From positions 76,441 to 140,440 of the forward strand of contig UBZP01000025.1 of the NCBI GenBank assembly GCA_900469965.1: DNA of 64,000 bases, read 5' to 3'. Under the pieces are notes generated by a model. The model searched no databases. It was given only the letters and a program-made list of their open reading frames with translations, and had not been told where the DNA came from. A program made the translations under genes and the position numbers. This DNA comes from Hyphomicrobiales bacterium (lineage in GTDB: Bacteria > Pseudomonadota > Alphaproteobacteria > Rhizobiales > Rhizobiaceae). Shown one piece after another: positions 1 through 64,000 of the stretch (positions are counted from its first letter, which is position 1; each line of letters starts with the position of its first letter).

Positions 1-32
1 TAATAGGTCCTGACCCTAGATCCGAAACGCGA

Positions 33-67
33 AAGGGCACCGCGAAGCCCTGAATCGCGGCGCCCTT
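33..67 (-). terminator. Probable transcription terminator at the end of the late flagellar operon
   Basis: A stem of about 12 base pairs (arms 33-44 and 56-67, one A/C mismatch, 11-base loop) lies just past the last minus-strand gene. In the minus-strand RNA it is followed by a moderately U-rich stretch. Position and structure fit a rho-independent terminator; the U-run is weak. Confidence 0.5.
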
Positions 68-125
68 CGTTCGCCCGCGACGACGATGCCACCATTCCGC
101 GGCACCGCCGATGCCGGCGGATTCC

Positions 126-653
126 TCAGTGTGCGGTCAGCTTTGCAGGCGCCTCCGGCGCCTCGCCGGATCGCACGATCGCAGTCCCCCGGCGCGGCGG
201 CTCCTTGCCGACCTCGAGCTTGGCGATGTAGTCGATCTGCTCGACCAGCACGTCTTCGATGACCTCGGCGCCGAGGCGCTTGTTGATCCCGTCCTTGATC
301 GTGCTGCGGAAACCATCGACGTCGAAGCTGTCGATCTTCTCGACGTCGATCATCCGTTGCCCGACGAGCAGCGTATAGAGCTCGTCGGTGATCATCTCGC
401 CCATCGGGACCGGCTGCTTGGCCGCGAGTTCCCGGTTGGCGGTGTAGGACAGCCGGGTCAGGAAATAGCCCTTGACGGCGCCGTCGGAGATGACCGGGAT
501 CGTCGCCTGGCTGCCCCTGACGAGATCGAGGGCGGCCGCGCGTGCGGCGGCCTCCTCGTCAACCCTCGGAGCGGCCGCCATCTGCATCGAGAAATAGACG
601 GAACCGAGGGTGAGGACGCAAATCCAGACGCCGACCAGGATGAGCTTGATCAC
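126..653 (-). CDS. Membrane-anchored protein of unknown function, last gene of the flagellar operon
   Basis: The protein has 175 residues. Residues 3-22 form a hydrophobic segment that could be a signal anchor, and the remainder is soluble and probably periplasmic. It begins four bases inside the end of the upstream FlgN-like gene, so the two are translationally coupled. I do not recognise a named family. The N-terminal anchor with a periplasmic body superficially recalls FliL, but I see no FliL motif. Its place at the end of the operon suggests an accessory flagellar role, which is inference from position only. Confidence 0.75.
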   Translation of the reverse strand: MIKLILVGVWICVLTLGSVYFSMQMAAAPRVDEEAAARAAALDLVRGSQATIPVISDGAVKGYFLTRLSYTANRELAAKQPVPMGEMITDELYTLLVGQRMIDVEKIDSFDVDGFRSTIKDGINKRLGAEVIEDVLVEQIDYIAKLEVGKEPPRRGTAIVRSGEAPEAPAKLTAH

Positions 654-1018
654 GGCTGGTACCCCAGCCGGAACTGCTCTTGCGAATAGGTGCCGTCAGC
701 GTCCTGCTCGCGCATGGCGCCCTTCAGCAGTTCCACCACAGCGCGAACGGCCTCGAGGTGGGCGGAGACGCGCTGGGCGTTGAGGAGCAGCTTCTCGCGC
801 ACCTTCTTCAGCTGCGGGGCGAACGCCCGCGGCATCTCCTCGGCGGGGACGTCGCGCGACAACATGGAAAGCTCGTAGAGGCAGCGGCTCTTGTGGGCAT
901 TCGACGTCTGCAGGTCGAAGTTCGGATCGGCGCCGATGCCGGCATTCTCGGCGTCGACGATGGTTTCCAGCCGGTTCAGTACACTACGGATGCGGAGTTC
1001 GTTTGTTGTCATGTCCAT
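650..1018 (-). CDS. FlgN-like flagellar export chaperone (putative)
   Basis: This is a 122-residue, mostly helical protein without a signal peptide or membrane segment. Its size, helical pattern and C-terminal half, with a run of A/V/L heptads around residues 75-100 followed by a short ADGTYS motif, fit the FlgN family. FlgN chaperones the hook-junction proteins FlgK and FlgL, both encoded in this cluster. It lies 14 bases downstream of the rod-binding gene and overlaps the next gene by four bases. The family call rests on size, helix pattern and context; an unrelated small flagellar protein cannot be excluded. Confidence 0.6.
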   Translation of the reverse strand: MDMTTNELRIRSVLNRLETIVDAENAGIGADPNFDLQTSNAHKSRCLYELSMLSRDVPAEEMPRAFAPQLKKVREKLLLNAQRVSAHLEAVRAVVELLKGAMREQDADGTYSQEQFRLGYQP

Positions 1019-1032
1019 TTGTATTCCTCCGA

Positions 1033-1617
1033 TCAGGCTCTCTTGTTGTCGTTGTTGTTGGCGTTATTGATAGTGTCGGCAGCGGAATTCACGTCGCCAA
1101 ACGTGTCGCGCTGGAGTTGCTGGACCATCGCCGTCGCCACGCGCTGGTCATTGGGATCGATCCGGGCGATGTCGCCGGCAACGTTCTTCTTCTCGTGATC
1201 CTTCATCAGGCTTGCCGCGATGCCGATGCCGCCGCTTTCGGCGATCACGTCGCCGATCTGCTCCGCCATCATCCCGCGCCAGATTTCGCCGGTCGTGCCC
1301 TTGCCGTAGATCTCTTCGCTGTCCGCCGGCAGCATCGACTTGACGAAATTCTGCAGCACCATCGCCTCGAACTTGCGATAGGTGGCGGGGACCTTGTCGG
1401 CCGCGGCGCTGCCGGAGGCGGACGCCGACGCGGTCATGGCCGAATCGCGATTGAGAATGCCGACGGCGGCGCCAAACCCGTTTCCGGCATCGGCGAGACT
1501 GGTCGCCTCGAAGCTCGCACGCTGGGTCTTCAGCTTGGTCTGCGCTTCCTGAACCGCCGACGGATCGGCGGCGCGCACGACATCGAGCACGAGATCGCTG
1601 GGGGGAGAAATTGCCAC
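1033..1617 (-). CDS. flgJ: FlgJ-like rod-binding protein (single domain)
   Basis: The call is based on the C-terminal half (about residues 85-165). It contains the rod-binding pattern seen in the N-terminal domain of FlgJ: FEAMVLQNFVKSMLP, a glycine-rich GKGTTGEIW segment, then AEQIGDVIAESGGIGIA. No muramidase domain is fused to it. A GTG start at 1617 gives 194 residues and is preceded by GAGAGG at suitable spacing. A longer reading from 1725 has an atypical arginine-rich N-terminus and was not used. The protein likely caps or scaffolds rod assembly in the periplasm. The cell-wall hydrolase role could belong to the separate transglycosylase gene at 11615-12187. Confidence 0.8.
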   Translation of the reverse strand: MAISPPSDLVLDVVRAADPSAVQEAQTKLKTQRASFEATSLADAGNGFGAAVGILNRDSAMTASASASGSAAADKVPATYRKFEAMVLQNFVKSMLPADSEEIYGKGTTGEIWRGMMAEQIGDVIAESGGIGIAASLMKDHEKKNVAGDIARIDPNDQRVATAMVQQLQRDTFGDVNSAADTINNANNNDNKRA

Positions 1618-1926
1618 GGTCAGTTGCCTCTCGGGTATCACGCGGCCGCGGCCGCCATCATGACGGAACGCCAGCCTGTTCGTCGCGAAGACCCAAACCG
1701 CCGGCCCTGCGGAGCGCCCTGCCAATCGGGCGCCCGGCTTTCCGGCGGGGGTTTCATCCCTCGTCTTGGATTTGGAGTATGGTCGCTCAACCTTACGGGA
1801 GGCTGATCTCCCCGCGGTGGCCGCAGGCTGCAGAAGAGACGTATTGCCCGGGCCGGCCTGCCGATGCAGCAGCTATAAACTATATCGAAATATCAATATC
1901 TTGAGTGGCGCACCGACGACCGCCGC
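1618..1926. other. Intergenic gap before flgJ, possible internal promoter
   Basis: This gap of about 309 bases separates the FliJ-like gene from flgJ, which is unusual inside a cluster with otherwise overlapping genes. It holds an AT-rich island near 1876-1906 next to GC-rich palindromic patches around 1640-1760. No credible gene was seen. An internal promoter for the four downstream small genes is possible but unproven. Confidence 0.4.
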
Positions 1927-2325
1927 TCAGCGGTCTCGATCCTTGCCGTAGGCGACATGCTGGTCGATGAGATCGTAGACCGCGTTGTCGGCTTCCTCGC
2001 GGTCTTCCAGGTTCCGCGCCTCGTGCATCTGGTCGGCCAGCCGGTCGGCCTTGGTGCGTTCGCGCACGATTCGCATCTCGTGCATCTGCTGAACGCCGGC
2101 GAGCATCACGTCTTTCTGCCTGAGCTTGCCGATCTGGGCGGCATAGATGTCGGAGAAGCCGCGGTGGACCGGGTTCAGCGAGACGAGGGCCGCGGCCACC
2201 GCATCCATCGTCTCGGCCACTTCCTGCCGCTGCTGGGTCGTCAGGGCCAAGTCCATCTCCGCCATCTGCTCCATGTGGCGCTGGACGGCCACGAGACGCT
2301 TCAGTTTGTCGGAACGCTTGGCCAT
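1927..2325 (-). CDS. FliJ-like coiled-coil protein of the flagellar cluster (putative)
   Basis: The protein has 132 residues, is highly charged and is predicted to be almost entirely helical, with heptad-like repeats over residues 1-45 and 70-125. No signal peptide or membrane segment is present. It starts nine bases after fliR. Length, charge and coiled-coil character match FliJ, the export-apparatus stalk that connects FliI and FliH to FlhA. No fliJ is present next to fliI in this cluster. FliJ is poorly conserved in sequence, so the identification is by analogy and context. Confidence 0.5.
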   Translation of the reverse strand: MAKRSDKLKRLVAVQRHMEQMAEMDLALTTQQRQEVAETMDAVAAALVSLNPVHRGFSDIYAAQIGKLRQKDVMLAGVQQMHEMRIVRERTKADRLADQMHEARNLEDREEADNAVYDLIDQHVAYGKDRDR

Positions 2326-2334
2326 CCGGTCCCC

Positions 2335-3084
2335 TCAACGCCCTTCGAACACCGGGACGAACCCGTTGGCAAAGATCTCCAGCAACGACGAGACGCCGAA
2401 ATAGAGCAGAAACAGGCCGCCGGCAATAATGAACGGCAGCGAGATGAAGTAGATCGGCATCTGCGGCGCCAGCTTGTTGATCAGGCCGACGGCGACGTTG
2501 AACAGCAGGCCGTAGATGATGAAGGGGCTCGCGAGCCGGAGCATGATGCTGAAGGTCTGCACCAGCGTGTCGGTCAGGGTGATCAGCGCGCTCTGCGGAT
2601 TGAAGCCGCCCATGGGAATGGCGGTGTAGGAATCCACCAGCGCGCGGACGACGATATGGTGGAAATTCAGCATGAACAGCGCCATCAGGCCGGCGAAGCT
2701 GATCAGGTTCGTCAGCTGGTTCTCCGCCGTATCCTCGAGAACGTCCTGCGAGGGGGGCGCGTTGAAGCCGATCATCATGGTCAGCGACGTGCCGGCGAAT
2801 TGCAGGCCGAGCACGTAGTAGCGCGTGATCAGGCCGATCACCGCACCCGTCAGCGTCTCGAACACGATCAGCTGGATATAGGTCAGCGCCGCCCCTTGGG
2901 TCTTCGGATAGATGGTATCCCAGAGGATCGGCAGCACCGCGATCGAGACCGCGACGGCGACGAACAGCCTGATCTGCATGGGAAGCCGCGCCGAGGCGAA
3001 GCCCGGCAGGAGCATGAAGCAGCCGCCGACACGGCAGAAGGCGGCGAACAGCGCCAGCACCATGCCCTGCGGATCGGTGATCAT
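2335..3084 (-). CDS. fliR: Flagellar export gate protein FliR
   Basis: FliR is an integral membrane component of the FliPQR type III export gate at the centre of the basal body. The 249-residue product has the expected hydrophobic profile, with about six membrane segments. FliR-type patches include [19 protein letters not shown] at residues 12-30 and [14 protein letters not shown] near the middle. Its start overlaps the end of flhA by four bases. Length is normal for the family. Confidence 0.95.
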
Positions 3085-5168
3085 GAGATCGAACCGAGGA
3101 TCTTGATCTCGATGCCCTTCGCAAGCTCGACATGCGACAGGACCGGCAGGGTGGCGAAGAGGCGCTCGATGATCATGCGCACATAAGTACGGGATTCGGG
3201 CGAGGTGACCAGTACGAAAGGCGTGCCGCGGTCGAGGAATTCACGGATAACTTTGGTCGCCTGCTCGCTGAACTCCTCCAGCTGCCGCGGATCGATGTCG
3301 AACTCCACGACCTCGCCCTTGGCATCGCGCTTCAGCGCCTGGTGGAAGACCATGTCCCAGCGGTTGCCGAGGCGCAGGACCGGCAGGACGCCGTTTTCGG
3401 CCAGGTCGCCGCAGATCTGCTGGGCCATGCGGATGCGTACGTGCTCGACGATCTGCTCGGTCTTGCGCACGTGCGGGGCCAGTTCGGCGACGGCTTCGAG
3501 GATCAGGTGCAGGTTGCGGATCGAGACGCGCTCGGCGAGCAGCAGCTTCAGCACCGCCTGCAGGCCGGAATAGGACATGTGCGACGAGCAGATCTCGTCG
3601 GCGAGCTTGCGGTACTCCGGATCCAGCCGCTCGATCAGGATCTTCACGTCCTTGTAGGACAGGAGTTGCGGCAGGTTGTTGCGGATGACCTCGGAGAGAT
3701 GGGTGAGCACGACCGAGACGTTGTCGATCGGGTGGAAGCCCTCGCGGCGGACGTCCTCGGCGAACGTCTCCAGGATCGAGACGGCCGGCATGCCGAAGGC
3801 GGGCTCGCGGATCTCGTCGCCCGGAACGCTCGGCTTGCGGCCGCCGCCGGTGACCACCAGCACTTCGCCGACGCGAACGACGTTCGAGGCTACCGTCGTG
3901 CCGTGGATGCGGATGTGGTAGGCCTTGTCGGAGATCGAGATGTCGTCCGAGACCTTGATCTCCGGCACCACGAAGCCGTACTGCGTCGCGAACTTCTTGC
4001 GCATCTTGCCGACGCGGAAGGCCAGTTCCTGGTGCGCACCCAGAAGGCGCGTCGACACCTGCTTGCCGAGCAGCAGCTCGATTTCGGCGGTCTTGAGCGC
4101 CGACTTGACCGAATCCTTGTCGGCTTCCTTCGTCTGCTGGGCGTTCTTCGCCTCCTGCTCGCGCCGCTGCCGGTTCTCCTGTTCCAGCCGGCGCGGGATC
4201 GCCCAGCCGCCGAAGGCCATGACGCCGCCGAGCGCCATGAAGGGGAAGAAGGGCAGGCCCGGCATGATGGCCAGCAGCACCATCAGGCCGGCGGCGACCA
4301 TCAGCGCCCGCGGATAGCCGCTCAGCTGGTTGACGACGGCCTGGTCGGTCGAGCCCGGCGAACTGCCGCGCGACACCAGAAGGCCGGCCGCCAGCGACAC
4401 GATCAGGGCGGGGATCTGGGAGACGACGCCGTCACCCACCGACAGCTTGACGAAGACGTCGGCCGCCTCGCCGATCTCCATGCCGTGACGGAAGTAGCCG
4501 ATGATGATGCCGCCGAAGACGTTGATGGCGGTGATGATGAGGCCGGCGATCGCGTCGCCGCGGACGAATTTCGAGGCACCGTCCATCGAGCCGAAGAAGG
4601 AGCTCTCGTCTTCCAGCTCGCGCCGGCGGCGCTGGGCTTCCTTCTCGTCGATCAGGCCTGCGGAGAGGTCGGCGTCGATCGACATCTGCTTGCCGGGGAT
4701 GGCGTCGAGGGTGAACCGGGCGCCCACCTCGGCGATACGCGTCGCGCCCTTGGTGATGACGATGAAATTCACCGTGATCAGGATCATGAAGACGATCAGA
4801 CCGATGACGAAGTCGCCGGACATCACCAGGCTGGCGAAGCCGGCGATGACGCTGCCGGCCGCATCATGGCCCTGGTGGCCGTGCGAGAGGATGACGCGGG
4901 TCGTGGCGATGTTCAGCGACAGGCGGATCATCGTGGCGATCAGCAGGATGGTCGGGAAGGACGAGAAGTCGAGCGGCTTCTGGATCCAGAGCGACACCAT
5001 CAGGATCAGCACGGAAAAGGCGATCGAGAACGCCAGGCCCATGTCGATCAGGAACGGCGGGATGGGCAGGAACAGGATCGAGAGGATCGCGACGATGCCC
5101 ATCGCAAAGGCGATGTCGCGGCCACTCGGGGAAACCTTGGGGATGGAGAGTGCAGGTACCTGTGCCAT
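3081..5168 (-). CDS. flhA: Flagellar export protein FlhA
   Basis: FlhA (695 residues) is the large export-gate subunit that receives substrates and couples proton flow to secretion. The N-terminal half carries about eight hydrophobic segments, including [20 protein letters not shown] at about residues 72-91, a hallmark of the FHIPEP family. A soluble cytoplasmic domain follows from about residue 330 to the end. The length matches homologues. It ends overlapping fliR and begins about 105 bases downstream of fliQ. Confidence 0.97.
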
Positions 5169-5274
5169 TTTCGTCCCGTCTCGTCATGAGAGGCGCGGCC
5201 CGCAGGGACCGCAATGCTACCGGGACGTCTAGCGCACGAAACTTGCGCGAGGGTGGCAGTGCGGAAAAATGGCG

Positions 5275-5541
5275 TCAGAAGCCGGATTCGATCCGGGAGA
5301 AGATGACGTCGCTGAAGATGGAGATCTGCGCGCCGATGAAGGGCGCCGAGATTGCGACCGTGACGAGCACGGCGAGGATTTTCGGAACGAAGGTCAGGGT
5401 GACTTCCTGCACCTGGGTCAGCGCCTGGATGAAGGCGATGACGACGCCGACGACCATGGCCGCCAGAACCGCCGGACCGGCCGCCACGATGACGGTCCAG
5501 ATGGCGGCCTGGGCAATGTCGAGGGCGTCGGCCTCATTCAT
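5275..5541 (-). CDS. fliQ: Flagellar export gate protein FliQ
   Basis: This small membrane protein (88 residues) has two hydrophobic helices, at about 12-36 and 52-76, separated by an IQALTQVQEVTL loop typical of FliQ. It forms part of the FliPQR export gate. It follows flgD by only seven bases. Rhizobial clusters place fliQ here, between flgD and flhA, away from fliP, as seen in this window. Confidence 0.95.
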   Translation of the reverse strand: MNEADALDIAQAAIWTVIVAAGPAVLAAMVVGVVIAFIQALTQVQEVTLTFVPKILAVLVTVAISAPFIGAQISIFSDVIFSRIESGF

Positions 5542-5548
5542 GGGTGGA

Positions 5549-5962
5549 TCACTTCACCTTTACGCCGGGTCCGATGACGAGCTTGTCGCCCGACTCAAGC
5601 GTTGCAACGATACCATCGGTATACAGCGTTACTTCCTTGACGACACCCGAAATCTCGCCGTCTTCGCTGGTGACCGTGCGGCCGATGACGGAATCGGCTT
5701 CCTGCAGCGAGGTGCGCTGCAGCAGGCTTTCCAGGTTGGTGTTCGTCTTCACGGTCTGCTCGACCTGCGAGAAGGTGGCGAGCTGCGCCATCTGCTCGGT
5801 CGCGTCCATGGGCTCCGTCGGGTCCTGGTTCTTCAGCTGTTCGACGAAGAGCTTCAGGAAGCTCTCGTAGTTCAGCGTGGTGCTCTTGACGTCGGCGGAA
5901 GACTCGGTGCCGGAGGCGGTGGGCGTGTAGCCGGTCGCGGCGGCAGAGACGGGCGTTACCAT
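5549..5962 (-). CDS. flgD: Flagellar hook-assembly (hook cap) protein FlgD, short form
   Basis: FlgD is a temporary scaffold that caps the growing hook. The 137-residue product shows the conserved N-terminal core: [20 protein letters not shown] at about residues 32-51, then [11 protein letters not shown]. It is much shorter than the enterobacterial protein of about 230 residues and lacks most of the tudor/FnIII-like C-terminal part. Short forms are usual in rhizobia. It overlaps flbT by seven bases. Confidence 0.93.
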
Positions 5963-6402
5963 ATGGCGATCTCCTTGCGGATATGTTCCACCGTGGCCGG
6001 CGTGATCTCATGGTTGTTGAGGATCTTGTCCTCGATCGGATAGAGCGCGCGAATGGCCTTGAGGGCCTCGAAGGCGCGGCCCTGCGTGACCAGGCCGTCG
6101 ATGCGCTTGAGCTCGGCCAGCACTTCCTCGTTGCGGAAGCAGGAGAGCAGCATGATGACGGACTTGCGGAAGATCGCCGTCGACTGTTCGGCGCCATCCG
6201 GATTGATCAGGATCATCTGGGCGATGAAGTAAAGCTGGCGCAACGGCGTCGTCGCCTGTTCGGGCTGGAGAACATGGTTCTCGAGCAGGAACGTGACGTC
6301 GTTCAGGAATTCGAGGGCGACCTTCCGGTCGACCCGCAGTACCGCGCCGTTCACAAAGATGCGCTCACCCGACTTCAGTGAGATACGCAAGGTGCTTTTC
6401 AT
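5956..6402 (-). CDS. flbT: Flagellin synthesis repressor FlbT
   Basis: In Caulobacter, FlbT binds the 5' leader of flagellin mRNA and limits its translation and stability until the hook is complete. The 148-residue protein has the family N-terminus ([20 protein letters not shown]) and the conserved QLYFIAQ patch in the middle. It sits between flgD and flaF with overlaps on both sides. The flagellin leaders near 19.7, 21.1 and 22.7 kb in this window are plausible targets. Confidence 0.95.
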
Positions 6403-6746
6403 TTTATTCCATCCCTGATGATGGTTGTTATGTCGATGATGCCCTGGAAATTGGTCGATTCGCGTTTTCGGATGCGATCGGCTTCCCCCAGTATCCAGAG
6501 GGCGATTGAGATGAGATTGGCCCGCAGCTCCTTGTCGAGCTGGTTTTCGGGATTGCCGAGATCCTCGACGAACCGGATCCAGACGCGCCGCGTGAAGTAG
6601 ACGGCCTCGATGGTGTCCCTGCCGTAGGAGGTCGCCGCCTGCGCCTTGCGCAGCAGTTCGATCGATCGGTCGAGTACCTGCCGCTCACGGCTCCTGGCGG
6701 TCTCGACGCCATCCTCCATGATCTCGACATATGAGAACTGGTACAT
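6399..6746 (-). CDS. flaF: Flagellin synthesis regulator FlaF
   Basis: FlaF is a small (115-residue) alphaproteobacterial protein needed for flagellin synthesis or secretion, working opposite FlbT. The sequence shows the family pattern [14 protein letters not shown] near residues 19-32 and a [21 protein letters not shown] stretch in the second half (about residues 70-90). It overlaps flbT by four bases and follows flgL by 37 bases. No signal peptide is present. Confidence 0.93.
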
Positions 6747-6783
6747 TTAGACACCCTTCATGTTTGCCATGCGTCTCTGATCA

Positions 6784-7845
6784 TCAGAGATATTTGACCA
6801 GGCTCATGTTCTGGAGCTGTGCGGTCAACGTGTATGCAAGTTCGAGCTGCGTCTGGAGTGTGGTGATGCGGGTCGCGATCTCGTCTTCATCGACCATCTC
6901 GAGACCATTGATGCTGCTGGTCAGGATGCTGGACTGTGCGCCCAGCGAGATATTCGCCTGCTCGACGCGCGCCTCGGAAACCCCGAGCAGCGAGCGTTCG
7001 GAATCCACGCCTGTGATTGCCGAGCCAATGTACTCAAGCGACTTGTCGGTGACCAGCTTGCGCGTTTCCGTACCGATATTGAGATTAAGAAGTTCGTAAC
7101 CGATGACCGCACCGAGCGCGAACTTGCGCATGCCGTCGGTGTTCGCATTGGTCGAGCTCTGTACCACTTCGGAATTGCTGATGCGGCTCGTCATGTTCTG
7201 GTCGGACGCGTTCGACCAGTCCGTCGCCCAGGTGCCGGTCGCGCTCGTGTCCATGAACATGGTTTCGAGGTCGAGGATGAAGCCCTCCATCTGCGCCGGC
7301 GTGATGTCGGCGACCTGGGCGTCGTCCTGGTCGAAGCCGAAGTAGGTCTGGAAGGCGGCGTCGAACGTCGCCTTGGCCGGGGAGGCCGCGTCGAGGTAGC
7401 TGTTCATCGGCATGACGTCGGTGTCGATACCGGCAAACAGATATTCGCCGCTGAAGGAGGTGTTCGCGGCGCTGGTGAAGAGCGAGATGGCGCTGCCGAA
7501 GCTCTCCTTCGTGCGGTCCAGCTGGTCCTGCGATTCCGTGCCGGTGAGCGCGACGAGCGTTTCCATGACGGTGTTTGCCGCCTCGGAAACCTGGCCCAGG
7601 GCCTCCTGCGATGCGGAGAGGCGCTGGGTCGTCAGCGAATTCGTGCTCTGCAGCGATTGCAGGCGCTGCAGGTCGCGGTGGAGGTTGAGCGTGCGTGCGG
7701 TCTTCGCGCCGAGTTCCGCCCCCAGGTCGGCATGGCGGAGCGTCACGATCTCCTTCTGCCGGTCCATAAGCTCGGACTGCGCGTCGGAGATCGTCCGCAG
7801 CAGCGTCGTCTGCATGGTGATGTTGGACACGAACGACGTTTTCAT
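6784..7845 (-). CDS. flgL: Hook-filament junction protein FlgL
   Basis: FlgL (HAP3) joins the hook to the flagellin filament. The 353-residue protein has flagellin-like N- and C-terminal coiled-coil regions (about residues 1-130 and 270-353) around a variable centre, and ends with LAYTLTAQLQNMSLVKYL. It lies four bases after flgK. Length and gene order match rhizobial FlgL. Confidence 0.93.
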   Translation of the reverse strand: MKTSFVSNITMQTTLLRTISDAQSELMDRQKEIVTLRHADLGAELGAKTARTLNLHRDLQRLQSLQSTNSLTTQRLSASQEALGQVSEAANTVMETLVALTGTESQDQLDRTKESFGSAISLFTSAANTSFSGEYLFAGIDTDVMPMNSYLDAASPAKATFDAAFQTYFGFDQDDAQVADITPAQMEGFILDLETMFMDTSATGTWATDWSNASDQNMTSRISNSEVVQSSTNANTDGMRKFALGAVIGYELLNLNIGTETRKLVTDKSLEYIGSAITGVDSERSLLGVSEARVEQANISLGAQSSILTSSINGLEMVDEDEIATRITTLQTQLELAYTLTAQLQNMSLVKYL

Positions 7846-7849
7846 TGCC

Positions 7850-9283
7850 TTAACCTGCTGCCTGGAGGAGAGCGCTCATCATCTCGTCGACCGTCGAGAC
7901 CAGCTTGGCCGATGCCTTGTAGGACTGCTCAAGATCGAGGAGCAGCGAAAGCTCCTCGTCGAGGCTGACGGCGGTGACGTTCTGAAGCGACGACTGCGTG
8001 CGGGAGAGAAGGGCCGCCTTGTCGTCGCTCGCCGTCACCGCGGCGCTGCGCAACTGCTCGACCCAGCCGATGGAATTCGTCGAGAAATCCAGGATACTGG
8101 TATTGGTGTCGATGTCGGTCGCGACATCGAAGGTCATGTCCGTCGCAAACGCCGCGGCATAGCTGTCCAGCAGCGTCGAATAGCTCGCGTCGTTGTTGGT
8201 GTTCTGGTTCAGGTTGACACCGTCGCGAAGCAGCATCGGGTTGCCGCCCGCCGCCGTGATCAGGTCCGGATTGACGATGATGTTGGCGGCAAGGCCGTCG
8301 GTCAGCGTCGCAGGCACCACGGTCGATTCGAGCGGACCGTCCATCCAGGTGAAGAGCCCGGGCAGGTTGTTGTCCTGGAACATCGTGATGACGGCGCGCG
8401 CCATCTCGTCGAGCTGGGTCTGGTAGGTGGGCGCGATGTCGTCGCGCAGCTGCAGCAGCGCCGGAATCGTCCCCTGGGCGCTGGTGTTGCCGCCCACGCC
8501 TGCATCGACCGCAACGCCGTCGATGTAGATCTGGTTTCCGACGGTGTCGGCGGTGTAGGTCGTGGTCGGTGCGAAGGTCACCTCGCGCGGCAAGGTCTCG
8601 AACAGCACCGTGCCATCGCTCGTATAGAGCACCATGTCGTTGTTCGTGCGCGTCACCGTGGTGAGGCCGATGATCTCCGAGATCTGGCTCAGGAGCTTGT
8701 CGCGCTGGTCGAGGGCGTCGTTGACGTCGGTGCCGGCCGCCGTTCCCGCCTTGACCTGGTCGTTGTAGGTCTTGAAATCCTGCAGCAGCCCGTTGAGTTC
8801 CTCGACCGCAAGGGCGATGTCGGCGTCCGCCTCGGTGCGAAGCTGCTGGATCTCGGCCGACGAGGAGTTCAGCGCATTGGCGACATCGACGGCATTGGCG
8901 ACCACCGTCTCGGCGAGCGATTGCTCGCTCGGCCGGTCGGCGAAGGTCTGGAGGTTGTCGCGCAGCGTCGCAAGGTAGTTCGCGACGGAGAGCTCGTAGT
9001 CGTCGCCGCCCAGAGTGCTTCTGATGCGCTCCAGGCCGGCGAGCGTGGTGTCCTGCGCAGCGGACTTGGAGATGCTGAGCAGGTTCTGCTTCTGCAAGGC
9101 GTCGTTCTGGGCGCGATAGGTCTCGACGACCGTGGCCCCGCTTGCCGCGGAAGCCAGAACGGCGGCACGGCGGTTGTATGCGGTGTTGCTCGCATTGGCG
9201 ATGTTGTTCGACGCGACCGCCGTCTGCAGCGCCGTGTTCGAAAAGCTTGACTGTGCAATCTTTAATGCCGTTGAGAGCGACAT
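7850..9283 (-). CDS. flgK: Hook-filament junction protein FlgK
   Basis: FlgK (HAP1) is the first hook-filament junction protein. The 477-residue product begins with the rod/hook-type motif NTALQTAVASNNIANASNTA at about residues 16-35 and ends with a helical region containing SLLLDLEQSYKASAKLVSTV. Both are diagnostic for FlgK. It lies 38 bases downstream of flgE and four bases upstream of flgL. Confidence 0.95.
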   Translation of the reverse strand: MSLSTALKIAQSSFSNTALQTAVASNNIANASNTAYNRRAAVLASAASGATVVETYRAQNDALQKQNLLSISKSAAQDTTLAGLERIRSTLGGDDYELSVANYLATLRDNLQTFADRPSEQSLAETVVANAVDVANALNSSSAEIQQLRTEADADIALAVEELNGLLQDFKTYNDQVKAGTAAGTDVNDALDQRDKLLSQISEIIGLTTVTRTNNDMVLYTSDGTVLFETLPREVTFAPTTTYTADTVGNQIYIDGVAVDAGVGGNTSAQGTIPALLQLRDDIAPTYQTQLDEMARAVITMFQDNNLPGLFTWMDGPLESTVVPATLTDGLAANIIVNPDLITAAGGNPMLLRDGVNLNQNTNNDASYSTLLDSYAAAFATDMTFDVATDIDTNTSILDFSTNSIGWVEQLRSAAVTASDDKAALLSRTQSSLQNVTAVSLDEELSLLLDLEQSYKASAKLVSTVDEMMSALLQAAG

Positions 9284-9321
9284 CGTATCAACCTACCGTT
9301 TCATTGAAGTTGTCGTTTCCG

Positions 9322-10548
9322 TCAGCGTACGAGGTTGACGAGAACGTCCATCAGTTCGGAGCCGGTCTGGAAGACCTTCGAGTTGGCCGTGTAGTTGCGC
9401 TGGGACTCGATCATGCTGGTGAGTTCCTCGGCGATGTCGACGTTGGAATCCTCCAGCGCGCCCGAGAGGATCGTGCCGTAGCCGCTGTTGCCGGCATAAC
9501 CCATGACGACGACGCCGGATTCGTTGCTCTGGGTGTAGATGTTGCCCGCGAGCGGCGTCAGCATGTCCGGGCTCTGGACGTTGGCCATGGCGATGCGGAA
9601 CTTGGGGACCAGGTCGCCGTTGTCGTACTTCACCGACAGGATGCCGTCGTCGCTGATCTCGTAGCCGGTCACTTCGCTGGGGCCGCTGCCGTTGATGTCG
9701 CCGTCGGCGCCGAACTCCTTGTTCAGCTGCGTCGTTCCCGTCAGATTGATGTCGAGCGCGTTGAGGACCGGTGCACCCGGGCCGGCGCCGAACGTCATGC
9801 CGGCGGTGGAGATCATGCCGGTAGCGGGGGTGATCAGAACGCCGGTGTTGTCGAATTCCAGGGTCTCGGTGGCCAGCGTCGTGACCGTGCCGGTGTCCGG
9901 ATCGGTGTAGGTCACCGTCAGGCCCCACTCACCGGCCGTGGCGGTCGTGGAATAGGTGAAGTCCAGCTTGCGGGTGTTGCCCAGGCTGTCATAGGCGACC
10001 AGCGAGGTCGTCTTGCTGTAGGGGTGCGCCTCGTTGGAGGGCAGGTTCACCGCGAGCTCGCCGGCCGTCGACGGCGTTGCCGTGAGCGAACCGTCGGAGA
10101 GGTTGATCTCGGAGAGACCGTCGTAGCCGTTGATGACGATCGTCGGATCGGCCGTCGAGGAATACTCGTAGCCCATCAGCTTGTAGCCGGCCGTGTTGCG
10201 AAGCGTGCCGTCCGACATCGGCGTGAATGCGCCGGCGCGGGTCAGGTACTCGACGCCGTCGGCGCCGGAGACGATGAAGAAGCCGTTGCCGTTGATGGCC
10301 AGGTCCGTCGCCGAGGTCGTGTAGGTGAACGTGCCCTGCGAGGAGATCGAGTAGCGGACGTCGGTGGTGACGCCACCGGAGTTGTAGGCTCCGCCGGTGG
10401 AGGGCAGGATCAACGAGGAGAACTGGGTCGAGGCCTTCTTGTAGCCCGTGGTGTTGGCGTTGGCGATGTTGTCTGCGACCGCGCTCAGCCGGTTGGACTG
10501 GGCATTCATGCCGGACACGCCGGTTCTCATGGTTCCGTAGAGGCTCAT
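9322..10548 (-). CDS. flgE: Flagellar hook protein FlgE
   Basis: FlgE polymerises into the hook. Starting at the ATG at 10548, preceded by a GAGGAA ribosome site, the protein has 408 residues. The N-terminus reads MSLYGTMRTGVSGMNAQSNR followed by VADNIANANTTGYKK, the canonical hook signature. The C-terminus carries the matching helical motif with SMIESQRNYTANSK and an LMDVLVNLVR end. The middle is the variable surface domain. A longer reading to 10674 has an implausible arginine-rich N-terminus. Confidence 0.96.
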   Translation of the reverse strand: MSLYGTMRTGVSGMNAQSNRLSAVADNIANANTTGYKKASTQFSSLILPSTGGAYNSGGVTTDVRYSISSQGTFTYTTSATDLAINGNGFFIVSGADGVEYLTRAGAFTPMSDGTLRNTAGYKLMGYEYSSTADPTIVINGYDGLSEINLSDGSLTATPSTAGELAVNLPSNEAHPYSKTTSLVAYDSLGNTRKLDFTYSTTATAGEWGLTVTYTDPDTGTVTTLATETLEFDNTGVLITPATGMISTAGMTFGAGPGAPVLNALDINLTGTTQLNKEFGADGDINGSGPSEVTGYEISDDGILSVKYDNGDLVPKFRIAMANVQSPDMLTPLAGNIYTQSNESGVVVMGYAGNSGYGTILSGALEDSNVDIAEELTSMIESQRNYTANSKVFQTGSELMDVLVNLVR

Positions 10549-10673
10549 GCTTGATTCCTCGCTATTCAAATATGGGACGAGAGTATGAGGTGTGCCTTGC
10601 GTGAGGCTGTATGCCAGTGGCCTTGCGCCACCGCCGCGTTTCGAGGGGGCCGCGCGTGCGGCCCGCCCTCGCA

Positions 10674-11345
10674 TCAGCTCCAGTCGATGCAGTAGCCGAG
10701 GAAGCGCTTCGAATCGATCGGATCGAAGCCGAGCTTCTTGCGAAGCTTCTTGCGCAGCTTGCTGATGTGGCTCTCGACCACGTTCTCTTCGACGTCCTCG
10801 TCGAAGATCCCGTAGATCGCGTTGAAGATCTGCGTCTTCGACAGGCGACGGCCGCGGTTTGCGACCAAGTATTCGAGAATGCGGCGCTCGCGCCGCGGCA
10901 GGGGAAACACCGTGCCTTCGATCTCCGGGTCGCGACCGTCGGAGAAGACCCGGATCGGTCCGATGTCGGTGAAGTTGGCGAGCGCCTTCAGCCGCCGGCG
11001 GATCGCCGCCGCGCGGGCCAGGATCTCGCGCGGGTGCACCGGCTTGCGGACGACATCGTCGACACCGCAGTCAAAGAAGGCCAGCGTCGTCTCGAGCGAG
11101 GGGGTGTCGCTGACGGCGATCACCGGCGCCTGCGAGCGATCCCGGATCGCCCGCGGCAGTTCCATCGTCTGCTGGCCCTGGCCGATCAAAAACGCCTCGA
11201 CGGCATCCAGATCGCTGTCTGCGGCCGAGTTGACCCATTCTCCGAATTCCTTCGGATCAAAGCCCGTCGAGGGCACGCCCTCGCGACCAAATAGTGAAGT
11301 GTAACCGTCCTTAACGAGCTCGCGCTCATCAACCACTACGATCAT
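10674..11345 (-). CDS. rem: Motility transcription activator Rem (OmpR-type, atypical receiver)
   Basis: Rem is the rhizobial activator of late flagellar, motor and chemotaxis genes; in Sinorhizobium its gene is activated by VisN/VisR. The 223-residue protein has a receiver-like domain (about 1-115) and an OmpR-type winged helix (about 125-223, with [20 protein letters not shown]). The receiver keeps the lysine-proline pair (K101-P102), but I find no Asp at the expected phosphoacceptor position near residues 50-57. It is therefore probably not phosphorylated in the usual way. A perfect CtrA-type box lies about 100 bases upstream. Confidence 0.93.
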
Positions 11346-11436
11346 TCGTCCGCCTCCGAATCAGTGTGGTGCCTCGTTAAGAGAGTGGTACGAATCGAGG
11401 GATTCAGCGGCAATTAGATAAAATCATCTGATTTTT

Positions 11437-11455
11437 TTAATAATTGATTAACCAT
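11437..11455 (+). promoter_or_regulatory. CtrA-type box (TTAA-N7-TTAACCAT) upstream of rem
   Basis: TTAA at 11437-11440, seven bases, then TTAACCAT at 11448-11455. This is a full match to the alphaproteobacterial CtrA consensus TTAA-N7-TTAA, including the extended half-site TTAACCAT. It lies 92-110 bases upstream of the rem start codon in an AT-rich, gene-free region (11346-11614). Binding is inferred, not shown. Confidence 0.6.
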
Positions 11456-11614
11456 TGCGGGGCGATTTGATCTACATCTAGTAGGTCGCGCCAAATATAC
11501 GACTATTTCACAGTGGAAAAGTTAACGCCGACCGGATTCAATCCTTGCCAGCCTTAAAGTGCGCCAATTGCCGCCACATTTTGGCGGAGGCGCCATTTTC
11601 AATTTTCGATTGAA

Positions 11615-12187
11615 TCAGCGGCAGAACGAGCGGGCGTTCGCGGTCCAGCTGCCATAGCCCGTCGCGACCAGGTTCGCGATCACGCGGCAGACATAGCGCT
11701 TCTGCGCCGGATCGTTGTTCGGACCGGCATGATAGCGGGCAACCGCCATCGTCCAGGTCTCATGCCGCGCGTGCAGCTCCGACAGGAAGCGCGCGGCGTA
11801 TTCGACGTTGCGACGCGGGTTCAGCATCTCCGCCGGCGAGGAGAATTCCGACCCGTGGAAGTGATGATTGATCTGCATGCAGCCGAGGTCGATCAGCTTC
11901 GCGCCGCCGGCCCGGGCCTTCTGGAACCACTGCAGCGCCTCGCGTTCGCTGGAGGCGAAATAGGCCTTGCCCTCGATGTTCAGCGCATAGGGCTGGAGCG
12001 ACCCCTTGCGGCCGGTCTCCGCAAGCCCGACCGAATAGAGGATGCCCGCGGGGATGCCGTACTTCGAGGCAGCCGAGAGGATCTCGCGCTCGCAACTGCC
12101 CGTCGACGCCGTGGCCTCAGAGGAAGACCCCGCCAGAAGGACGGCGCTGGTCATTGCTAGTGAGGCTATCCACCTGGCCGTATTCAT
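11615..12187 (-). CDS. Periplasmic lytic transglycosylase (SLT family) of the flagellar cluster
   Basis: The 190-residue product has a signal peptide (about residues 1-27, cleavage after ATA) and a lysozyme-like SLT domain. The likely catalytic Glu57 lies in GLAETGR; GCMQINHHFHG and the C-terminal VARYHAGPN motif support the fold. It probably cuts peptidoglycan locally to let the rod pass, a job done by the C-terminal half of FlgJ in enteric bacteria, which is absent from the FlgJ here. The chosen start has a strong GAAGGA ribosome site and lies 71 bases inside the end of fliK, so the two are likely coupled. Confidence 0.88.
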   Translation of the reverse strand: MNTARWIASLAMTSAVLLAGSSSEATASTGSCEREILSAASKYGIPAGILYSVGLAETGRKGSLQPYALNIEGKAYFASSEREALQWFQKARAGGAKLIDLGCMQINHHFHGSEFSSPAEMLNPRRNVEYAARFLSELHARHETWTMAVARYHAGPNNDPAQKRYVCRVIANLVATGYGSWTANARSFCR

Positions 12188-13568
12188 GCGCCGGTCCTTC
12201 GTTGAATGCTGTCTGGGCGGCCTGGCGGGGCTCGCCGCCCTGCTGCCGTCCGCTGCCGCCCTCGCGCGCCTGCTGCTGGCCGGCGAACTGCGCCTGCGAA
12301 TCCCCCTGCCCGGTGGCGCTGCCGCCGCGATCGGACGACGGTGCCATCTGGACGTTGACCTGGTCGATGCTGAAGCCGTGGCCGCGCAGCGCCTTGACGA
12401 TCGCGTCCTGGTCGTCGCTGAGGTGGCGGAAGGCCTTGCCCGTCTCGACCTTGAGGTCGACGACCAGCGTTTCGCCCTGCAGCCTCAGCGAGGCCGTGAC
12501 CGTGCCGAGATCGATCGGCTGAAGCTGGATCTTGAGCGTGTTGACGACCTTGCCGGTCACATCCGGCGCGCTGTCGGTCTGCTCGGCCAATGCGGCCGCC
12601 CAGGCGGGATCCTGCGCGATGGCGGCCGTCACCGCGGTGATGTTGCCCTGCTGGGCCAAGCCCAGATACCGACGCGAGTCCAGCACCGCAACGGTTTCGA
12701 CGCCCGGAAGCCTGACCTGGTCGGAGGTCGCCGTACCCTCGCCCTTGCCGCCGACTGTGATGTCCACGGACGTCGCCTTGCCGTCGGAACGCACCAGCCG
12801 GAAGATCTGATCGGCATCGTCGCCGGCGGTATCGGCCGCCGGCGCCCCGGCCTCGGTGCCGTCCTGCGACACGCCTGCAGGGAGTGCTGCTGCCGCACCG
12901 GCCCGGCCGCCGGGCATGCCGGGCACGGCCTCGGCGGCATCGCCGCCGCCGGCCACCTGCCCCGTCCTGCCGCCCTGGCCTGCCTGTGCCTGGCCCCCCG
13001 CGGCTGCCACCACCTCGGGCGGCGTTCCGGTGGCGGGCTGGCCCGCCGGCTCGCCGGTCAGCAGCGAGATCAGGCTGTCCAGCCCGTCGCCGGCATCGCC
13101 ATCGTCACTCTCGTCGCCGTCGGCACCGTCGACAGACCCTGCCCCATCCACGTCGCCGTCGGCGGGCGCGGCTATCACATCCGGAGCGGCCGGGAGCTGG
13201 CCCGCTTCGGCGGGGACCGTCCCATTGCCGGGCACGGCCGCTTCCGGATCCGCCTCGGTCGACGGCGCGCGCGTCCGGTCCAGCAGTTCGGCCGGGATCC
13301 GCTGCAACAGGGACACGGTGGTCGCTCCGTCGCCCTCGCCGTCTGCCGCCTGCCCCTTCAGGGAGTGTGCCGCCGTGTGTTCCTGCTCGATGCCCGCATC
13401 CGCGAGACTCTTTCGACCCGGCGACGCCGGATCGCGGCCTCGCGTCGCGACGCTGTCGAAGGTCTCGGAAAACTGCCCCCTGGCCTCGCCGTCCGACTTC
13501 GCCTTGCCCGCGCCACGGCTCGTCCTCGCCTCAACCTGGCCCACTGTGCTCGTGTCGATGCTGGTCAA
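12117..13568 (-). CDS. fliK: Flagellar hook-length control protein FliK
   Basis: FliK measures hook length and triggers the export switch from hook to filament subunits. The 483-residue protein has a long, low-complexity, Ala/Gly/Pro/Asp-rich N-terminal ruler region (about 1-300). A more conserved C-terminal domain (about 335-430) contains KIQLQPIDLGTVTASLRLQG, the Flg_hook pattern. In older rhizobial literature this gene was called motD. It overlaps motC by four bases and the transglycosylase gene by 71. Confidence 0.9.
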   Translation of the reverse strand: MTSIDTSTVGQVEARTSRGAGKAKSDGEARGQFSETFDSVATRGRDPASPGRKSLADAGIEQEHTAAHSLKGQAADGEGDGATTVSLLQRIPAELLDRTRAPSTEADPEAAVPGNGTVPAEAGQLPAAPDVIAAPADGDVDGAGSVDGADGDESDDGDAGDGLDSLISLLTGEPAGQPATGTPPEVVAAAGGQAQAGQGGRTGQVAGGGDAAEAVPGMPGGRAGAAAALPAGVSQDGTEAGAPAADTAGDDADQIFRLVRSDGKATSVDITVGGKGEGTATSDQVRLPGVETVAVLDSRRYLGLAQQGNITAVTAAIAQDPAWAAALAEQTDSAPDVTGKVVNTLKIQLQPIDLGTVTASLRLQGETLVVDLKVETGKAFRHLSDDQDAIVKALRGHGFSIDQVNVQMAPSSDRGGSATGQGDSQAQFAGQQQAREGGSGRQQGGEPRQAAQTAFNEGPAHEYGQVDSLTSNDQRRPSGGVFL

Positions 13569-14932
13569 CTTCCCTCTCCCTCCAGGAGTTTGTCGATCTC
13601 GTCGAGTTTCGATCGGCCCGTCGCGACGAAGCCTTCGAAAGCGGGATCGACCGCCTGCTGCGGCTCCCCATTGGCTGTTTCTTCCGGCGCCGGCGCGGCC
13701 GAAGCTTCTGCCGCCGGTTCCTGCACGGCCGGTTCGGCCGCAACGGCGGTCGGGCTCATGCGTTCGTCTTCGCTTACATTTCCTGCCGGAGCCGGCGCGG
13801 CCTGGACGGTCGCCGCCGGCGCCCCCGGCGCGTCGACCGCCGGTGCCTCTGGCGCATCGGTCGCCGGCGCGTCGACGGCAAGTTCCGGCGGCCGCAGGAC
13901 CTCCTCGGCGATGCGGCGCGCGGCCTCCTTCAGGGCGCGGTCCTTGGCCGACAGTTCCTCATCGGGGATCGCCGACAGCCGTTCCACCGCCTGGGTGACG
14001 TCCGCGGACGAAATCGAGGCGAGGCCGGAATAGAGGTCGGCCAGCGTCCGCGGCCCCTCCTCGCCGTCACCGGTCAGCGCGTGCGCGCGTTCGGCGGCAA
14101 CGGCGGCCAGCCTGCTCTTTCCGGAGATTGCCGAAAGGCGCGCCATCCGCAGGTAGACCTCCCGCTGGCGCGGCTCGTCCATGAAGGACAGGATCTCCTG
14201 GATCGTCTCCTCGCCGATCTTCTCGAAATTCGAGACGACGAGCCTGACGAAAAGATCGGCGAACTGGCTGGCATAGGGCGAGTGCAGGAACCTGCGGGCG
14301 TACCGGCTGGCATAGGCGACGCCCTTTTCGACCATGCCGTTCTGTTCGGCCACGTAGATCGACCGGCGCAGCGCGGCCTCCTCGACGATCGTACCGGGCG
14401 CGATCAGGCGCGCCCAGTCGAAATAGGTGAGCGCCAGATTGGGATCCTTGCGCAGGACCGAGTTCGCCGAGACGAGCGCCAGGTAGGGCGCGATCTCGAG
14501 GTTCTTGTATTCGGGGAAAATCTCGGCGACCGTCCGCGTGCTGGCCGCGCCGCGACCGCTGACGTAGTTGCGCACCGCTTCGGTGATGCGCTGGTCGAAA
14601 TGCCCGGACACGTCCTTCTTCGCCAGGAGTTCGAGCGTCTCAGGATTGCCGCCGCTCATGGCATAGACCAGTGCGGCATCGACGTTGCGCGGATCGGCGA
14701 AGATCGAGGGGTCGGCCGTGCGCAGACGCTCGTCGATGGTCGACAGCAGGAAGCGCTGCATCTCCATGGCGGAGTGATCGCCCATCACCACGGTGTCCTG
14801 GACGTATTGCAGCGAGCGGATCATCTTGTAGGGCGCGAGATCCTCCAGGTCCTGGCCATACGCCGACGCTGCGAGCCCGAGGCCCGCAGCCAGCACCAGT
14901 CCGAATGTCGCAAGCCCCCTGGCTGGCCGCAT
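13565..14932 (-). CDS. motC: Periplasmic motility protein MotC
   Basis: MotC is a periplasmic protein of rhizobia that interacts with MotB and modulates motor torque and speed. From the ATG at 14932 the protein has 455 residues: a signal peptide (about 1-27, cleaved after SAYGQ), a helical repeat-like body, then an Ala/Pro/Glu-rich tail. The start lies four bases after the motB stop. A longer reading to 15025 would run into motB and was rejected. MotC occurs only in rhizobia-type motors. Confidence 0.92.
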   Translation of the reverse strand: MRPARGLATFGLVLAAGLGLAASAYGQDLEDLAPYKMIRSLQYVQDTVVMGDHSAMEMQRFLLSTIDERLRTADPSIFADPRNVDAALVYAMSGGNPETLELLAKKDVSGHFDQRITEAVRNYVSGRGAASTRTVAEIFPEYKNLEIAPYLALVSANSVLRKDPNLALTYFDWARLIAPGTIVEEAALRRSIYVAEQNGMVEKGVAYASRYARRFLHSPYASQFADLFVRLVVSNFEKIGEETIQEILSFMDEPRQREVYLRMARLSAISGKSRLAAVAAERAHALTGDGEEGPRTLADLYSGLASISSADVTQAVERLSAIPDEELSAKDRALKEAARRIAEEVLRPPELAVDAPATDAPEAPAVDAPGAPAATVQAAPAPAGNVSEDERMSPTAVAAEPAVQEPAAEASAAPAPEETANGEPQQAVDPAFEGFVATGRSKLDEIDKLLEGEGS

Positions 14933-14936
14933 GACG

Positions 14937-16106
14937 CTACCCCTCGTTTGCCTGGATGAGGATCTCGATGCGGCGGTTGGCGTCCGCCATCGGATCTTCC
15001 GGCACCTTCGGCCGCCGGTCGGCAAAGCCGCTGACCTGGCTGACGCGTTTCTCGTCGAGCCCGCCGCGGACCAGCATGTAGTAGGCGCTCTGGGCGCGTG
15101 CCGAGGAGAGCTGCCAGTTGTCGCCGTTGCCGCGGAACGGGCGCGCGTCGGTATGGCCGCGGATCGCGATCGCGCCCTTGCGCTCGGAGAGGATCTTGCC
15201 GATCTTCTCCATCGCTATCACCATCTCCTTGTTCGGCAGTGCCGAGCCGACGTTGAACATCGCCGAATCCGACTGATCCATCAGGCTGACGAGGAGGCCG
15301 CCTTCCGACGGCGTGACCGTCAGGCCCTCGGCGAGCTTGCCGAGCGCACCGATGTTCTTGACGATCTCCTGCTGCAGTTCCTTGGCGTCGGCTTCCTGCT
15401 TTGCGGCGTCGGCCGCGTCCTTGCCGGCGGCGTCCTTGCCGGCCTCTTCCTCCGTCTTTCCGGCGGCGTCGGCCGTGAGGGGCTGCGCCGGCTTGGAGAC
15501 GTTTTCGCTGCCGGCGCTGGTCGCCTGGCTGATCTCCACCTGCTGCGTCCAGAAATCCGGGTCGAAGGGATCGCGATAGGCCTCGCCGCCGGCAGCGCCG
15601 GTTGCAGGCCCGGCATCGGCGGCGCCGCCATCGCCCTTGGCGCTGACATTGGCCTGCTGCCCGACTTCCTGGGCGATCTCGGAGAGGACGGAATACGGGT
15701 TCTGGAAGAAGTCGGCCTGCGAATACTGGCTCTCCTCGCCCGCGGTCGTGCTCTGCTGCTTGCCCTGCTCGGCGCCCTGCGATTGCGACTGTTTCTCGCC
15801 ATCGTTGTTGGACTTGTCCTGCGTATCCTCGCCCTCCGCCTGCTTTCCGGGTTTCTTGAGGGATTTGTCGGCCGGCTTGTCGTCGGTCAGCTTGATGGGG
15901 TTGAAGTAGGACGCGACGGACGCCTTGGTCTCCTCGTTCGCCGCATTGATCAGCCACATGACGAGGAAGAACGCCATCATCGCGGTCATGAAGTCCGCAT
16001 AGGCGATCTTCCAGGCGGCGGCGTGATGATCGCCCTCGTGATCACCATGCCGCTTGACGATGATGATCTCGTTCTTGCCGTTGTGGTGGTTGTCGCCTTC
16101 GCTCAT
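14937..16106 (-). CDS. motB: Flagellar stator protein MotB
   Basis: MotB forms the stator with MotA and anchors it to peptidoglycan. The 389-residue product has a basic cytoplasmic N-terminus and a single membrane helix (about 33-55) with the proton-binding Asp38 in YADFMTAMMAFFLVMW. A long acidic, Gln- and Ala-rich periplasmic linker (about 70-250) leads to a C-terminal OmpA-like domain (AIRGHTDARPF, then ANRRIEILI). It overlaps the FliH-like gene by four bases. motA lies about 19 kb away at 35108, as is usual in rhizobia. Confidence 0.96.
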   Translation of the reverse strand: MSEGDNHHNGKNEIIIVKRHGDHEGDHHAAAWKIAYADFMTAMMAFFLVMWLINAANEETKASVASYFNPIKLTDDKPADKSLKKPGKQAEGEDTQDKSNNDGEKQSQSQGAEQGKQQSTTAGEESQYSQADFFQNPYSVLSEIAQEVGQQANVSAKGDGGAADAGPATGAAGGEAYRDPFDPDFWTQQVEISQATSAGSENVSKPAQPLTADAAGKTEEEAGKDAAGKDAADAAKQEADAKELQQEIVKNIGALGKLAEGLTVTPSEGGLLVSLMDQSDSAMFNVGSALPNKEMVIAMEKIGKILSERKGAIAIRGHTDARPFRGNGDNWQLSSARAQSAYYMLVRGGLDEKRVSQVSGFADRRPKVPEDPMADANRRIEILIQANEG

Positions 16107-16756
16107 GCCAGCACCCTGCGTACAGTGTCAGCCCAGGCCGCCATCCGCGTCACCAGGACCGCATCCCCGAACTCCGCCACGAGATCGAGATCGTCCGCCT
16201 CCAGGTGTCGGAAGACCGGAGCCCCGTCCTCGAATTGCAGCTTCAGTTGTTCAAAAAGGTTGGACGGCCCCTTGACCGTCACGACGACGCCGTCTCCTTC
16301 CGGAAGGCCGGCGCGAATGGCCGCCGCCAGGTCGGCGATCGCCTTCTCTGAGAGCACCTCGTCGAGCACCGGCGCCAGGACGTTCGCCGCCTGGCTCGCG
16401 ACGAGATCGGCGAGCGTATCGGTCATCGACCTGAACCTTTCGGCGATCACGGACAGCGCGTGCCTCTCCAGGCGATCGCGCAACGCGTCGATTTCCGCGG
16501 CATGCGCGCTGCGCAGCCCTTCGATCTCCGCCCGGTGGCGGGCCGAAAGCTCGGCTTCGGCTTCGGCGCGTCCGGCCGCGAAGGCCTGCTCGCGCTCGGC
16601 TTCGACGTCGATCTCGGGTTCGGATGCGGACAAGTCGAAAGCGGGCTCCTCGGCAAGGCTTGCGGATCTGGCGAATGCACCGTCATGCAGGAAGGGCGAC
16701 TGCGGCCGCCGCGGCTCGCTGAAATCCTTCAGGTATCTTGCAAGCTGCAGACTCAT
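16103..16756 (-). CDS. fliH: FliH-like flagellar export regulator (putative)
   Basis: The protein has 217 residues from the ATG at 16756. A disordered N-terminus is followed by a long charged helix (about 50-105, rich in Ala/Glu/Arg) and a compact C-terminal domain. This is the architecture of FliH, which binds and inhibits the ATPase FliI. No other fliH candidate is present in the cluster. An upstream ATG at 16825 would add 23 residues and cannot be excluded. It overlaps motB by four bases. Sequence conservation of FliH is low, so confidence is moderate. Confidence 0.6.
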   Translation of the reverse strand: MSLQLARYLKDFSEPRRPQSPFLHDGAFARSASLAEEPAFDLSASEPEIDVEAEREQAFAAGRAEAEAELSARHRAEIEGLRSAHAAEIDALRDRLERHALSVIAERFRSMTDTLADLVASQAANVLAPVLDEVLSEKAIADLAAAIRAGLPEGDGVVVTVKGPSNLFEQLKLQFEDGAPVFRHLEADDLDLVAEFGDAVLVTRMAAWADTVRRVLA

Positions 16757-16983
16757 CGCGCCCCGTCCCCCGACGAGCCCGTCCGCAGCCCGGACGAGAC
16801 GGCGCATTTCCCGCACCCCGTCCAAGCCCCCTGCCCCGTTTCATTCCCACGCTTCCACACAGCTGCCATGTCTCCTTGGACCCAGCGCCGGCCGGATAGG
16901 GCTGCGGCGCACAATCTTCCTGACTGCAGGTTGCGACGCTAGACGGTCAAACTTGTGCGAGGATGAAGGGTCGGAGGGAAGGT

Positions 16984-17018
16984 CTTGGGCCGCGCCAGGG
17001 CAAATCGCGCGGCCCAAG
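16984..17018 (-). terminator. Stem-loop downstream of the first flagellin gene
   Basis: A perfect 12-base-pair inverted repeat (arms 16984-16995 and 17007-17018, 11-base loop) lies about 100 bases past the stop of the flagellin at 17117. In the minus-strand RNA it is followed by a pyrimidine-rich stretch but no real U-run. It may end or stabilise the flagellin transcript. The rest of the 360-base gap 16757-17116 holds no recognisable gene; it should also contain the promoter of the fliH-motB operon. Confidence 0.5.
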
Positions 17019-17116
17019 CATCCCGAAGCGCCGTTGACCTCGGCGCCCGGTCTTCTTGCGCGCGATCGCCGGGGGCACGGGTCCCCGCCAGACGATCAGC
17101 GCGCCGAACTGCCTGC

Positions 17117-18103
17117 CTACTGCTGGAACAGCTGCAGGATGTTCTGCGAGTTGGTGTTGGCGATCGAGAGCGACTGGATGGCGAGCTGCTGCTGGGTCTG
17201 CAGCGCCTGCAGTCTGGTCGATTCCTCGTTCATGTCCGCGTCCACCAATCGTCCGACGCCGGTGTCGATCGTGTCGATCAGTGTCGCGACGAAATCCTCC
17301 TGCATGTCGATGCGGCTCTGGATCGAGCCCAGGCTCGAGGCGGCGCTCGTCATGGCCTCGAGCTGGCCGTCGACGAACTGGGTCATGGCGTCGAGGGCGT
17401 CGGCATCGTCGTGCGGCCCGGGCGGGTCTGCGATGTCGAGCTGGAGGGCGACGGTGTCGAGATCGGTGATGTCGAGCGTCACCACGGAGAAGCCGAGCGA
17501 GGTCGTGCCGTTGGACGCGAGCTTGTCGAGGATGCCGAGATTGCCGCCGCTGGTATCGAACAGGACGGTGTCTTCATTGAGCGGATAGTCGACGGTCGTC
17601 ACGCCGACCGTGCCGGAGGCATTGCGGATGAAGGAGGCCACGACTTGCTTTGTGACCGTCACCGGCGTTGGGGGAACGGCACCGTCGCTGATGTCTTCCT
17701 GCAGCCAGTTCTCGCCCGAGAAGGAGGCCGATTCGGAAATGCTCTTCAGCTGTTCCTGCAGCTGGTTGATTTCTTCCTGGATCTTGGTGCGGTCGGTGCC
17801 GACGCCATAGGCGGCGACGAGCTTGGCCTTGATTTCCTGGACGACCTCGATGGCGCTTTCCATGGCCGCATAGGCGGTATCGACCTTGGCGGCGCCGAGG
17901 CCGAGCGCGTCCTGAACGGTGGAGAGCGCGCGGTTGTCCGAGCGCATGGTGGTCGCAATCGACCAGTAGGCGGCGTTGTCGGCGGCGGTTTCCACCCGGA
18001 GACCGGAAGAAACGCGTGCCTGGGTGGTCTCGAGATTGCGATCGATTGCACGAAGGGTTTGCAGCGCCGCCATTGCGGCGGCGTTGGTCAATATGCTGGC
18101 CAT
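17117..18103 (-). CDS. Flagellin, divergent paralogue
   Basis: Flagellin is the filament subunit. The 328-residue protein keeps the conserved N-terminal coiled-coil (LTNAAAMAALQTLRAID and ARVSSGLRVETAADNAAYWS) and C-terminal domain ending SQNILQLFQQ. Its central region is about 60 residues shorter and clearly different from the three other flagellins here. It probably corresponds to one of the secondary flagellins of rhizobia (flaB/C/D); I cannot assign the letter. Two perfect CtrA-type boxes lie about 120-160 bases upstream, unlike its neighbours. Confidence 0.95.
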   Translation of the reverse strand: MASILTNAAAMAALQTLRAIDRNLETTQARVSSGLRVETAADNAAYWSIATTMRSDNRALSTVQDALGLGAAKVDTAYAAMESAIEVVQEIKAKLVAAYGVGTDRTKIQEEINQLQEQLKSISESASFSGENWLQEDISDGAVPPTPVTVTKQVVASFIRNASGTVGVTTVDYPLNEDTVLFDTSGGNLGILDKLASNGTTSLGFSVVTLDITDLDTVALQLDIADPPGPHDDADALDAMTQFVDGQLEAMTSAASSLGSIQSRIDMQEDFVATLIDTIDTGVGRLVDADMNEESTRLQALQTQQQLAIQSLSIANTNSQNILQLFQQ

Positions 18104-18220
18104 CGTCTATGCCCTGTCTCGGAGAGAGATTGCAGGCCGGAGTGGGAGCACCGGCAAAGGCGGATCCGCGTCATGCGCGCTGCCACCAACCGTTTTGCCC
18201 TGGGCGGCAGTCCATCATTC

Positions 18221-18235
18221 TTAACGAAGCCTTAA
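18221..18235 (-). promoter_or_regulatory. CtrA-type box (TTAA-N7-TTAA), upstream of the first flagellin
   Basis: TTAA at 18221-18224 and 18232-18235 are separated by exactly seven bases. It is the nearer of two such boxes upstream of the flagellin at 17117-18103, 118-132 bases before its start codon. It matches the CtrA consensus; binding is inferred. Confidence 0.55.
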
Positions 18236-18246
18236 CGCCCGAATGG

Positions 18247-18261
18247 TTAACAAAAGGTTAA
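18247..18261 (-). promoter_or_regulatory. Second CtrA-type box upstream of the first flagellin
   Basis: TTAA at 18247-18250 and 18258-18261 flank exactly seven bases. On the minus strand the second half reads TTAACCAT, the extended CtrA half-site. It is separated by 11 bases from the other box. Confidence 0.6.
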
Positions 18262-18394
18262 CGGCGTCGGATGCGGGGTAACATTCGTTGAGAAAGTGTG
18301 AACATTCGACATTCGCGCAAGCCTGGCGCAAGCCATGGCAGGCGGTCCGGTATTTCGGTTTCGGCACGTCCGGGCCCGATGACGCGCCAACGTC

Positions 18395-18428
18395 AAAACC
18401 CGCGGCTCCTTGCGGAACCGCGGGTTTT
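18395..18428 (-). terminator. Terminator of the second flagellin gene
   Basis: A perfect 11-base-pair stem (arms 18395-18405 and 18418-18428) ends in AAAA/TTTT, giving a U-tail in the minus-strand RNA. It lies 45 bases past the stop of the flagellin at 18473, a good rho-independent terminator that would insulate the first flagellin. Confidence 0.75.
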
Positions 18429-18472
18429 CTCCTTCAGCGCGGGACGAAGCCGCCCCTAGCCGGGGGCGCCGC

Positions 18473-19651
18473 TTACTGACGGAAGAGCGACAGAATGTTT
18501 TCGGACGAGGTGTTTGCGATCGAGAGCGCCTGGATGCCGAGCTGCTGCTGCGTCTGCAGGGCGCTGAGGCGGGTCGATTCCTCGTTCATGTCCGCATCGA
18601 CGAGGCGGCCGATGCCCGAGTCGATCGAGTCGGTGAGCTTGGAGATGAAGTCCTCCTGCATGCCGATGCGCATGGAGATGGAGCCGAGCGCCGCGGTGGC
18701 GCTGGTGATGGCCTCCAGCTGGGTGTCGACATGGCTGATCAGCAGGTCGATGATGTCCTCGTCCGTCAGCGTGGCGTCGCCGAAGGCGGTCCGCGCGGTG
18801 TCCATGTCGGAGATGTCGAGCTCGTAGACCGAGGTGCCGTCGGCGAAGACAGCGGCGATCGTGGTCAGCGCTGCACCGGTGACGGCGCCGGTCGAGTCGG
18901 TGGCGACCCACTTGTTCTCGTCGGCCTTGACGTAGAAGTTGGTGCCGTCGGTCCACAGACCGTCCGAATTCTCGGAATAGGTGTCGTCAACGGTGGTGGC
19001 GTCCACGGCTGCGTAGTAGCTGCCGTCCACCAGGGCCACGTCGGACTGCAGGGCGTTCTTGTCGATGATGCCCTGGTCGTTGCCGCTGGTGTCGAAGAGG
19101 ACGTTGGCGGAGTCGAGGTCGACGTCGATGGACTGGACCTTGACGTTGCCGGCGGTGTCGCGAAGGAACGAGCCGACGACCTGCTTGCTGACCGTCACCA
19201 GCGTCGGCAGGTTGCCCGCCGTAGCGCTCTCGTCGCTCACGGCTGCCTTCAGCCAGTTCTCGCCGGAGAAGGAGGCGGAGTCGGTGATCGACTTCAGCTG
19301 GTCCTGAAGCTGCTGGATTTCTTCCTGGATCTTGTTGCGGTCGACGCCGGTTTCGCGGGCGGCGACGAGCTTGTTCTTGATTTCGGTGACCACATCGACC
19401 GCGCTTTCCATGGCGGCGTAGGCCGTGTCGACCTTGGCGGCACCGAGACCGAGTGCATCCTGCACTGCGGAGAGCGCGCCGTTGTCGGAGCGCATCGTCG
19501 TTGCGATCGACCAGTAGGCAGCGTTGTCGGAAGCGGTGCCGACGCGGAGGCCGGAGGAGACGCGGGCCTGCGATTCTTCGAGGCTTGCGTCGAGCGAGCG
19601 GAGGGTCTGGAGCGCGGCCATTGCCGCATTGTTCGTCAAGATGCTGGTCAT
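18473..19651 (-). CDS. Flagellin
   Basis: This 392-residue flagellin has the conserved N-terminal domain (ILTNNAAMAALQTLRSLDAS, SGLRVGTASDNAAYWS) and C-terminal domain (MNEESTRLSALQTQQQLGIQ, ending ENILSLFRQ). The central part contains TNFYVKADENKWVATDSTG, shared nearly unchanged with the next two flagellins, so these three are recent duplicates. It has its own leader, upstream TTAAC boxes and terminator. Secretion is by the type III flagellar pathway, so no signal peptide is expected. Confidence 0.96.
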   Translation of the reverse strand: MTSILTNNAAMAALQTLRSLDASLEESQARVSSGLRVGTASDNAAYWSIATTMRSDNGALSAVQDALGLGAAKVDTAYAAMESAVDVVTEIKNKLVAARETGVDRNKIQEEIQQLQDQLKSITDSASFSGENWLKAAVSDESATAGNLPTLVTVSKQVVGSFLRDTAGNVKVQSIDVDLDSANVLFDTSGNDQGIIDKNALQSDVALVDGSYYAAVDATTVDDTYSENSDGLWTDGTNFYVKADENKWVATDSTGAVTGAALTTIAAVFADGTSVYELDISDMDTARTAFGDATLTDEDIIDLLISHVDTQLEAITSATAALGSISMRIGMQEDFISKLTDSIDSGIGRLVDADMNEESTRLSALQTQQQLGIQALSIANTSSENILSLFRQ

Positions 19652-19748
19652 TGGAAATTGCCCCTTCAGTGGCTGAATTGAAAAGGGACATCCCGGGATT
19701 GCCGGGAACGATGTGCGGCCTGATGCCCGTTAACCCCTTCTTCGTCTT

Positions 19749-19806
19749 GGTTAACCCATCGTTTCGATGGCACCAGATAATGCGAACATGGTTAACGAAA
19801 GTTAAA
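19749..19806 (-). promoter_or_regulatory. Conserved flagellin promoter block with TTAAC boxes
   Basis: The 48-base segment 19749-19796 matches 21194-21241, upstream of the next flagellin, at about 38 of 48 positions. Both begin with GGTTAACCC and end with ATGGTTAA; on the coding strand the latter reads TTAACCAT. A further TTAA at 19802-19805 follows with a six-base spacing. Its position about 100-155 bases before the start codon fits a promoter or activator site (Rem or CtrA). Which protein binds is inference. Confidence 0.5.
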
Positions 19807-19862
19807 CAGGCTTTGCCGATATTGGTGGAGGGCAGCAAATTTCTGCCCTTCAAACACGAATA

Positions 19863-19886
19863 GCCGCGCCCCTTTCGGGACGCGGC
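19863..19886 (-). terminator. Stem-loop terminator of the third flagellin gene
   Basis: A GC-rich stem (arms 19863-19872 and 19877-19886, one C/A mismatch, four-base TTTC loop) lies 34 bases past the stop of the flagellin at 19920. The following minus-strand RNA is only partly U-rich. Confidence 0.55.
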
Positions 19887-19919
19887 CAGCCGATATTCGA
19901 TTTGTCGAACCGTTTGCGA

Positions 19920-21095
19920 TTAACGGAAGAGCGACAGGATGTTTTCCGAAGCGGAGTTGGCGATCGACAGCGCCTGGATGCCGAGCTGCTGCTGCGTCTG
20001 CAGGGCGCTGAGGCGGGTCGATTCCTCGTTCATGTCGGCATCCACCAGGCGGCCGACGCCCGAGTCGATCGAGTCGGTCAGCTTGGAGACGAAGTCTTCC
20101 TGCAGGTCGAGGCGCATGGAGACCGAGCCCATGTCGGCAGCTGCGCTGGTGGCAGCTTCGAGCTGGCGGTCGACGTGGCTGATCAGCAGGTCGATGACGT
20201 CTTCGTCGGTCAGGGTCGTGTCGCCGAGAGCCGTCTTCATCGCATCCATGTCGGAGATGTCGAGTTCGTAGACGGAGGTACCGTCTGCGAAGACAGCGGC
20301 GATCGTGGTGAGCGCTGCGCCGGTGACGGCACCGGTGGAGTCGGTGGCGACCCACTTGTTCTCGTCGGCCTTGACGTAGAAGTTGGTGCCGTCCGACCAC
20401 AGGCCGTTGGCGCCTTCGGCGTAGGTGTCGTCAACGACGGTGGAGTCAACGGCTGCGTAGTAGCTGGTGCCGACCTTGGCGACGTCGGACTGCAGGGCGG
20501 CCTGGTCGAGAATGCCCATGTCGTTGCCGCTGGTGTCGAAGAGGACGTTGGTGGAGTCCAGGTCGACGTCGATGGACTGAACCTTGACGTTGCCGGCGCT
20601 GTCGCGGGTGAACGAACCGACGATCTGCTTGGTCACGGTGTCGAGCGTTGCCAGGTTGCCGGCCGTCGTGGCTTCGGTGCTGACCGCTGCCTTCAGCCAG
20701 TTTTCGCCGGAGAAGGATGCCGAGTCGGCGATCGACTTCAGCTGGCCCTGCAGCTGCGTGATTTCTTCCTGGATCTTGCTGCGGTCGACGCCGGTTTCGC
20801 GGGCGGCGACGAGCTTGTTCTTGATCTCTTCGATAACGTCGATCGAGGATTCGAGACCGGCATAGGCGGTGTCGACCTTGGCGGCGCCGAGACCGAGGGC
20901 GTCCTGGACGGCGGAGAGAGCGCCGTTGTCCGAACGCATGGTCGTTGCGATCGACCAGTAGGCTGCGTTGTCGGCAGCTTCACCAACGCGCAGGCCCGAG
21001 GAGACGCGCGACTGGGTTTCTTCCATGTTGGAGTTGATCGAGCGCAGCGTCTGGAGAGCGGACATGGCTGCGATGTTGGTAAGAATGCTCGTCAT
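19920..21095 (-). CDS. Flagellin
   Basis: This 391-residue flagellin is nearly the same length as the flanking copies and shares long identical stretches with them in both the terminal and central domains (for example TNFYVKADENKWVATDSTG). The N-terminus reads MTSILTNIAAMSALQTLRSI and the C-terminus ends ENILSLFR. It is a monocistronic unit with a conserved upstream block at 21194-21251 and a stem-loop at 19863-19886. Confidence 0.96.
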   Translation of the reverse strand: MTSILTNIAAMSALQTLRSINSNMEETQSRVSSGLRVGEAADNAAYWSIATTMRSDNGALSAVQDALGLGAAKVDTAYAGLESSIDVIEEIKNKLVAARETGVDRSKIQEEITQLQGQLKSIADSASFSGENWLKAAVSTEATTAGNLATLDTVTKQIVGSFTRDSAGNVKVQSIDVDLDSTNVLFDTSGNDMGILDQAALQSDVAKVGTSYYAAVDSTVVDDTYAEGANGLWSDGTNFYVKADENKWVATDSTGAVTGAALTTIAAVFADGTSVYELDISDMDAMKTALGDTTLTDEDVIDLLISHVDRQLEAATSAAADMGSVSMRLDLQEDFVSKLTDSIDSGVGRLVDADMNEESTRLSALQTQQQLGIQALSIANSASENILSLFR

Positions 21096-21193
21096 AGTTG
21101 ATTGCCCCTTAATGGCTGACTAGGAAGGGACATTCCGGTTTTACCGGCGAACGACGGTCAACGTCATGCTTGTTAACCCTTTATTATCCTTAG

Positions 21194-21251
21194 GGTTAAC
21201 CCGTCGCTTCGATGGCCCTAGATAATCGCAGGATGGTTAAGGAAGGGCTAA
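21194..21251 (-). promoter_or_regulatory. Conserved flagellin promoter block (third flagellin)
   Basis: This is the counterpart of the block at 19749-19806, with about 38 of 48 bases identical. On the coding strand it contains TTAG, seven bases, then TTAACCAT: a CtrA-type box with one mismatch. A GTTAAC at 21172-21177 lies just inside it towards the gene. It lies about 100-155 bases upstream of the start codon. Confidence 0.5.
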
Positions 21252-21340
21252 CTGCAACGGGAAATGCGTTGTTCGATGAAAATTTTTGCAACCTTTGCGC
21301 GCGCGTGCGCGTGTCAGAACTTGCTTAAGAAAACGATAAA

Positions 21341-21364
21341 GCCGCACCCGTTTCCGGATGCGGC
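21341..21364 (-). terminator. Distal terminator of the fourth flagellin gene
   Basis: A GCCGCA-type stem (arms 21341-21350 and 21355-21364, one mismatch) is followed in the minus-strand RNA by a U-rich stretch (TTTATCGTTTTCTT). It is the second of two stem-loops beyond the flagellin at 21496. The gap 21096-21495 contains these terminators and the promoter of the third flagellin, with no gene. Confidence 0.65.
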
Positions 21365-21467
21365 CTTTTGTCGATCTTTGGCGGGGGTCAGCCTCCCCGG
21401 CATCGATCCATCTTTTCCTGCACTGCCGGCACGGCGGAAAATGACCGTCACGCCGGAGAAGAGAAGC

Positions 21468-21487
21468 GGCTCCCGTTTCCGGGAGCC
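21468..21487 (-). terminator. Proximal terminator of the fourth flagellin gene
   Basis: A perfect eight-base-pair stem (arms 21468-21475 and 21480-21487, loop TTTC) lies eight bases past the flagellin stop. It is followed in the minus-strand RNA by GCTTCTCTTCTC. Confidence 0.65.
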
Positions 21488-21495
21488 ACCCTTGC

Positions 21496-22671
21496 TTAGC
21501 GGAAGAGCGACAGAATGTTCTGCGAGTCGCTGTTGGCGATCGACAGAGCCTGGATGGCCAGCTGCTGCTGCGTCTGCAGGGCGCTGAGGCGGGTCGATTC
21601 CTCGTTCATGTCGGCATCCACCAGGCGGCCTACGCCGCGCTCGATCGAGTCCGAGAGCTTGGAAACGAAGTCTTCCTGCAGGTCGAGGCGCATCGAGACC
21701 GAACCCATGTCGGCAGCTGCGCTGGTAGCAGCTTCGAGCTGGGCGTCGACGTGGCTGATCATCAGGTCGATGGCATCAGCGTCCGTCAGGGTGGCGTCGC
21801 CGAGAGCGGTCTTCAGGGCGTCCATGTCGGAGATGTCGAATTCCGAGACGGAGGTGCCGTCGGCGAAGACAGCGGCGATCGTGGTGAGCGCTGCACCGGT
21901 GACGGCACCGGTGGAGTCGGTGGCGACCCACTTGTTCTCGTCGGCCTTCACGTAGAAGTTCGTGCCGTCCGACCACAGGCCGTTGGCGCCTTCGGAGTAG
22001 GTGTCGTCGACGACGTCGGAGTCAACGGCTGCGTAGTAGCTGTCGCCGACCTTGGCGACATCAGCCTGCAGCGCGTCCTTGTCGAGGATGCCCATCTTGT
22101 TGCCGCTGGTGTCGAACAGGACGTTCGTGGAGTCCAGGTCGACGTCGATGGACTGAACCTTGACGTTGCCGTTGGAGTCGCGGGTGAACGAACCGACGAC
22201 CTGCTTGGTAACCGTCTCGAGCGTGGCCAGGTTGCCGGCCGTCGTGGCTTCCGAGCTGACAGCAGCCTTCAGCCAGTTCTCACCGGAGAAGGAAGCCGAG
22301 TCGGCGATCGACTTCAGCTGGTCCTGCAGCTGGGTGATTTCTTCCTGGATCTTGGACTTGTCGGCCGAAGATTCCTGGGCGGTCACCAGCTTGTTCTTGA
22401 TCTCCTGCATGACGTCGATCGAAGATTCGAGACCGGCATAAGCGGTGTCGACCTTGGCGGCGCCGAGGCCCATTGCTTCGCTGACGGCAGAGAGAGCGCC
22501 GTTGTCCGAACGCATGGTGGTTGCGATCGACCAGTAGGCAGCGTTGTCGGAAGCCGTGCCGACGCGCAGGCCGGTGGAGACGCGACCCTGCGTGGTTTCC
22601 AGGTTGCTGGAGATGTTACGCAGCGTCTGGAGAGCAGACATTGCGCTAGCGTTGGTGAGAATGCTTGCCAT
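21496..22671 (-). CDS. Flagellin (first of the array, nearest the glycosyltransferase)
   Basis: This 391-residue flagellin has the conserved terminal domains (ILTNASAMSALQTLRNIS at the start, SQNILSLFR at the end) and the same central TNFYVKADENKWVATDSTG segment as its two neighbours. Double terminators and an AT-rich upstream region suggest strong expression. By position, next to the divergent non-flagellin gene, it is the likely equivalent of flaA, the principal flagellin of rhizobia. I leave the symbol blank because the lettering cannot be confirmed without alignment. Confidence 0.96.
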   Translation of the reverse strand: MASILTNASAMSALQTLRNISSNLETTQGRVSTGLRVGTASDNAAYWSIATTMRSDNGALSAVSEAMGLGAAKVDTAYAGLESSIDVMQEIKNKLVTAQESSADKSKIQEEITQLQDQLKSIADSASFSGENWLKAAVSSEATTAGNLATLETVTKQVVGSFTRDSNGNVKVQSIDVDLDSTNVLFDTSGNKMGILDKDALQADVAKVGDSYYAAVDSDVVDDTYSEGANGLWSDGTNFYVKADENKWVATDSTGAVTGAALTTIAAVFADGTSVSEFDISDMDALKTALGDATLTDADAIDLMISHVDAQLEAATSAAADMGSVSMRLDLQEDFVSKLSDSIERGVGRLVDADMNEESTRLSALQTQQQLAIQALSIANSDSQNILSLFR

Positions 22672-23081
22672 ATTCGTTTGTCCCTTTGAACGAAATACTT
22701 TGTGGGGACATGCCGGGCTCCCTTAATCCTACCGGCGACGACAGATCGACTTCATGCCACTTGGTTTCATTATTTGGGTTGAGAAACCAAACCTGCCGTG
22801 TCGGGAAGGAATATCCCGTCCAAAACTTTCGCGTTGATTAATTTCGAGGTTTTCTCGCCGTACCCCCAAAATCTATAGTTAACGGCCGGCAAGTTTATAT
22901 GGTTAAATTTGTAAGTCTAAATCCGGCTACTATTAACCACGGCCTTCGCTCGCCCCCGCGTGCGCCCGCGCAAGGACGGATACACGCAAGCTTCGCGCGG
23001 TAGCGTGCGGCAACCACAGTGCCGTCGGGACCCTGTTCCGCGTCGCCGCCTGCCGACCGCCTTTCGAACGGAGCGCCCATC
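22672..23081. promoter_or_regulatory. Divergent promoter region between a flagellin and the GT41 gene
   Basis: These 410 bases are AT-rich compared with their surroundings. They carry GTTAAC at 22878-22883 and ATGGTTAA at 22899-22906 (TTAACCAT on the flagellin coding strand), plus TTAACC near 22933 facing the glycosyltransferase. The flagellin leader nearest 22672-22742 resembles those of the next two flagellins. No gene is seen here. Confidence 0.5.
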
Positions 23082-24989
23082 TTGTCGAGCAACATTTCAT
23101 TCGCCACCGCATCCCGGGAATTCCAGAAGGGGCAGTACGGACAGGCGCTCGCCACCCTGAACAGGCTTCTCGAGATCCAGCCGGACGGCAGGACCTATGC
23201 GCTCCTCGCCAGGACCCTGCACAAGGTCGACATGAAGGCCGAGGCCGCCACGGTCTTCGATCTCGCCGCCCGCCACGAGGACGCCCATGCCACGGAGTAC
23301 CGGCGCGAGGCCATGAAGCTCCATTTCGAATGCGGCAACGACGACGAGGCGCTGCTGGTGGGCAAGCGGCTCCTCGAAAAGGCGCCGGCGGACCCGGACG
23401 TCGCCTACGTGCTGGCATCGATCTTCCTCAAGCGCGGCAAGCGCGACATCATCGAGGGGCTGCGCAAACCGCTGATCAACAGTTCCGACCCGCGGCACCT
23501 CGTTCTCGCGGCAAAACTTCTCACCGACAGCGCCGACGACGAGAACAACCTGCTGACGACGGAGAAGGCGCTGCAACGGGCGCCGCGCAACAACGTCGTC
23601 CGCAGCGCCTATCTGGCGTTCGCCCGCGAGATCAACGACTACGCCATCATCGAACGGCATCAGCCGATCATCGAGGCGGCGATCGCCAAGGGCGACACCG
23701 CCTTCATGGAGGCCGAGGCCGCCTGGCTCAACCTTGTCTGGTGCGGCGACGAGCGGATCAACACGATGGCGGTGGCCAATACGCCGACCGTCGCGCCCGA
23801 GATGACGGCACGGCGTCGCCGGATGCCGGTCCATCAGGCGGAGAAGGTGCGGATCGGCTACCTGTCCTCCGACTTCTGGGAGGATCACGCCACCATGAAG
23901 CTCCTGCGCCGCATCCTGGAGCAGCACGACCGGAGCCGGTTCGATGTCCATCTCTTCTGCTATACCGCGCCGAAGCACCTCCTGGACGGCCATGACCGAT
24001 CGGGCTGGGGCCAGATCACACGCGTCGCCGACATGTCCGACCCGGAAGCGGCAGCGACGATCCGCAACAGCAAGATCGACATCCTCGTCGACCTCAAGGG
24101 ACACACGAAGGATGGGCGCCCCGGGATCCTGAACTACCTGGCAGCGCCGATCCAGGTCGCCTGGCTCGGATTTCCCGGCTCCACGGTCAAGACCGACCTC
24201 GACTACGTCATCGGCGACCGCTTTGTGCTGCCGGAAAGCTCGAAGCCGTTCTACCACGAGAAATTCTGCAGGCTGCCGGATACCTATCAGCCGAACGACC
24301 CGGTCAACCGTCCGCCGCTGCAGCCGCTTTCCCGCAAGGAGCTGAACCTGCCGGAGGACCGGTTCCTGTTTGCCTCGTTCAACCACAACCGCAAGATCTC
24401 CCCGCGGGCGATCGAGCTGTGGGCCCGGATCCTCAAGCGCGCACCCGACAGCTGCCTGCTGCTGCTCGCGGTGTCGGAGCGGGCGCGGGAGAACATCCTG
24501 AGCAAGTTCCGGTCGGAGGGGATCGCTGCGGACCGGATCATCTTCACCCCGAAGGTGAACTACGACCGCCACCTCAATCGCGTGGGCGCGGCGGATATCG
24601 GTCTCGACACCTTTCCGTATAACGGTCACACCACCACCTCCGAACAGCTCTGGGGCGGGTTGCCGGTCATCAGCCTCAAGGGAACCAATTTCGCCTCGCG
24701 CGTCAGCGAGAGCCTGCTTCACGCGATGGGCCTGCCGGAACTCGTGACGGAGGACCAGGACGGCTACGTCGAACTCGCCGTCGCCTGCTACGAGAACCCG
24801 CAGATGGTCGCGGCGTACAGGGCCAAGCTGGAGCAGAACCGCCTGATCGCACCGCTGTTCGACGCCGAGCGCTTCCGCGCGCATCTGGAGGCGGCCTACG
24901 AGACCATGCTCGAACGCGCCAAGGCCGGCCTGGAGCCGGACCACTTCGACGTGCCCGCCCTGCCAGTCCGCACGACGCCGTTCCAATAG
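23082..24989 (+). CDS. TPR plus GT41 (OGT-type) glycosyltransferase, candidate flagellin glycosyltransferase
   Basis: The N-terminal part (about residues 1-230) is built of helical TPR-like repeats, starting with EFQKGQYGQALATLNRLLEI. The C-terminal part (about 255-600) matches the O-GlcNAc-transferase fold of family GT41, with VRIGYLSSDFWEDHA, DLKGHTKDGRPGI and the donor-binding NGHTTTSEQLWGGLPV (about residues 514-529). Caulobacter FlmG, which glycosylates flagellin, has this same layout. Lying next to four flagellin genes, this enzyme probably modifies flagellin on Ser/Thr in the cytoplasm. A TTG start at 23082 with a GGAG site is preferred over a GTG at 23019 lacking one. Confidence 0.82.
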   Translation: MSSNISFATASREFQKGQYGQALATLNRLLEIQPDGRTYALLARTLHKVDMKAEAATVFDLAARHEDAHATEYRREAMKLHFECGNDDEALLVGKRLLEKAPADPDVAYVLASIFLKRGKRDIIEGLRKPLINSSDPRHLVLAAKLLTDSADDENNLLTTEKALQRAPRNNVVRSAYLAFAREINDYAIIERHQPIIEAAIAKGDTAFMEAEAAWLNLVWCGDERINTMAVANTPTVAPEMTARRRRMPVHQAEKVRIGYLSSDFWEDHATMKLLRRILEQHDRSRFDVHLFCYTAPKHLLDGHDRSGWGQITRVADMSDPEAAATIRNSKIDILVDLKGHTKDGRPGILNYLAAPIQVAWLGFPGSTVKTDLDYVIGDRFVLPESSKPFYHEKFCRLPDTYQPNDPVNRPPLQPLSRKELNLPEDRFLFASFNHNRKISPRAIELWARILKRAPDSCLLLLAVSERARENILSKFRSEGIAADRIIFTPKVNYDRHLNRVGAADIGLDTFPYNGHTTTSEQLWGGLPVISLKGTNFASRVSESLLHAMGLPELVTEDQDGYVELAVACYENPQMVAAYRAKLEQNRLIAPLFDAERFRAHLEAAYETMLERAKAGLEPDHFDVPALPVRTTPFQ

Positions 24990-25010
24990 AAAGGCGGCCG
25001 AACTCCAGGC

Positions 25011-25030
25011 GGCGCCCCTCCCGGGGCGCT
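25011..25030. terminator. GC-rich hairpin between convergent genes
   Basis: An eight-base-pair GC-rich stem (arms 25011-25018 and 25023-25030) lies between the glycosyltransferase and fliP, which converge. It lacks a U-run, so a terminator role for either strand is only suggested by position. Confidence 0.35.
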
Positions 25031-25149
25031 GCCCGGCAAGGTCAGTCAGGCGTCATTGGAAAAAAGAAAGTATGCAATGGCATGCCCGCCGGCGGTGCCG
25101 ACTGGGCCATCTGATGAGCGTGTAGCAAAGGCGGGAGCCAGCGGCGGCG

Positions 25150-25890
25150 TTACTGGAACGAGCGCACCAGGCTGCCGACGAGCAGGTTCCAGCCGTCGAT
25201 CAGGACGAAGAAGAGGATCTTGAACGGCAGCGAGATCGACGTCGGCGGCAGCATCATCATGCCCATCGCCATGGTGATCGTCGCGACGATCAGGTCGATG
25301 ACGAGGAAGGGCAGCACGACGAGGAAGCCGATCTCGAAGCCGCGCCGGATCTCCGAGATCATGAACGCCGGTACGACGGCGCGCAAATCGACCTTGCCGT
25401 CGACCAGCACGGTCTGGCCGCGCTCCTGCGCCAGCGTGATGAACAGCTGCATGTCCTCGTCGCGGGTATTGGCGGTCATGAACTCGCGGAACGGCTCGGC
25501 CACCCGCCGCGCGGCCTCGGCCTCGTCGATCTGGTTGGCGATCAGCGGCTGGATGCCGGTCTCCCAGGCGCGGTCGAACGTCGGCGCCATGACGTAGAAT
25601 GTCATGAACAGGGCAAGGCTGACCAGGATCATGTTGGAGGGGGTCGTGGCGAGCCCCATGCCGGAGCGCAGGATCGCAAAGGCGATGACGAAGCGCGGGA
25701 AGCTCGTCACCATGATCAGGATGCCCGGCGCGACCGAAAGAACGGTCAGCAGCCCGAAGGTGCGGATGATCCAGGAGGCGACCGACCCGTCGATCGGGGT
25801 GTTGAGCAATTGCGCCGGCGTCTGCTGGGCAAGCGCCACGCTGGTCATCGCCATCATGGCAACGAAAGTCGTCGTGAAAAATCGAATCAT
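25150..25890 (-). CDS. fliP: Flagellar export gate protein FliP
   Basis: FliP forms the core of the export-gate pore with FliQ and FliR. The 246-residue product has a cleavable signal peptide (about 1-22) and four membrane segments. Family signatures are PGILIMVTSFPRFVIAFAIL (about 55-74) and the C-terminal LPFLVIDLIVATITMAMGMM. It is the last gene of the flgB-fliP operon and overlaps fliL by four bases. Confidence 0.96.
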   Translation of the reverse strand: MIRFFTTTFVAMMAMTSVALAQQTPAQLLNTPIDGSVASWIIRTFGLLTVLSVAPGILIMVTSFPRFVIAFAILRSGMGLATTPSNMILVSLALFMTFYVMAPTFDRAWETGIQPLIANQIDEAEAARRVAEPFREFMTANTRDEDMQLFITLAQERGQTVLVDGKVDLRAVVPAFMISEIRRGFEIGFLVVLPFLVIDLIVATITMAMGMMMLPPTSISLPFKILFFVLIDGWNLLVGSLVRSFQ

Positions 25891-26390
25891 TCGATCACAA
25901 AGGTCCGGAACATGATGTTGGTTACGCGTCCTTCGGACCGCAGGTCAACCCGCTCCTTCAGGTCGTCCCGGAGATATTGGAAGCCGCGCGGGCCCTGGAT
26001 CTGCTGCAGCGACACCGTGCGCATGTAGGCCATGATGTCCTGGTGGATCGCTTCGGCGATCACGGGGTCCGGGACCCCCTTGAACGCGAGCGCGATCTCC
26101 ATGCGGACGAGGTTGTCGGCCGGATAGGCGAGATTGCTGGTAAAGGGCTCGAGCGCGACGATTCCGTTCGCCTCGGTGGCCAGGCGCGGAATCCCGCCCT
26201 CCTCGGCCGCGCCCGCTTCCGCCCCGGGTTCGGCGGCCGCCGTCTCGGGCTCGGCCGGCGGCGGGGCGAGCATGTTGCCGACGAACCAGCCGCCGCCGCC
26301 GGCCGCGACGCTGAGGCCGGCGACGATCGCGATGGTCAATACGAGCGAGGGCTTCTTCTTGCCTTCGTCGGCCTGGTCCTGGTTCGCCAT
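25887..26390 (-). CDS. fliL: Basal-body-associated protein FliL
   Basis: FliL is an inner-membrane protein that surrounds and stabilises the stator. The 167-residue protein has a short cytoplasmic N-terminus and one membrane helix (about 16-36, ending in a Gly-rich GGGGWFVGNML). An Ala/Glu/Pro linker leads to a periplasmic SPFH-like domain ending YLRDDLKERVDLRSEG and MFRTFVIE. It overlaps fliP and starts 36 bases after flgH. Confidence 0.94.
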   Translation of the reverse strand: MANQDQADEGKKKPSLVLTIAIVAGLSVAAGGGGWFVGNMLAPPPAEPETAAAEPGAEAGAAEEGGIPRLATEANGIVALEPFTSNLAYPADNLVRMEIALAFKGVPDPVIAEAIHQDIMAYMRTVSLQQIQGPRGFQYLRDDLKERVDLRSEGRVTNIMFRTFVIE

Positions 26391-26426
26391 GTCCGCGTTC
26401 CGTCTGTTGGTATTGAGTGGGGCCGA

Positions 26427-27137
26427 TCAGATCGGCGAGAACAGGTCGACGAGCTGTTGGCCCCATGGCGGCTGCTGCACCTCCGTCAGGCGCCCGCGGC
26501 CGCCATAGGAGATGCGGGCTTCGGCGATCTTGTCGTAGGAGATGCGGTTGTCGGAATCGACATCCTGCGGCCGCACGATACCGGCGACGTTGAGGATGCG
26601 CAGTTCGTGGTTCACACGCACTTCCTGCGAGCCGCTGATCAGGAGGTTGCCGTTTTCCAGGACGCCGGTGACGACGGCGGCGACGAGCAGGTTCAGCCTT
26701 TCCGAACGCTCCGTCTTGCCGTCACCCTTGGTGCTGGTGGACGAGCCGTAGGTCAGGTCGCCTTCGGTGCTGAGCGAGAAGTTGTCGCCCTCGCCGTCTA
26801 TGGAGAAGTCCATGCCGCTCTTGTTCTCGCGGCTGCGATCGGTCTTGTTGTCGAAGGTCGCCTGGTCGTTCAGGCGGATCGTCACGGTCAGGAGGTCGCC
26901 GACATTGATCGCGCGGGAATCCTTGAACAGGTTCGACTGGCTGTCGCTCCAGGTCGAGTAGCCCGCCATCCTGGTGTGCGCCTGCTTCGGATACAGCGCC
27001 ATCTGCGGGGTCTGCGCGTATTGCAGGCCGCTGCCGATCGGGCTCATGGACGGCGCCTGGCCGATTTCCCTCAGCGCCTGGTTGGCGCAGCCGGACAGGA
27101 GCGAGGTTGCCATCATGGCGAGGGCTAGCTTCTTCAT
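26427..27137 (-). CDS. flgH: Flagellar L-ring lipoprotein FlgH
   Basis: FlgH forms the outer-membrane L-ring. From the ATG at 27137 the protein has 236 residues with a lipoprotein signal peptide and lipobox LLSGC (Cys17). The mature part shows GDLLTVTIRLND and NLLISGSQEVRVNHE, which are typical of FlgH. Its start overlaps the end of motE by four bases. A longer reading to 27704 would cover motE in another frame and was rejected. Confidence 0.96.
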   Translation of the reverse strand: MKKLALAMMATSLLSGCANQALREIGQAPSMSPIGSGLQYAQTPQMALYPKQAHTRMAGYSTWSDSQSNLFKDSRAINVGDLLTVTIRLNDQATFDNKTDRSRENKSGMDFSIDGEGDNFSLSTEGDLTYGSSTSTKGDGKTERSERLNLLVAAVVTGVLENGNLLISGSQEVRVNHELRILNVAGIVRPQDVDSDNRISYDKIAEARISYGGRGRLTEVQQPPWGQQLVDLFSPI

Positions 27138-27676
27138 GACGGATCCTTCGAGGTATTCGGGTCGGATGCCGCAGCGATGATGCTGGCGAGCAAGGCCGCC
27201 TTTTCGGCCTCCATCTCGCTGAGGATCAGGCCGGACATGCGCGGATTGAGTTTCATGACGATCGCGGAGGCGACCTCGGGATTGATCTTCTCGAGCTGGG
27301 CGGCGGCGGCATCCGCCGGCATCTTCTTGTAGATCTCGATGAGCCCGGCTTCGGCGACCTTGAGGAAATCGTTGCGGCGCTTCAGCCAGTCCTCGTATTC
27401 GGCGCGGCGCTCCTCGAGGGTGGCGATCCGGCTGTCCACGTCCTGCTGCAGCTTTTCCAGCTCCTGCTTCTGGAGCAGGTATCGCTGGTCGCGCGCCTTG
27501 TCGGAGATGTTGGTGCAGAATTCGCGGATCTCGTCGGCGGTGGCCGTGCTGGTGACGATGACCGGGCGCTCTTCGGCGAGCGCGCCGGGAATGGCGAGCA
27601 TCAGTGCGCCGGCTGCCGGCAGCAACAGGCTGCGCAGGCTCCGGATCAGGGATGGCTGTTCGATCCTGTTCGTCAT
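27134..27676 (-). CDS. motE: Periplasmic motility protein MotE
   Basis: MotE is a rhizobial periplasmic protein required for proper folding and stability of MotC. The 180-residue protein has a signal peptide (about 1-34, cleaved near ALA). A coiled-coil (about 60-110) is followed by an MgtE-N-like helical domain with the repeated pattern ADAAAAQLEKINPEVASAIV. It overlaps flgI and flgH by four bases each. Confidence 0.92.
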   Translation of the reverse strand: MTNRIEQPSLIRSLRSLLLPAAGALMLAIPGALAEERPVIVTSTATADEIREFCTNISDKARDQRYLLQKQELEKLQQDVDSRIATLEERRAEYEDWLKRRNDFLKVAEAGLIEIYKKMPADAAAAQLEKINPEVASAIVMKLNPRMSGLILSEMEAEKAALLASIIAAASDPNTSKDPS

Positions 27677-28788
27677 TGCAGCACCAATTCTGCCTGGAGC
27701 GCACCGGCGGACTTGATCCCCTGCAGGATCGAGATGATCCCGTCAGGTTTCACGCCGATACTGTTGAGCCCGGAGACCAGCGTCTTGAGGTTCGAGCCGT
27801 TGAGGATGGCGACGGTGCCTCCGTCCTGCTGGGCGACGATGTCGGTGTTCGGCTCCACCGCGGTGACGCCGTCGGAGAAGGGCGCCGGCTGGACGACCTG
27901 CGGCATCTCGGTGACCTGCACCGTCAGCGTGCCGTAGCTCACGGCGACCTGCGAGATGCGGACGTCCTGGCCGATGACGATGGTGCCCGTGCGCTCGTTG
28001 ATCACGACGCGCGCGGGCACGTCGGTCTCGATCACCAGGTTCTCGACCTCCGCCATCAGGCGGGCGAGATCGGCGCGCTTCGGCTTCTGGACATAGACCG
28101 ACTGCGAGTCACGCGCATCGGCGATGCGGCCGCCGTAGCGGGTCGTGGCATAGCGGTTGATCGCGTCGGCCATGCCGACGGCAGTGGAGAAGTCGGGATT
28201 GCGCAGCTGCAACACCAGGTCGGAGCCGTCCTTGAAACGGGCCGGCAGCTCGCGCTCGATGATCGCGCCGTTCGGCACGCGGCCCGCGGTGGTCACGCCC
28301 TGCTGAAGGGTGGCCGCCTCGCCTTGCGCGTTGAAGCCGGTGACCACGACCGAGCCTTGCGCCACGGCATAGATCTGGCCGTCTGCGCCGGTCAGCGAGG
28401 TCATGACGAGCGAGCCGCCGCGCAGCGAGGTGGCATCGCCGAGCGAGCCGACCGTCACGTCGATGCGGCTGCCCGGGCTCGCGAACGGCGGCAGCGTCGC
28501 CGTGACGAGCACCGCGGCGACGTTCCGCGCGCGCGAACGCTCGCCCTCGGTATTGATGCCGAGGTTCTGCAGCATCGATTGCAGCGCCTGCTCGGTGAAC
28601 GGCGAGGAACGCAGGCTGTCGCCCGTGCCCTGCAGGCCGACGACGAGGCCGTAGCCGATCAGCTGGTTGTCGCGTCCCGCCTGCAGCGACGCCACATCCT
28701 TGATGCGCGCGGCCGAATGCGCCGGCGCAACGGAAAGCGCGAGCCCCACCAGGGCGCCCACGAGGCGGGAGAGAAACGCTCTCGTCAT
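27673..28788 (-). CDS. flgI: Flagellar P-ring protein FlgI
   Basis: FlgI forms the periplasmic P-ring around the rod. The 371-residue protein has a signal peptide (about 1-26) and the diagnostic N-terminus RIKDVASLQAGRDNQLIGYG, then LVVGLQGTGD. The C-terminus includes ILQGIKSAGALQAELVLQ. Length is normal. It is coupled to flgA upstream and motE downstream by four-base overlaps. Confidence 0.97.
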   Translation of the reverse strand: MTRAFLSRLVGALVGLALSVAPAHSAARIKDVASLQAGRDNQLIGYGLVVGLQGTGDSLRSSPFTEQALQSMLQNLGINTEGERSRARNVAAVLVTATLPPFASPGSRIDVTVGSLGDATSLRGGSLVMTSLTGADGQIYAVAQGSVVVTGFNAQGEAATLQQGVTTAGRVPNGAIIERELPARFKDGSDLVLQLRNPDFSTAVGMADAINRYATTRYGGRIADARDSQSVYVQKPKRADLARLMAEVENLVIETDVPARVVINERTGTIVIGQDVRISQVAVSYGTLTVQVTEMPQVVQPAPFSDGVTAVEPNTDIVAQQDGGTVAILNGSNLKTLVSGLNSIGVKPDGIISILQGIKSAGALQAELVLQ

Positions 28789-29303
28789 TTTGCCACCACA
28801 TGCACTGTCCGGTCCTCCATGACGGTGCCGGAGACGATCACGCCGGAATCCAGGTTGCGGACCTTGATGAGATCGCCGACCGCGGCGTCGTCCAGCGGCG
28901 ATCCGGAGGCCGTGATCAGCAGCGGGCCGTTGCGGAAGACGAGCCGGACCGTCTTGCCGCGCGAGACGGCGAAGGGCTCGCGCAGAGAAGAGACGAGGAT
29001 GATGCGCCCGGCCACGAGCGTCCGCGTGGTCACCTTGCCGTCGATCGCATCGATCCGCTCCGCATAGCCGGGAGCGATGTTCGGATTGGTGACCGCGACT
29101 TCCTCCAGCGCGCTCGCATCGAGCTGTTCGCCGGGATAGATCGTGCGCTTGGGAATGACGGCGAACCGTCCCTCTGCCAGCGCCGGCGCGGCGGCCGGCA
29201 CGGTCAGCGTTGCGGCCATGGCGACGACGGCGAGAGCCAGCAGCGCCCCGGCCCGGCCGGCGGCGCGCTGTCGTTCAGGGTTCTTTCGCAGGCGAAACAT
29301 CAT
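28785..29303 (-). CDS. flgA: P-ring assembly chaperone FlgA
   Basis: FlgA is the periplasmic chaperone for FlgI. The 172-residue protein has a long basic N-terminus with a signal peptide (about 1-43) and a compact SAF-type domain (IPKRTIYPGEQLDASALEEV at about 50-69, then a C-terminal VKVRNLDSGVIVSGTV-like end). It overlaps flgI by four bases and lies 20 bases after flgG. It is shorter than enterobacterial FlgA, as usual in rhizobia. Confidence 0.93.
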   Translation of the reverse strand: MMFRLRKNPERQRAAGRAGALLALAVVAMAATLTVPAAAPALAEGRFAVIPKRTIYPGEQLDASALEEVAVTNPNIAPGYAERIDAIDGKVTTRTLVAGRIILVSSLREPFAVSRGKTVRLVFRNGPLLITASGSPLDDAAVGDLIKVRNLDSGVIVSGTVMEDRTVHVVAK

Positions 29304-29323
29304 GTCTCCCTCATCTCACGCGG

Positions 29324-30106
29324 CTAGCGGAGGTTCTGGCTGACGACCCGGGCCATCTCGTCTGCCGCCTGGATGATCTTGGAGTTCATCTCATAGGCGC
29401 GCTGGGCCGAGATCAGGTCGGTGATTTCCTTGACCGGGTCGACGTTCGAGGCTTCCAGGTAGTTCTGCTGGATGTAGCCGACGCCGGCTTCGTCCGGCAC
29501 GCCGACCGTCGCGGGGCCGGAGGCCTCCGTCTCGCGGAACAGGTTCTCGCCGAGCGGCTCCAGGCCGGCCTCGTTGACGAAGGTGGCGAGCGTCAGCTGG
29601 CCGAGCTCCTGCTGTTCGCCGTCGACGGTGGCGAAGACCTGGCCGGAGCGGTTGACGGTGATCTCGGTGGCTTCCTGCGGCACCGTGATGCCCGGCGTCA
29701 CCGAGTAGCCGTCGAGGGTCACGAGCTGGCCGTCGGCATTGGTGTTGAACGCGCCGGAGCGGGTGTAGAGGATCGTGCCGTCCGGCGCCTCGATCTGGAA
29801 CCAGCCGCGGCCGACCAGCGCCATGTCGAAGGCGTTGCCGGTCTGGGTGAGCTGGCCCTGCAGGTGCAGGTTTCGCACCGCCGCAGTCTTGACGCCGAGG
29901 CCGATGATCGCGCCTTCCGGCACGATCGCCTGGTTGCCGCGGTTCGGCACGCCCTGGGCCCGTTCGGTCTGGTAGAGCAGGTCCGAGAACTCGGCGCGCG
30001 CCCGCTTGTAGCCGGTGGTATTGATGTTGGCGATGTTGTTCGCGATGACCTCGAGATTGGTCTGCTGCGCGTTCATGCCGGTGGCGGCGATGGCAAGAGC
30101 TTTCAT
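29324..30106 (-). CDS. flgG: Distal rod protein FlgG
   Basis: FlgG builds the distal rod. The 260-residue product starts [20 protein letters not shown] and has the rod signature [19 protein letters not shown]. It ends [20 protein letters not shown] followed by the conserved [10 protein letters not shown] helix. It lies 11 bases after fliE. Confidence 0.97.
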
Positions 30107-30117
30107 GGCACGTTCCT

Positions 30118-30462
30118 TCAGATCTGCATCCGGGCGACTTCGAGATAGGCGGTGACCACCTTGTCGCGGATCGCGATCGCGGTCTGGAGCGTCTGCTCGG
30201 CGGTCATGACCGCATCAACCACTTCGCGTGTGTTCGCCTTGCCCTGGATGCTCTCGAAGGACTTCGTCTCGCTCGCCCGCAGGCTGGTGACGGTGTCGGT
30301 CGCCATGTCCCCCAGGATCTGGGAGAAGCTCATGGGCTGGGCAGCATTGGCAGCCGCGGAAGGCTGCATGATGCTGGAGGCGGAGACGCTGTTCTCCGTC
30401 AGGGTGCCGGAGAGGGGCGAGGAAGAGGAGAGCGTGCTTACGCTCGTCAGCGATTCAATCAT
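30118..30462 (-). CDS. fliE: Hook-basal body adapter FliE
   Basis: FliE connects the MS-ring and export gate to the rod. The 114-residue protein has a Ser-rich N-terminus and a helical C-terminal half with [20 protein letters not shown], the FliE signature. It overlaps flgC by four bases. Confidence 0.94.
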
Positions 30463-30878
30463 TGCGATGCCCTCAGGAGATCGATGGTCGCACTGATGAG
30501 GTCGCGCGACTGGCGGATGCTTTGCAGATTGGCCTCATAGGACCGGTTGGCTTCCCGCATATCGGCCATCTCGACCAGCACGTTGACGTTCGGGATCTTG
30601 ACCATGCCCTTCTCGTCGGCGGCGGGGTTGCCGGGGTCGAACTCGGCGGAGAACTCGCTTTCGTCCTCGGCCAGCCGGTCGACTTCCACCAGCGAGGCGC
30701 CGACGCTGCGATCGAGCTCGGCGACGAAGGTGATGGTCTTGCGCCGATAGGGATCGGCGCCGGGCACGTCGCCGGTCGAACGGGCGTTGGCCAGGTTCTC
30801 CGAGACGATGCGAATACGGGTGGACTGCGCCTCCAGGCCGGAGGCCGCAACCTTCATCGATGCAATAAGCGGATCCAT
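30459..30878 (-). CDS. flgC: Proximal rod protein FlgC
   Basis: FlgC is a proximal rod subunit. From the ATG at 30878 it has 139 residues, with the N-terminal [20 protein letters not shown] and [11 protein letters not shown] motifs and a C-terminal [20 protein letters not shown] helix. It begins two bases after the flgB stop. Longer upstream readings fall inside flgB and were discarded. Confidence 0.97.
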
Positions 30879-30880
30879 TT

Positions 30881-31261
30881 TCAAGTCCTGACAGTCATCA
30901 GCATCATGCGATGAAACGCTTTGACCAGGCCGGCGCTGAGCTCGTACTCCCGCTTGACCTGGCCCTGCTTCATCAGTTCTTCGGCGAGCCCGACCGAGTT
31001 GCCGGAGATCTGGACGCCGACGTCCTCGTTGGCTTCGACATCGGTGACCTCGCCGGTCAGCGAGCCGTCCGTGAAGTGCATCGGATTGGTCGCTGCCATG
31101 CGGATACCGGTGTTTTCCAGCACCGACTGGAACGGCGTCACGTCCTTGGCCTTGTAGCCGGGCGTATTGGCGTTTGCGATGTTGCCGGCAACCACCGACT
31201 GCCGCACGGAGAGCCACTCTGCCTGCTTGGATGCCAGCTCGAAGAATTGGATTGGTTGCAT
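30881..31261 (-). CDS. flgB: Proximal rod protein FlgB
   Basis: FlgB is the first proximal rod subunit and the first gene of the flgB-C-fliE-flgG-A-I-motE-flgH-fliL-P operon. The ATG at 31261 (126 residues, starting [20 protein letters not shown]) is preceded by a GGAG ribosome site. A GTG at 31276 is the alternative. The [15 protein letters not shown] motif is diagnostic. The promoter should lie in 31262-31379, after the terminator of the preceding operon. Confidence 0.96.
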
Positions 31262-31379
31262 GACGGCGAACTCCACTTTGTTGTCCCGAACCTAGGGACC
31301 TAATCTTGCGTGGGACTTGCCGGCTTTGCTGCGGTGCGCGATCGCCTGGTTTCTCAACGAAAGGCGGCAATCGACGCAG

Positions 31380-31410
31380 AAAAGCCGCCGTGGCGTGCGG
31401 CGGCTTTTTA
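31380..31410 (-). terminator. Rho-independent terminator separating the fliI and flgB operons
   Basis: A perfect 11-base-pair stem (arms 31380-31390 and 31400-31410) ends in AAAAA/TTTTT, giving a U-run in either RNA strand. It lies 22 bases past the stop of the minus-strand gene at 31433 and upstream of flgB, so it marks an operon border. Confidence 0.85.
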
Positions 31411-31432
31411 AAGGCGCGAGAAGGTGCGCGAA

Positions 31433-31987
31433 TCAGTTGCGCTTGTAGACTTCGCCATTGGAGGTGACGATCACCCATTCGCCGTCGCGCTGCTCCAGCG
31501 TGGCCAGCCGGCTGTTGTCGGGCAGGATCGAACCGACGCGCACGATGTACAAGCCCGAGGCGTCCTCGATCAGGGCGCGGCCGTTGGCGACATGCATCAG
31601 GCGGAAGCCGCTCGGGGCGGGCAACGGTTGCTCAAGGGGGTTCTCCGGCGTGCCGGACCGCCCCTCGCGGCCGAGATTGGGCACGGTTGCGGTCTTGACC
31701 GGATCGAGCTCGCGGCGGGGCGCGGCATCGTCGTCGTCGACCATCGCCGCCGGGGACACGCTCATCACCTCGCGGGCAGGCGTCTCCGGCAAGTCGCGCC
31801 GGTCACCCTGCCACAGCGGCGGAACGGAGAATTCCTGCGGGTTCAGGAAGACGTACCACGGGAAGAAGGCCGCGATGGCGGCGAGGCTGATGCCGGCGGT
31901 GATGAGCAACCGATCGGTCAGGCTCCTGGTCTCGTGGTCGAGCCGCCGCAGCGGCGGGACTGCCTTGTCGGCGTCGAAATCCGTCAT
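31433..31987 (-). CDS. Single-pass membrane protein of unknown function, between fliI and flgB
   Basis: The 184-residue protein has a cytoplasmic N-terminus, one membrane helix (about 27-48, [12 protein letters not shown] at its end), a disordered Pro/Asp/Arg-rich linker (about 60-120) and a small C-terminal domain of about 60 residues ([37 protein letters not shown]). The C-terminal part looks like a small beta domain and faintly recalls PilP-type pilot proteins. It lies three bases after fliI and just before a terminator. A flagellar role is inferred from position only. Confidence 0.8.
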
Positions 31988-31990
31988 GAT

Positions 31991-33406
31991 CTACCCCCTT
32001 GCCCTCACATTGCTGACAGGCTGCTGGTTGGCCGGCGCATTGCGTAGCGCCATCGCCAGGTCGGCGAAGGAATCGGCGGCGGGCTTCTCGCCCGGCGTCT
32101 GCCGCAACACGTCGTAGATGATGGGAACCTGCTTGATCGCCATGTCGAGGTCGGGATCGCTGCCTGCGCGATAGCCGCCGATCAGACGCAGGTCGCGCGT
32201 CTCCTCGTAGCGGTGGACCAGCGCCTTGAGCCGCGCCACCAGCTTTTCCTGGTCGGCCGTCCAGGCCTTGCGGGCAAGACGCGAGATCGACGACAGCGGA
32301 TTGATGGGCGGATAGCGCCCCTCGTCGGCGAGGCTTCGCTCCAGCACGATGTGGCCATCGAGAATGCCGCGGGTCGAGTCGGCGATCGGGTCGTTGTGGT
32401 TGTCGCCATCGACGAGGATGGAGATGATCGCGGTGATCGTTCCCGTCCCCTCGGCGCCGGGCCCTGCCCGCTCCAGCAGCCGCGGCAGCTCGGTGAACAC
32501 GGAGGCCGGATAGCCGCGTGCGATCGGCGGCTCGCCGGAGGCGGTCGCAACCTCGCGGATCGCATGGGCGAAGCGCGTGACGCTGTCGATGATCAGCAGG
32601 ACGTTGTCGCCTTGGTCGCGGAAATGCTCGGCGATGGTGACCGCCGTCAGCGGCGCCATCTTGCGCAGCATCGGGCTTTCGTCGCTGGTCGCGACAACGG
32701 CCACCGATTTCGACAGGTTGTCGCCGAGCGTGTCCTCGATGAACTCGCGCACCTCGCGGCCGCGCTCGCCGACCAGCGCGATCACCACCTTATCGAAGGC
32801 GTCGGCGCGGGCGAGCATCGACAGCAGCGTCGACTTGCCGACGCCGGAGCCGGCGAAGATGCCGAGGCGCTGGCCGAGGCAGAGGGGGGCGAAGATGTCG
32901 ATGGCGCGCACGCCGGTGGCAAAGCCCTTCTCGACGCGGCTGCGCGTCATCGACGGCGGGGCGGTGTTGGAGATCGAGCGACGGACATCGCCCTGCGGCA
33001 GGGGTCCGCGACCGTCGATCGGCTCTCCCAGCGCATTGACCGTGCGGCCGCACCATGCCGCCGCCGGCGCGACGCGGAAGGCGCCCTTGCGGATGACCGT
33101 ATCGTGAATGCCGATCGGCTCGCCCGGTTCGATCGGACACACGACGACGCTGTCGGGTTCGACCCGGACGACCTCACCGAGGTGGATGCCGGTGGAGCTG
33201 CGGTGTGCGACGAACTCGCCGAGCCTGACATGGCGCGACAGGCCGGTGACGGTGTAGTTACCCGCCGCGATCGTCTGCACGTGGCCGCCATGCGCGACGG
33301 AGAACTCCGGGTTGGAATAGCGCTTCACAAGCCCGGCCAGCGCACTGAGCTTGCGTGCGCCGTCACTGGCCGGATGGTCACCCATGGTCGTTTCCGTCAT
33401 GTTCAT
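31991..33406 (-). CDS. fliI: Flagellum-specific ATPase FliI
   Basis: FliI is the hexameric ATPase of the flagellar type III export apparatus, related to the F1 beta subunit. The 471-residue protein has Walker A GSGVGKST (186-193), the GERGREVREF segment with the catalytic Glu214, and Walker B LLIIDSVTR (Asp274). An N-terminal barrel and a C-terminal helical domain complete it. It lies between flgF (six bases away) and the membrane orf at 31433. Confidence 0.97.
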   Translation of the reverse strand: MNMTETTMGDHPASDGARKLSALAGLVKRYSNPEFSVAHGGHVQTIAAGNYTVTGLSRHVRLGEFVAHRSSTGIHLGEVVRVEPDSVVVCPIEPGEPIGIHDTVIRKGAFRVAPAAAWCGRTVNALGEPIDGRGPLPQGDVRRSISNTAPPSMTRSRVEKGFATGVRAIDIFAPLCLGQRLGIFAGSGVGKSTLLSMLARADAFDKVVIALVGERGREVREFIEDTLGDNLSKSVAVVATSDESPMLRKMAPLTAVTIAEHFRDQGDNVLLIIDSVTRFAHAIREVATASGEPPIARGYPASVFTELPRLLERAGPGAEGTGTITAIISILVDGDNHNDPIADSTRGILDGHIVLERSLADEGRYPPINPLSSISRLARKAWTADQEKLVARLKALVHRYEETRDLRLIGGYRAGSDPDLDMAIKQVPIIYDVLRQTPGEKPAADSFADLAMALRNAPANQQPVSNVRARG

Positions 33407-33412
33407 GCCGCG

Positions 33413-34138
33413 TTACTGGCTGCCGCCGAAGGTCTTGATGGCGCTGTCGATCGAGGATTCGCTCTGCTGCAGCAGCGCGTTGATGCTCTCGAAGGCGCGG
33501 GTCACGGTGATGAGCTGGGTCATCTCCGAGATCGCGTTGACGTTGGATTCCTCGACATAGCCCTGCGCCACGCCGGCATCGATCCGGTCGACGACCGGCT
33601 CCGGCGCGAGCGTCGGAATGATGCCGCTGTTGCCGGCGCGGACGAAGCCGCCGGACAGATCCGCCTCGAACAGGCCGAGTGCCGCGATCGGCGCGCCGTT
33701 CTGGTTGAGCTGGCCGTCGGCGCTGATCTTGACCGGACCGGCATTGCCGTCGATCTGGATCGGCGCGCCGCCGACATCGAGTACGGGATAGCCGTTGAGC
33801 GTGACGAGATCGCCGGCCTCGGTCAGGGTGAACCGGCCGTCGCGCGTCAGGGTCTGGCCGGCCGGGGTCTCGATGGCGAACCAGGCATCACCCCTGATCG
33901 CGAAGTCGAGCATGCCGTTGGTTTCCGTCATGCCGCCGTGGCGCGTCGACAGGAACTCGTTGCCCTGGTCGACGAAGGCGACCTTGGCCTTGCCGTTGTC
34001 GGCGACGACGTCGTTGAACTTGATCTCGGTGGCACGGAAGCCCACGGTATTCGAATTGGCGACGTTGTCGGCGAGCGTGGTCATCCGGCGATCGAGTGCG
34101 ATCTGGGACGAAAGCGAGACGTAAAGCCCGGTTTCCAT
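33413..34138 (-). CDS. flgF: Proximal rod protein FlgF
   Basis: FlgF is a rod subunit. The 241-residue protein starts METGLYVSLSSQIALDRRMT, has the NVANSNTVGFRATEIKF rod signature and ends with an ITVTRAFESINALLQQ helix. Its ATG shares one base with the stop codon of the upstream DUF1217 gene (TAATG), indicating translational coupling. Confidence 0.96.
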   Translation of the reverse strand: METGLYVSLSSQIALDRRMTTLADNVANSNTVGFRATEIKFNDVVADNGKAKVAFVDQGNEFLSTRHGGMTETNGMLDFAIRGDAWFAIETPAGQTLTRDGRFTLTEAGDLVTLNGYPVLDVGGAPIQIDGNAGPVKISADGQLNQNGAPIAALGLFEADLSGGFVRAGNSGIIPTLAPEPVVDRIDAGVAQGYVEESNVNAISEMTQLITVTRAFESINALLQQSESSIDSAIKTFGGSQ

Positions 34139-34920
34139 TAGCGGCCTCCGAGTTTGAGATTGTTGATGGAGATGAGCAGATCGGTGGAGATCCCGATCAG
34201 GCCGCCGGCCTGGAATGCCGGCAGCTGACCGCCGCTCGGGGTGGAGGGATGGTCGATCTCCCAAAGGGCGGTAAAGCGTTCGAGAAAGGTGCCGACCTTC
34301 ACCGGATCCTGGAAATCGGCGATGTCGAGGACGTCCTCATAGTAGGCGGACTGGCTGTCGATCTCGGTTGCGACGAATTCGTCCGGCAGCTGAAGGACCG
34401 TGCGAACGACCTGGGACAGCGCCGGATCGGCGATGATCGAATAGCCGCTCGTGATCGCAGGCGCCATGCGCTCGAAATAGAGCGCCAGCCGGACGCCGGA
34501 GTTCTCGGTGCCGGCGTTGATTTCCAGGGTCTGGCGATTGTACTTGTCGACGACGCCCTTCTGGGCGCGGTCGAAACTCGTCGCCGCCTCGCCGTAGCGG
34601 GCGAAGTTCAGCGAGGCCACCAGGTCCTTGTAGCGGCTGTCGGAGAGCTTGTTGGCGAAGGCGTCGTCGCTGTCGGTGCCCTCGGACAGGACCTTGCGCA
34701 TGAAGGCCTTCGCATAGGCCATATCCTCCAGGCCATGCGCCTTCATCGCATAGTTGTAGAGGCGGCTGTCGGCGAAGAACTCGTCGATCGTCTTGATGGA
34801 GCCGATCTTCTCGAGATAGTACGCGCTCTCGCGCTTGACGTCCGGTTGCTCGGCGACCCGCTCCAGCGAGGTCGCGAGATCGGCGGTGATCAGTTTGTAG
34901 CTCGTGTATGTCGTGGTCAC
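34138..34920 (-). CDS. DUF1217-family protein of the flagellar cluster, function unknown
   Basis: A GTG start at 34920 gives 260 residues, beginning with a YTSYKLITADLATSLERVAE motif. It continues as a helical protein with IGSIKTIDEFFADSRLYNYA and a repeated FARYGEA/Y-rich pattern that I associate with the DUF1217 family of Rhizobiales. It has no signal peptide or membrane segment. It is the first gene of the operon leading into flgF and fliI and is divergent from motA, with the shared promoter region at 34921-35107. Being coupled to flgF, it could be an export substrate or assembly factor, but this is inference. Confidence 0.8.
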   Translation of the reverse strand: MTTTYTSYKLITADLATSLERVAEQPDVKRESAYYLEKIGSIKTIDEFFADSRLYNYAMKAHGLEDMAYAKAFMRKVLSEGTDSDDAFANKLSDSRYKDLVASLNFARYGEAATSFDRAQKGVVDKYNRQTLEINAGTENSGVRLALYFERMAPAITSGYSIIADPALSQVVRTVLQLPDEFVATEIDSQSAYYEDVLDIADFQDPVKVGTFLERFTALWEIDHPSTPSGGQLPAFQAGGLIGISTDLLISINNLKLGGR

Positions 34921-35107
34921 GATGGCGGCCCGCGCTGTACGATGTTGCGGGGCACAGTGTCCCCTGTCGCGGGGCAACCTGCGCCACTTTGCTTGCGCGA
35001 ACCTGTAACTGCCGCCGATTGCGGGGATGTGGCGAGGTACAGCCTCACACAAGGCTGGCCCCCTATTCAGGTCTCGTCAGAAATATGTCGAGGCGTGTGG
35101 GCTAGCA

Positions 35108-35986
35108 ATGAACATCATCATCGGTCTGATCGTAACTTTCGGTTGTGTCCTTGGCGGCTACATGGCCATGGGCGGGCATCTCGAAGTCCTCGCCCAGCCG
35201 TTCGAGCTCGTCATCATCGGTGGCGCCGGCGTCGGCGGCTTCATCATGGCGAACACCATGAAGGTCGTGAAGGACACCGGCAAGGCGCTCGGCGAGGCCT
35301 TCAAGCACAAGGTTCCCAAGGAGCGGCACTATCTCGATACGCTCGGCGTCCTCTACAGCCTGATGCGGGACCTGCGCACGAAGTCGCGCAACGAGATCGA
35401 GGCCCATATCGACAATCCCGACGATTCCTCGATTTTCCAGGCCGCGCCGACCGTGCTGCAGAACAAGGAGCTCACCGCGTTCATCTGCGACTACGTGCGC
35501 CTCATCATCATCGGCAACGCCCGGGCCCACGAGATCGAGGCGCTGATGGACGAGGAGATCCAGACCATCACTCACGACAAGATGAAGCCCTACCACGCGC
35601 TGATGACCATGGGCGACGCGTTTCCGGCCATCGGTATCGTGGCCGCCGTTCTCGGGGTGATCAAGGCGATGGGCGCCATCAACGAGTCGCCGGAGATCCT
35701 GGGCGGCAAGATCGCGGCCGCCCTCGTCGGCACCCTTCTCGGCGTGTTCCTCTCCTATTCGATCGTCTCGCCGATCATCGCCAACATCAAGTCGGTGCGC
35801 ACCAAGCAGAACCGGCTCTACGTCATCGTCAAGCAGACGCTGCTCGCCTACATGAACGGCTCCGTGCCGCAGGTCGCGCTGGAATACGGCCGCAAGACGA
35901 TCTCCGCATACGAGCGTCCCTCGATCGACGCGGTCGAGCAGGAAATGATGAACCCTGGCGGCGGCAGCGACGCCAAGGCTGCCTAA
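35108..35986 (+). CDS. motA: Flagellar stator protein MotA
   Basis: MotA forms the proton-conducting stator with MotB. The 292-residue protein has four membrane segments, two near the N-terminus (about 4-20 and 33-50) and two around 165-215, with the [20 protein letters not shown] signature. The cytoplasmic loop carries the charged residues that contact FliG. The ATG at 35108 is chosen because the family N-terminus [20 protein letters not shown] begins there, although its ribosome site is weak. It starts the motA-fliM-fliN-fliG operon. Confidence 0.97.
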
Positions 35987-36001
35987 ATGAGCGGGGAAAC
36001 C

Positions 36002-36937
36002 ATGACAGCTTCAGCAAAGCCGAAACAGGACCCGATCGTACTCGCCCGCCTGACGGGCCAGCTCGGCGACCGCGAGACCATCTCCAGGCGCTGCGCGGCG
36101 CTGGGCGAGGTCTTCTCGGAGTTCCTTCCTGACGTCTTCGAAAGCGAGCTCGGCTTCGATGTGGCGGTGACCTATGCCGGCTACGAGATCGGCCGCTTCG
36201 GGCAGCTCGTCTCCGGGCTCGGCGGCGCGATGGCGATCTCGGACTGCGCCCTGCGCAACTGGAGCGACCAGTACGCCGTCATCTGCGACAGCCCGTTCAT
36301 CATCACGCTGATCGAAAACATGCTGGGCGCCGCCCGCGAATCGATCGAGGAGCCGGAGCCCCGGGCGCTGTCGCCGATCGAACTCGACATCGCCGCCATG
36401 GTGTTCGACAGGATATCCGGCGTCCTCAAGACCGCGGTCGGCGACCGCAACGGATACGAGCCGATCATCGGCCCCGCCTACAACGTGGAGGGCCGGAAGG
36501 CCCCGGCCGACGGCTCGGAGGAGGCCTTTGCGGCGACGGTGAAGATGTCCGTCGGCATCGGCCCGGTCCTGTCGAGCTTCTTCGTGGTCGTTCCGCAGCG
36601 GGCGCTCCTGAAATCGGTGATCGCCCCGCCGCGGCCGGCGAACACCGCCAAGACGCGCAAGGAGTGGAGCGAGCAGCTGAGCGAACAGGTCCGCCGTTCG
36701 AAGGTCACCCTCCAGGCACGCATCAAGCTGGAAAGCCAGACGCTCGACACGATCAGCCGCCTGCAGGCGGGCGACATCATCCCCTTCCACGATTCCGGCG
36801 ACGTCCGCGTCGACGTCAGCGCCAACGGCAACAAGCTCTACGTCTGCGAGTTCGGGCGGTCGGGCGCGCGCTACACGGTTCGGGTGAAGGATACCTACGG
36901 CTCGGAAGACGAGCTCCTGCAACATATCGTCGGATAG
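36002..36937 (+). CDS. fliM: Flagellar motor switch protein FliM
   Basis: FliM is the C-ring subunit that binds phospho-CheY and controls rotation (speed, in rhizobia). The protein has a CheC-like middle domain (about 40-230) and a C-terminal SpoA domain (about 235-311, with [20 protein letters not shown]). The ATG at 36002 follows a GGGGAA ribosome site and gives 311 residues. An ATG at 35987, directly after the motA stop, would add five. The sequence is divergent from enteric FliM, as in other rhizobia. Confidence 0.9.
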
Positions 36938-36989
36938 GATCAGGCCCGGCAGCACGCCTCGGGCAAGTTTCAAATGGAATAGTGATCAC

Positions 36990-37583
36990 ATGGCACCGAA
37001 AAAAGCACCCCTTGCAGACGACCTCGCCTCCGCCGTCACCGCGAACGACGCCGAGCTCGAACAGGCAATCGACGACCTCCGCGGCGTCCTGCAGCAGGAT
37101 GCCTCAGGCGCACCTGCCACCGATTTCGGCATGGACTTCCCCACCGGCGGCGACGCCGACCCGCTTGCGGCGTTCGGCGGCGAGTTCGGCGCGGAGACGA
37201 CCGAGGCCGGCTTCGGCGGCGACTTCGGCAGCACCGGCACCTCGGCCTTCGGCGATACCGGGTTCGGCGGAGAGGACTTCGGCAGCGCCGGCCTGGACGA
37301 GACCCCGGCGCGCCCGGGAAGCGCCATGGAGGCCAATCTCGGCTTGATCATGGACATTCCGATCGACCTGCAGATCGTCCTCGGCTCCTCGCAGATGCTG
37401 GTATCCGGGCTGATGGGGCTGACGGAGGGCGCCACGATCGCGCTCGACCGCCGCATCGGCGAGCCGGTCGACGTGATGGTGAACGGCCGGGTGATCGGCC
37501 GCGGCGAGATTACCGTGCTCGAGAACGACGACACCCGCTTCGGGGTCAAGCTCATCGAGGTCAAGAGCACATCCCACAACTGA
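36990..37583 (+). CDS. fliN: Flagellar motor switch protein FliN with an FG-rich linker
   Basis: FliN forms the base of the C-ring. The 197-residue protein has a helical N-terminus (about 1-37), a low-complexity Gly/Phe/Asp-rich linker (about 41-111, with repeated FGG and DFG units) and a C-terminal SpoA domain (about 115-192, [12 protein letters not shown] and [20 protein letters not shown]). The linker makes it longer than the enteric protein of about 137 residues. It lies between fliM and fliG. Confidence 0.95.
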
Positions 37584-37621
37584 AATGAGCTGATACCGGT
37601 GAAAGGTTTCAGGAGGCATCC

Positions 37622-38656
37622 ATGATGGATTTCGACAATTTCGGCAGCACCGCGGTCGGGGCGCCACTCAAGCCGGTCGACAAGGCAGCCGCCGTTCTTC
37701 TGGCGATGGGCAAGCCCGTGGCCGGCAAGCTCCTGAAGTTCTTCACCCAGAGCGAGCTGCAGAGCATCATCGCAGCGGCGCAGAACCTTCGCCCCATCCC
37801 TCCGCAGGAACTGCTCGAGCTCGTCAACGAGTTCGAGGACCTGTTCACCGAGGGCGCGGGCCTGATGGACAACGCCAAGATGATGGAAGGCATCCTCGAA
37901 GAGGGGCTGACGCCGGACGAAGTGGACGGCCTGCTCGGCCGCCGCACCGCATTCCAGGCCTACGAGACCACCATCTGGGACCGCCTGCAGGACGCCGACG
38001 CCACCTTCATCAGCCAGTTCCTGCTGAAGGAGCATCCGCAGACCATCTCCTACATCCTGTCGATGATGCCGTCGGCCTTCGGCGCCAAGGTGCTGCTCGA
38101 GGTGCCGGAGGAACGTCGCGCCGACATCATCAACCGCACCGTCAACCTGAAGGACGTCAGCCCGAAGGCCGCCGCGATCATCGAGGGCCGGGTGCGCGAA
38201 ATGATGGACGCCTTCGAGGCGGAGCGGAACTCGCCCGGCTCGAACAAGGTCGCCGAGATGATGAACGAGATGGAGAAGAACCAGGTCGACGAACTGCTGG
38301 CGTCGCTGGAGACGATCAGCACCGCCTCGGTCAAGAAGGTCCGGCCGAAGATCTTCCTGTTCGAAGACCTCCTCATCATGCCGCAGAAGAGCCGCGTGTC
38401 GCTGTTCAACGACGTGGCCGGCGACATCATCACCGCTGCGCTGCGCGGAACGTCGATGGAACTGCGCGAGGCCGTGCTGTCGTCGATCGGCGCACGCCAG
38501 CGCCGCATGATCGAATCGGACCTCGCAGGCGGCGACCCCGGCAATCCGCGCGAGGTCGCGATCGCCCGGCGCTCGATCACCCAGGAGGCGATCAGGCTGG
38601 CGGCAGCCGGACAGATTCAGTTGAAAGAAAAGGAAGAGGCCGCAGCCGCCGCCTGA
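37622..38656 (+). CDS. fliG: Flagellar motor switch protein FliG
   Basis: FliG is the rotor subunit on which the stator pushes. The 344-residue protein has the expected N, middle and C domains: KAAAVLLAMGKPVAGKLLKF near the start, a middle segment LLKEHPQTISYILSMMPSAF, and the torque-generating C-domain around LFEDLLIMPQKSRVSLFNDV. The start follows a strong AGGAGG site. A terminator follows at 38695-38725. Confidence 0.97.
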   Translation: MMDFDNFGSTAVGAPLKPVDKAAAVLLAMGKPVAGKLLKFFTQSELQSIIAAAQNLRPIPPQELLELVNEFEDLFTEGAGLMDNAKMMEGILEEGLTPDEVDGLLGRRTAFQAYETTIWDRLQDADATFISQFLLKEHPQTISYILSMMPSAFGAKVLLEVPEERRADIINRTVNLKDVSPKAAAIIEGRVREMMDAFEAERNSPGSNKVAEMMNEMEKNQVDELLASLETISTASVKKVRPKIFLFEDLLIMPQKSRVSLFNDVAGDIITAALRGTSMELREAVLSSIGARQRRMIESDLAGGDPGNPREVAIARRSITQEAIRLAAAGQIQLKEKEEAAAAA

Positions 38657-38694
38657 GCGGCTTGACTCGCCCCATTCAAAGATCGACCGTTTCC

Positions 38695-38725
38695 GGGACC
38701 CGAATCTGAAAAAGATCCGGGTCCC
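38695..38725 (+). terminator. Terminator after fliG
   Basis: An eight-base-pair stem (GGGACCCG at 38695-38702 and CGGGTCCC at 38718-38725) is followed directly by TTTCTATTT on the plus strand. It lies 39 bases after the fliG stop and suggests that flhB has its own promoter or depends on read-through. Confidence 0.75.
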
Positions 38726-38808
38726 TTTCTATTTGCCGGTACGGCGGACCATGGGTCGACGGCCGGCCGAATCATGTGTTGCAGAGCGCTTTCCGGAAGG
38801 ACCTTTCC

Positions 38809-39885
38809 ATGGCCGACGATGAGGACAAGGAAAGCAAAACAGAAGCCCCGTCAGAGAAAAAGCTTCGCGATGCGGCGGAGAAGGGAAACACGCCGTTCGC
38901 GCGCGAAGTCCCCGTGTTCGCGTCCACCGTGGCGGCGTACCTCTTCCTGGTGTTCTTCCTGCCCGGCGGCTTCCTGCGCGTGACCGAGACGCTGCGGGAC
39001 CTGTTCGAGCAGCCGGAGGCCTGGGACCTGGAGAACAGCGGCGACGTCGTCGCCCTCTTCCGCCATCTCGGCTGGGAGGCGGGCGCGCTCCTGCTGCCGG
39101 CACTGGCGATGATGATGCTGTTCGGCCTGGCCGCATCGATCCTGCAGAACATGCCGAGCCCGGTGCTGGAGCGCGTGCGCCCGCAGTTGTCGCGCCTGTC
39201 GCCGATCCAGGGCTTCACCCGCATCTTCGGCAAGCCCGGGCTCGTGGAGTTCGGCAAGGCGCTGATCAAGGTCGGCGCGGTGTCCGTGGTCGTCGTCATG
39301 GTTCTGTGGGACGACTACTTCGCGACGTTGAATGCGATGTTCTCCGATCCGGCGGTGATCTTCCATATCCTCGCCAGCGAAGCGAACACGATCATGGTGA
39401 TCATCCTCTTCGCAACCGCGGTGATCGCGGCGATCGACTTCGCCTGGACGCGCCATCACTGGTTCTCGGAGCTCAGGATGACCAAGCAGGAGGTCAAGGA
39501 GGAGCACAAGCAGGCGCAGGGCGATCCGATCGTCAAGAGCCGGCTCCGCTCGATCCAGCGCGACCGCGCCCGCAAGCGCATGATCGCCGCTGTTCCCCGC
39601 GCCACCCTGGTCATCGCCAACCCGACGCACTTCGCCGTGGCGCTGCGCTACGTCCGCGAGGAACAGGACGCCCCGGTCGTGGTCGCCAAGGGCCAGGACC
39701 TGGTGGCACTCAAGATTCGCGAGCTCGCGGAGGAAAACGGCATCCCGGTGTTCGAGGATCCGCCGCTTGCGCGCTCCATGTTTGCGCAAGTCTCGGTGGA
39801 TAGTGTCATTCCACCGGTGTTCTACAAGGCAGTGGCGGAACTGATTCACCGGGTCTACGCAGCTTCGCCCCAGATGAGACGGTAA
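38809..39885 (+). CDS. flhB: Flagellar export switch protein FlhB
   Basis: FlhB sets export specificity: autocleavage switches from rod/hook to filament substrates. The 358-residue protein has a charged N-terminus ([16 protein letters not shown]), four membrane segments (about 36-56, 88-112, 148-168 and 190-212) and a cytoplasmic domain with the intact NPTH cleavage site at Asn271-His274. The ATG at 38809 follows a good AAGGA site. Confidence 0.96.
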
Positions 39886-39895
39886 AAGAGATCCG

Positions 39896-40339
39896 ATGAG
39901 AAAAAGCTCCTATTCTGCCCAGCGCGAGAGGATCGTGGCCGAAGCGATCGGCCCGGTTGCATCGGAATTGCGGCTGCTTGATGCGGCCGACCTGGTATCG
40001 CTGTTGCGATTCGAGTGCTACGGAAACCTGTCCGACCTGGTTTCATCTGCGGCCGAGCTGTATTTCCTCCCCGGCACCGTCGTTTTCGGCGCCGGCGGCG
40101 ACTACAAGCTCGACTGGGGCGGCGAGCCCGAGGTGACGCTCGACCTGGAACTGCGCCCGCGCGGCTGCACCGTCTATGCGCGGCTCCAGCTCGGCAACGA
40201 GCGCGCCGGCGTGGAAGTGACCCACGTCGCCTTCGAAGACCCTGCCGTCGATCCCGACGACAACACCGACCTGCTCGCAGCGAGCCTCAGGGACGCGCGA
40301 TTCAAGCGTTCGGCGCAGCTGCCGATGCAGAGCCACTAA
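39896..40339 (+). CDS. Conserved-looking small protein of unknown function after flhB
   Basis: The protein has 147 residues and no signal peptide or membrane segment. It has a helical N-terminal part (about 5-55, RIVAEAIGPVASELRLLDAA) and an acidic C-terminal half that looks like a beta domain. It starts ten bases after flhB on the same strand and converges with visR. I recognise no family. Its tight linkage to flhB suggests an accessory cytoplasmic role in motility, but that is inference. Confidence 0.75.
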   Translation: MRKSSYSAQRERIVAEAIGPVASELRLLDAADLVSLLRFECYGNLSDLVSSAAELYFLPGTVVFGAGGDYKLDWGGEPEVTLDLELRPRGCTVYARLQLGNERAGVEVTHVAFEDPAVDPDDNTDLLAASLRDARFKRSAQLPMQSH

Positions 40340-40356
40340 AGCCTGTCGCGCCGATT

Positions 40357-41100
40357 TCAGCGGATGTAGCCCAGGCGTATCGCCTTGGCGATCGCCTGGA
40401 CGCGGTTGACCGCGTCCAGCTTCGTCGTCGCCGTGCCCAGATAGGCATTGACCGTATGCACCGAGAGCCCGAGCTTTTCGGCGATCGACTCGCTGATGCA
40501 GCCGTCGCCCGCCATCTGCAGGCAGGCGATCTCCCGCTCGTTGAGCGCTTCCGCCGGCTGCAGCCGCTTCTCGTCCGCCGCCAGCAGGTCGACCATGATG
40601 TGGCCGGCGCGCATGTGCATGTCGAGCACGAGATCGGTGTCGACCCTGAGGAAGTCGCCGACCAGGACGACGAAGCCGTTGCCGCTCGAGCCCAGCCGGA
40701 CAGGAAAGGCAATGCCGGCACAGGGCAGCCGGCTTGCCGGAAGGCGCTGCACGAAGGCCGCAAGCTCGTCGGAGACGAAGGCGTTCGCATCCTCGCCTTC
40801 CCAGACGACGGGAAGCATGGACGTATCGAGGTGGGCCATGAGCGCCTCGCCATGCGCCTCCACCAGCCCGCGCGCCATAGTCTCGGTTTCCCCCGCCCAA
40901 CTGCTGAGCGTGCAGGTGAGCCGGCGTGTCGACGGCAGCCCCCGGCCGAGAACGCGGAACACGGCGAAGTTCCTCGCCCCCACGACCTTCTGCATATGCT
41001 GGAGGGCTGCCACCACATCCGTCGTGCGCTTGGGACGCGAAAGCTTGGCGATCCTGATCTCGGGACCTTCACCGCCCGGCTGGGAGAAGGGATGCACCAT
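40357..41100 (-). CDS. visR: LuxR-type motility master regulator VisR
   Basis: VisR acts with VisN, probably as a heterodimer, as the global activator of rhizobial flagellar and chemotaxis genes, upstream of rem. The 247-residue protein has an N-terminal ligand-binding-like domain (about 1-165) and a LuxR helix-turn-helix (about 180-245: EALNEREIACLQMAGDGCIS, LGLSVHTVNAYLGTA). The ATG at 41100 has a strong GAGGTGA site. The 11-base space to the visN stop indicates one transcript. Confidence 0.92.
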   Translation of the reverse strand: MVHPFSQPGGEGPEIRIAKLSRPKRTTDVVAALQHMQKVVGARNFAVFRVLGRGLPSTRRLTCTLSSWAGETETMARGLVEAHGEALMAHLDTSMLPVVWEGEDANAFVSDELAAFVQRLPASRLPCAGIAFPVRLGSSGNGFVVLVGDFLRVDTDLVLDMHMRAGHIMVDLLAADEKRLQPAEALNEREIACLQMAGDGCISESIAEKLGLSVHTVNAYLGTATTKLDAVNRVQAIAKAIRLGYIR

Positions 41101-41110
41101 CTCTCTCACC

Positions 41111-41884
41111 TCAGACGAGATTGTTGCGCACGGCCCAGGCAATCGCCTCGGAACGGGTCTTGGTCGCCGTCTTGCGCATCACGCTGGTGATGTAGTTGTT
41201 GATCGTGTTCCGGGAGATGCCGAGGATCACCGCGATCTCGTCGCTGGTCTTGCCCTCGGCGATCCAGTAGAGGCACTCGACCTCGCGATCCGTCAGCTCG
41301 GATTCACGATCCTGGCGGGCGGCCGGCTTGCAGCAGACGCTCGCGAAGTAGCCGGTCAGCAGCCCCACGTCACGCAGGTTGCTCTGCGACAGGATGTAGT
41401 GCTCCGGAAACAGCAGCATCAGCGTCATGCGCACGCGCCCGACGTTGAAGGTGATCGTGCAGTACTCCCGGCTCACGCCCGACGGCACAGCAATGTCGTC
41501 GCAGAACTGCGAGAATACCGGCTGCATCAGGCTGTTGGAGCGGTCGAGATCGCTCATGCGGCAGTTGGCGCCGTCGAGTGCGGCGGCGAGACTGCGGACC
41601 ATGTCGAACGGCCAGTCAGAGGCGACCACAAAGCCGATGTCGGCGCTGAACGACATATCGTGGCGGACCAGCAGGTAGTGGGACGCGCTGACATACTGGG
41701 TCAGCGCCCTCAACCCTGCCGTGAGTCCGGCGCGGTCCGCACTGCGCCCCAACTGATCGACCAGTTGCTCACGCGCACTCTTACGCTCACAGCTCACCGC
41801 AGAGAATCCATAGGATTCCCGGAGCGATACATCCGCTCTCATCGTTTCCATAGTAGCCCCCGTTGCCGAACTCGGCTGGATCAT
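41111..41884 (-). CDS. visN: LuxR-type motility master regulator VisN
   Basis: VisN is the partner of VisR. The 257-residue protein has a sensor-like domain (about 40-180) and a C-terminal LuxR helix-turn-helix (ESELTDREVECLYWIAEGKT, ILGISRNTINNYIT). The start at 41884 is preceded by an AAGGGGGG site; an internal ATG at 41851 is the alternative. A perfect CtrA-type box lies about 210-225 bases upstream. Confidence 0.92.
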   Translation of the reverse strand: MIQPSSATGATMETMRADVSLRESYGFSAVSCERKSAREQLVDQLGRSADRAGLTAGLRALTQYVSASHYLLVRHDMSFSADIGFVVASDWPFDMVRSLAAALDGANCRMSDLDRSNSLMQPVFSQFCDDIAVPSGVSREYCTITFNVGRVRMTLMLLFPEHYILSQSNLRDVGLLTGYFASVCCKPAARQDRESELTDREVECLYWIAEGKTSDEIAVILGISRNTINNYITSVMRKTATKTRSEAIAWAVRNNLV

Positions 41885-42092
41885 CCCGCCCCCCTTCGTA
41901 CCAGCGCCCTCAATCGGCGCCGCCAGCGATCAAGCCGCATGGACGGGATTCACCAAACGAATCAGTAACTAAAGTCTACAGGGGCGCGAATCAAAAGCCA
42001 CAGGGCCCAACTGGGGATTTACTTTTCGATCATTTCCTGAATCGATTCGCGAAGGTGCGGCGGATGCCGGTCCCGCCGCCGGGTGGGCGGAA

Positions 42093-42107
42093 TTAAACTT
42101 TTGTTAA
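42093..42107 (-). promoter_or_regulatory. CtrA-type box (TTAA-N7-TTAA) upstream of visN
   Basis: TTAA at 42093-42096 and 42104-42107 flank exactly seven bases, in the AT-rich part of the visN upstream region. This matches the CtrA consensus. With the boxes at rem and the first flagellin it suggests cell-cycle input to motility; binding is inferred. Confidence 0.55.
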
Positions 42108-42531
42108 TCATCATGTTTTGCCAATGGGGCGGAATGCAACCGTGAGACGACAAGGCTGTTGCGACGGTCCGGCGGATTGAATTTCGCCGCAGGAACGGCC
42201 CGTCGCCCCCAAACAAATTTTTCGTGATCGCTGCGGTATGGGCGCGTTTCCTGCCTGACGTTACGTCATGGGACTCCGCAGGCCGCCGATTTCGTCGCTT
42301 TTGGGCCACACTCTCCGGCGAAACTTTGCCCAGCGGGACCCATTTTGCCCTCCGCGGACAGAGCCGCAGCAACCGTCCAGGCGCCACCGACAGTGCTACG
42401 GAACCACCAGCCCATCCCTCCGCCATCCCGTCCCCAAAGCCGAAGGGAGCCCTGCGGGCCGTCCCGCCTGGCCCGGCTGGGCCGACGTCAGGGGGGCGGA
42501 CAAAGTCCCGCACGTCTCCTCCGGAACGCAA

Positions 42532-42554
42532 AAATCCCGCCGAGGGCGGGATTT
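42532..42554 (-). terminator. Rho-independent terminator of fliF
   Basis: A ten-base-pair stem (arms 42532-42541 and 42545-42554, three-base loop) is followed in the minus-strand RNA by a run of U. It lies 24 bases beyond the fliF stop codon. Confidence 0.8.
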
Positions 42555-42577
42555 CGCATCGTTTCGTTCGGTTCCGG

Positions 42578-44260
42578 TCAGGCCGCCTGGTTCTCGGCCC
42601 ATTTGCGGAGGATCTTGGCGGCGCGTTCCTCGCTGATCTCCACCATGCGCGACAGGCGGCGCTCGGGACCTTCCTTGACGCGGCGGTTGAACACACCCTC
42701 GTCGTCGCCGGCGCTGAGAAGGTCGTCCGTGCTGTCGAAGCCGAAGTCGGAGCCGAAGCCGTCCATTAGCGCGCCTGGGCCTGCGCCGACACCCACGGCC
42801 GGCGAGAAGTCGGGCAGCTCGAGGCCGGCCGCATCGCTTTCCAGGGCTGCGGCACCGGTGCCGCCTGCGACCGAGCGGACGACCGGGCGGAAGCCGAACC
42901 AGACCACCAGGAAGGCGACGGCGACGAAGGCGAGCGCGTTGATGATGGTCGAGAGGTTGCGCGTCAGCGTCTCCATCACGCCCGGACCGGGAACGGCCTC
43001 GTCGAGGAGCACGTTGTCGAGGAAGTTCATGGCGGTCAGGGTGACGACGTCGCCGCGTTCGCTGTTCAGGCCCGCTGCGGACGAGACGATCTTCTGCATC
43101 TCGGCCAGGTAGGCGTCGATCTTGGCCTGGTCGGCGGGCTCGCCGACAAGCGCGGCAAGCCTGCCCTGGTTGACGACGACGGCAACCGACAGACGCTCGA
43201 TCTGGTAGCTGTTGCGAACGGTGGCGATCGTCTTGCTGTTGATCTCGTAGTTGGTCTGCTCTTCCTTCTTGTCGGCCTGGTCGCTCGACTGCGGGCCGGT
43301 GCCGGCCTCGGGGCCGCCCTGCGGAATGTTCTGCTCGACGGTCGCCGGGCGCTGCAGTTCGCTCTGGCTGGACTGCTGGCTTTCCTTGGTGACGCGGACG
43401 GACCGCTCGACCCGCGATTCCGGATCGAAGACGGTTTCCTGCGTCTGCTGCGAATCGGTGTTCAGCGCGGCCATGACGCTGGCGCGGAAATTGTCCATGC
43501 CGAGGAAGGGCGCCAGCGCCTTTTCGATGTTGCGCTCGACGTCCTCCTGGACCGACTGGACGATATTGAGCGAACGGTTGAGCGTGTTGCTGTCGGAATC
43601 GTCGCCGGAGGCCAGCAGCTGGCCGGCGGAATCGAGGATCGTCACATGCTCGGCTTCGAGGCCCGGGACGGACGCGGCCACCAGCTGGCGGATGGATGCG
43701 GCCGCCTTGCGCCCGGCAGCACTGCCGGCGCGGATCATCACCGAGGCCGTCGGCGGCTGTTCCGCGCGCCGGAAGTTTCCGCGGTCGGGCATGACGATGT
43801 GCACGCGTGCGGCGGCGATGCCGTTGATCTGCTGGATCGTCCGGGCGATCTCGCCCTCGAGCGCGCGGACACGGGTGACTTCCTGCATGAAGGAGGTGAG
43901 GCCGAGCGAGCCGACGTTGTCGAAGAGCTCGTAGCCGGAATTGGAACTGCTCGGCAGGCCGCGCTCGGCGAGATAGAGCCGGGCCTTGCCGGTCTGGCCC
44001 ACCGGAACCTGCAGGCTGGCGCCGTCCGCGCCGGTCTGGAAGTCGATGTTCGCCTCGGCGAGCGCCACGCTGATCTGGTTCATGTCGGTGCTTTCGAGAC
44101 CGACATAAAGGGTCTCGTAGGCGGGCTTGTTGACAAAGAAGGCGGCTGCGAGCACCAGGGCGATCGTGACGACCCCGGCCCCGGCCAGAAGCGCCAGTTT
44201 CGGTTGCCCGAGCGACGCCAGGTTCTTGCCCATACTCTTAAGCTGTTCCAACAGATTCAT
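42578..44260 (-). CDS. fliF: MS-ring protein FliF
   Basis: FliF builds the MS-ring, the first flagellar structure in the inner membrane. The 560-residue protein has membrane helices near the N-terminus (about 22-44) and C-terminus (about 440-462). The periplasmic ring-building domains contain LYVGLESTDMNQISVALAEA and ARVHIVMPDRGNFRR. The C-terminal tail (RMVEISEERAAKILRKWA) is the FliG-binding helix. Its terminator at 42532 separates it from visN. Confidence 0.97.
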   Translation of the reverse strand: MNLLEQLKSMGKNLASLGQPKLALLAGAGVVTIALVLAAAFFVNKPAYETLYVGLESTDMNQISVALAEANIDFQTGADGASLQVPVGQTGKARLYLAERGLPSSSNSGYELFDNVGSLGLTSFMQEVTRVRALEGEIARTIQQINGIAAARVHIVMPDRGNFRRAEQPPTASVMIRAGSAAGRKAAASIRQLVAASVPGLEAEHVTILDSAGQLLASGDDSDSNTLNRSLNIVQSVQEDVERNIEKALAPFLGMDNFRASVMAALNTDSQQTQETVFDPESRVERSVRVTKESQQSSQSELQRPATVEQNIPQGGPEAGTGPQSSDQADKKEEQTNYEINSKTIATVRNSYQIERLSVAVVVNQGRLAALVGEPADQAKIDAYLAEMQKIVSSAAGLNSERGDVVTLTAMNFLDNVLLDEAVPGPGVMETLTRNLSTIINALAFVAVAFLVVWFGFRPVVRSVAGGTGAAALESDAAGLELPDFSPAVGVGAGPGALMDGFGSDFGFDSTDDLLSAGDDEGVFNRRVKEGPERRLSRMVEISEERAAKILRKWAENQAA

Positions 44261-44605
44261 TCTGTTCCCGCACCAACTTTGCCGGATCCGCCGCAGGCCG
44301 AAAATGGCAGATCCGCTCAGTTTAAATTGCCCGACCCCGGAAACGCACCGCTGCCAACGGCGCCTTCATGGCCAGAGTCACGCAGGCCTGATCGACCCGG
44401 GGGCAAACTAGAATGTGAAACTTGCGCGAGCGTTTCGCGGGAATGCGGTGCAGCACGGCGCCGACAGGGGATCGACCCTGGGCGCCGCGATCACGAATAA
44501 CTTTTCAAAATCAATACTTTGATTTGACCGACACCGTGATGGCGCCAGTTGACCGCGATCATGGACGCCCCGCATCTTCGCAAGGCGCCACGGCGGGCTT
44601 GCGAA
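44261..44605. other. Intergenic region between the che operon and fliF
   Basis: These 345 bases separate cheT from fliF, both on the minus strand. The part near 44500-44530 is AT-rich and could end the che transcript or hold the fliF promoter. No clear terminator with a U-run, no perfect TTAA-N7-TTAA box and no gene were found. Confidence 0.4.
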
Positions 44606-44998
44606 TCAGAAGGCCTCGAAGTCGCCGGAGGCCTTGGAGAGCGGCTGGGAGTTGAAGGATCGCAGGGATCCGTTGCCGAGCGCCTTCTTCATGTCGCTCA
44701 GCTTGACGAGGTTCAGCGCCGTCGTCACGTCCACGGCCCAGGCCTCCGGCATGCCGGCGGTGACCTGGCCAAGGAAATCGGCGAGACCGCGGGCCTTCTG
44801 GACAGCGAGATCGATGCCCTGCAGGACCATCATGCGCTGCGCGGTGTTCTCGCCCGCCTCGGGATGAAGCTCGGCAAGCTGCGGCTCGATGCGCTCGATC
44901 AGGTAGGCGACGTCGTGCAGTTCCGTGACGACGCGCATCAGGACGGCGGGGACGGATTCCTCCATGTCAGTCACTTCATTCAGGTAGTCGGCTTTCAT
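44606..44998 (-). CDS. cheT: Chemotaxis protein CheT (putative CheY phosphatase)
   Basis: The 130-residue protein is largely helical and occupies the last position of the che operon, where Sinorhizobium has cheT. It carries a DxxxQ motif (Asp63-Leu-Ala-Val-Gln67) on a predicted helix, resembling the phosphatase motif of CheZ, in which the Gln attacks the CheY acyl-phosphate. I recall work on Sinorhizobium CheT that gives it a role in signal termination and adaptation. Its start lies 84 bases downstream of cheD. Confidence 0.82.
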   Translation of the reverse strand: MKADYLNEVTDMEESVPAVLMRVVTELHDVAYLIERIEPQLAELHPEAGENTAQRMMVLQGIDLAVQKARGLADFLGQVTAGMPEAWAVDVTTALNLVKLSDMKKALGNGSLRSFNSQPLSKASGDFEAF

Positions 44999-45082
44999 GG
45001 TATCTCCGTTTCACCGCGCGCCGCCCGTCCACAGGCCTGCGCATGCGGCCACATCCCTCATGCCCCGAGGCCGCTTGCGGCA

Positions 45083-45637
45083 TCAGAAGAATTCGATCGC
45101 GTTTTCCACCGGCTTCGGCGCCGGAATGGGCCGCTGCTCCAGGGCCACCGTGCGCTGTGCCTCGACGCCGGTCAGGGCATGCTGGCGGGCGCGGCCGGTG
45201 GAGGGCCAGTATTCGAGCTTGCGCCCGTGCTCGCCGCCCGTGCTCTCACCGACGATCTTGATGCCTTCGTCGGTCAGGAACTGCCGGGCGAACCGGGCAT
45301 TCTGTTCGCCGACATTGGAGAAGGTCGCAATCGTCTTGGCGCCGCCGAAGATCTTGGCCTCGAGCCGGTCCCGGCGCGCGCCCTGCTTCAGCAGGCCGTT
45401 GATCAGAAGCTCCATCAGATGCACGCCGTAGCGGGTGGCATCACCACCTGCCGCCATCGCCTCCATCGAGCCGGGGAGCAGGAAGTGGTTCATTCCACCG
45501 ACGCCCACGACCGGGTCGCGCAGGCAGGCGGCGACGCAGGATCCCAGGATCGTCGTCAGCACGACATCCGGGTCGTTCATCACCTTGTACTCACCCTGTA
45601 TCAGGTGGACGCGGCGCGTCCCTGCCTCAGTGATCAT
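45083..45637 (-). CDS. cheD: Chemoreceptor glutamine deamidase CheD
   Basis: CheD deamidates glutamines in chemoreceptors. The 184-residue protein has the catalytic Cys34 in [14 protein letters not shown] and His51 in GMNHFLLPG, plus the [11 protein letters not shown] segment. It overlaps cheY2 by four bases and precedes cheT. Confidence 0.95.
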
Positions 45638-46023
45638 TTCAAGGCCCCGAACACGGCTTCGATGGCCGCTTTCATCTTGTCGATGGTGAAGGGCTTGGCG
45701 AGCACGTTGTTGGCGCCGAGTGCCGCCGCCTTCTGCACCAGCGCGCGGTCGCCCTGCGCCGTCAGGATGATGAAGGCCGCCTTCTTCGTCGCCGGGTTGG
45801 CGCGAACGTGCTGAAGGAAGACCAGCCCATCCATCTTGGGCATGTTGAAGTCCGAAATGACCAGGTGGTGGGGCTGCTGGGTCATGATCTTCAGACCCTG
45901 TTCGCCGTCGCCGGCCGCGGTGATCTGCTTGAAGCCGAGCTGTTGCAGCGCGTCTCCCAAAAGCAGTCGGCTGGTCACCTGATCGTCGACGATTAGTACT
46001 TTGATTTTCTCAGCGATAGACAT
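45634..46023 (-). CDS. cheY2: Chemotaxis response regulator CheY2
   Basis: CheY2 is the regulator that, in its phosphorylated form, controls the motor in Sinorhizobium. The 129-residue receiver has Asp13/Asp14, phosphoacceptor Asp58 in [12 protein letters not shown], Thr88 and Lys110. The ATG at 46023 shares one base with the cheB stop (TAATG). Confidence 0.94.
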
Positions 46024-47081
46024 TAGTCGCTCCCTTCTTTGCGGGCCGCAGTAAGCTTCAGGATTTCCTCCCCGATGGACGCAAGCGGAAGCTGATGTTC
46101 CACCGCGCCAAGTTCGTAGGCCACCCGCGGCATCCCATATACGATGCAGGTCTTTTCGTTCTGGCCGATCGTGCGGGCACCGGCATGGCGCATCTTCAGT
46201 AGTCCGGCCGCTCCGTCCCGTCCCATCCCGGTCAGGATGACACCGACGGCATTGCGGCCGGCAAGTTCGGCGACCGAATCGAATAGCACGTCGACCGAGG
46301 GCCGATGGCCGTTGACCGGGTCCCGGTCGAGAAGGCGGCAGCAGGGCGCAGTCGTGCTGGCGACCTGCAGGTGCCGCTCGCCGCCCGGTGCCAGGTAGAT
46401 CTTGCCGATCTCGAGCCTCGCGCCGTCCGTCGCCTCCTCCACGCGCGGGGCGCAGAGGCGGTTCAGGCGCTCGGCAAAGCTCCTGGTGAAGCTCGGCGGC
46501 ATGTGCTGGGTGATGACCGTCGGCGGGCAGTTGACCGGGAACTTCTGGAGAACGGTGATCAGCGCCTCCACGCCGCCGGTCGAGGCCCCGATCGCGACGA
46601 TCTTGCGGCCCGTCCGGTAGGCGTCGGCGGCGTTGGCATTGGCCGGCGGCTGCACCGGTGCTGCCGGTTCGGAGCGGATGTAGCGCCGCTGCGAGCGGGC
46701 GGCGGCCTTCACCTTCTCGGCCAGGTCGCCGAAGGGACGGGCATCGCCCGGCTGCGGCTTGCCGACGCAATCGAAGGCGCCGATCTCGAGCGCGGCCAGC
46801 GTCGCTTCCGCGCCGCGGTGGGTCAGCGTGGACACCATGATCACCGGCATCGGACGAAGCCGCATGATCTTGTCCAGGAATTCCAACCCATTCATGTTCG
46901 GCATCTCGATGTCGAGCGTGACGACGTCCGGGTTGAGCTGCTTGATGGCGTTGCGGGCCTCCATCGCGTCGCCGGCCTGGCCGACGACATCGACATCGGG
47001 ATCGGCGCGCAGCACGGCCGTGATCAGCCCGCGCATGGTGGGCGAATCGTCGACGACAAGGACGCGTGCGGGTGCTGTCAT
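46023..47081 (-). CDS. cheB: Chemoreceptor methylesterase CheB
   Basis: CheB removes methyl groups from receptor glutamates after phosphorylation by CheA. The 352-residue protein has a receiver domain (Asp11, Asp12, phosphoacceptor Asp57) and a C-terminal methylesterase domain with the catalytic triad Ser167 (IGASTGG), His193 (TQHMPP) and Asp289 (GMGRDGAAG). It overlaps cheR by four bases. Confidence 0.96.
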
Positions 47082-47977
47082 GCGCGTCTCCCCCTCCCGG
47101 TGTAGCGATAGGTGGTGATGCCGATGTTGTCGAAGAGCGCCTTGGATTCGCCCGACACACGCTCGGAATGGCCGATATAGAGATGCCCGCCCTCCGCCAG
47201 CATGCCGGCGAAGCGTGTCCAGATCTTCATCTGCGTCGGCTCGTCGAAATAGATGACGACGTTGCGGCAGAAGATGATGTCGAACGGCCCCTTGAACGGC
47301 CACTGGGCCATCAGGTTCAGCTCGTTGTAGGTGATCAGCTTCTTGACGCGGTCATCGATCTGCCACTTGCGGCGGCCGTCGATGTCCACCTCGCGGAAAT
47401 ACTGCTTGCGCATCGCCGGGTTGACGGTCTCGAGGGCGGCGGCGTCATAGGCGCCGGCCCGGGCGAGCGCCAGGATCTTCGGATCGATGTCGGTGGCCAG
47501 AATGCGGATATCGTAGTCGGCCGCATTCGGCAGCAGCGTCAAGAGCGTGAGCGCGATCGAATAGGGTTCCTGGCCGTCGGAGGAGGCGGCGGACCAGATT
47601 CTGACGCGGCCGCCGGCCTTGGCGCGGGCGATCAGCCCCGGCAGCACGTCGTGTTTCATGTGCTCGAAGTGGTGGTTTTCGCGGAAGAAGCGGGTGAAGT
47701 TCGTCGTCAGGTGCGACAGCATCTCCCGCCGCGCCGGCGCTCCTTCCGGCGAGGAGACGAGGGCACAGTATTCGCGAAACCCCTTCAGGCCGAGATTGCG
47801 GATGTGCTTGGACAGCCGCGAATAGACGAGCGAAGCCTTCGTCTCATTGAGATGGATGCCGGCATCGGCATAGATCATCGCTGCGATCTCGCTGAGATCG
47901 CGGCGGGTCAACGGATACTCGCCCGTTGCCAGGCACTCGTCCGGGGACAGTCTGGGCTCGAAGGCGGCCGACATCAT
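47078..47977 (-). CDS. cheR: Chemoreceptor methyltransferase CheR
   Basis: CheR methylates receptor glutamates using S-adenosylmethionine. The 299-residue protein has an N-terminal helical domain and a Rossmann-type domain with [36 protein letters not shown] and a C-terminal [16 protein letters not shown] motif. It overlaps cheB and cheW by four bases each. Confidence 0.96.
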
Positions 47978-48438
47978 GCTGCTTCGCTTTCGACGTGCGG
48001 GAAGAGCGCCTCCAGCTCGATCATGCAGATCATCCGGCCCTCGATGGCCAGGATGCCGCGCGCGTAGTTCTTCGCCATCTCGTTGGCGATGTCCGGGGTC
48101 GGCTGCACGTTGTCGTCGGTGACCGTCAGGATGTCGGACACCGCATCGACCAGCAGGCCGACGGTCTTCGGGCCGACCTGCGCCACGATGATCACGTGCC
48201 GGACCGTCGGCTCCGCCGGCTTCATGCCGAGGCGCATGGACATGTCGATGATCGGCAGGACCGCGCCGCGCAAGTTGATCACGCCGAGCACGTAGGGCGG
48301 CGCATGCGGCATCGGCGTTGCGGGAGTCCAGCCGCGGATCTCCCGTACCGACATGATGTTCACACAGAATTCCTGATCCCCGATCCGGAAGGCGATGAGC
48401 TCCCGGCCCTGCGTCAGTGATTTGGCTGCATAAGTCAT
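47974..48438 (-). CDS. cheW: Chemotaxis coupling protein CheW
   Basis: CheW links receptors to CheA. The 154-residue protein is a single CheW domain with LIAFRIGDQEFCVNIMSVRE and the conserved APPYVLGVINLRGAVLPIID. It lies four bases downstream of cheA and overlaps cheR by four. Confidence 0.95.
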   Translation of the reverse strand: MTYAAKSLTQGRELIAFRIGDQEFCVNIMSVREIRGWTPATPMPHAPPYVLGVINLRGAVLPIIDMSMRLGMKPAEPTVRHVIIVAQVGPKTVGLLVDAVSDILTVTDDNVQPTPDIANEMAKNYARGILAIEGRMICMIELEALFPHVESEAA

Positions 48439-48442
48439 GGCA

Positions 48443-50740
48443 TCAACCGGTTGCTGCGAGCGAGATTTCTTGTTTCAGGGACTGGCCGCGCGAGGCGGCG
48501 ACGACGGCGTCGACATCGAGGATGAGCGCCACGCGCCCGTCGCCGAGGATCGTCGCCGCGGCGATGCCCGGCACGTGGGTGTAGTTGGCCTCGAGGCTCT
48601 TGATGACGACCTGGCGCTGGCCCTGGATCGCATCGACCATCAGCGCCCGCTGTCCGCCGCCTTCGGATTCGACCAGAAGCGCGACACCGTCGACCGGGTT
48701 GGCCTGCGTGGCGCGGAAGTTCAGGATCCGGCCGACGTCCACGAGCGGGCAGAAGGAATTGCGGATCGAGATCAGCCGCTGGCTGGCGCCGAAGGAATGG
48801 ATCGCGGAGGCTTCCGGCTGCAGCGTCTCGACGATGGCGGTCAGCGGCACGACGAGCGTCTGGCCGGCAACCGTGACCACCATGCCGTCGAGGACGGCGA
48901 GGGTCAGCGGCAGGCTCATGGTGAAGACCGAGCCCTGGCCGGGCTTGGACGAGATCGTGATGCGGCCGCCGAGCGCCTGGATCGAGCGCTTGACCACGTC
49001 CATGCCGACGCCGCGGCCGGAGATGTCGGAGATCTTGTCGGCGGTGGAGAAGCCGGCGTGGAAGATCAGGTTGTCGATCTCCTCGTCGGACAGGTTGGCA
49101 TCGGCCGCGATCAGGTCGTTGTCGATCGCCTTCTGGCGAACCTTCTCGCGGTTGATGCCGCCGCCGTCGTCGGCAAGCTCGATGACGATGCGGCCGGAGC
49201 GGTGCTTCGCCGTCAGGCGGACCGTGCCTTCCGGATTCTTGCCGAGCGCCTCGCGCTTCTCGGGCGCTTCCAGGCCGTGGTCGACGGCGTTGCGGATCAT
49301 GTGCGTCAGCGGCTCGGCCAGCTTGTCGATGACGGTCTTGTCGACTTCGGTGTTCTCGCCCTCGGTGATCAGGCGGACCGACTTGCCGGTCACGTCGGCG
49401 ATTTCGCGGACGATGCGCGACATGCGCTGGAACACCGGCTTCACCGGCTGCGCGCGGATCGCCATGACCGAGTCCTGGATCTCGCGGGTCAGCTGCTGCA
49501 GCTCTTCCAGGCCCATGTTGATCGAGGAAACGCCGTTGTTGTCGTTTTCGATGACGCTCTGGGAGAGCATCGCCTGGTTGATGACGAGCTCACCCACCAG
49601 GTTGATCAGGCGGTCGACGCGGTCGAGGTCGACGCGGATGGTCGGTGCCGCGGCAGCGGCGGACGCTGCGGATGCAGCCGGGCTGGCAGCGGCGGCAGCC
49701 TGTTGCGCGGCCGGTGCAACCCTGGCCTCACTCTTCGGAGCCTCGGCGCGGGGGCTGGCCGCGATCGGCACGACGTTGCTCTCGGCGACCGCGGTCTGCT
49801 TGACCGGAGCCGGGGCTTCGTCGGCTTCGGCCGGAACATCGGTGTCGGCGTCGTCGAGAATGGAGAGGTCGAACGGAACCGGCTGCATCGGCAGCTCGTC
49901 GTCGCCCGCTTCCGGCTCGTGGTCTTCCTCGACGGTGCGGACTTCCAGATCGCAATCCCATTCGGCGAATTCGAAGACGGAGCGGACGCCGTCCTCTCCC
50001 TTCTCGGTCGTGATGGAGATCTTCCAGGAGAAATAGGCTTCCTCGGGGTTCATGTCCTGCAGCAGCGGCAGGCTGTCCATGTCGCAGCGAATGCTCATTT
50101 CGCCGATGCGGGAGAGATCGCGCAGCAGCAGCGCGGCCTCGTTGCCCTTGGCATAGAGTTCGCGCTTGGGGTGGAACAGGATCTCGCAGGTCGGCGCGTA
50201 GGGCTCGACCGGCTTCTCCTCGCCGCCGAAATCATCGAAGGAGAACGGGATCGGCTGGAAGCCTTCGTCGTTGACGGCCGGTGCCGCCGGGGCGGGCGCT
50301 GCCGCCTGCGGCGCAGGCGCGGGCTTTGCCGCCGGGGCCTCGCTTGCCGCCGGCATCTCCCCGTTGGCGAGCGCCTCGAGTTCGCGGATCAGCTGCTTGC
50401 TGCGCGCCTCGTCGACGCCGCCGCCGTCGCGGGCGGCATTCGTCAGGTCGGCCAGCACGTCGGCCGACTTCAGCATCACCTTCAGCACGTCCTGGTTCGG
50501 CTCGAGCTTGTTGGATCGAACGCAATCAAGTGTGGTCTCGAAAACGTGGGCGAAGGACACCAGATCGTCCAGGCCGAAGGCACCTGCCCCGCCCTTGATC
50601 GAGTGCACCGCGCGGAAGACCGCATTGACGGTCTCCGGGTCGCGATCGCCATCGTTCAGCTTCAAGAGACCGGATTCCAGTTCGGCGAGCTGCTCCTCGC
50701 ACTCCTGGAAGAAGATCTCCTTGATTTCGTTCATATCCAT
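48443..50740 (-). CDS. cheA: Chemotaxis sensor kinase CheA
   Basis: CheA autophosphorylates under receptor control and passes phosphate to CheY1, CheY2 and CheB. The 765-residue protein has an Hpt domain with the phosphorylated His46 (RAVHSIKGGAGAFG) and an Ala/Pro-rich regulator-binding region (about 115-330). The dimerisation and ATPase domain follows, with N-box HMIRNAVDHGLE, ELADDGGGIN and SGRGVGMDVV, and a C-terminal CheW-like domain (about 625-765). It is 16 bases downstream of cheY1. Confidence 0.97.
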   Translation of the reverse strand: MDMNEIKEIFFQECEEQLAELESGLLKLNDGDRDPETVNAVFRAVHSIKGGAGAFGLDDLVSFAHVFETTLDCVRSNKLEPNQDVLKVMLKSADVLADLTNAARDGGGVDEARSKQLIRELEALANGEMPAASEAPAAKPAPAPQAAAPAPAAPAVNDEGFQPIPFSFDDFGGEEKPVEPYAPTCEILFHPKRELYAKGNEAALLLRDLSRIGEMSIRCDMDSLPLLQDMNPEEAYFSWKISITTEKGEDGVRSVFEFAEWDCDLEVRTVEEDHEPEAGDDELPMQPVPFDLSILDDADTDVPAEADEAPAPVKQTAVAESNVVPIAASPRAEAPKSEARVAPAAQQAAAAASPAASAASAAAAAPTIRVDLDRVDRLINLVGELVINQAMLSQSVIENDNNGVSSINMGLEELQQLTREIQDSVMAIRAQPVKPVFQRMSRIVREIADVTGKSVRLITEGENTEVDKTVIDKLAEPLTHMIRNAVDHGLEAPEKREALGKNPEGTVRLTAKHRSGRIVIELADDGGGINREKVRQKAIDNDLIAADANLSDEEIDNLIFHAGFSTADKISDISGRGVGMDVVKRSIQALGGRITISSKPGQGSVFTMSLPLTLAVLDGMVVTVAGQTLVVPLTAIVETLQPEASAIHSFGASQRLISIRNSFCPLVDVGRILNFRATQANPVDGVALLVESEGGGQRALMVDAIQGQRQVVIKSLEANYTHVPGIAAATILGDGRVALILDVDAVVAASRGQSLKQEISLAATG

Positions 50741-50756
50741 CGGGAGGAACCTCGAT

Positions 50757-51122
50757 TTAAGCGGTCACGCGCTCGATTGCATCGATGAGTTTGGTGGGGT
50801 CGAACGGCTTGACGATCCAGCCGGTCGCGCCAGCCTGGCGGGCGCGGTTCTTCTTTTCCGCATCGCTCTCGGTCGTCAGGACGAGGATCGGGATCGCCCG
50901 GTACTTCTCGTTGCGGCGCACGCCCTCGATGAAGCCGAAGCCGTCGAGGCGCGGCATGTTGATGTCGGTGACGATGACATCGGGATTGGCCTCTTCCAGG
51001 ACTTCCAGCCCCTCGACGCCGTCCTCCGCCTGGATCGTCTCGAATCCGGCATTGTTCAGGGTCACCAGAAGCATGTTCCGGATCGTCCGTGAATCATCCA
51101 CGGTAAGCACCTTCTTTTTCAT
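50757..51122 (-). CDS. cheY1: Chemotaxis response regulator CheY1
   Basis: In Sinorhizobium CheY1 acts as a phosphate sink that drains CheY2 through CheA. The 121-residue receiver has Asp9/Asp10, phosphoacceptor Asp53 in VTDINMPRLDG, Thr83/Thr84 and Lys105. It overlaps cheS by four bases. Confidence 0.94.
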   Translation of the reverse strand: MKKKVLTVDDSRTIRNMLLVTLNNAGFETIQAEDGVEGLEVLEEANPDVIVTDINMPRLDGFGFIEGVRRNEKYRAIPILVLTTESDAEKKNRARQAGATGWIVKPFDPTKLIDAIERVTA

Positions 51123-51421
51123 CGCTGAATCTCCTTGGCCAGCAGGTGTTCAATGTTGACGCCGATCAGTTGCATCGTCTTGAGGAACGGCTCCGATGCC
51201 TTGGCGAACGTGTAGCTGCGCTTGTCGGCTTCCCATGTCTTGGCAGCGGCCATCAGGACCTGTGCGCACAGGGCGCCGATGCGCTCGACGGCGGAAGCGT
51301 CGATCGCCAGGTCGCTGCCCTTCAGCGCCATCAGCTTGTCGCGAAGCGCGGTCGCCTCGTTGAGATCCAGCACGGGTGCCAGGCTCAGGCTTTTCTGAGC
51401 GGCCTTCTTGCTCGCCATCAC
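51119..51421 (-). CDS. cheS: STAS-domain chemotaxis protein CheS
   Basis: The 100-residue protein is a single STAS domain (LSLAPVLDLNEATALRDKLM, then DLAIDASAVERIGALCAQVL). In Sinorhizobium CheS binds CheA and speeds the loss of phosphate from CheY1. It lies between icpA and cheY1 in the order known for rhizobia. The usual STAS phospho-acceptor Ser/Thr after the second strand is replaced here by the SAVERIG segment, as in anti-anti-sigma-like proteins used for binding. Confidence 0.88.
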   Translation of the reverse strand: MMASKKAAQKSLSLAPVLDLNEATALRDKLMALKGSDLAIDASAVERIGALCAQVLMAAAKTWEADKRSYTFAKASEPFLKTMQLIGVNIEHLLAKEIQR

Positions 51422-51548
51422 TGCGTTCCTTGTCTGCTTGTGTCAGCGTTGATTGTCCGGGACGTCTGTTCGGGCGCGAACCAGCCGGAGCCTTCGCGCC
51501 GGCTGCGTCGCGATGAGAATTCGTGGCAGGGCCGGTCCTGTCGCATCG

Positions 51549-53132
51549 TCAGCCTCCGTACCCGACTGCGCGCACGGCCACCGGAGCCGGTGCGGGCGCA
51601 TGCTGGATCTGCCGGGAAGCCTCGACCGGCCGTGCAGGTGCCTGCGGCTGGCGCAGGTGAAACTGGCGGATGGTCTGTCCAAGCTCGAGGATGACGGTGT
51701 GGAGGTCGCCGCCGGCGCGATCCAGCCCCTCGGCCAGATCGACATCGGCGCGGGCCTGCGAGCCCAGGCGGCCGAGATCGGCGCTCACGGCATCGAGGCC
51801 GCCAACACCCTCGTCGCTGGCGCGCGCAATCGCAGCGATCGCATCGTTGATGCCGGTGACCTGCACGACGATGTTGCCGATCGCATCCTGGGTGCGGTTG
51901 ACGTGATCGACGCCGGCCTCGACCTGTGCCTTGGTGCCGCTGACGAGCTGCTTGATCTCACGCGCCGCGTCGGCCGAGCGCTGGGCCAGCGCCCGCACCT
52001 CCTGGGCCACGACCGCGAAGCCGCGGCCGCTGTCGCCGGCACGCGCCGCCTCGATGCCGGCATTCAACGCCAAGAGATTGGTCTGGAAGGCGATTTCGTC
52101 GATGACCCCGATGATCTGGCCGATTTTTTCCGCCGAGGCCTCGATGTCGGCCATCGCCGACATGGCCTCTCCGACGATCCGGCCGCTGTGTTCGGCCGAC
52201 TGGCGGGTCGACTGCGCGGCGGCCTCGGCGTTGCGCGTCTCGGCGAGGTTCAGCTTCAGCCGGCCGGCAATCTCGGTGAGCGTCGATGCGGTATCCGACA
52301 GTGCGGAGGAATGGGCCTGCGTGCGTTCGGCGAGATGGCCGGCCTTCGCGGACAGCGCTTGCGCCATCGATCCCGAGACCTCGCCGCGCTCGAGGGCGGA
52401 GCCGAGATGGCGCTGGATGTCGGCCAGCGCCGTATCGAGCGTGCCCGCCAGCGCGCGCCACTCCTCCGGCATCTGCTCGCCGGTCTCGTGGGTGAAGTCG
52501 AGATTGGCAAGGCTGCGGATCACCTCGCCGAAGGCAAGCTCGAAGGCGCCCTGATCGGCCTTGCGCTGTTCTGCCAGCGCGCGGTGGTGGGTGTGGCGAA
52601 GCTCGTTGAAACGCAGCGAAACGCCGATCTCCGCATCGACCATGGCGACGCGGACGAAGGCGGTGAGAAGTTCGGAAAGTTCCTTGCGGCGGGCGTTCCT
52701 CGTCCCGGACAGGATCGCCTTCGGCCAGTATTCCTCCAGCAGTCCGTCGATGACGTGCTCGAGCACGACGGTGTGGCCGGAAAGCCGCCAGCGCGGATCG
52801 AGGCCCATCTGGCTCTCGGCGTCGGCCAAGACCTTCACCCGTTCGGCATAGAGGCTATCGAAACGCGCGTCGGTCAGGACGCTCCAGTGGGAGGCATGGA
52901 GATCGTGCAGCCGATCGATCGCCCGTTCGCTCTGGAACTGCCGGGCGGCATCGGGGAAGGTCTGGAAGCGCTGGAAGAGATCGCGCAGGGCGCTTTCGAC
53001 ATGACGTTCCAGGGTCTTGCGGTGGTCGCGGAGGATGTCGCCGTGCGCAGGTTCCAGGCCAGCGAATCTCAGCCGGTCGCGAAGGCTTGCCGCCTGCCCC
53101 GTCTGAGCCTGTTCTGCTGGCGTCTCCTGCAC
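51549..53132 (-). CDS. icpA: Cytoplasmic globin-domain chemoreceptor IcpA
   Basis: IcpA is the soluble receptor at the head of the che operon. A GTG start at 53132 (527 residues) follows a GGGGACA ribosome site. Residues 15-185 form a protoglobin-type sensor domain. The rest is a methyl-accepting signalling domain with the hairpin tip [20 protein letters not shown]. No membrane segment is present. The helix that normally bears the heme-binding His (HxxIGLxPxW in HemAT) reads [10 protein letters not shown], so Glu106 stands where the His should be. TTAACC repeats lie upstream at 53394-53416. Confidence 0.9.
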
Positions 53133-53616
53133 TTTCTGTCCCCATGCACAATGCAAGTTTCCCGGCCATTGCTGGCCAAGCCGGTGAATTCGTCCATGGG
53201 GGTGGCAAACGTTCTGCGGTTCCGTAGTCCGCACGGCGTCGATTGCGCGTCGGGCCGAATTCGCCCTTCGCTGTCCATGGTCAATTTCGGTGAAGCTTGA
53301 TACCGGGTCGAAACCGGTACGGGCGGTACGGCATCATGCCTGAGTGGGAAATGGTGAGATTCCCCATTCCGACGCGTGAGACCATGTTTATGGTTAATTC
53401 CTTGCCTGAAGGTTAATGCGCTGCGGCATCGCTGTACTTTCACGGGACGGGGGGCCCGGCCGCCCGGCCGTTTGCGCGCCCTCGGGGTTCGCGCCGCCCC
53501 CCATATCCCTAGAATTCGCTAGGCAAAAAAGTGCCGGGGTCAATGTTTGGCAAGGCAAAAGCAAGTTTCAGGTGCTAGAAGTGCTTTCCAGACGATGATG
53601 TCCTTGGGAATGAGCA
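53133..53616. promoter_or_regulatory. Upstream region of the che operon
   Basis: This region lies ahead of icpA on the minus strand and should hold the che promoter. It carries two TTAACC direct repeats on the coding strand, 19 bases apart, at about 53392-53397 and 53411-53416; the nearer one reads TTAACCAT. This is not a perfect TTAA-N7-TTAA box. No gene is seen. Confidence 0.45.
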
Positions 53617-53730
53617 ATGATTGTTCTTTGGTTGAGTGCATTGATCTTGACTGTCGCAACGCTTGCAGCGGTCGCGACGCTTATCGGTATAGACGGCCGC
53701 CAGCCCGCCCGGGCACCGGCGATTTTCTGA
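53617..53730 (+). CDS. Possible small membrane protein of 37 residues
   Basis: A short open frame starting ATG ATT GTT and ending TGA at 53728-53730 encodes 37 residues. Residues 1-24 form one strongly hydrophobic segment (VLWLSALILTVATLAAVA), followed by a polar tail with GRQPARAPAIF. A GGGA-type ribosome site precedes it. It lies in the 640-base gap between icpA and rhaK. Small single-helix proteins are common, but such a short frame can also arise by chance. Confidence 0.35.
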   Translation: MIVLWLSALILTVATLAAVATLIGIDGRQPARAPAIF

Positions 53731-53773
53731 TCCGACCTTCAGGCCGGCCAACGATCGGGGCGCCCGGCGCGCC

Positions 53774-55135
53774 TCAATCGCCCGCGAGGCTGCGCCATTT
53801 CTCGACATAGGCCGCCGCGGCTTCGGGCAGCGGCGGCTGCGCCGACCGCAGGCGCGGCTTCGGCATTCCGTCCACAGCCAGGCAAGCGGCACCGACACTG
53901 GTGCCGGTGGCGCTTTCGCCGACAAGCACGCCCCTGCCGGTGGCAGCCGCCAGCATCGCCAGATATCGACCGTTGCCCGAGAACGGGCCCTCGACGATCA
54001 CCGGCCCGTCCGCGCTGATGAGCGAAAGGCAGGTCGCGCTCATGAGGGCGAGATGGAACGCGATCGCGACCTGGACCTCGTCTTCGGTGAGATGCGCCCT
54101 GTCGATCGTCCATCGGGCCTTCCGGCCGGGAAAGGGTCCTGAATCATCCGGGATGGACGGCAGGATCATCGCCTGCCGCGCCAGCACGGAGGCGACCGCC
54201 TCATCGCCGACGGGCGCGTTTCGGCCGCCGAGCAGAGAGAAGGCGCGGCCGCCCATGAAGCGGGCCGACGGAACCGGATCGCCCAGCGCATTGACGTTGA
54301 CGAGCGTGTCGCGCCGCTCGTCCAGCTCGCGGCGGCGCGCGCCCATCGCCATGCAGACGACCCAGGTGCCGGTCGAGACGACCGCATAGGGCGAAGGCGT
54401 GGTCAGGACATAGGGCAGCAGCGAGGCGTTGGAATCGTGGATGCCGCAATGGACGGGCGTTCCCGCGTCCAGTCCGGTCAGGGCTGCAAGCTCGGGCAGG
54501 ATCGGCCCGAGCACGTCGGAGGCCTTGCGCAGGGGCGGCATCAGGCTGCCCCAACCTTGCTCCTTCACCAGCGTGGAATAGCGCCGATTCACGGGCTCCC
54601 ACAGATCCGCGTGACAGCCGAGCGAGGTGACCTCGCCCGAGCGCACGCCGGTCAGCCGGAACGACCAGTATTGCGCATACATCAGGATGGACGCGGTCCG
54701 CGCGAACGCCTCGGGGAAGCGGCGCGACTGCCAATAGAGCTGCATGCCGGCGTTCAGGCCGACCGGCAGCTTCGGCGTGCCCGTCTCGGAGAAGGCGGGG
54801 CGAACGGCTTCGTAGTCCGCCAGCAGTTCCTGGGGGCCTGCGTGCTCGTAATCCAGCACCGGCAGCGTGAGCGCGCCCTTTTCGTCCACCAGCGCCGCCG
54901 TCGCACCGTGGGTCGTCACCGAGATACGGTCGATCCGGCGCTCGCTGTTCAGCGCCCGCAGGCTGTCGAGAATGAAGGTCCAGAGGCGTTCGGTGTCGAA
55001 ATGCGGATAGGGCGGGGCGTCCACCACGCCGTTGGGCGTGGTGCGCACCGCGATCTCGGCGAAGCTCTCGCCATCGACGAGCGCAACCTTGGCATTCGTC
55101 TTGCCGATGTCGATGACGGCGATCGTTCGGGCCAT
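53774..55135 (-). CDS. rhaK: Rhamnose kinase RhaK (FGGY family)
   Basis: The 453-residue protein has the ASKHA/FGGY phosphate-binding start AVIDIGKTNAKVALVD at about residues 5-20, and CGIHDSNASLLPYVLTTPSP with STGTWVVCM in the second half. In Rhizobium leguminosarum rhaK ends the rhaRSTPQUK operon and encodes the sugar kinase, also needed for transport activity. It lies ten bases after rhaU. Confidence 0.9.
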   Translation of the reverse strand: MARTIAVIDIGKTNAKVALVDGESFAEIAVRTTPNGVVDAPPYPHFDTERLWTFILDSLRALNSERRIDRISVTTHGATAALVDEKGALTLPVLDYEHAGPQELLADYEAVRPAFSETGTPKLPVGLNAGMQLYWQSRRFPEAFARTASILMYAQYWSFRLTGVRSGEVTSLGCHADLWEPVNRRYSTLVKEQGWGSLMPPLRKASDVLGPILPELAALTGLDAGTPVHCGIHDSNASLLPYVLTTPSPYAVVSTGTWVVCMAMGARRRELDERRDTLVNVNALGDPVPSARFMGGRAFSLLGGRNAPVGDEAVASVLARQAMILPSIPDDSGPFPGRKARWTIDRAHLTEDEVQVAIAFHLALMSATCLSLISADGPVIVEGPFSGNGRYLAMLAAATGRGVLVGESATGTSVGAACLAVDGMPKPRLRSAQPPLPEAAAAYVEKWRSLAGD

Positions 55136-55145
55136 GGTGCTCGCT

Positions 55146-55460
55146 TCATTCCATATGAAAGACGGTGCGCAGCGGCACGGCGACCGGTTCGTTGTCCGGC
55201 TTCGTCTCCATGATGTCGGCCATGTGCGCCCACCAGCGCTTCATCACCGGGTGTTCGGCCAGGCTGTCCATCCTGTGGTCGTCGCGCCGCCACAGCACGC
55301 CGAAGAGCAGGCCCGTCTCCTCGTCCAGATGGATGGAGTAGTCGGAGATGCCGGCCTCCTTCAGCAGGGCGGCGAGCTCCGGCCAGATCGCGTCGTGCCG
55401 CGCCTTGTATTCCTCGGCCATGCCGGGGTTGAGGCGCATGCGGAAGGCATATTTTTCCAT
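55146..55460 (-). CDS. rhaU: L-rhamnose mutarotase RhaU
   Basis: RhaU interconverts the alpha and beta anomers of L-rhamnose. From the ATG at 55460, preceded by GAGGGAC, the protein has 104 residues. It retains the residues known from the RhaM/RhaU family: Tyr18, His22 and the Trp76-Trp77 pair. It lies between rhaQ and rhaK. Confidence 0.95.
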
Positions 55461-55470
55461 CGGTCCCTCC

Positions 55471-56475
55471 CTAGTGCGCCACGCGCCGCTTGAGCCGCGC
55501 ATAGAGGATCGGCAGCGCGATCACCGAGATCAGCAGCAGGCCGATGAAGATCGACATGACGATGCCGGGCACGTTGAGCAGGCCGAAGCCGAAGGTGACC
55601 ATGCCCATGATGAAGGCCGCGAGCACCACGCCGCCGATCGTGCCGGAGCCGCCGAGGATGCTGACGCCGCCGAGCACGACCATCGTCACGACCTCCAGTT
55701 CCCAGCCGAGCGCGATCGAGGGCCGGGTCGAGCCGAGCCGCGAGGTCAGGCAGATCGAGGCGATCGCCGACATCAGGCCCGTCAGCAGGAACAGCGTGAA
55801 CTTCACGCGGCCCACCCGGACGCCGGAGAAGAGCGCGGCCGTCTGGTTGTTGCCGATCGCGTAGACCGCGCGGCCGAAGTTCGTCATGTGCAGGATCACC
55901 GCATAGACAAGCGCAAACCCCAAAAACAGGCAGAACTCGAACGAGAACACCCACCAGACATAGCCCTGGCCGAACCAGGAGAAGCTCGCCGGATAATCGG
56001 TGAAGGCCTGGTCGCCGAGAATGATGAAGGCGATGCCGCGGAACAGGCTCATGGTGCCGATCGTCACGACGATCGAAGGCAGGCCGAGCCGGGTGACGAG
56101 CAGGCCGTTGATGGCGCCGCAGCCGAGGCCGACCGCCAGCCCGACCGCCACCAGCGCCGGCGTCTCGAAGCCCTGCGTGGCGGCATAGCCCATGGCCGTC
56201 GACGTCAGCGCCACGATCGAGGCGACCGAAAGATCGATCTCGCCGGAGATGACGACAAGCGCCATGGCAAAGGCGATCATCGCCTTTTCGGTGAAGTTGA
56301 AGGTGGCGTCGGAGAGGTTCCAGGGATCGAGGAAATAGGGGGAGGCCAGCGAATTGGCGACGAAGATCAGGAGCGCCACCACCACGAGCAGGCTCTCCCA
56401 GCTCTTCAGGAGGCGGGAACTGCGGCTCTGCAGGCGGTCGGGGATGTGACGGATATGGGGATGTGCCTCGGCCAT
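55471..56475 (-). CDS. rhaQ: Rhamnose ABC transporter permease RhaQ
   Basis: This 334-residue membrane protein has about nine hydrophobic segments and the BPD_transp_2 patterns [20 protein letters not shown] and [20 protein letters not shown]. It pairs with RhaP as the permease of the rhamnose importer. The ATG at 56475 shares a base with the rhaP stop codon. Which permease is P and which is Q follows the R. leguminosarum order. Confidence 0.92.
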
Positions 56476-57452
56476 CAGTGCGCCTCCGCCTTCTTGAGAA
56501 TGACCCTGCCCTTGCGCCGCTCGGCGCGCGCATTGACCGCGACCGCGATGATGATGACCATGCCGGAGATCGCCATCTGGGCGAAGGGCGAGGTGTTGAT
56601 GACCGGCAGGGCGTTCTTGATGATGCCGAGGAACAGGGCGCCGAGAACCGCCCCCGGCACCGACCCTATCCCGCCGGCGATCGAGATGCCGCCGATCACG
56701 CAGGCGGCGATGATGTCGAGCTCGAAGCCGAGGGCGATATCGACATAGGCGACCGCGTAGCGCGAGACCCAGAGATAGCCGGCAAAGCCGGCAAGCGCGC
56801 CGGACAGGCAATAGGCGAGGAAGCGGGTGCGGCCGACGTCGATGCCGGTATAGACGGCCGCATGCGGATTGCCGCCGACGGCGAAGAAGGCGCGCCCCGT
56901 CGGCGTGCGGGTCATCACCACGAACATGACGGCGATGATGAGGACCGAGAACCAGGAGAGCGCGGGGATGCCGAGGAGATCGGCCCGCGGCAGGCCCTTG
57001 AACGCTTCACTCATCTGGTGGGCATTGATCCACTGGCCGCCGGTGAGCAGGAAGATCGAGCCGCGGAAGATCGTCAGCGTCCCGAGGGTGACGACGATCG
57101 GCGGGATGTTGAGCTTCCAGACGAGCAGGCCGTTGATCGAGCCGAGTGCCGCGCCCAGCGCCACGACCGCCAGGACCACCAGCGGGATCGGCACGCCGGG
57201 AAACGCCACGTTGATCAGGCCCGCGACCATGCCGCACAGCGCAAGGTTCGCCGCCATCGACAGATCGATGCAGCGAGTGAGGATCACCGCCATCTGGCCG
57301 AGCGCCAGGATGATCAGGATCGAGGTGTCGTTGTAGACGCGCCCCAGGTTGGCCGGCGCGACGAAGCCGGGGAAGCGCAGCGTGATCAGCGCGACGAGCG
57401 ACAGGATCGCCACGACCAGCAGCGCCTCACGGTTTTTCAGCAGCAGATTCAT
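56475..57452 (-). CDS. rhaP: Rhamnose ABC transporter permease RhaP
   Basis: This 325-residue membrane protein has about nine hydrophobic segments, with the permease signatures ILTRCIDLSMAANLALCGMV and CVIGGISIAGGIGSVPGAVL. It is coupled to rhaT upstream by a four-base overlap and to rhaQ downstream by a one-base overlap. It forms the membrane channel of the importer. Confidence 0.92.
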   Translation of the reverse strand: MNLLLKNREALLVVAILSLVALITLRFPGFVAPANLGRVYNDTSILIILALGQMAVILTRCIDLSMAANLALCGMVAGLINVAFPGVPIPLVVLAVVALGAALGSINGLLVWKLNIPPIVVTLGTLTIFRGSIFLLTGGQWINAHQMSEAFKGLPRADLLGIPALSWFSVLIIAVMFVVMTRTPTGRAFFAVGGNPHAAVYTGIDVGRTRFLAYCLSGALAGFAGYLWVSRYAVAYVDIALGFELDIIAACVIGGISIAGGIGSVPGAVLGALFLGIIKNALPVINTSPFAQMAISGMVIIIAVAVNARAERRKGRVILKKAEAH

Positions 57453-58948
57453 GGGGCGGTCTCCGATATGCCTGCGGCGGCGCGCACCAGCTTCTCGGCC
57501 GAAAGCTCGGCGCGTTCGAACCGGCCGACGATCCTGCCCTCGCGCATGACGACCACGCGGTCGGACATGCCCATGATCTCGGGGATTTCCGAGGAGACCA
57601 TGATGACGCTGAGACCCTGTGCGGCGAGCTCGCTCATGAAGGCGTGGACGGCGGCCTTGGAGCCGATGTCGATGCCCTTGGTCGGCTCGTCGAGGATGAT
57701 CACCTTGGGGCGGGTCGCGAGCCACTTGGCGATCACGACCTTCTGCTGGTTGCCGCCGGAGAGCGTGCCGACGTCCTGGTCGAGGGAGGCCGCGCGCAGG
57801 TCCAGCCGGGAGGTGTATTCCCGCGCCAGCCTGAATTCCTCGGCCATACGCAGGAAGCCGGAGCGGGAGGTGCGGGCGAGCGAGGGCAGCGTGACGTTCT
57901 GGAAGATCGGCATGCCGATGATCGCGCCCTGGCGGCCGCGCTCCTCCGGGACATAGACGATGCCGGCCTCGATCGCCTCGGCCGGCGAGCGGATGACCAG
58001 CACCCGGTCGTCCAGCCGGACGGCGCCGGCCGACGGCCTGGTGATGCCGATCAGCGACTGCATGAATTCGGACCGGCCCGCGCCGACCAGGCCGTAGAAG
58101 CCGAGGATCTCGCCGCGGCGCAGCTCGAAATTGATGTCCTCGAACTCGGTGGGATGACGATAACCCGAAACGGTCAGCACCGGCTTGCCGATCTCGACTT
58201 CCTGCTTGGGGAAGACCTGGCCGACGTCCCGGCCGACCATCATCCGCACGAGATCGTCCTGCGTCGTGCCGGCGATCAGGCCCTCGCCGACCATGCGGCC
58301 GTCGCGGAAGACGGTATAGCGATCGGCGATGCGGAAGATCTCGTCGAACTTGTGGCTGATGAACAGGATCGCCTTGCCGTCGGCCTTGAGCCGGTCAATC
58401 AGCTCGTAGAGCTCGTGGATCTCCTTGTAGGAGAGTGCCGCGGTCGGCTCGTCCATGATGACGACGCGGGCATCGATCGAGAGCGCCCGGGCGATCGCGA
58501 CGAGGTGCTTGCTGGCGATGCCGAGGTCGCGCAGGCGGATGGCGGGATCGAGGCTGGCGCCGACGCGCTCCAGCAGCTTGCGGGCGTCGGCATTCATCCG
58601 CGCCCAGTCGATCAGGCCGAGGCGCGTGCGCGGCGCATGCCCGAGAAAGATGTTCTCGGCGACGGAAAGCTCGTCAAAGAGCACCGTCTCCTGGTGAATG
58701 GCGGTGACGCCGGCCCTGGCGGCCGCACTGGCCGTCGGGAAGTGCGCCTCCTCGCCGTCGACGCGGATCGTGCCCCCGTCCGGCTGGTAGATGCCGGTGA
58801 GGATCTTCACCAGCGTCGACTTGCCCGCGCCGTTCTCACCGATCAGGGCGGTCACCGAGCCCGGATAGAGCGACAGCGAGACTTCGGAGAGCGCATGCAC
58901 GCCCGGGAAGGACTTCGAGATCCCCTCCAGCGCGATCGCCGGCTTCAT
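57449..58948 (-). CDS. rhaT: Rhamnose ABC transporter ATPase RhaT
   Basis: RhaT energises rhamnose import. It is a fused double ATPase of about 499 residues. The first domain has Walker A IGENGAGKST and a VVIMDEPTAAL Walker B. The second has the degenerate loop GLVGAGRSE and an intact signature LSGGNQQKV with VIILDEPTKGID, the usual pattern in sugar importers. The ATG at 58948 is chosen; a TTG at 58975 would add nine residues. Confidence 0.93.
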   Translation of the reverse strand: MKPAIALEGISKSFPGVHALSEVSLSLYPGSVTALIGENGAGKSTLVKILTGIYQPDGGTIRVDGEEAHFPTASAAARAGVTAIHQETVLFDELSVAENIFLGHAPRTRLGLIDWARMNADARKLLERVGASLDPAIRLRDLGIASKHLVAIARALSIDARVVIMDEPTAALSYKEIHELYELIDRLKADGKAILFISHKFDEIFRIADRYTVFRDGRMVGEGLIAGTTQDDLVRMMVGRDVGQVFPKQEVEIGKPVLTVSGYRHPTEFEDINFELRRGEILGFYGLVGAGRSEFMQSLIGITRPSAGAVRLDDRVLVIRSPAEAIEAGIVYVPEERGRQGAIIGMPIFQNVTLPSLARTSRSGFLRMAEEFRLAREYTSRLDLRAASLDQDVGTLSGGNQQKVVIAKWLATRPKVIILDEPTKGIDIGSKAAVHAFMSELAAQGLSVIMVSSEIPEIMGMSDRVVVMREGRIVGRFERAELSAEKLVRAAAGISETAP

Positions 58949-59040
58949 CCGCGATGTGGTGGTGTCCTGCAACAAGGGTTCGTCCGTCGGATTTGATGGT
59001 TCTCGGCGACGAACGTCCTTGTCGCCGCGCGTTCAAGATC

Positions 59041-59180
59041 GCCCCTCGCCCTGGCCCTCTCCCCTTCAAGCGGGGCGAGGACGAGACCGGATCGCCGTAC
59101 CTGCGTCTGGCGAGAGGTCGCCACACGTCTCCTTCTCCCCGTTCACTGGGAGAAGGCGGCCGGCAGGCCGGATGAGGGGC
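59041..59180. repeat. RIME-like palindromic intergenic repeat
   Basis: This 140-base element between rhaT and rhaS is bounded by inverted GCCCCTC/GAGGGGC ends (59041-59047 and 59174-59180). It contains internal palindromes: CCTTCTCCC at 59131-59139 pairs with GGGAGAAGG at 59148-59156, and CCCC/GGGG flanks a short loop near 59061-59075. This layout matches the RIME-type mosaic elements common between rhizobial genes. It could affect RNA stability or expression ratio between rhaS and rhaT. Confidence 0.65.
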
Positions 59181-59236
59181 AATGCACTTGCTTCGTAGCG
59201 GCCCGGCCAATCGGCAGCCGGGCCGCCCGCCGCAGA

Positions 59237-60229
59237 TCAGAAGATCTTGGCGAATTCCTCGACGTTCGAGGCGTCGTAGACGAACGGATCGGCCATCGCG
59301 CCCTCGTTGTTGTCGTCGAGCTTGACCTTGCCCATGCGGCCCATGTTCAGTTCGGCGCCGGGCTTGGCTTCCGCGCCGTTGATCAGGTCGTTGGCGATCA
59401 TGGTGGCGGAGTAGCCGAGGTCGATCGGGTTCCAGATCGCAAAGGACTTCGACGCGCCGGACTTGACGTGGCCCGCCATTTCGGAGGGAAGGCCGAGGCC
59501 GGTGACGTTGATCTGGCCGATCTTGCCGGCGTCGGCGACGGCCTGGGCGGCCGCGACGATGCCGACGGAGGTCGGCGCGATGATCGCCTTCAGGTTCGGA
59601 TAGGACTGGATGAGCCCCTGCGTTTCGCGATAGGACTTGTCGGCCAGGTCGTCGCCATAGACGGTGGTGACGATGTTGACGCCCGCATAGTTCGGCAGGA
59701 CCTTCTTCATTTCCTCGATCCAGGTGTTCTGGTTCGTTGCGGTGGCGGTTGCCGAGAGGATCGCCACGTCACCCTTGCCGTCCGGCAGGTTGTCGGCGGC
59801 CATCTTCACGCACATGTTGCCGATCAGCGCGCTGGACGAGGGGTTCAGGTGCATCAGGCGGCCTTCCGGGGCCACGCCCGAGTCCCAGGAAATGACCTTG
59901 ATGCCGCGGTCCATCGCCTTCTTCAGCGCCGGCACCAGCGCGTCGGTGTCGTTGGCGGAGACCGCGATCGCGTCGACCTTCTGGGCGATCAGCGAGTTGA
60001 TCACCTCGATCTGCCCTTCGGCCGTCGTCGTCGTCGGGCCGGTGTAGATCACCTCCACGCCGCCGATTTCCTTGGCGGCCTCCTGCGCACCCTTGTTGGC
60101 GGCCTCGAAGAAGCCGATGCCGAGCGCCTTGACCACCAGCGCGATCTTCTTGTCCGCCGCATTGGCGACGTTTGCAACGAGTGCCGTCGAAACGGCCGCC
60201 GCCACGAGCAATGCCTTCCAGATCTTCAT
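59237..60229 (-). CDS. rhaS: Rhamnose-binding periplasmic protein RhaS
   Basis: RhaS is the periplasmic sugar-binding protein of the importer. The 330-residue protein has a signal peptide (about 1-24, cleaved after ANA) and a periplasmic-binding fold of the ribose type: KKIALVVKALGIGFFEAANK, QKVDAIAVSANDTDALVPAL and PTSVGIVAAAQAVADAG. It is the second gene of the operon, after rhaR. Confidence 0.93.
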   Translation of the reverse strand: MKIWKALLVAAAVSTALVANVANAADKKIALVVKALGIGFFEAANKGAQEAAKEIGGVEVIYTGPTTTTAEGQIEVINSLIAQKVDAIAVSANDTDALVPALKKAMDRGIKVISWDSGVAPEGRLMHLNPSSSALIGNMCVKMAADNLPDGKGDVAILSATATATNQNTWIEEMKKVLPNYAGVNIVTTVYGDDLADKSYRETQGLIQSYPNLKAIIAPTSVGIVAAAQAVADAGKIGQINVTGLGLPSEMAGHVKSGASKSFAIWNPIDLGYSATMIANDLINGAEAKPGAELNMGRMGKVKLDDNNEGAMADPFVYDASNVEEFAKIF

Positions 60230-60273
60230 GTCCTAGTCCTCCCTGACTGGTTCCTTCCCCTCCCCCGCCGGCC

Positions 60274-61086
60274 TCACGCCTGCGACGGAGCATTCTCCAC
60301 CGGGGCAGCCGCCCGAACGTCCGCGACGATCAGGCTGACGCCGGCATTCTCCAGCATCGCGGCTTCCCGATCCTCGATGCCCGAATCCGTAATCACCGTT
60401 GCGATGCGCTTCAGGCCGCACAGGATGAGGCTGGAACGCTTCCTGAATTTCGAGGAATCGGCCAGGACGACGAGGTCGTCCGCCTGGTCGATCAGCTTCT
60501 GCTCGGCCTGGATCAGCAGCGGATCGGCCTCCATCAGGCCGAGCGGGCCGAGGCCCTGCGCCCCCATGAACATGCGCCGCGCATAGAAGTTGCGGGTCAC
60601 GTCGTTCTCGAAGGGGCTGAGGATGATGTTCTGCTCGCGATAGATCGTGCCGCCGGACAGCATCACCGTGTTCTTGGAGTGCTTCAAAAGGTGCTCTGCG
60701 ATCGGAAACGAGTTGGTGAACACCTGCATGCGCCGGTTCGCCAGGAAGTGCACCATCTGGAAGGTGGTCGTGCCGCCGTTGATGATGATCGGCTCGCCGT
60801 CTTGGCAGAGGGCGACGGCTTCCTTGGCGATCGCCTGCTTCTGCCTGGCGTTGAGCGCCTCGTTGACGCTGAAGGGACGGCCGGCGAGGCCGACGAACTG
60901 CGGCGGATTGATCGCCTCGGCGCCGCCGCGGACGCGACGCAACCGCTTCTGCACGTGCAGGGCGGCAATGTCCCGCCGGATCGTGGCCTCGGAACTGTCC
61001 GTCAGCTCCACCAGTTCCTGCACCGTCGCGACGGGCTTGTCCTGGACGGCCGACAGAATGACCCGATGTCTTTCCTTCTCGTGCAT
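60274..61086 (-). CDS. rhaR: DeoR-family rhamnose repressor RhaR
   Basis: RhaR represses the rhamnose operons until an inducer binds. The 270-residue protein has an N-terminal winged helix with the DeoR signature (ELTDSSEATIRRDIAALH, about residues 27-44) and a C-terminal sugar-phosphate-sensing domain (IIINGGTTTFQMV, VVLADSSKF). The ATG at 61086 has a perfect GGGAGGAG site. It is divergent from rhaD across a 200-base region with paired operators. Confidence 0.93.
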   Translation of the reverse strand: MHEKERHRVILSAVQDKPVATVQELVELTDSSEATIRRDIAALHVQKRLRRVRGGAEAINPPQFVGLAGRPFSVNEALNARQKQAIAKEAVALCQDGEPIIINGGTTTFQMVHFLANRRMQVFTNSFPIAEHLLKHSKNTVMLSGGTIYREQNIILSPFENDVTRNFYARRMFMGAQGLGPLGLMEADPLLIQAEQKLIDQADDLVVLADSSKFRKRSSLILCGLKRIATVITDSGIEDREAAMLENAGVSLIVADVRAAAPVENAPSQA

Positions 61087-61129
61087 GGCTCCTCCCAACT
61101 GCTCGCATGCTTCCATCACGATCGCGCAA

Positions 61130-61152
61130 TGTCAATCATGATTGATCATAAA
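61130..61152 (-). promoter_or_regulatory. Putative RhaR operator (rhaR-proximal)
   Basis: TGTCAATCAT followed by GATTGATCATAAA. The reverse complement of the segment at 61182-61202 shows the same TGTCAATCAT start and GATCA core, so the two sites form an inverted pair about 30 bases apart. Location between divergent rhaR and rhaD fits a DeoR operator. Confidence 0.55.
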
Positions 61153-61181
61153 TTTTCATTGTGCAACGCAATATGACCGAA

Positions 61182-61202
61182 TTTGATCGTTTATGATTGA
61201 CA
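61182..61202 (+). promoter_or_regulatory. Putative RhaR operator (rhaD-proximal)
   Basis: Read on the minus strand this is TGTCAATCAT followed by AAACGATCAAA, the inverted partner of the site at 61130-61152. It lies about 85 bases upstream of the rhaD start, where a repressor would block transcription. Confidence 0.55.
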
Positions 61203-61287
61203 TGAGCGTTCCATCCGTGAGAATTGAATCCCGAACTGGAGGTGCGGCCCCAAGGGTCGCGACATGGAAGACCGGGAGGAAATGCCG

Positions 61288-63381
61288 ATGCTGGACAAGC
61301 AACAAGGGTCGCGCCTTGCCAATCTCTGGGACGAGGCGAAGGCGGCCGCCATGAGCGAGCCGGAACGCCTGCTCTATCGCTCCAATCTCCTCGGCTCGGA
61401 CAAGCGCATCACCAATTATGGCGGCGGCAACACCTCGGCCAAGGTGATGGAAAAGGATCCGCTCGGCGGCGGCACGGTCGAAGTGCTCTGGGTCAAGGGA
61501 TCGGGCGGCGACGTCGGCACGATCAAGATGGACGGCTTCGCCACGCTCTACATGGAGAAGCTTCAGGCGCTGAAGGGCCTGTACCGGGGCCTTGCGCACG
61601 AGGACGAGATGGTGGGCTACCTCCCCCACTGCACCTTCAACCTCAATCCGCGCGCCGCATCCATCGACACGCCGCTGCACGCCTATGTGCCGCGCGTCCA
61701 TGTCGACCACATGCACCCCGACGCGATCATCGCGATCGCCGCCTCGGAGAACAGCCGCGAACTGACAAAGCAGATCTTCGGCGACGACATCGGCTGGCTG
61801 CCGTGGAAGCGCCCCGGCTACGAACTGGGCCTGTGGCTAGAGGCATTCTGCAAGGAGAACCCGAAGGCGCGCGGCGTCGTGCTGGAGAGCCATGGCCTGT
61901 TCACCTGGGCGGACACGGCGAAGGAATGCTACGAGACGACGATCGAGATCATCAACAAGGCGATCGCCTGGTTCGAGGCGAACAACGTCGCGCCCGCCTT
62001 CGGCGGCGCCGTCAAGACCGTGCTGGCCGCAGACGAGCGCCGCGCGGTGGCGCAGAAGCTGATGCCCGTCATCCGCGGCCTGATCAGCGCCGACGAGAGC
62101 AAGGTCGGCCATTTCGACGACAGCCAGGCCGTGCTCGACTTCGTGACCTCGAAGAACCTCGCGCCGCTCGCAGCGCTTGGCACCAGCTGCCCCGACCATT
62201 TCCTGCGCACCAAGATCCGGCCGCTGGTCGTCGACTTCGATCCCGACAGGCCCGATATCGACGCCACGCTCGCGGGCCTCGCCGATGCCATTGCCGCCTA
62301 CCGCGCCGACTATGCCGGCTACTACGAGCGCTGCAAGCACGACGACAGCCCGGCGATGCGCGACCCGAACGCCGTCGTCTACCTCGTTCCCGGCGTCGGC
62401 ATGATCACCTTTGCCAAGGACAAGGCGACAGCCCGCATCTCCGCCGAGTTCTACGTCAACGCCATCAACGTCATGCGCGGCGCGTCGGGCGTCTCCACCT
62501 ATGTCGGCCTGCCCGAACAGGAGGCCTTCGACATCGAGTACTGGCTGCTCGAGGAAGCGAAGCTGCAGCGCATGCCGAAGCCGAAGAGCCTGGCGGGCCG
62601 CATCGCGCTCGTCACCGGCGGTGCCGGCGGCATCGGCAAGGCGACCGCCAACCGGCTGATGGCAGAGGGCGCCTGCGTCGTGCTCGCCGACATCGACGCC
62701 GAGGCGCTGGCTTCGGCCCAGAGCGAGCTTGCCGCGCGCTACGGCAAGGACTTCGTCCGCGCGGTCGCCATGAACGTCACCGACGAGGCGCTCGTGGAAA
62801 AGAGCTTCGCCGACACGCTGGTCGAGTTCGGCGGCCTCGACATCCTCGTTTCCAATGCCGGCCTCGCCTCCTCCGCACCGATCGAGGAGACCTCGCTTTC
62901 GCTGTGGAACAAGAACATCGACATCCTCGCCACCGGCTATTTCCTCGTCTCGCGCGAGGCCTTCCGGATCTTCCGCCGGCAGAAGGCGGGCGGCAACGTC
63001 GTTTTCGTCGCCTCCAAGAACGGCCTTGCGGCGTCCCCGGGTGCGGCCGCCTACTGCACGGCCAAGGCGGCCGAGATCCATCTCGCCCGCTGCCTGGCGC
63101 TGGAGGGAGCTGCCGAGCAGATCCGCGTCAACGTCGTCAATCCGGACGCGGTGCTGCGCGGCTCGAAGATCTGGACCGGCGAATGGAAGGAGCAGCGGGC
63201 GGCGACCTACAAGACCGATGACCTGGAGGCGCACTACCGCGAGCGTTCGATGCTGAAGCGCAGCGTCTTCCCGGAGGACATTGCCGAAGCAATCTACTTC
63301 CTCGCCTCCGACATGTCGGCCAAGTCGACCGGCAACATCATCAACGTGGATGCCGGCAACGCGCAGTCCTTCACGCGCTAG
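61288..63381 (+). CDS. rhaD: Bifunctional rhamnulose-1-phosphate aldolase/lactaldehyde dehydrogenase RhaD
   Basis: The 697-residue protein joins two enzymes. Residues 1 to about 430 form a class II aldolase with YGGGNTSAKV and a metal-binding HVDHMH segment at about 138-143. Residues from about 436 form a short-chain dehydrogenase with TGGAGGIGK, a SNAG motif and the catalytic Tyr589-x3-Lys593 in AAYCTAKA. It would cleave rhamnulose-1-phosphate and oxidise the lactaldehyde released. The ATG at 61288 lies eight bases after a GGGAGGA site; ATGs at 61264 and 61282 are alternatives. Confidence 0.93.
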   Translation: MLDKQQGSRLANLWDEAKAAAMSEPERLLYRSNLLGSDKRITNYGGGNTSAKVMEKDPLGGGTVEVLWVKGSGGDVGTIKMDGFATLYMEKLQALKGLYRGLAHEDEMVGYLPHCTFNLNPRAASIDTPLHAYVPRVHVDHMHPDAIIAIAASENSRELTKQIFGDDIGWLPWKRPGYELGLWLEAFCKENPKARGVVLESHGLFTWADTAKECYETTIEIINKAIAWFEANNVAPAFGGAVKTVLAADERRAVAQKLMPVIRGLISADESKVGHFDDSQAVLDFVTSKNLAPLAALGTSCPDHFLRTKIRPLVVDFDPDRPDIDATLAGLADAIAAYRADYAGYYERCKHDDSPAMRDPNAVVYLVPGVGMITFAKDKATARISAEFYVNAINVMRGASGVSTYVGLPEQEAFDIEYWLLEEAKLQRMPKPKSLAGRIALVTGGAGGIGKATANRLMAEGACVVLADIDAEALASAQSELAARYGKDFVRAVAMNVTDEALVEKSFADTLVEFGGLDILVSNAGLASSAPIEETSLSLWNKNIDILATGYFLVSREAFRIFRRQKAGGNVVFVASKNGLAASPGAAAYCTAKAAEIHLARCLALEGAAEQIRVNVVNPDAVLRGSKIWTGEWKEQRAATYKTDDLEAHYRERSMLKRSVFPEDIAEAIYFLASDMSAKSTGNIINVDAGNAQSFTR

Positions 63382-63422
63382 GCGCCTGAGGCACACGGAA
63401 CGCACGGTCTGGGAGGACCAGC

Positions 63423-64000
63423 ATGGGCATGATCTCAAAGGACGTCATCGCAGCGGAAAACAAAAAGCGCGCGGGCGCCCTGCAGCGCGACTACGACCAT
63501 CTCGGCGAGCAGCTCGGTCGACGTGGCATCGACATCGACCGGGTGAAGCGGAAAGTGGCGGCTTACGCCGTCGCCGTTCCCTCCTGGGGTGTGGGCACCG
63601 GCGGCACCCGCTTCGCCCGCTTCCCGGGCCAGGGCGAGCCGCGCAACATCTTCGACAAGCTGGAGGACTGCGCCGTCATCCACGAGCTGACGCAGGCAAC
63701 GCCGACCGTCTCCCTGCACATCCCCTGGGACAAGGTCTCCGATCTCGGCGCGCTGAAGGAGAAGGGGCAGGCGCTGGGCCTCGGCTTCGACGCGATGAAC
63801 TCCAACACCTTCTCCGATGCCCCGGGTCAGGCGCACTCCTACAAGTTCGGTTCGCTCTCCCATGCCGATGCGGCGACGCGCCGGCAGGCCGTCGAGCACA
63901 ATATCGAGTGCATCGAAATCGGCCGCAAGCTCGGTTCGAAGGCGCTGACCGTCTGGATCGGCGACGGCACCAACTTCCCCGGCCAGGCGGATTTCACACG
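63423..64000 (+). CDS. rhaI: L-rhamnose isomerase RhaI, truncated by the window end
   Basis: An open frame starting ATG GGC ATG at 63423, after a GGGAGGA site, runs to the end of the window without a stop (192 codons visible). It contains AVAVPSWGVGTGGTRFARFP, VIHELTQATPTVSLHIPWDK and LGLGFDAMNSNTFSD, typical of the rhizobial type of sugar isomerase (xylose-isomerase-like barrel) found with rhaD. It converts rhamnose to rhamnulose and follows rhaD by 41 bases. Confidence 0.88.
   Translation, partial: MGMISKDVIAAENKKRAGALQRDYDHLGEQLGRRGIDIDRVKRKVAAYAVAVPSWGVGTGGTRFARFPGQGEPRNIFDKLEDCAVIHELTQATPTVSLHIPWDKVSDLGALKEKGQALGLGFDAMNSNTFSDAPGQAHSYKFGSLSHADAATRRQAVEHNIECIEIGRKLGSKALTVWIGDGTNFPGQADFT

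Follow-up and report, generated by a model that had tools for sequence, protein, structure and literature searches.

A TPR-GT41 gene beside the flagellin array of a Rhizobiaceae genome is a candidate flagellin O-glycosyltransferase gene

Results and discussion

The locus and the gene

The window, the whole stretch of 64,000 nucleotides analysed here, holds a flagellar gene cluster in which the codon-picked open reading frames from 126 to 35052 all lie on the minus strand, save the glycosyltransferase gene and two short, compositionally atypical plus-strand frames (Table 1). Since the cluster is on the minus strand, the glycosyltransferase gene runs counter to it, with the flagellin array on one side and fliP on the other. 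The initial annotation had placed this gene divergently from four flagellin genes, and four minus-strand genes with Flagellin_N and Flagellin_C domains were confirmed.

Table 1. Features of the flagellin-GT41-fliP locus, in window positions
Feature	Position	Strand	Basis or remark
Short, compositionally atypical frame	5269-5577	+	codon composition
Flagellin 4, 328 aa, proposed substrate	17117..18103	-	Flagellin_N + Flagellin_C
Flagellin 3, 392 aa, proposed substrate	18473..19651	-	Flagellin_N + Flagellin_C
Flagellin 2, 391 aa, proposed substrate	19920..21095	-	Flagellin_N + Flagellin_C
Flagellin 1, 391 aa, nearest and divergent, proposed substrate	21496..22671	-	Flagellin_N + Flagellin_C
Divergent intergenic region, flagellin 1 to glycosyltransferase gene, 410 bases	22672..23081		gap between starts
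GGAG, likely ribosome-binding site of the TTG start	23070..23073	+	shortly upstream of start
TPR-GT41 gene, proposed flagellin O-glycosyltransferase, 635 aa	23082..24989	+	TTG start
TPR-like helical repeats, residues 1-202, proposed flagellin-binding part	23082..23687	+	TPR_19/TPR_14; 12 helices, helical hairpins in model
GT41 catalytic domain, approximately residues 255-622	23844..24947	+	Pfam, residues and model
fliP	25150..25890	-	other flank of the glycosyltransferase gene
Short, compositionally atypical frame	30462-30914	+	codon composition

The open frame comprises 635 codons from the TTG to a stop ending at 24989 on the plus strand, matching the initially annotated coordinates exactly. 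This frame and the Pfam match described below bear out the TPR-GT41 gene first annotated there, and we regard the gene and its family assignment as certain. The mechanical ORF begins upstream, at a GTG at 23019, and the codon composition of the frame from that point (GC3 0.89, GC2 0.43) is like that of neighbouring genes. Comparison of the start site across 14 rows (the window and 13 orthologues) revealed a start codon at the aligned position in every row, TTG in 11 and ATG in three (G023, L057 and L087), with the GGAG present before the start in all 11 TTG rows and absent from the three ATG rows. NG86 estimates of dN/dS were 0.06, 0.08, 0.10, 0.08 and 0.05 in five close orthologue pairs and 0.25 between the window and its congener G004, values that point to purifying selection on the protein.

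Domains, predicted fold and conserved residues

The protein matches Pfam Glyco_transf_41 (PF13844) with an E-value of 5.6e-65 (220.1 bits against a cut-off of 25), and TPR repeats precede this GT41 domain, as is the case in OGT-type proteins. Both TPR matches are barely above threshold (TPR_19, 27.2 bits against 25; TPR_14, 25.0 against 23.5), and the orthologues at L057 and L062 have no TPR model above cut-off. The AlphaFold model resembles bacterial and human OGT, with most of the chain sharing the fold, and has the two-lobed, OGT-like GT-B form. The GT41 gene is present as a single copy in its genome, and a PHROGs search with the protein returned no match.

For the residue comparison we took H558, H901, Y841 and D925 of human OGT (hOGT) to be the functional reference positions. 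Conserved within the GT41 domain are H269, K438, H497 and GHTTT at 515-519; of these, K438 (equivalent to the catalytic K842 of hOGT) and H516-T518 (the oxyanion-hole segment) are invariant in 30 of 30 rows. The GT41 donor-binding motif claimed at the outset was thereby located, as GHTTT aligns with hOGT His920-Thr922. Substitutions were seen elsewhere: hOGT Tyr841 corresponds to Arg437, the N-acetyl pocket residue Cys917 to Tyr513, as in XcOGT, and Asp925 to Glu521 (window 24642-24644). Glu521 occurs in all 17 flagellin-linked rows and in 2 of 17 sister paralogues, the other 15 having Asp, and may mark the flagellin-linked clade.

To our knowledge, the bacterial TPR-OGT proteins XcOGT and Thermobaculum terrenum OGT have no flagellin linkage. 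The window protein shares with them the fold, the catalytic Lys and the Thr-Thr segment, as far as these are described for XcOGT (XCC0866) and the T. terrenum enzyme (PMC4683255), and is unlike them in its flagellin linkage, in Glu521 at Asp925 and in Arg437 at Tyr841. An alternative reading, that the protein is NGT/HMW1C-like and N-glucosylates flagellin at NX(S/T) sites, we consider improbable. The NXS/T signals highlighted in flagellins in 2010 (PMC2936354) are consistent with it, and the NCBIfam NGT model does match the protein, weakly, at 40.8 bits against a cut-off of 1000.

Distribution of the locus in relatives

Matches to the protein were found in 17 of 61 genomes of a first sample, its own genome counted, and the gene is present in four of the seven genomes of the window genus, that is, in three of the six congeners. 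Those three congeners share the order of flagellin array, GT41 gene and fliP, and so do 40 of the 50 loci, most of the 40 from Rhizobium, that a scan of named genomes gave (L094 and L103 coming from the same record). Flagellins adjoin the gene in 42 of these 50 loci, four of which (L074, L080, L082 and L092) lie at contig ends where only part of one flagellin is visible, and the remaining eight (L091, L094, L096 and L101-L105) have no flagellin within the stretch examined. Because most of the Rhizobium genomes are close kin, the 42 loci are far from 42 independent cases. Two Agrobacterium-type loci, L057 (A. cavarae) and L087, have the gene beside flagellins with fliP not adjacent. R. johnstonii/leguminosarum 3841 (G064) also carries the flagellin-linked gene, next to flaA at approximately 764316-766220 of NC_008380.1.

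The three congeners that lack the gene (G001, G002 and G006) have the flagellin array 343-361 bases from fliP, measured between match ends. In a plasmid collection, the match of the S. meliloti record H2 to window 22265-30000 spans about 2.2 kb less than the query, a shortfall that we read as the gene missing there; the 32 records of that collection that match the protein at 1e-60 include no Sinorhizobium and no Shinella. Such patchiness within the genus (four of seven genomes) would suit a passenger gene that plays no part in the flagellum, yet site and orientation are constant in the window genus and the Rhizobium loci and dN/dS stays at 0.05-0.10 in the five close pairs, and we judge this reading very unlikely. 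An enrichment of Ser/Thr in the flagellins of gene-carrying genomes was not supported (T+S, p 0.25; T alone, p 0.16). A separate observation concerns L042 (G015:C5:3000-22500), where three tandem GT41 paralogues occur in a stretch that has no flagellin and in which one frame contains an internal TGA.

Sugar donor

GT41 enzymes usually take UDP-sugars as donors, but SPY, also a GT41 member, takes GDP-fucose. The initial annotation had favoured a common UDP-sugar over a nonulosonic acid and proposed a search for the nonulosonic-acid pathway elsewhere in the genome; that search, run as a profile search for NeuB (PF03102), found none in the whole 5.34-Mb assembly, in keeping with that preference. 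The window genes scanned, a part of the window ORFs, include no nonulosonic-acid genes. Of 49 relatives (16 sample genomes plus those that hold 33 of the 50 named loci), 17 have NeuB. The flagellin-linked gene is carried by 31 of the 49, 14 with NeuB and 17 lacking it, from which it follows that the flagellin-linked enzyme is independent of nonulosonic acids. One congener with the gene has NeuB (G004) and two lack it (G003 and G005); strain 3841 has none. UDP-GlcNAc as donor is no more than plausible, a default guess.

PF01973, which we take to be the Maf domain, was absent from all 11 genomes searched, the window genome included, with the control matching archaea only. Maf flagellin glycosyltransferases are described as a separate family with nonulosonic-acid donors (PMC11339370); the window protein would resemble them in O-glycosylating flagellin on Ser/Thr, and is unlike them in being a GT41 protein from a genome in which PF01973 is absent.

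Comparison with FlmG

The initial annotation had credited Caulobacter FlmG with the same architecture as the window protein. FlmG-type proteins were sought by way of the HfaA marker (NF037934, an accession confirmed by its title), which led to three genomes of family f73, and in these flbT and then the gene adjoining flbT were located. Family f73 is taken as Caulobacteraceae on HfaA and the flbT neighbour, with the HfaA match of G139 below cut-off and families f29, f30 and f117 also matching HfaA. FlmG of Caulobacter crescentus (CCNA_01524, 596 aa) joins an N-terminal TPR part, shown by two-hybrid assay to bind flagellin, to a C-terminal part that is described as GT-B; several flagellin paralogues are its substrates, and it requires pseudaminic acid as donor sugar (PMC7591256). 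The flbT neighbour was taken as FlmG on its size and on that paper's citing of the flaF-flbT-flbA/flaG cluster as earlier flmG work, and its C-terminal half as a glycosyltransferase on the paper's description of FlmG (PMC7591256).

The flbT-adjacent, divergent TPR proteins are P0002 (G139, 616 aa) and P0003 (G357, 613 aa), and G297 has a match 65% identical to P0002 within a 641-aa open frame. TPR matches are numerous in P0002 and P0003, and in the C-terminal half of both no Pfam model, GT41 included, matched above cut-off. PF13844 is found in 105 of 290 genomes, the three f73 genomes not among them. BLASTP revealed no similarity of the window protein to the FlmG-type proteins (best E-values 0.92 and 0.45), and a profile-profile comparison with hhalign aligned residues 6-175 with the TPR part of the FlmG-type protein only. 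When P0002 was searched against 12 genomes, two f73 genomes gave near full-length matches and the ten others, the window genome included, gave matches confined to its residues 104-319, the TPR part. From these sequence comparisons, made with proteins of related genomes in place of C. crescentus FlmG itself, the FlmG-type catalytic domain appears not to be homologous with that of the window protein. The architecture claim is thus not supported for the catalytic half: the TPR-first plan is shared, and the FlmG-type C-terminal half is not GT41 and gives no alignment.

These comparisons decide against a true FlmG orthologue that modifies flagellin with CMP-linked pseudaminic or legionaminic acid. 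Such an identity could appeal to the shared TPR and GT-B plan, the similar size (635 against 596 aa; PMC7591256), the flagellar neighbourhood of both genes and a PF13844 match in some gene of the C. vibrioides genome. Against it, the C-terminal domain is a different one in the FlmG-type proteins of the three Caulobacteraceae-like genomes, the FlmG-type domain is missing from the window genome (G000), and NeuB is missing from both G000 and 3841. We rejected FlmG orthology on the C-terminal mismatch and the absence of NeuB, and hold it to be exceedingly unlikely. A genome lacking both the FlmG-type C-terminal half and NeuB also makes a nonulosonic-acid donor very unlikely. The window protein is like FlmG in joining a TPR and a GT-B domain in one, presumably soluble, protein, and unlike the FlmG class in its GT41 catalytic half, in having no FlmG-type C-terminal half and in a genome with no NeuB. 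Given the different C-terminal domain, it is likely a functional analogue with an unrelated transferase, one that probably acts like FlmG while standing outside FlmG's family by its catalytic domain.

Relatives of P0002 that include at least part of its C-terminal half share stretches with GT41 genes at L130 (14847-16637), L128, L137 and L138. The L130 relative (26% identity over residues 61-595) has flagellins in the same stretch, so that both transferase types stand side by side.

GT41 genes at flagellin loci across the class

To place the gene in a broader setting, GT41 loci were collected across the class (40 loci from 38 genomes, the top of an E-value-ranked list and thus non-random), seven of which carry flagellin, FlaF or FlbT genes (L118, L121, L122, L127, L130, L133 and L134), three of the seven sharing one family. 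NeuB is present in 22 of the 38 class genomes, including those of L121, L127, L130 and L134, and absent from the f120 genomes of L118, L122 and L133, which are 95-97% complete. At the latter three loci (G187, G264 and G327) a GT41 gene of a different clade lies between flagellin and a divergent flbT-flaF pair, which looks like another nonulosonic-acid-free flagellin glycosylation locus. The GT41 proteins encoded beside flagellins at L121, L127, L130 and L134 are long, at 828-1071 aa when counted from the first possible start.

On a tree built from 96 GT41 domains, the flagellin-adjacency label requires 6 changes, each a gain or a loss, and starred branches force at least 5 of these; shuffled labels require 25. 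The tree is a quick one computed without bootstrap, and 29 of its 93 inner branches fall under 80. Proteins identical in their C-terminal 200 residues were entered once (153 reduced to 131), 30 Rhizobium-group locus ids that are near-copies and three short or partial proteins were left out, and dropping three rows on length reduced the set from 99 to 96. The flagellin-linked proteins of Rhizobiaceae, 17 in number, group together (support 85, unstarred) within a starred set of 18, whose other member, L009, lies elsewhere. L121, L127, L130 and L134, together with L141 and L145, fall on one side of a starred branch, and L014 (G007, inside a flagellin array) and L016 (G055) have similar linkage and are isolated in the tree. 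We see about even chances that TPR flagellin-catchers joined to unrelated glycosyltransferase domains (GT41 in Rhizobiaceae, a non-GT41 domain in Caulobacter) arose convergently, GT41 having been recruited to flagellin loci several times in Alphaproteobacteria to give a nonulosonic-acid-independent class of flagellin O-glycosylation in the cytoplasm.

Flagellin-linked GT41 genes have precedent outside the class. Flagellin glycosylation islands of Enterobacteriaceae were described in 2016 as carrying GT41 (COG3914) genes predicted to add GlcNAc derivatives, with methyltransferase domains in nearly all of these enzymes, and the words "TPR" and "tetratricopeptide" occur nowhere in the main text of that paper (PMC4875605). 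The window, like 42 of the 50 named loci, resembles these islands in that a GT41 gene adjoins flagellin genes, and differs in having a single stand-alone TPR-GT41 gene. The earlier enterobacterial prediction lessens the novelty of the window enzyme.

Proposed role

Flagellin glycosylation has been reported in the group. In 2010, a glycoprotein stain was positive for the flagellins of R. leguminosarum 3841 and VF39SM, and FlaA and FlaB ran at approximately 35 rather than 31 kDa; MS/MS at 18-46% coverage gave no glycopeptide, and the authors considered NXS/T sites (PMC2936354). The text of that paper, as available to us, names no enzyme, using "transferase" once and "TPR" never (PMC2936354). Filaments of Agrobacterium sp. 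H13-3 have been called glycosylated on unpublished data (PMC8310070). A survey, mostly at the level of titles, of the literature on FlmG, on TPR or flagellin glycosylation in Agrobacterium and on GT41 and flagella brought up no named rhizobial enzyme, and no paper was found for the 3841 gene under the tag RL0717, itself derived from flaA = RL0718.

Conserved flagellin linkage and kept catalytic residues argue for flagellin O-glycosylation, the role first proposed for this gene, as the likeliest one, and we consider it probable that the window protein is a soluble, modular flagellin O-glycosyltransferase. We infer that freshly synthesised flagellins would be bound in the cytoplasm by its N-terminal TPR superhelix. 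Using a UDP-sugar as donor, the GT41 domain would glycosylate Ser/Thr in the central, surface-exposed region of all four flagellins, most likely with GlcNAc (or another common hexose), ahead of their export through the flagellar secretion system.

The adjacency might instead serve co-expression only, the target being a different protein of the flagellum or the cytoplasm (hook, hook-associated protein, regulator or chaperone). Being placed within a flagellar cluster does not in itself point to flagellin, close paralogues are located elsewhere in other genomes, and the Listeria flagellin O-GlcNAc transferase also regulates genes, to judge from a title cited in PMC2936354. However, the flagellin array still adjoins the gene where fliP does not (L036, L057 and L087), flagellin adjacency recurs across several GT41 clades and 3841 flagellins stain as glycoproteins (PMC2936354), which leaves a different target as a minority reading, unlikely though well ahead of the other alternatives. 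The GT41 gene is the best candidate for the enzyme that glycosylates flagella in the window species and many Rhizobium.

What makes the locus useful is that one gene at one conserved site occurs in a sequenced strain, 3841, whose flagellins were reported in 2010 to stain as glycoproteins, such that the enzyme question for R. leguminosarum becomes answerable by one deletion. As 3841 has no NeuB, nonulosonic acids are unlikely as its flagellin sugar. The window genus itself offers a natural contrast of four genomes with the gene and three lacking it, and a TPR-GT41 enzyme is a possible tool for adding common sugars to chosen proteins.

Other genes in the window

Beside the chemotaxis genes, window 53774-63381 holds an FGGY kinase, an ABC transporter, a periplasmic binding protein, a DeoR regulator and an aldolase/dehydrogenase; these are sugar uptake and breakdown genes and show no sign of a tie to flagellin modification. 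A chemoreceptor with a protoglobin domain, probably an oxygen sensor, lies near the chemotaxis genes (51549-53234, minus strand). Two LuxR-type regulators (40357-41884, minus strand) and a regulator with a Trans_reg_C domain (10674-11345, minus strand) are, by position, presumably VisNR and Rem.
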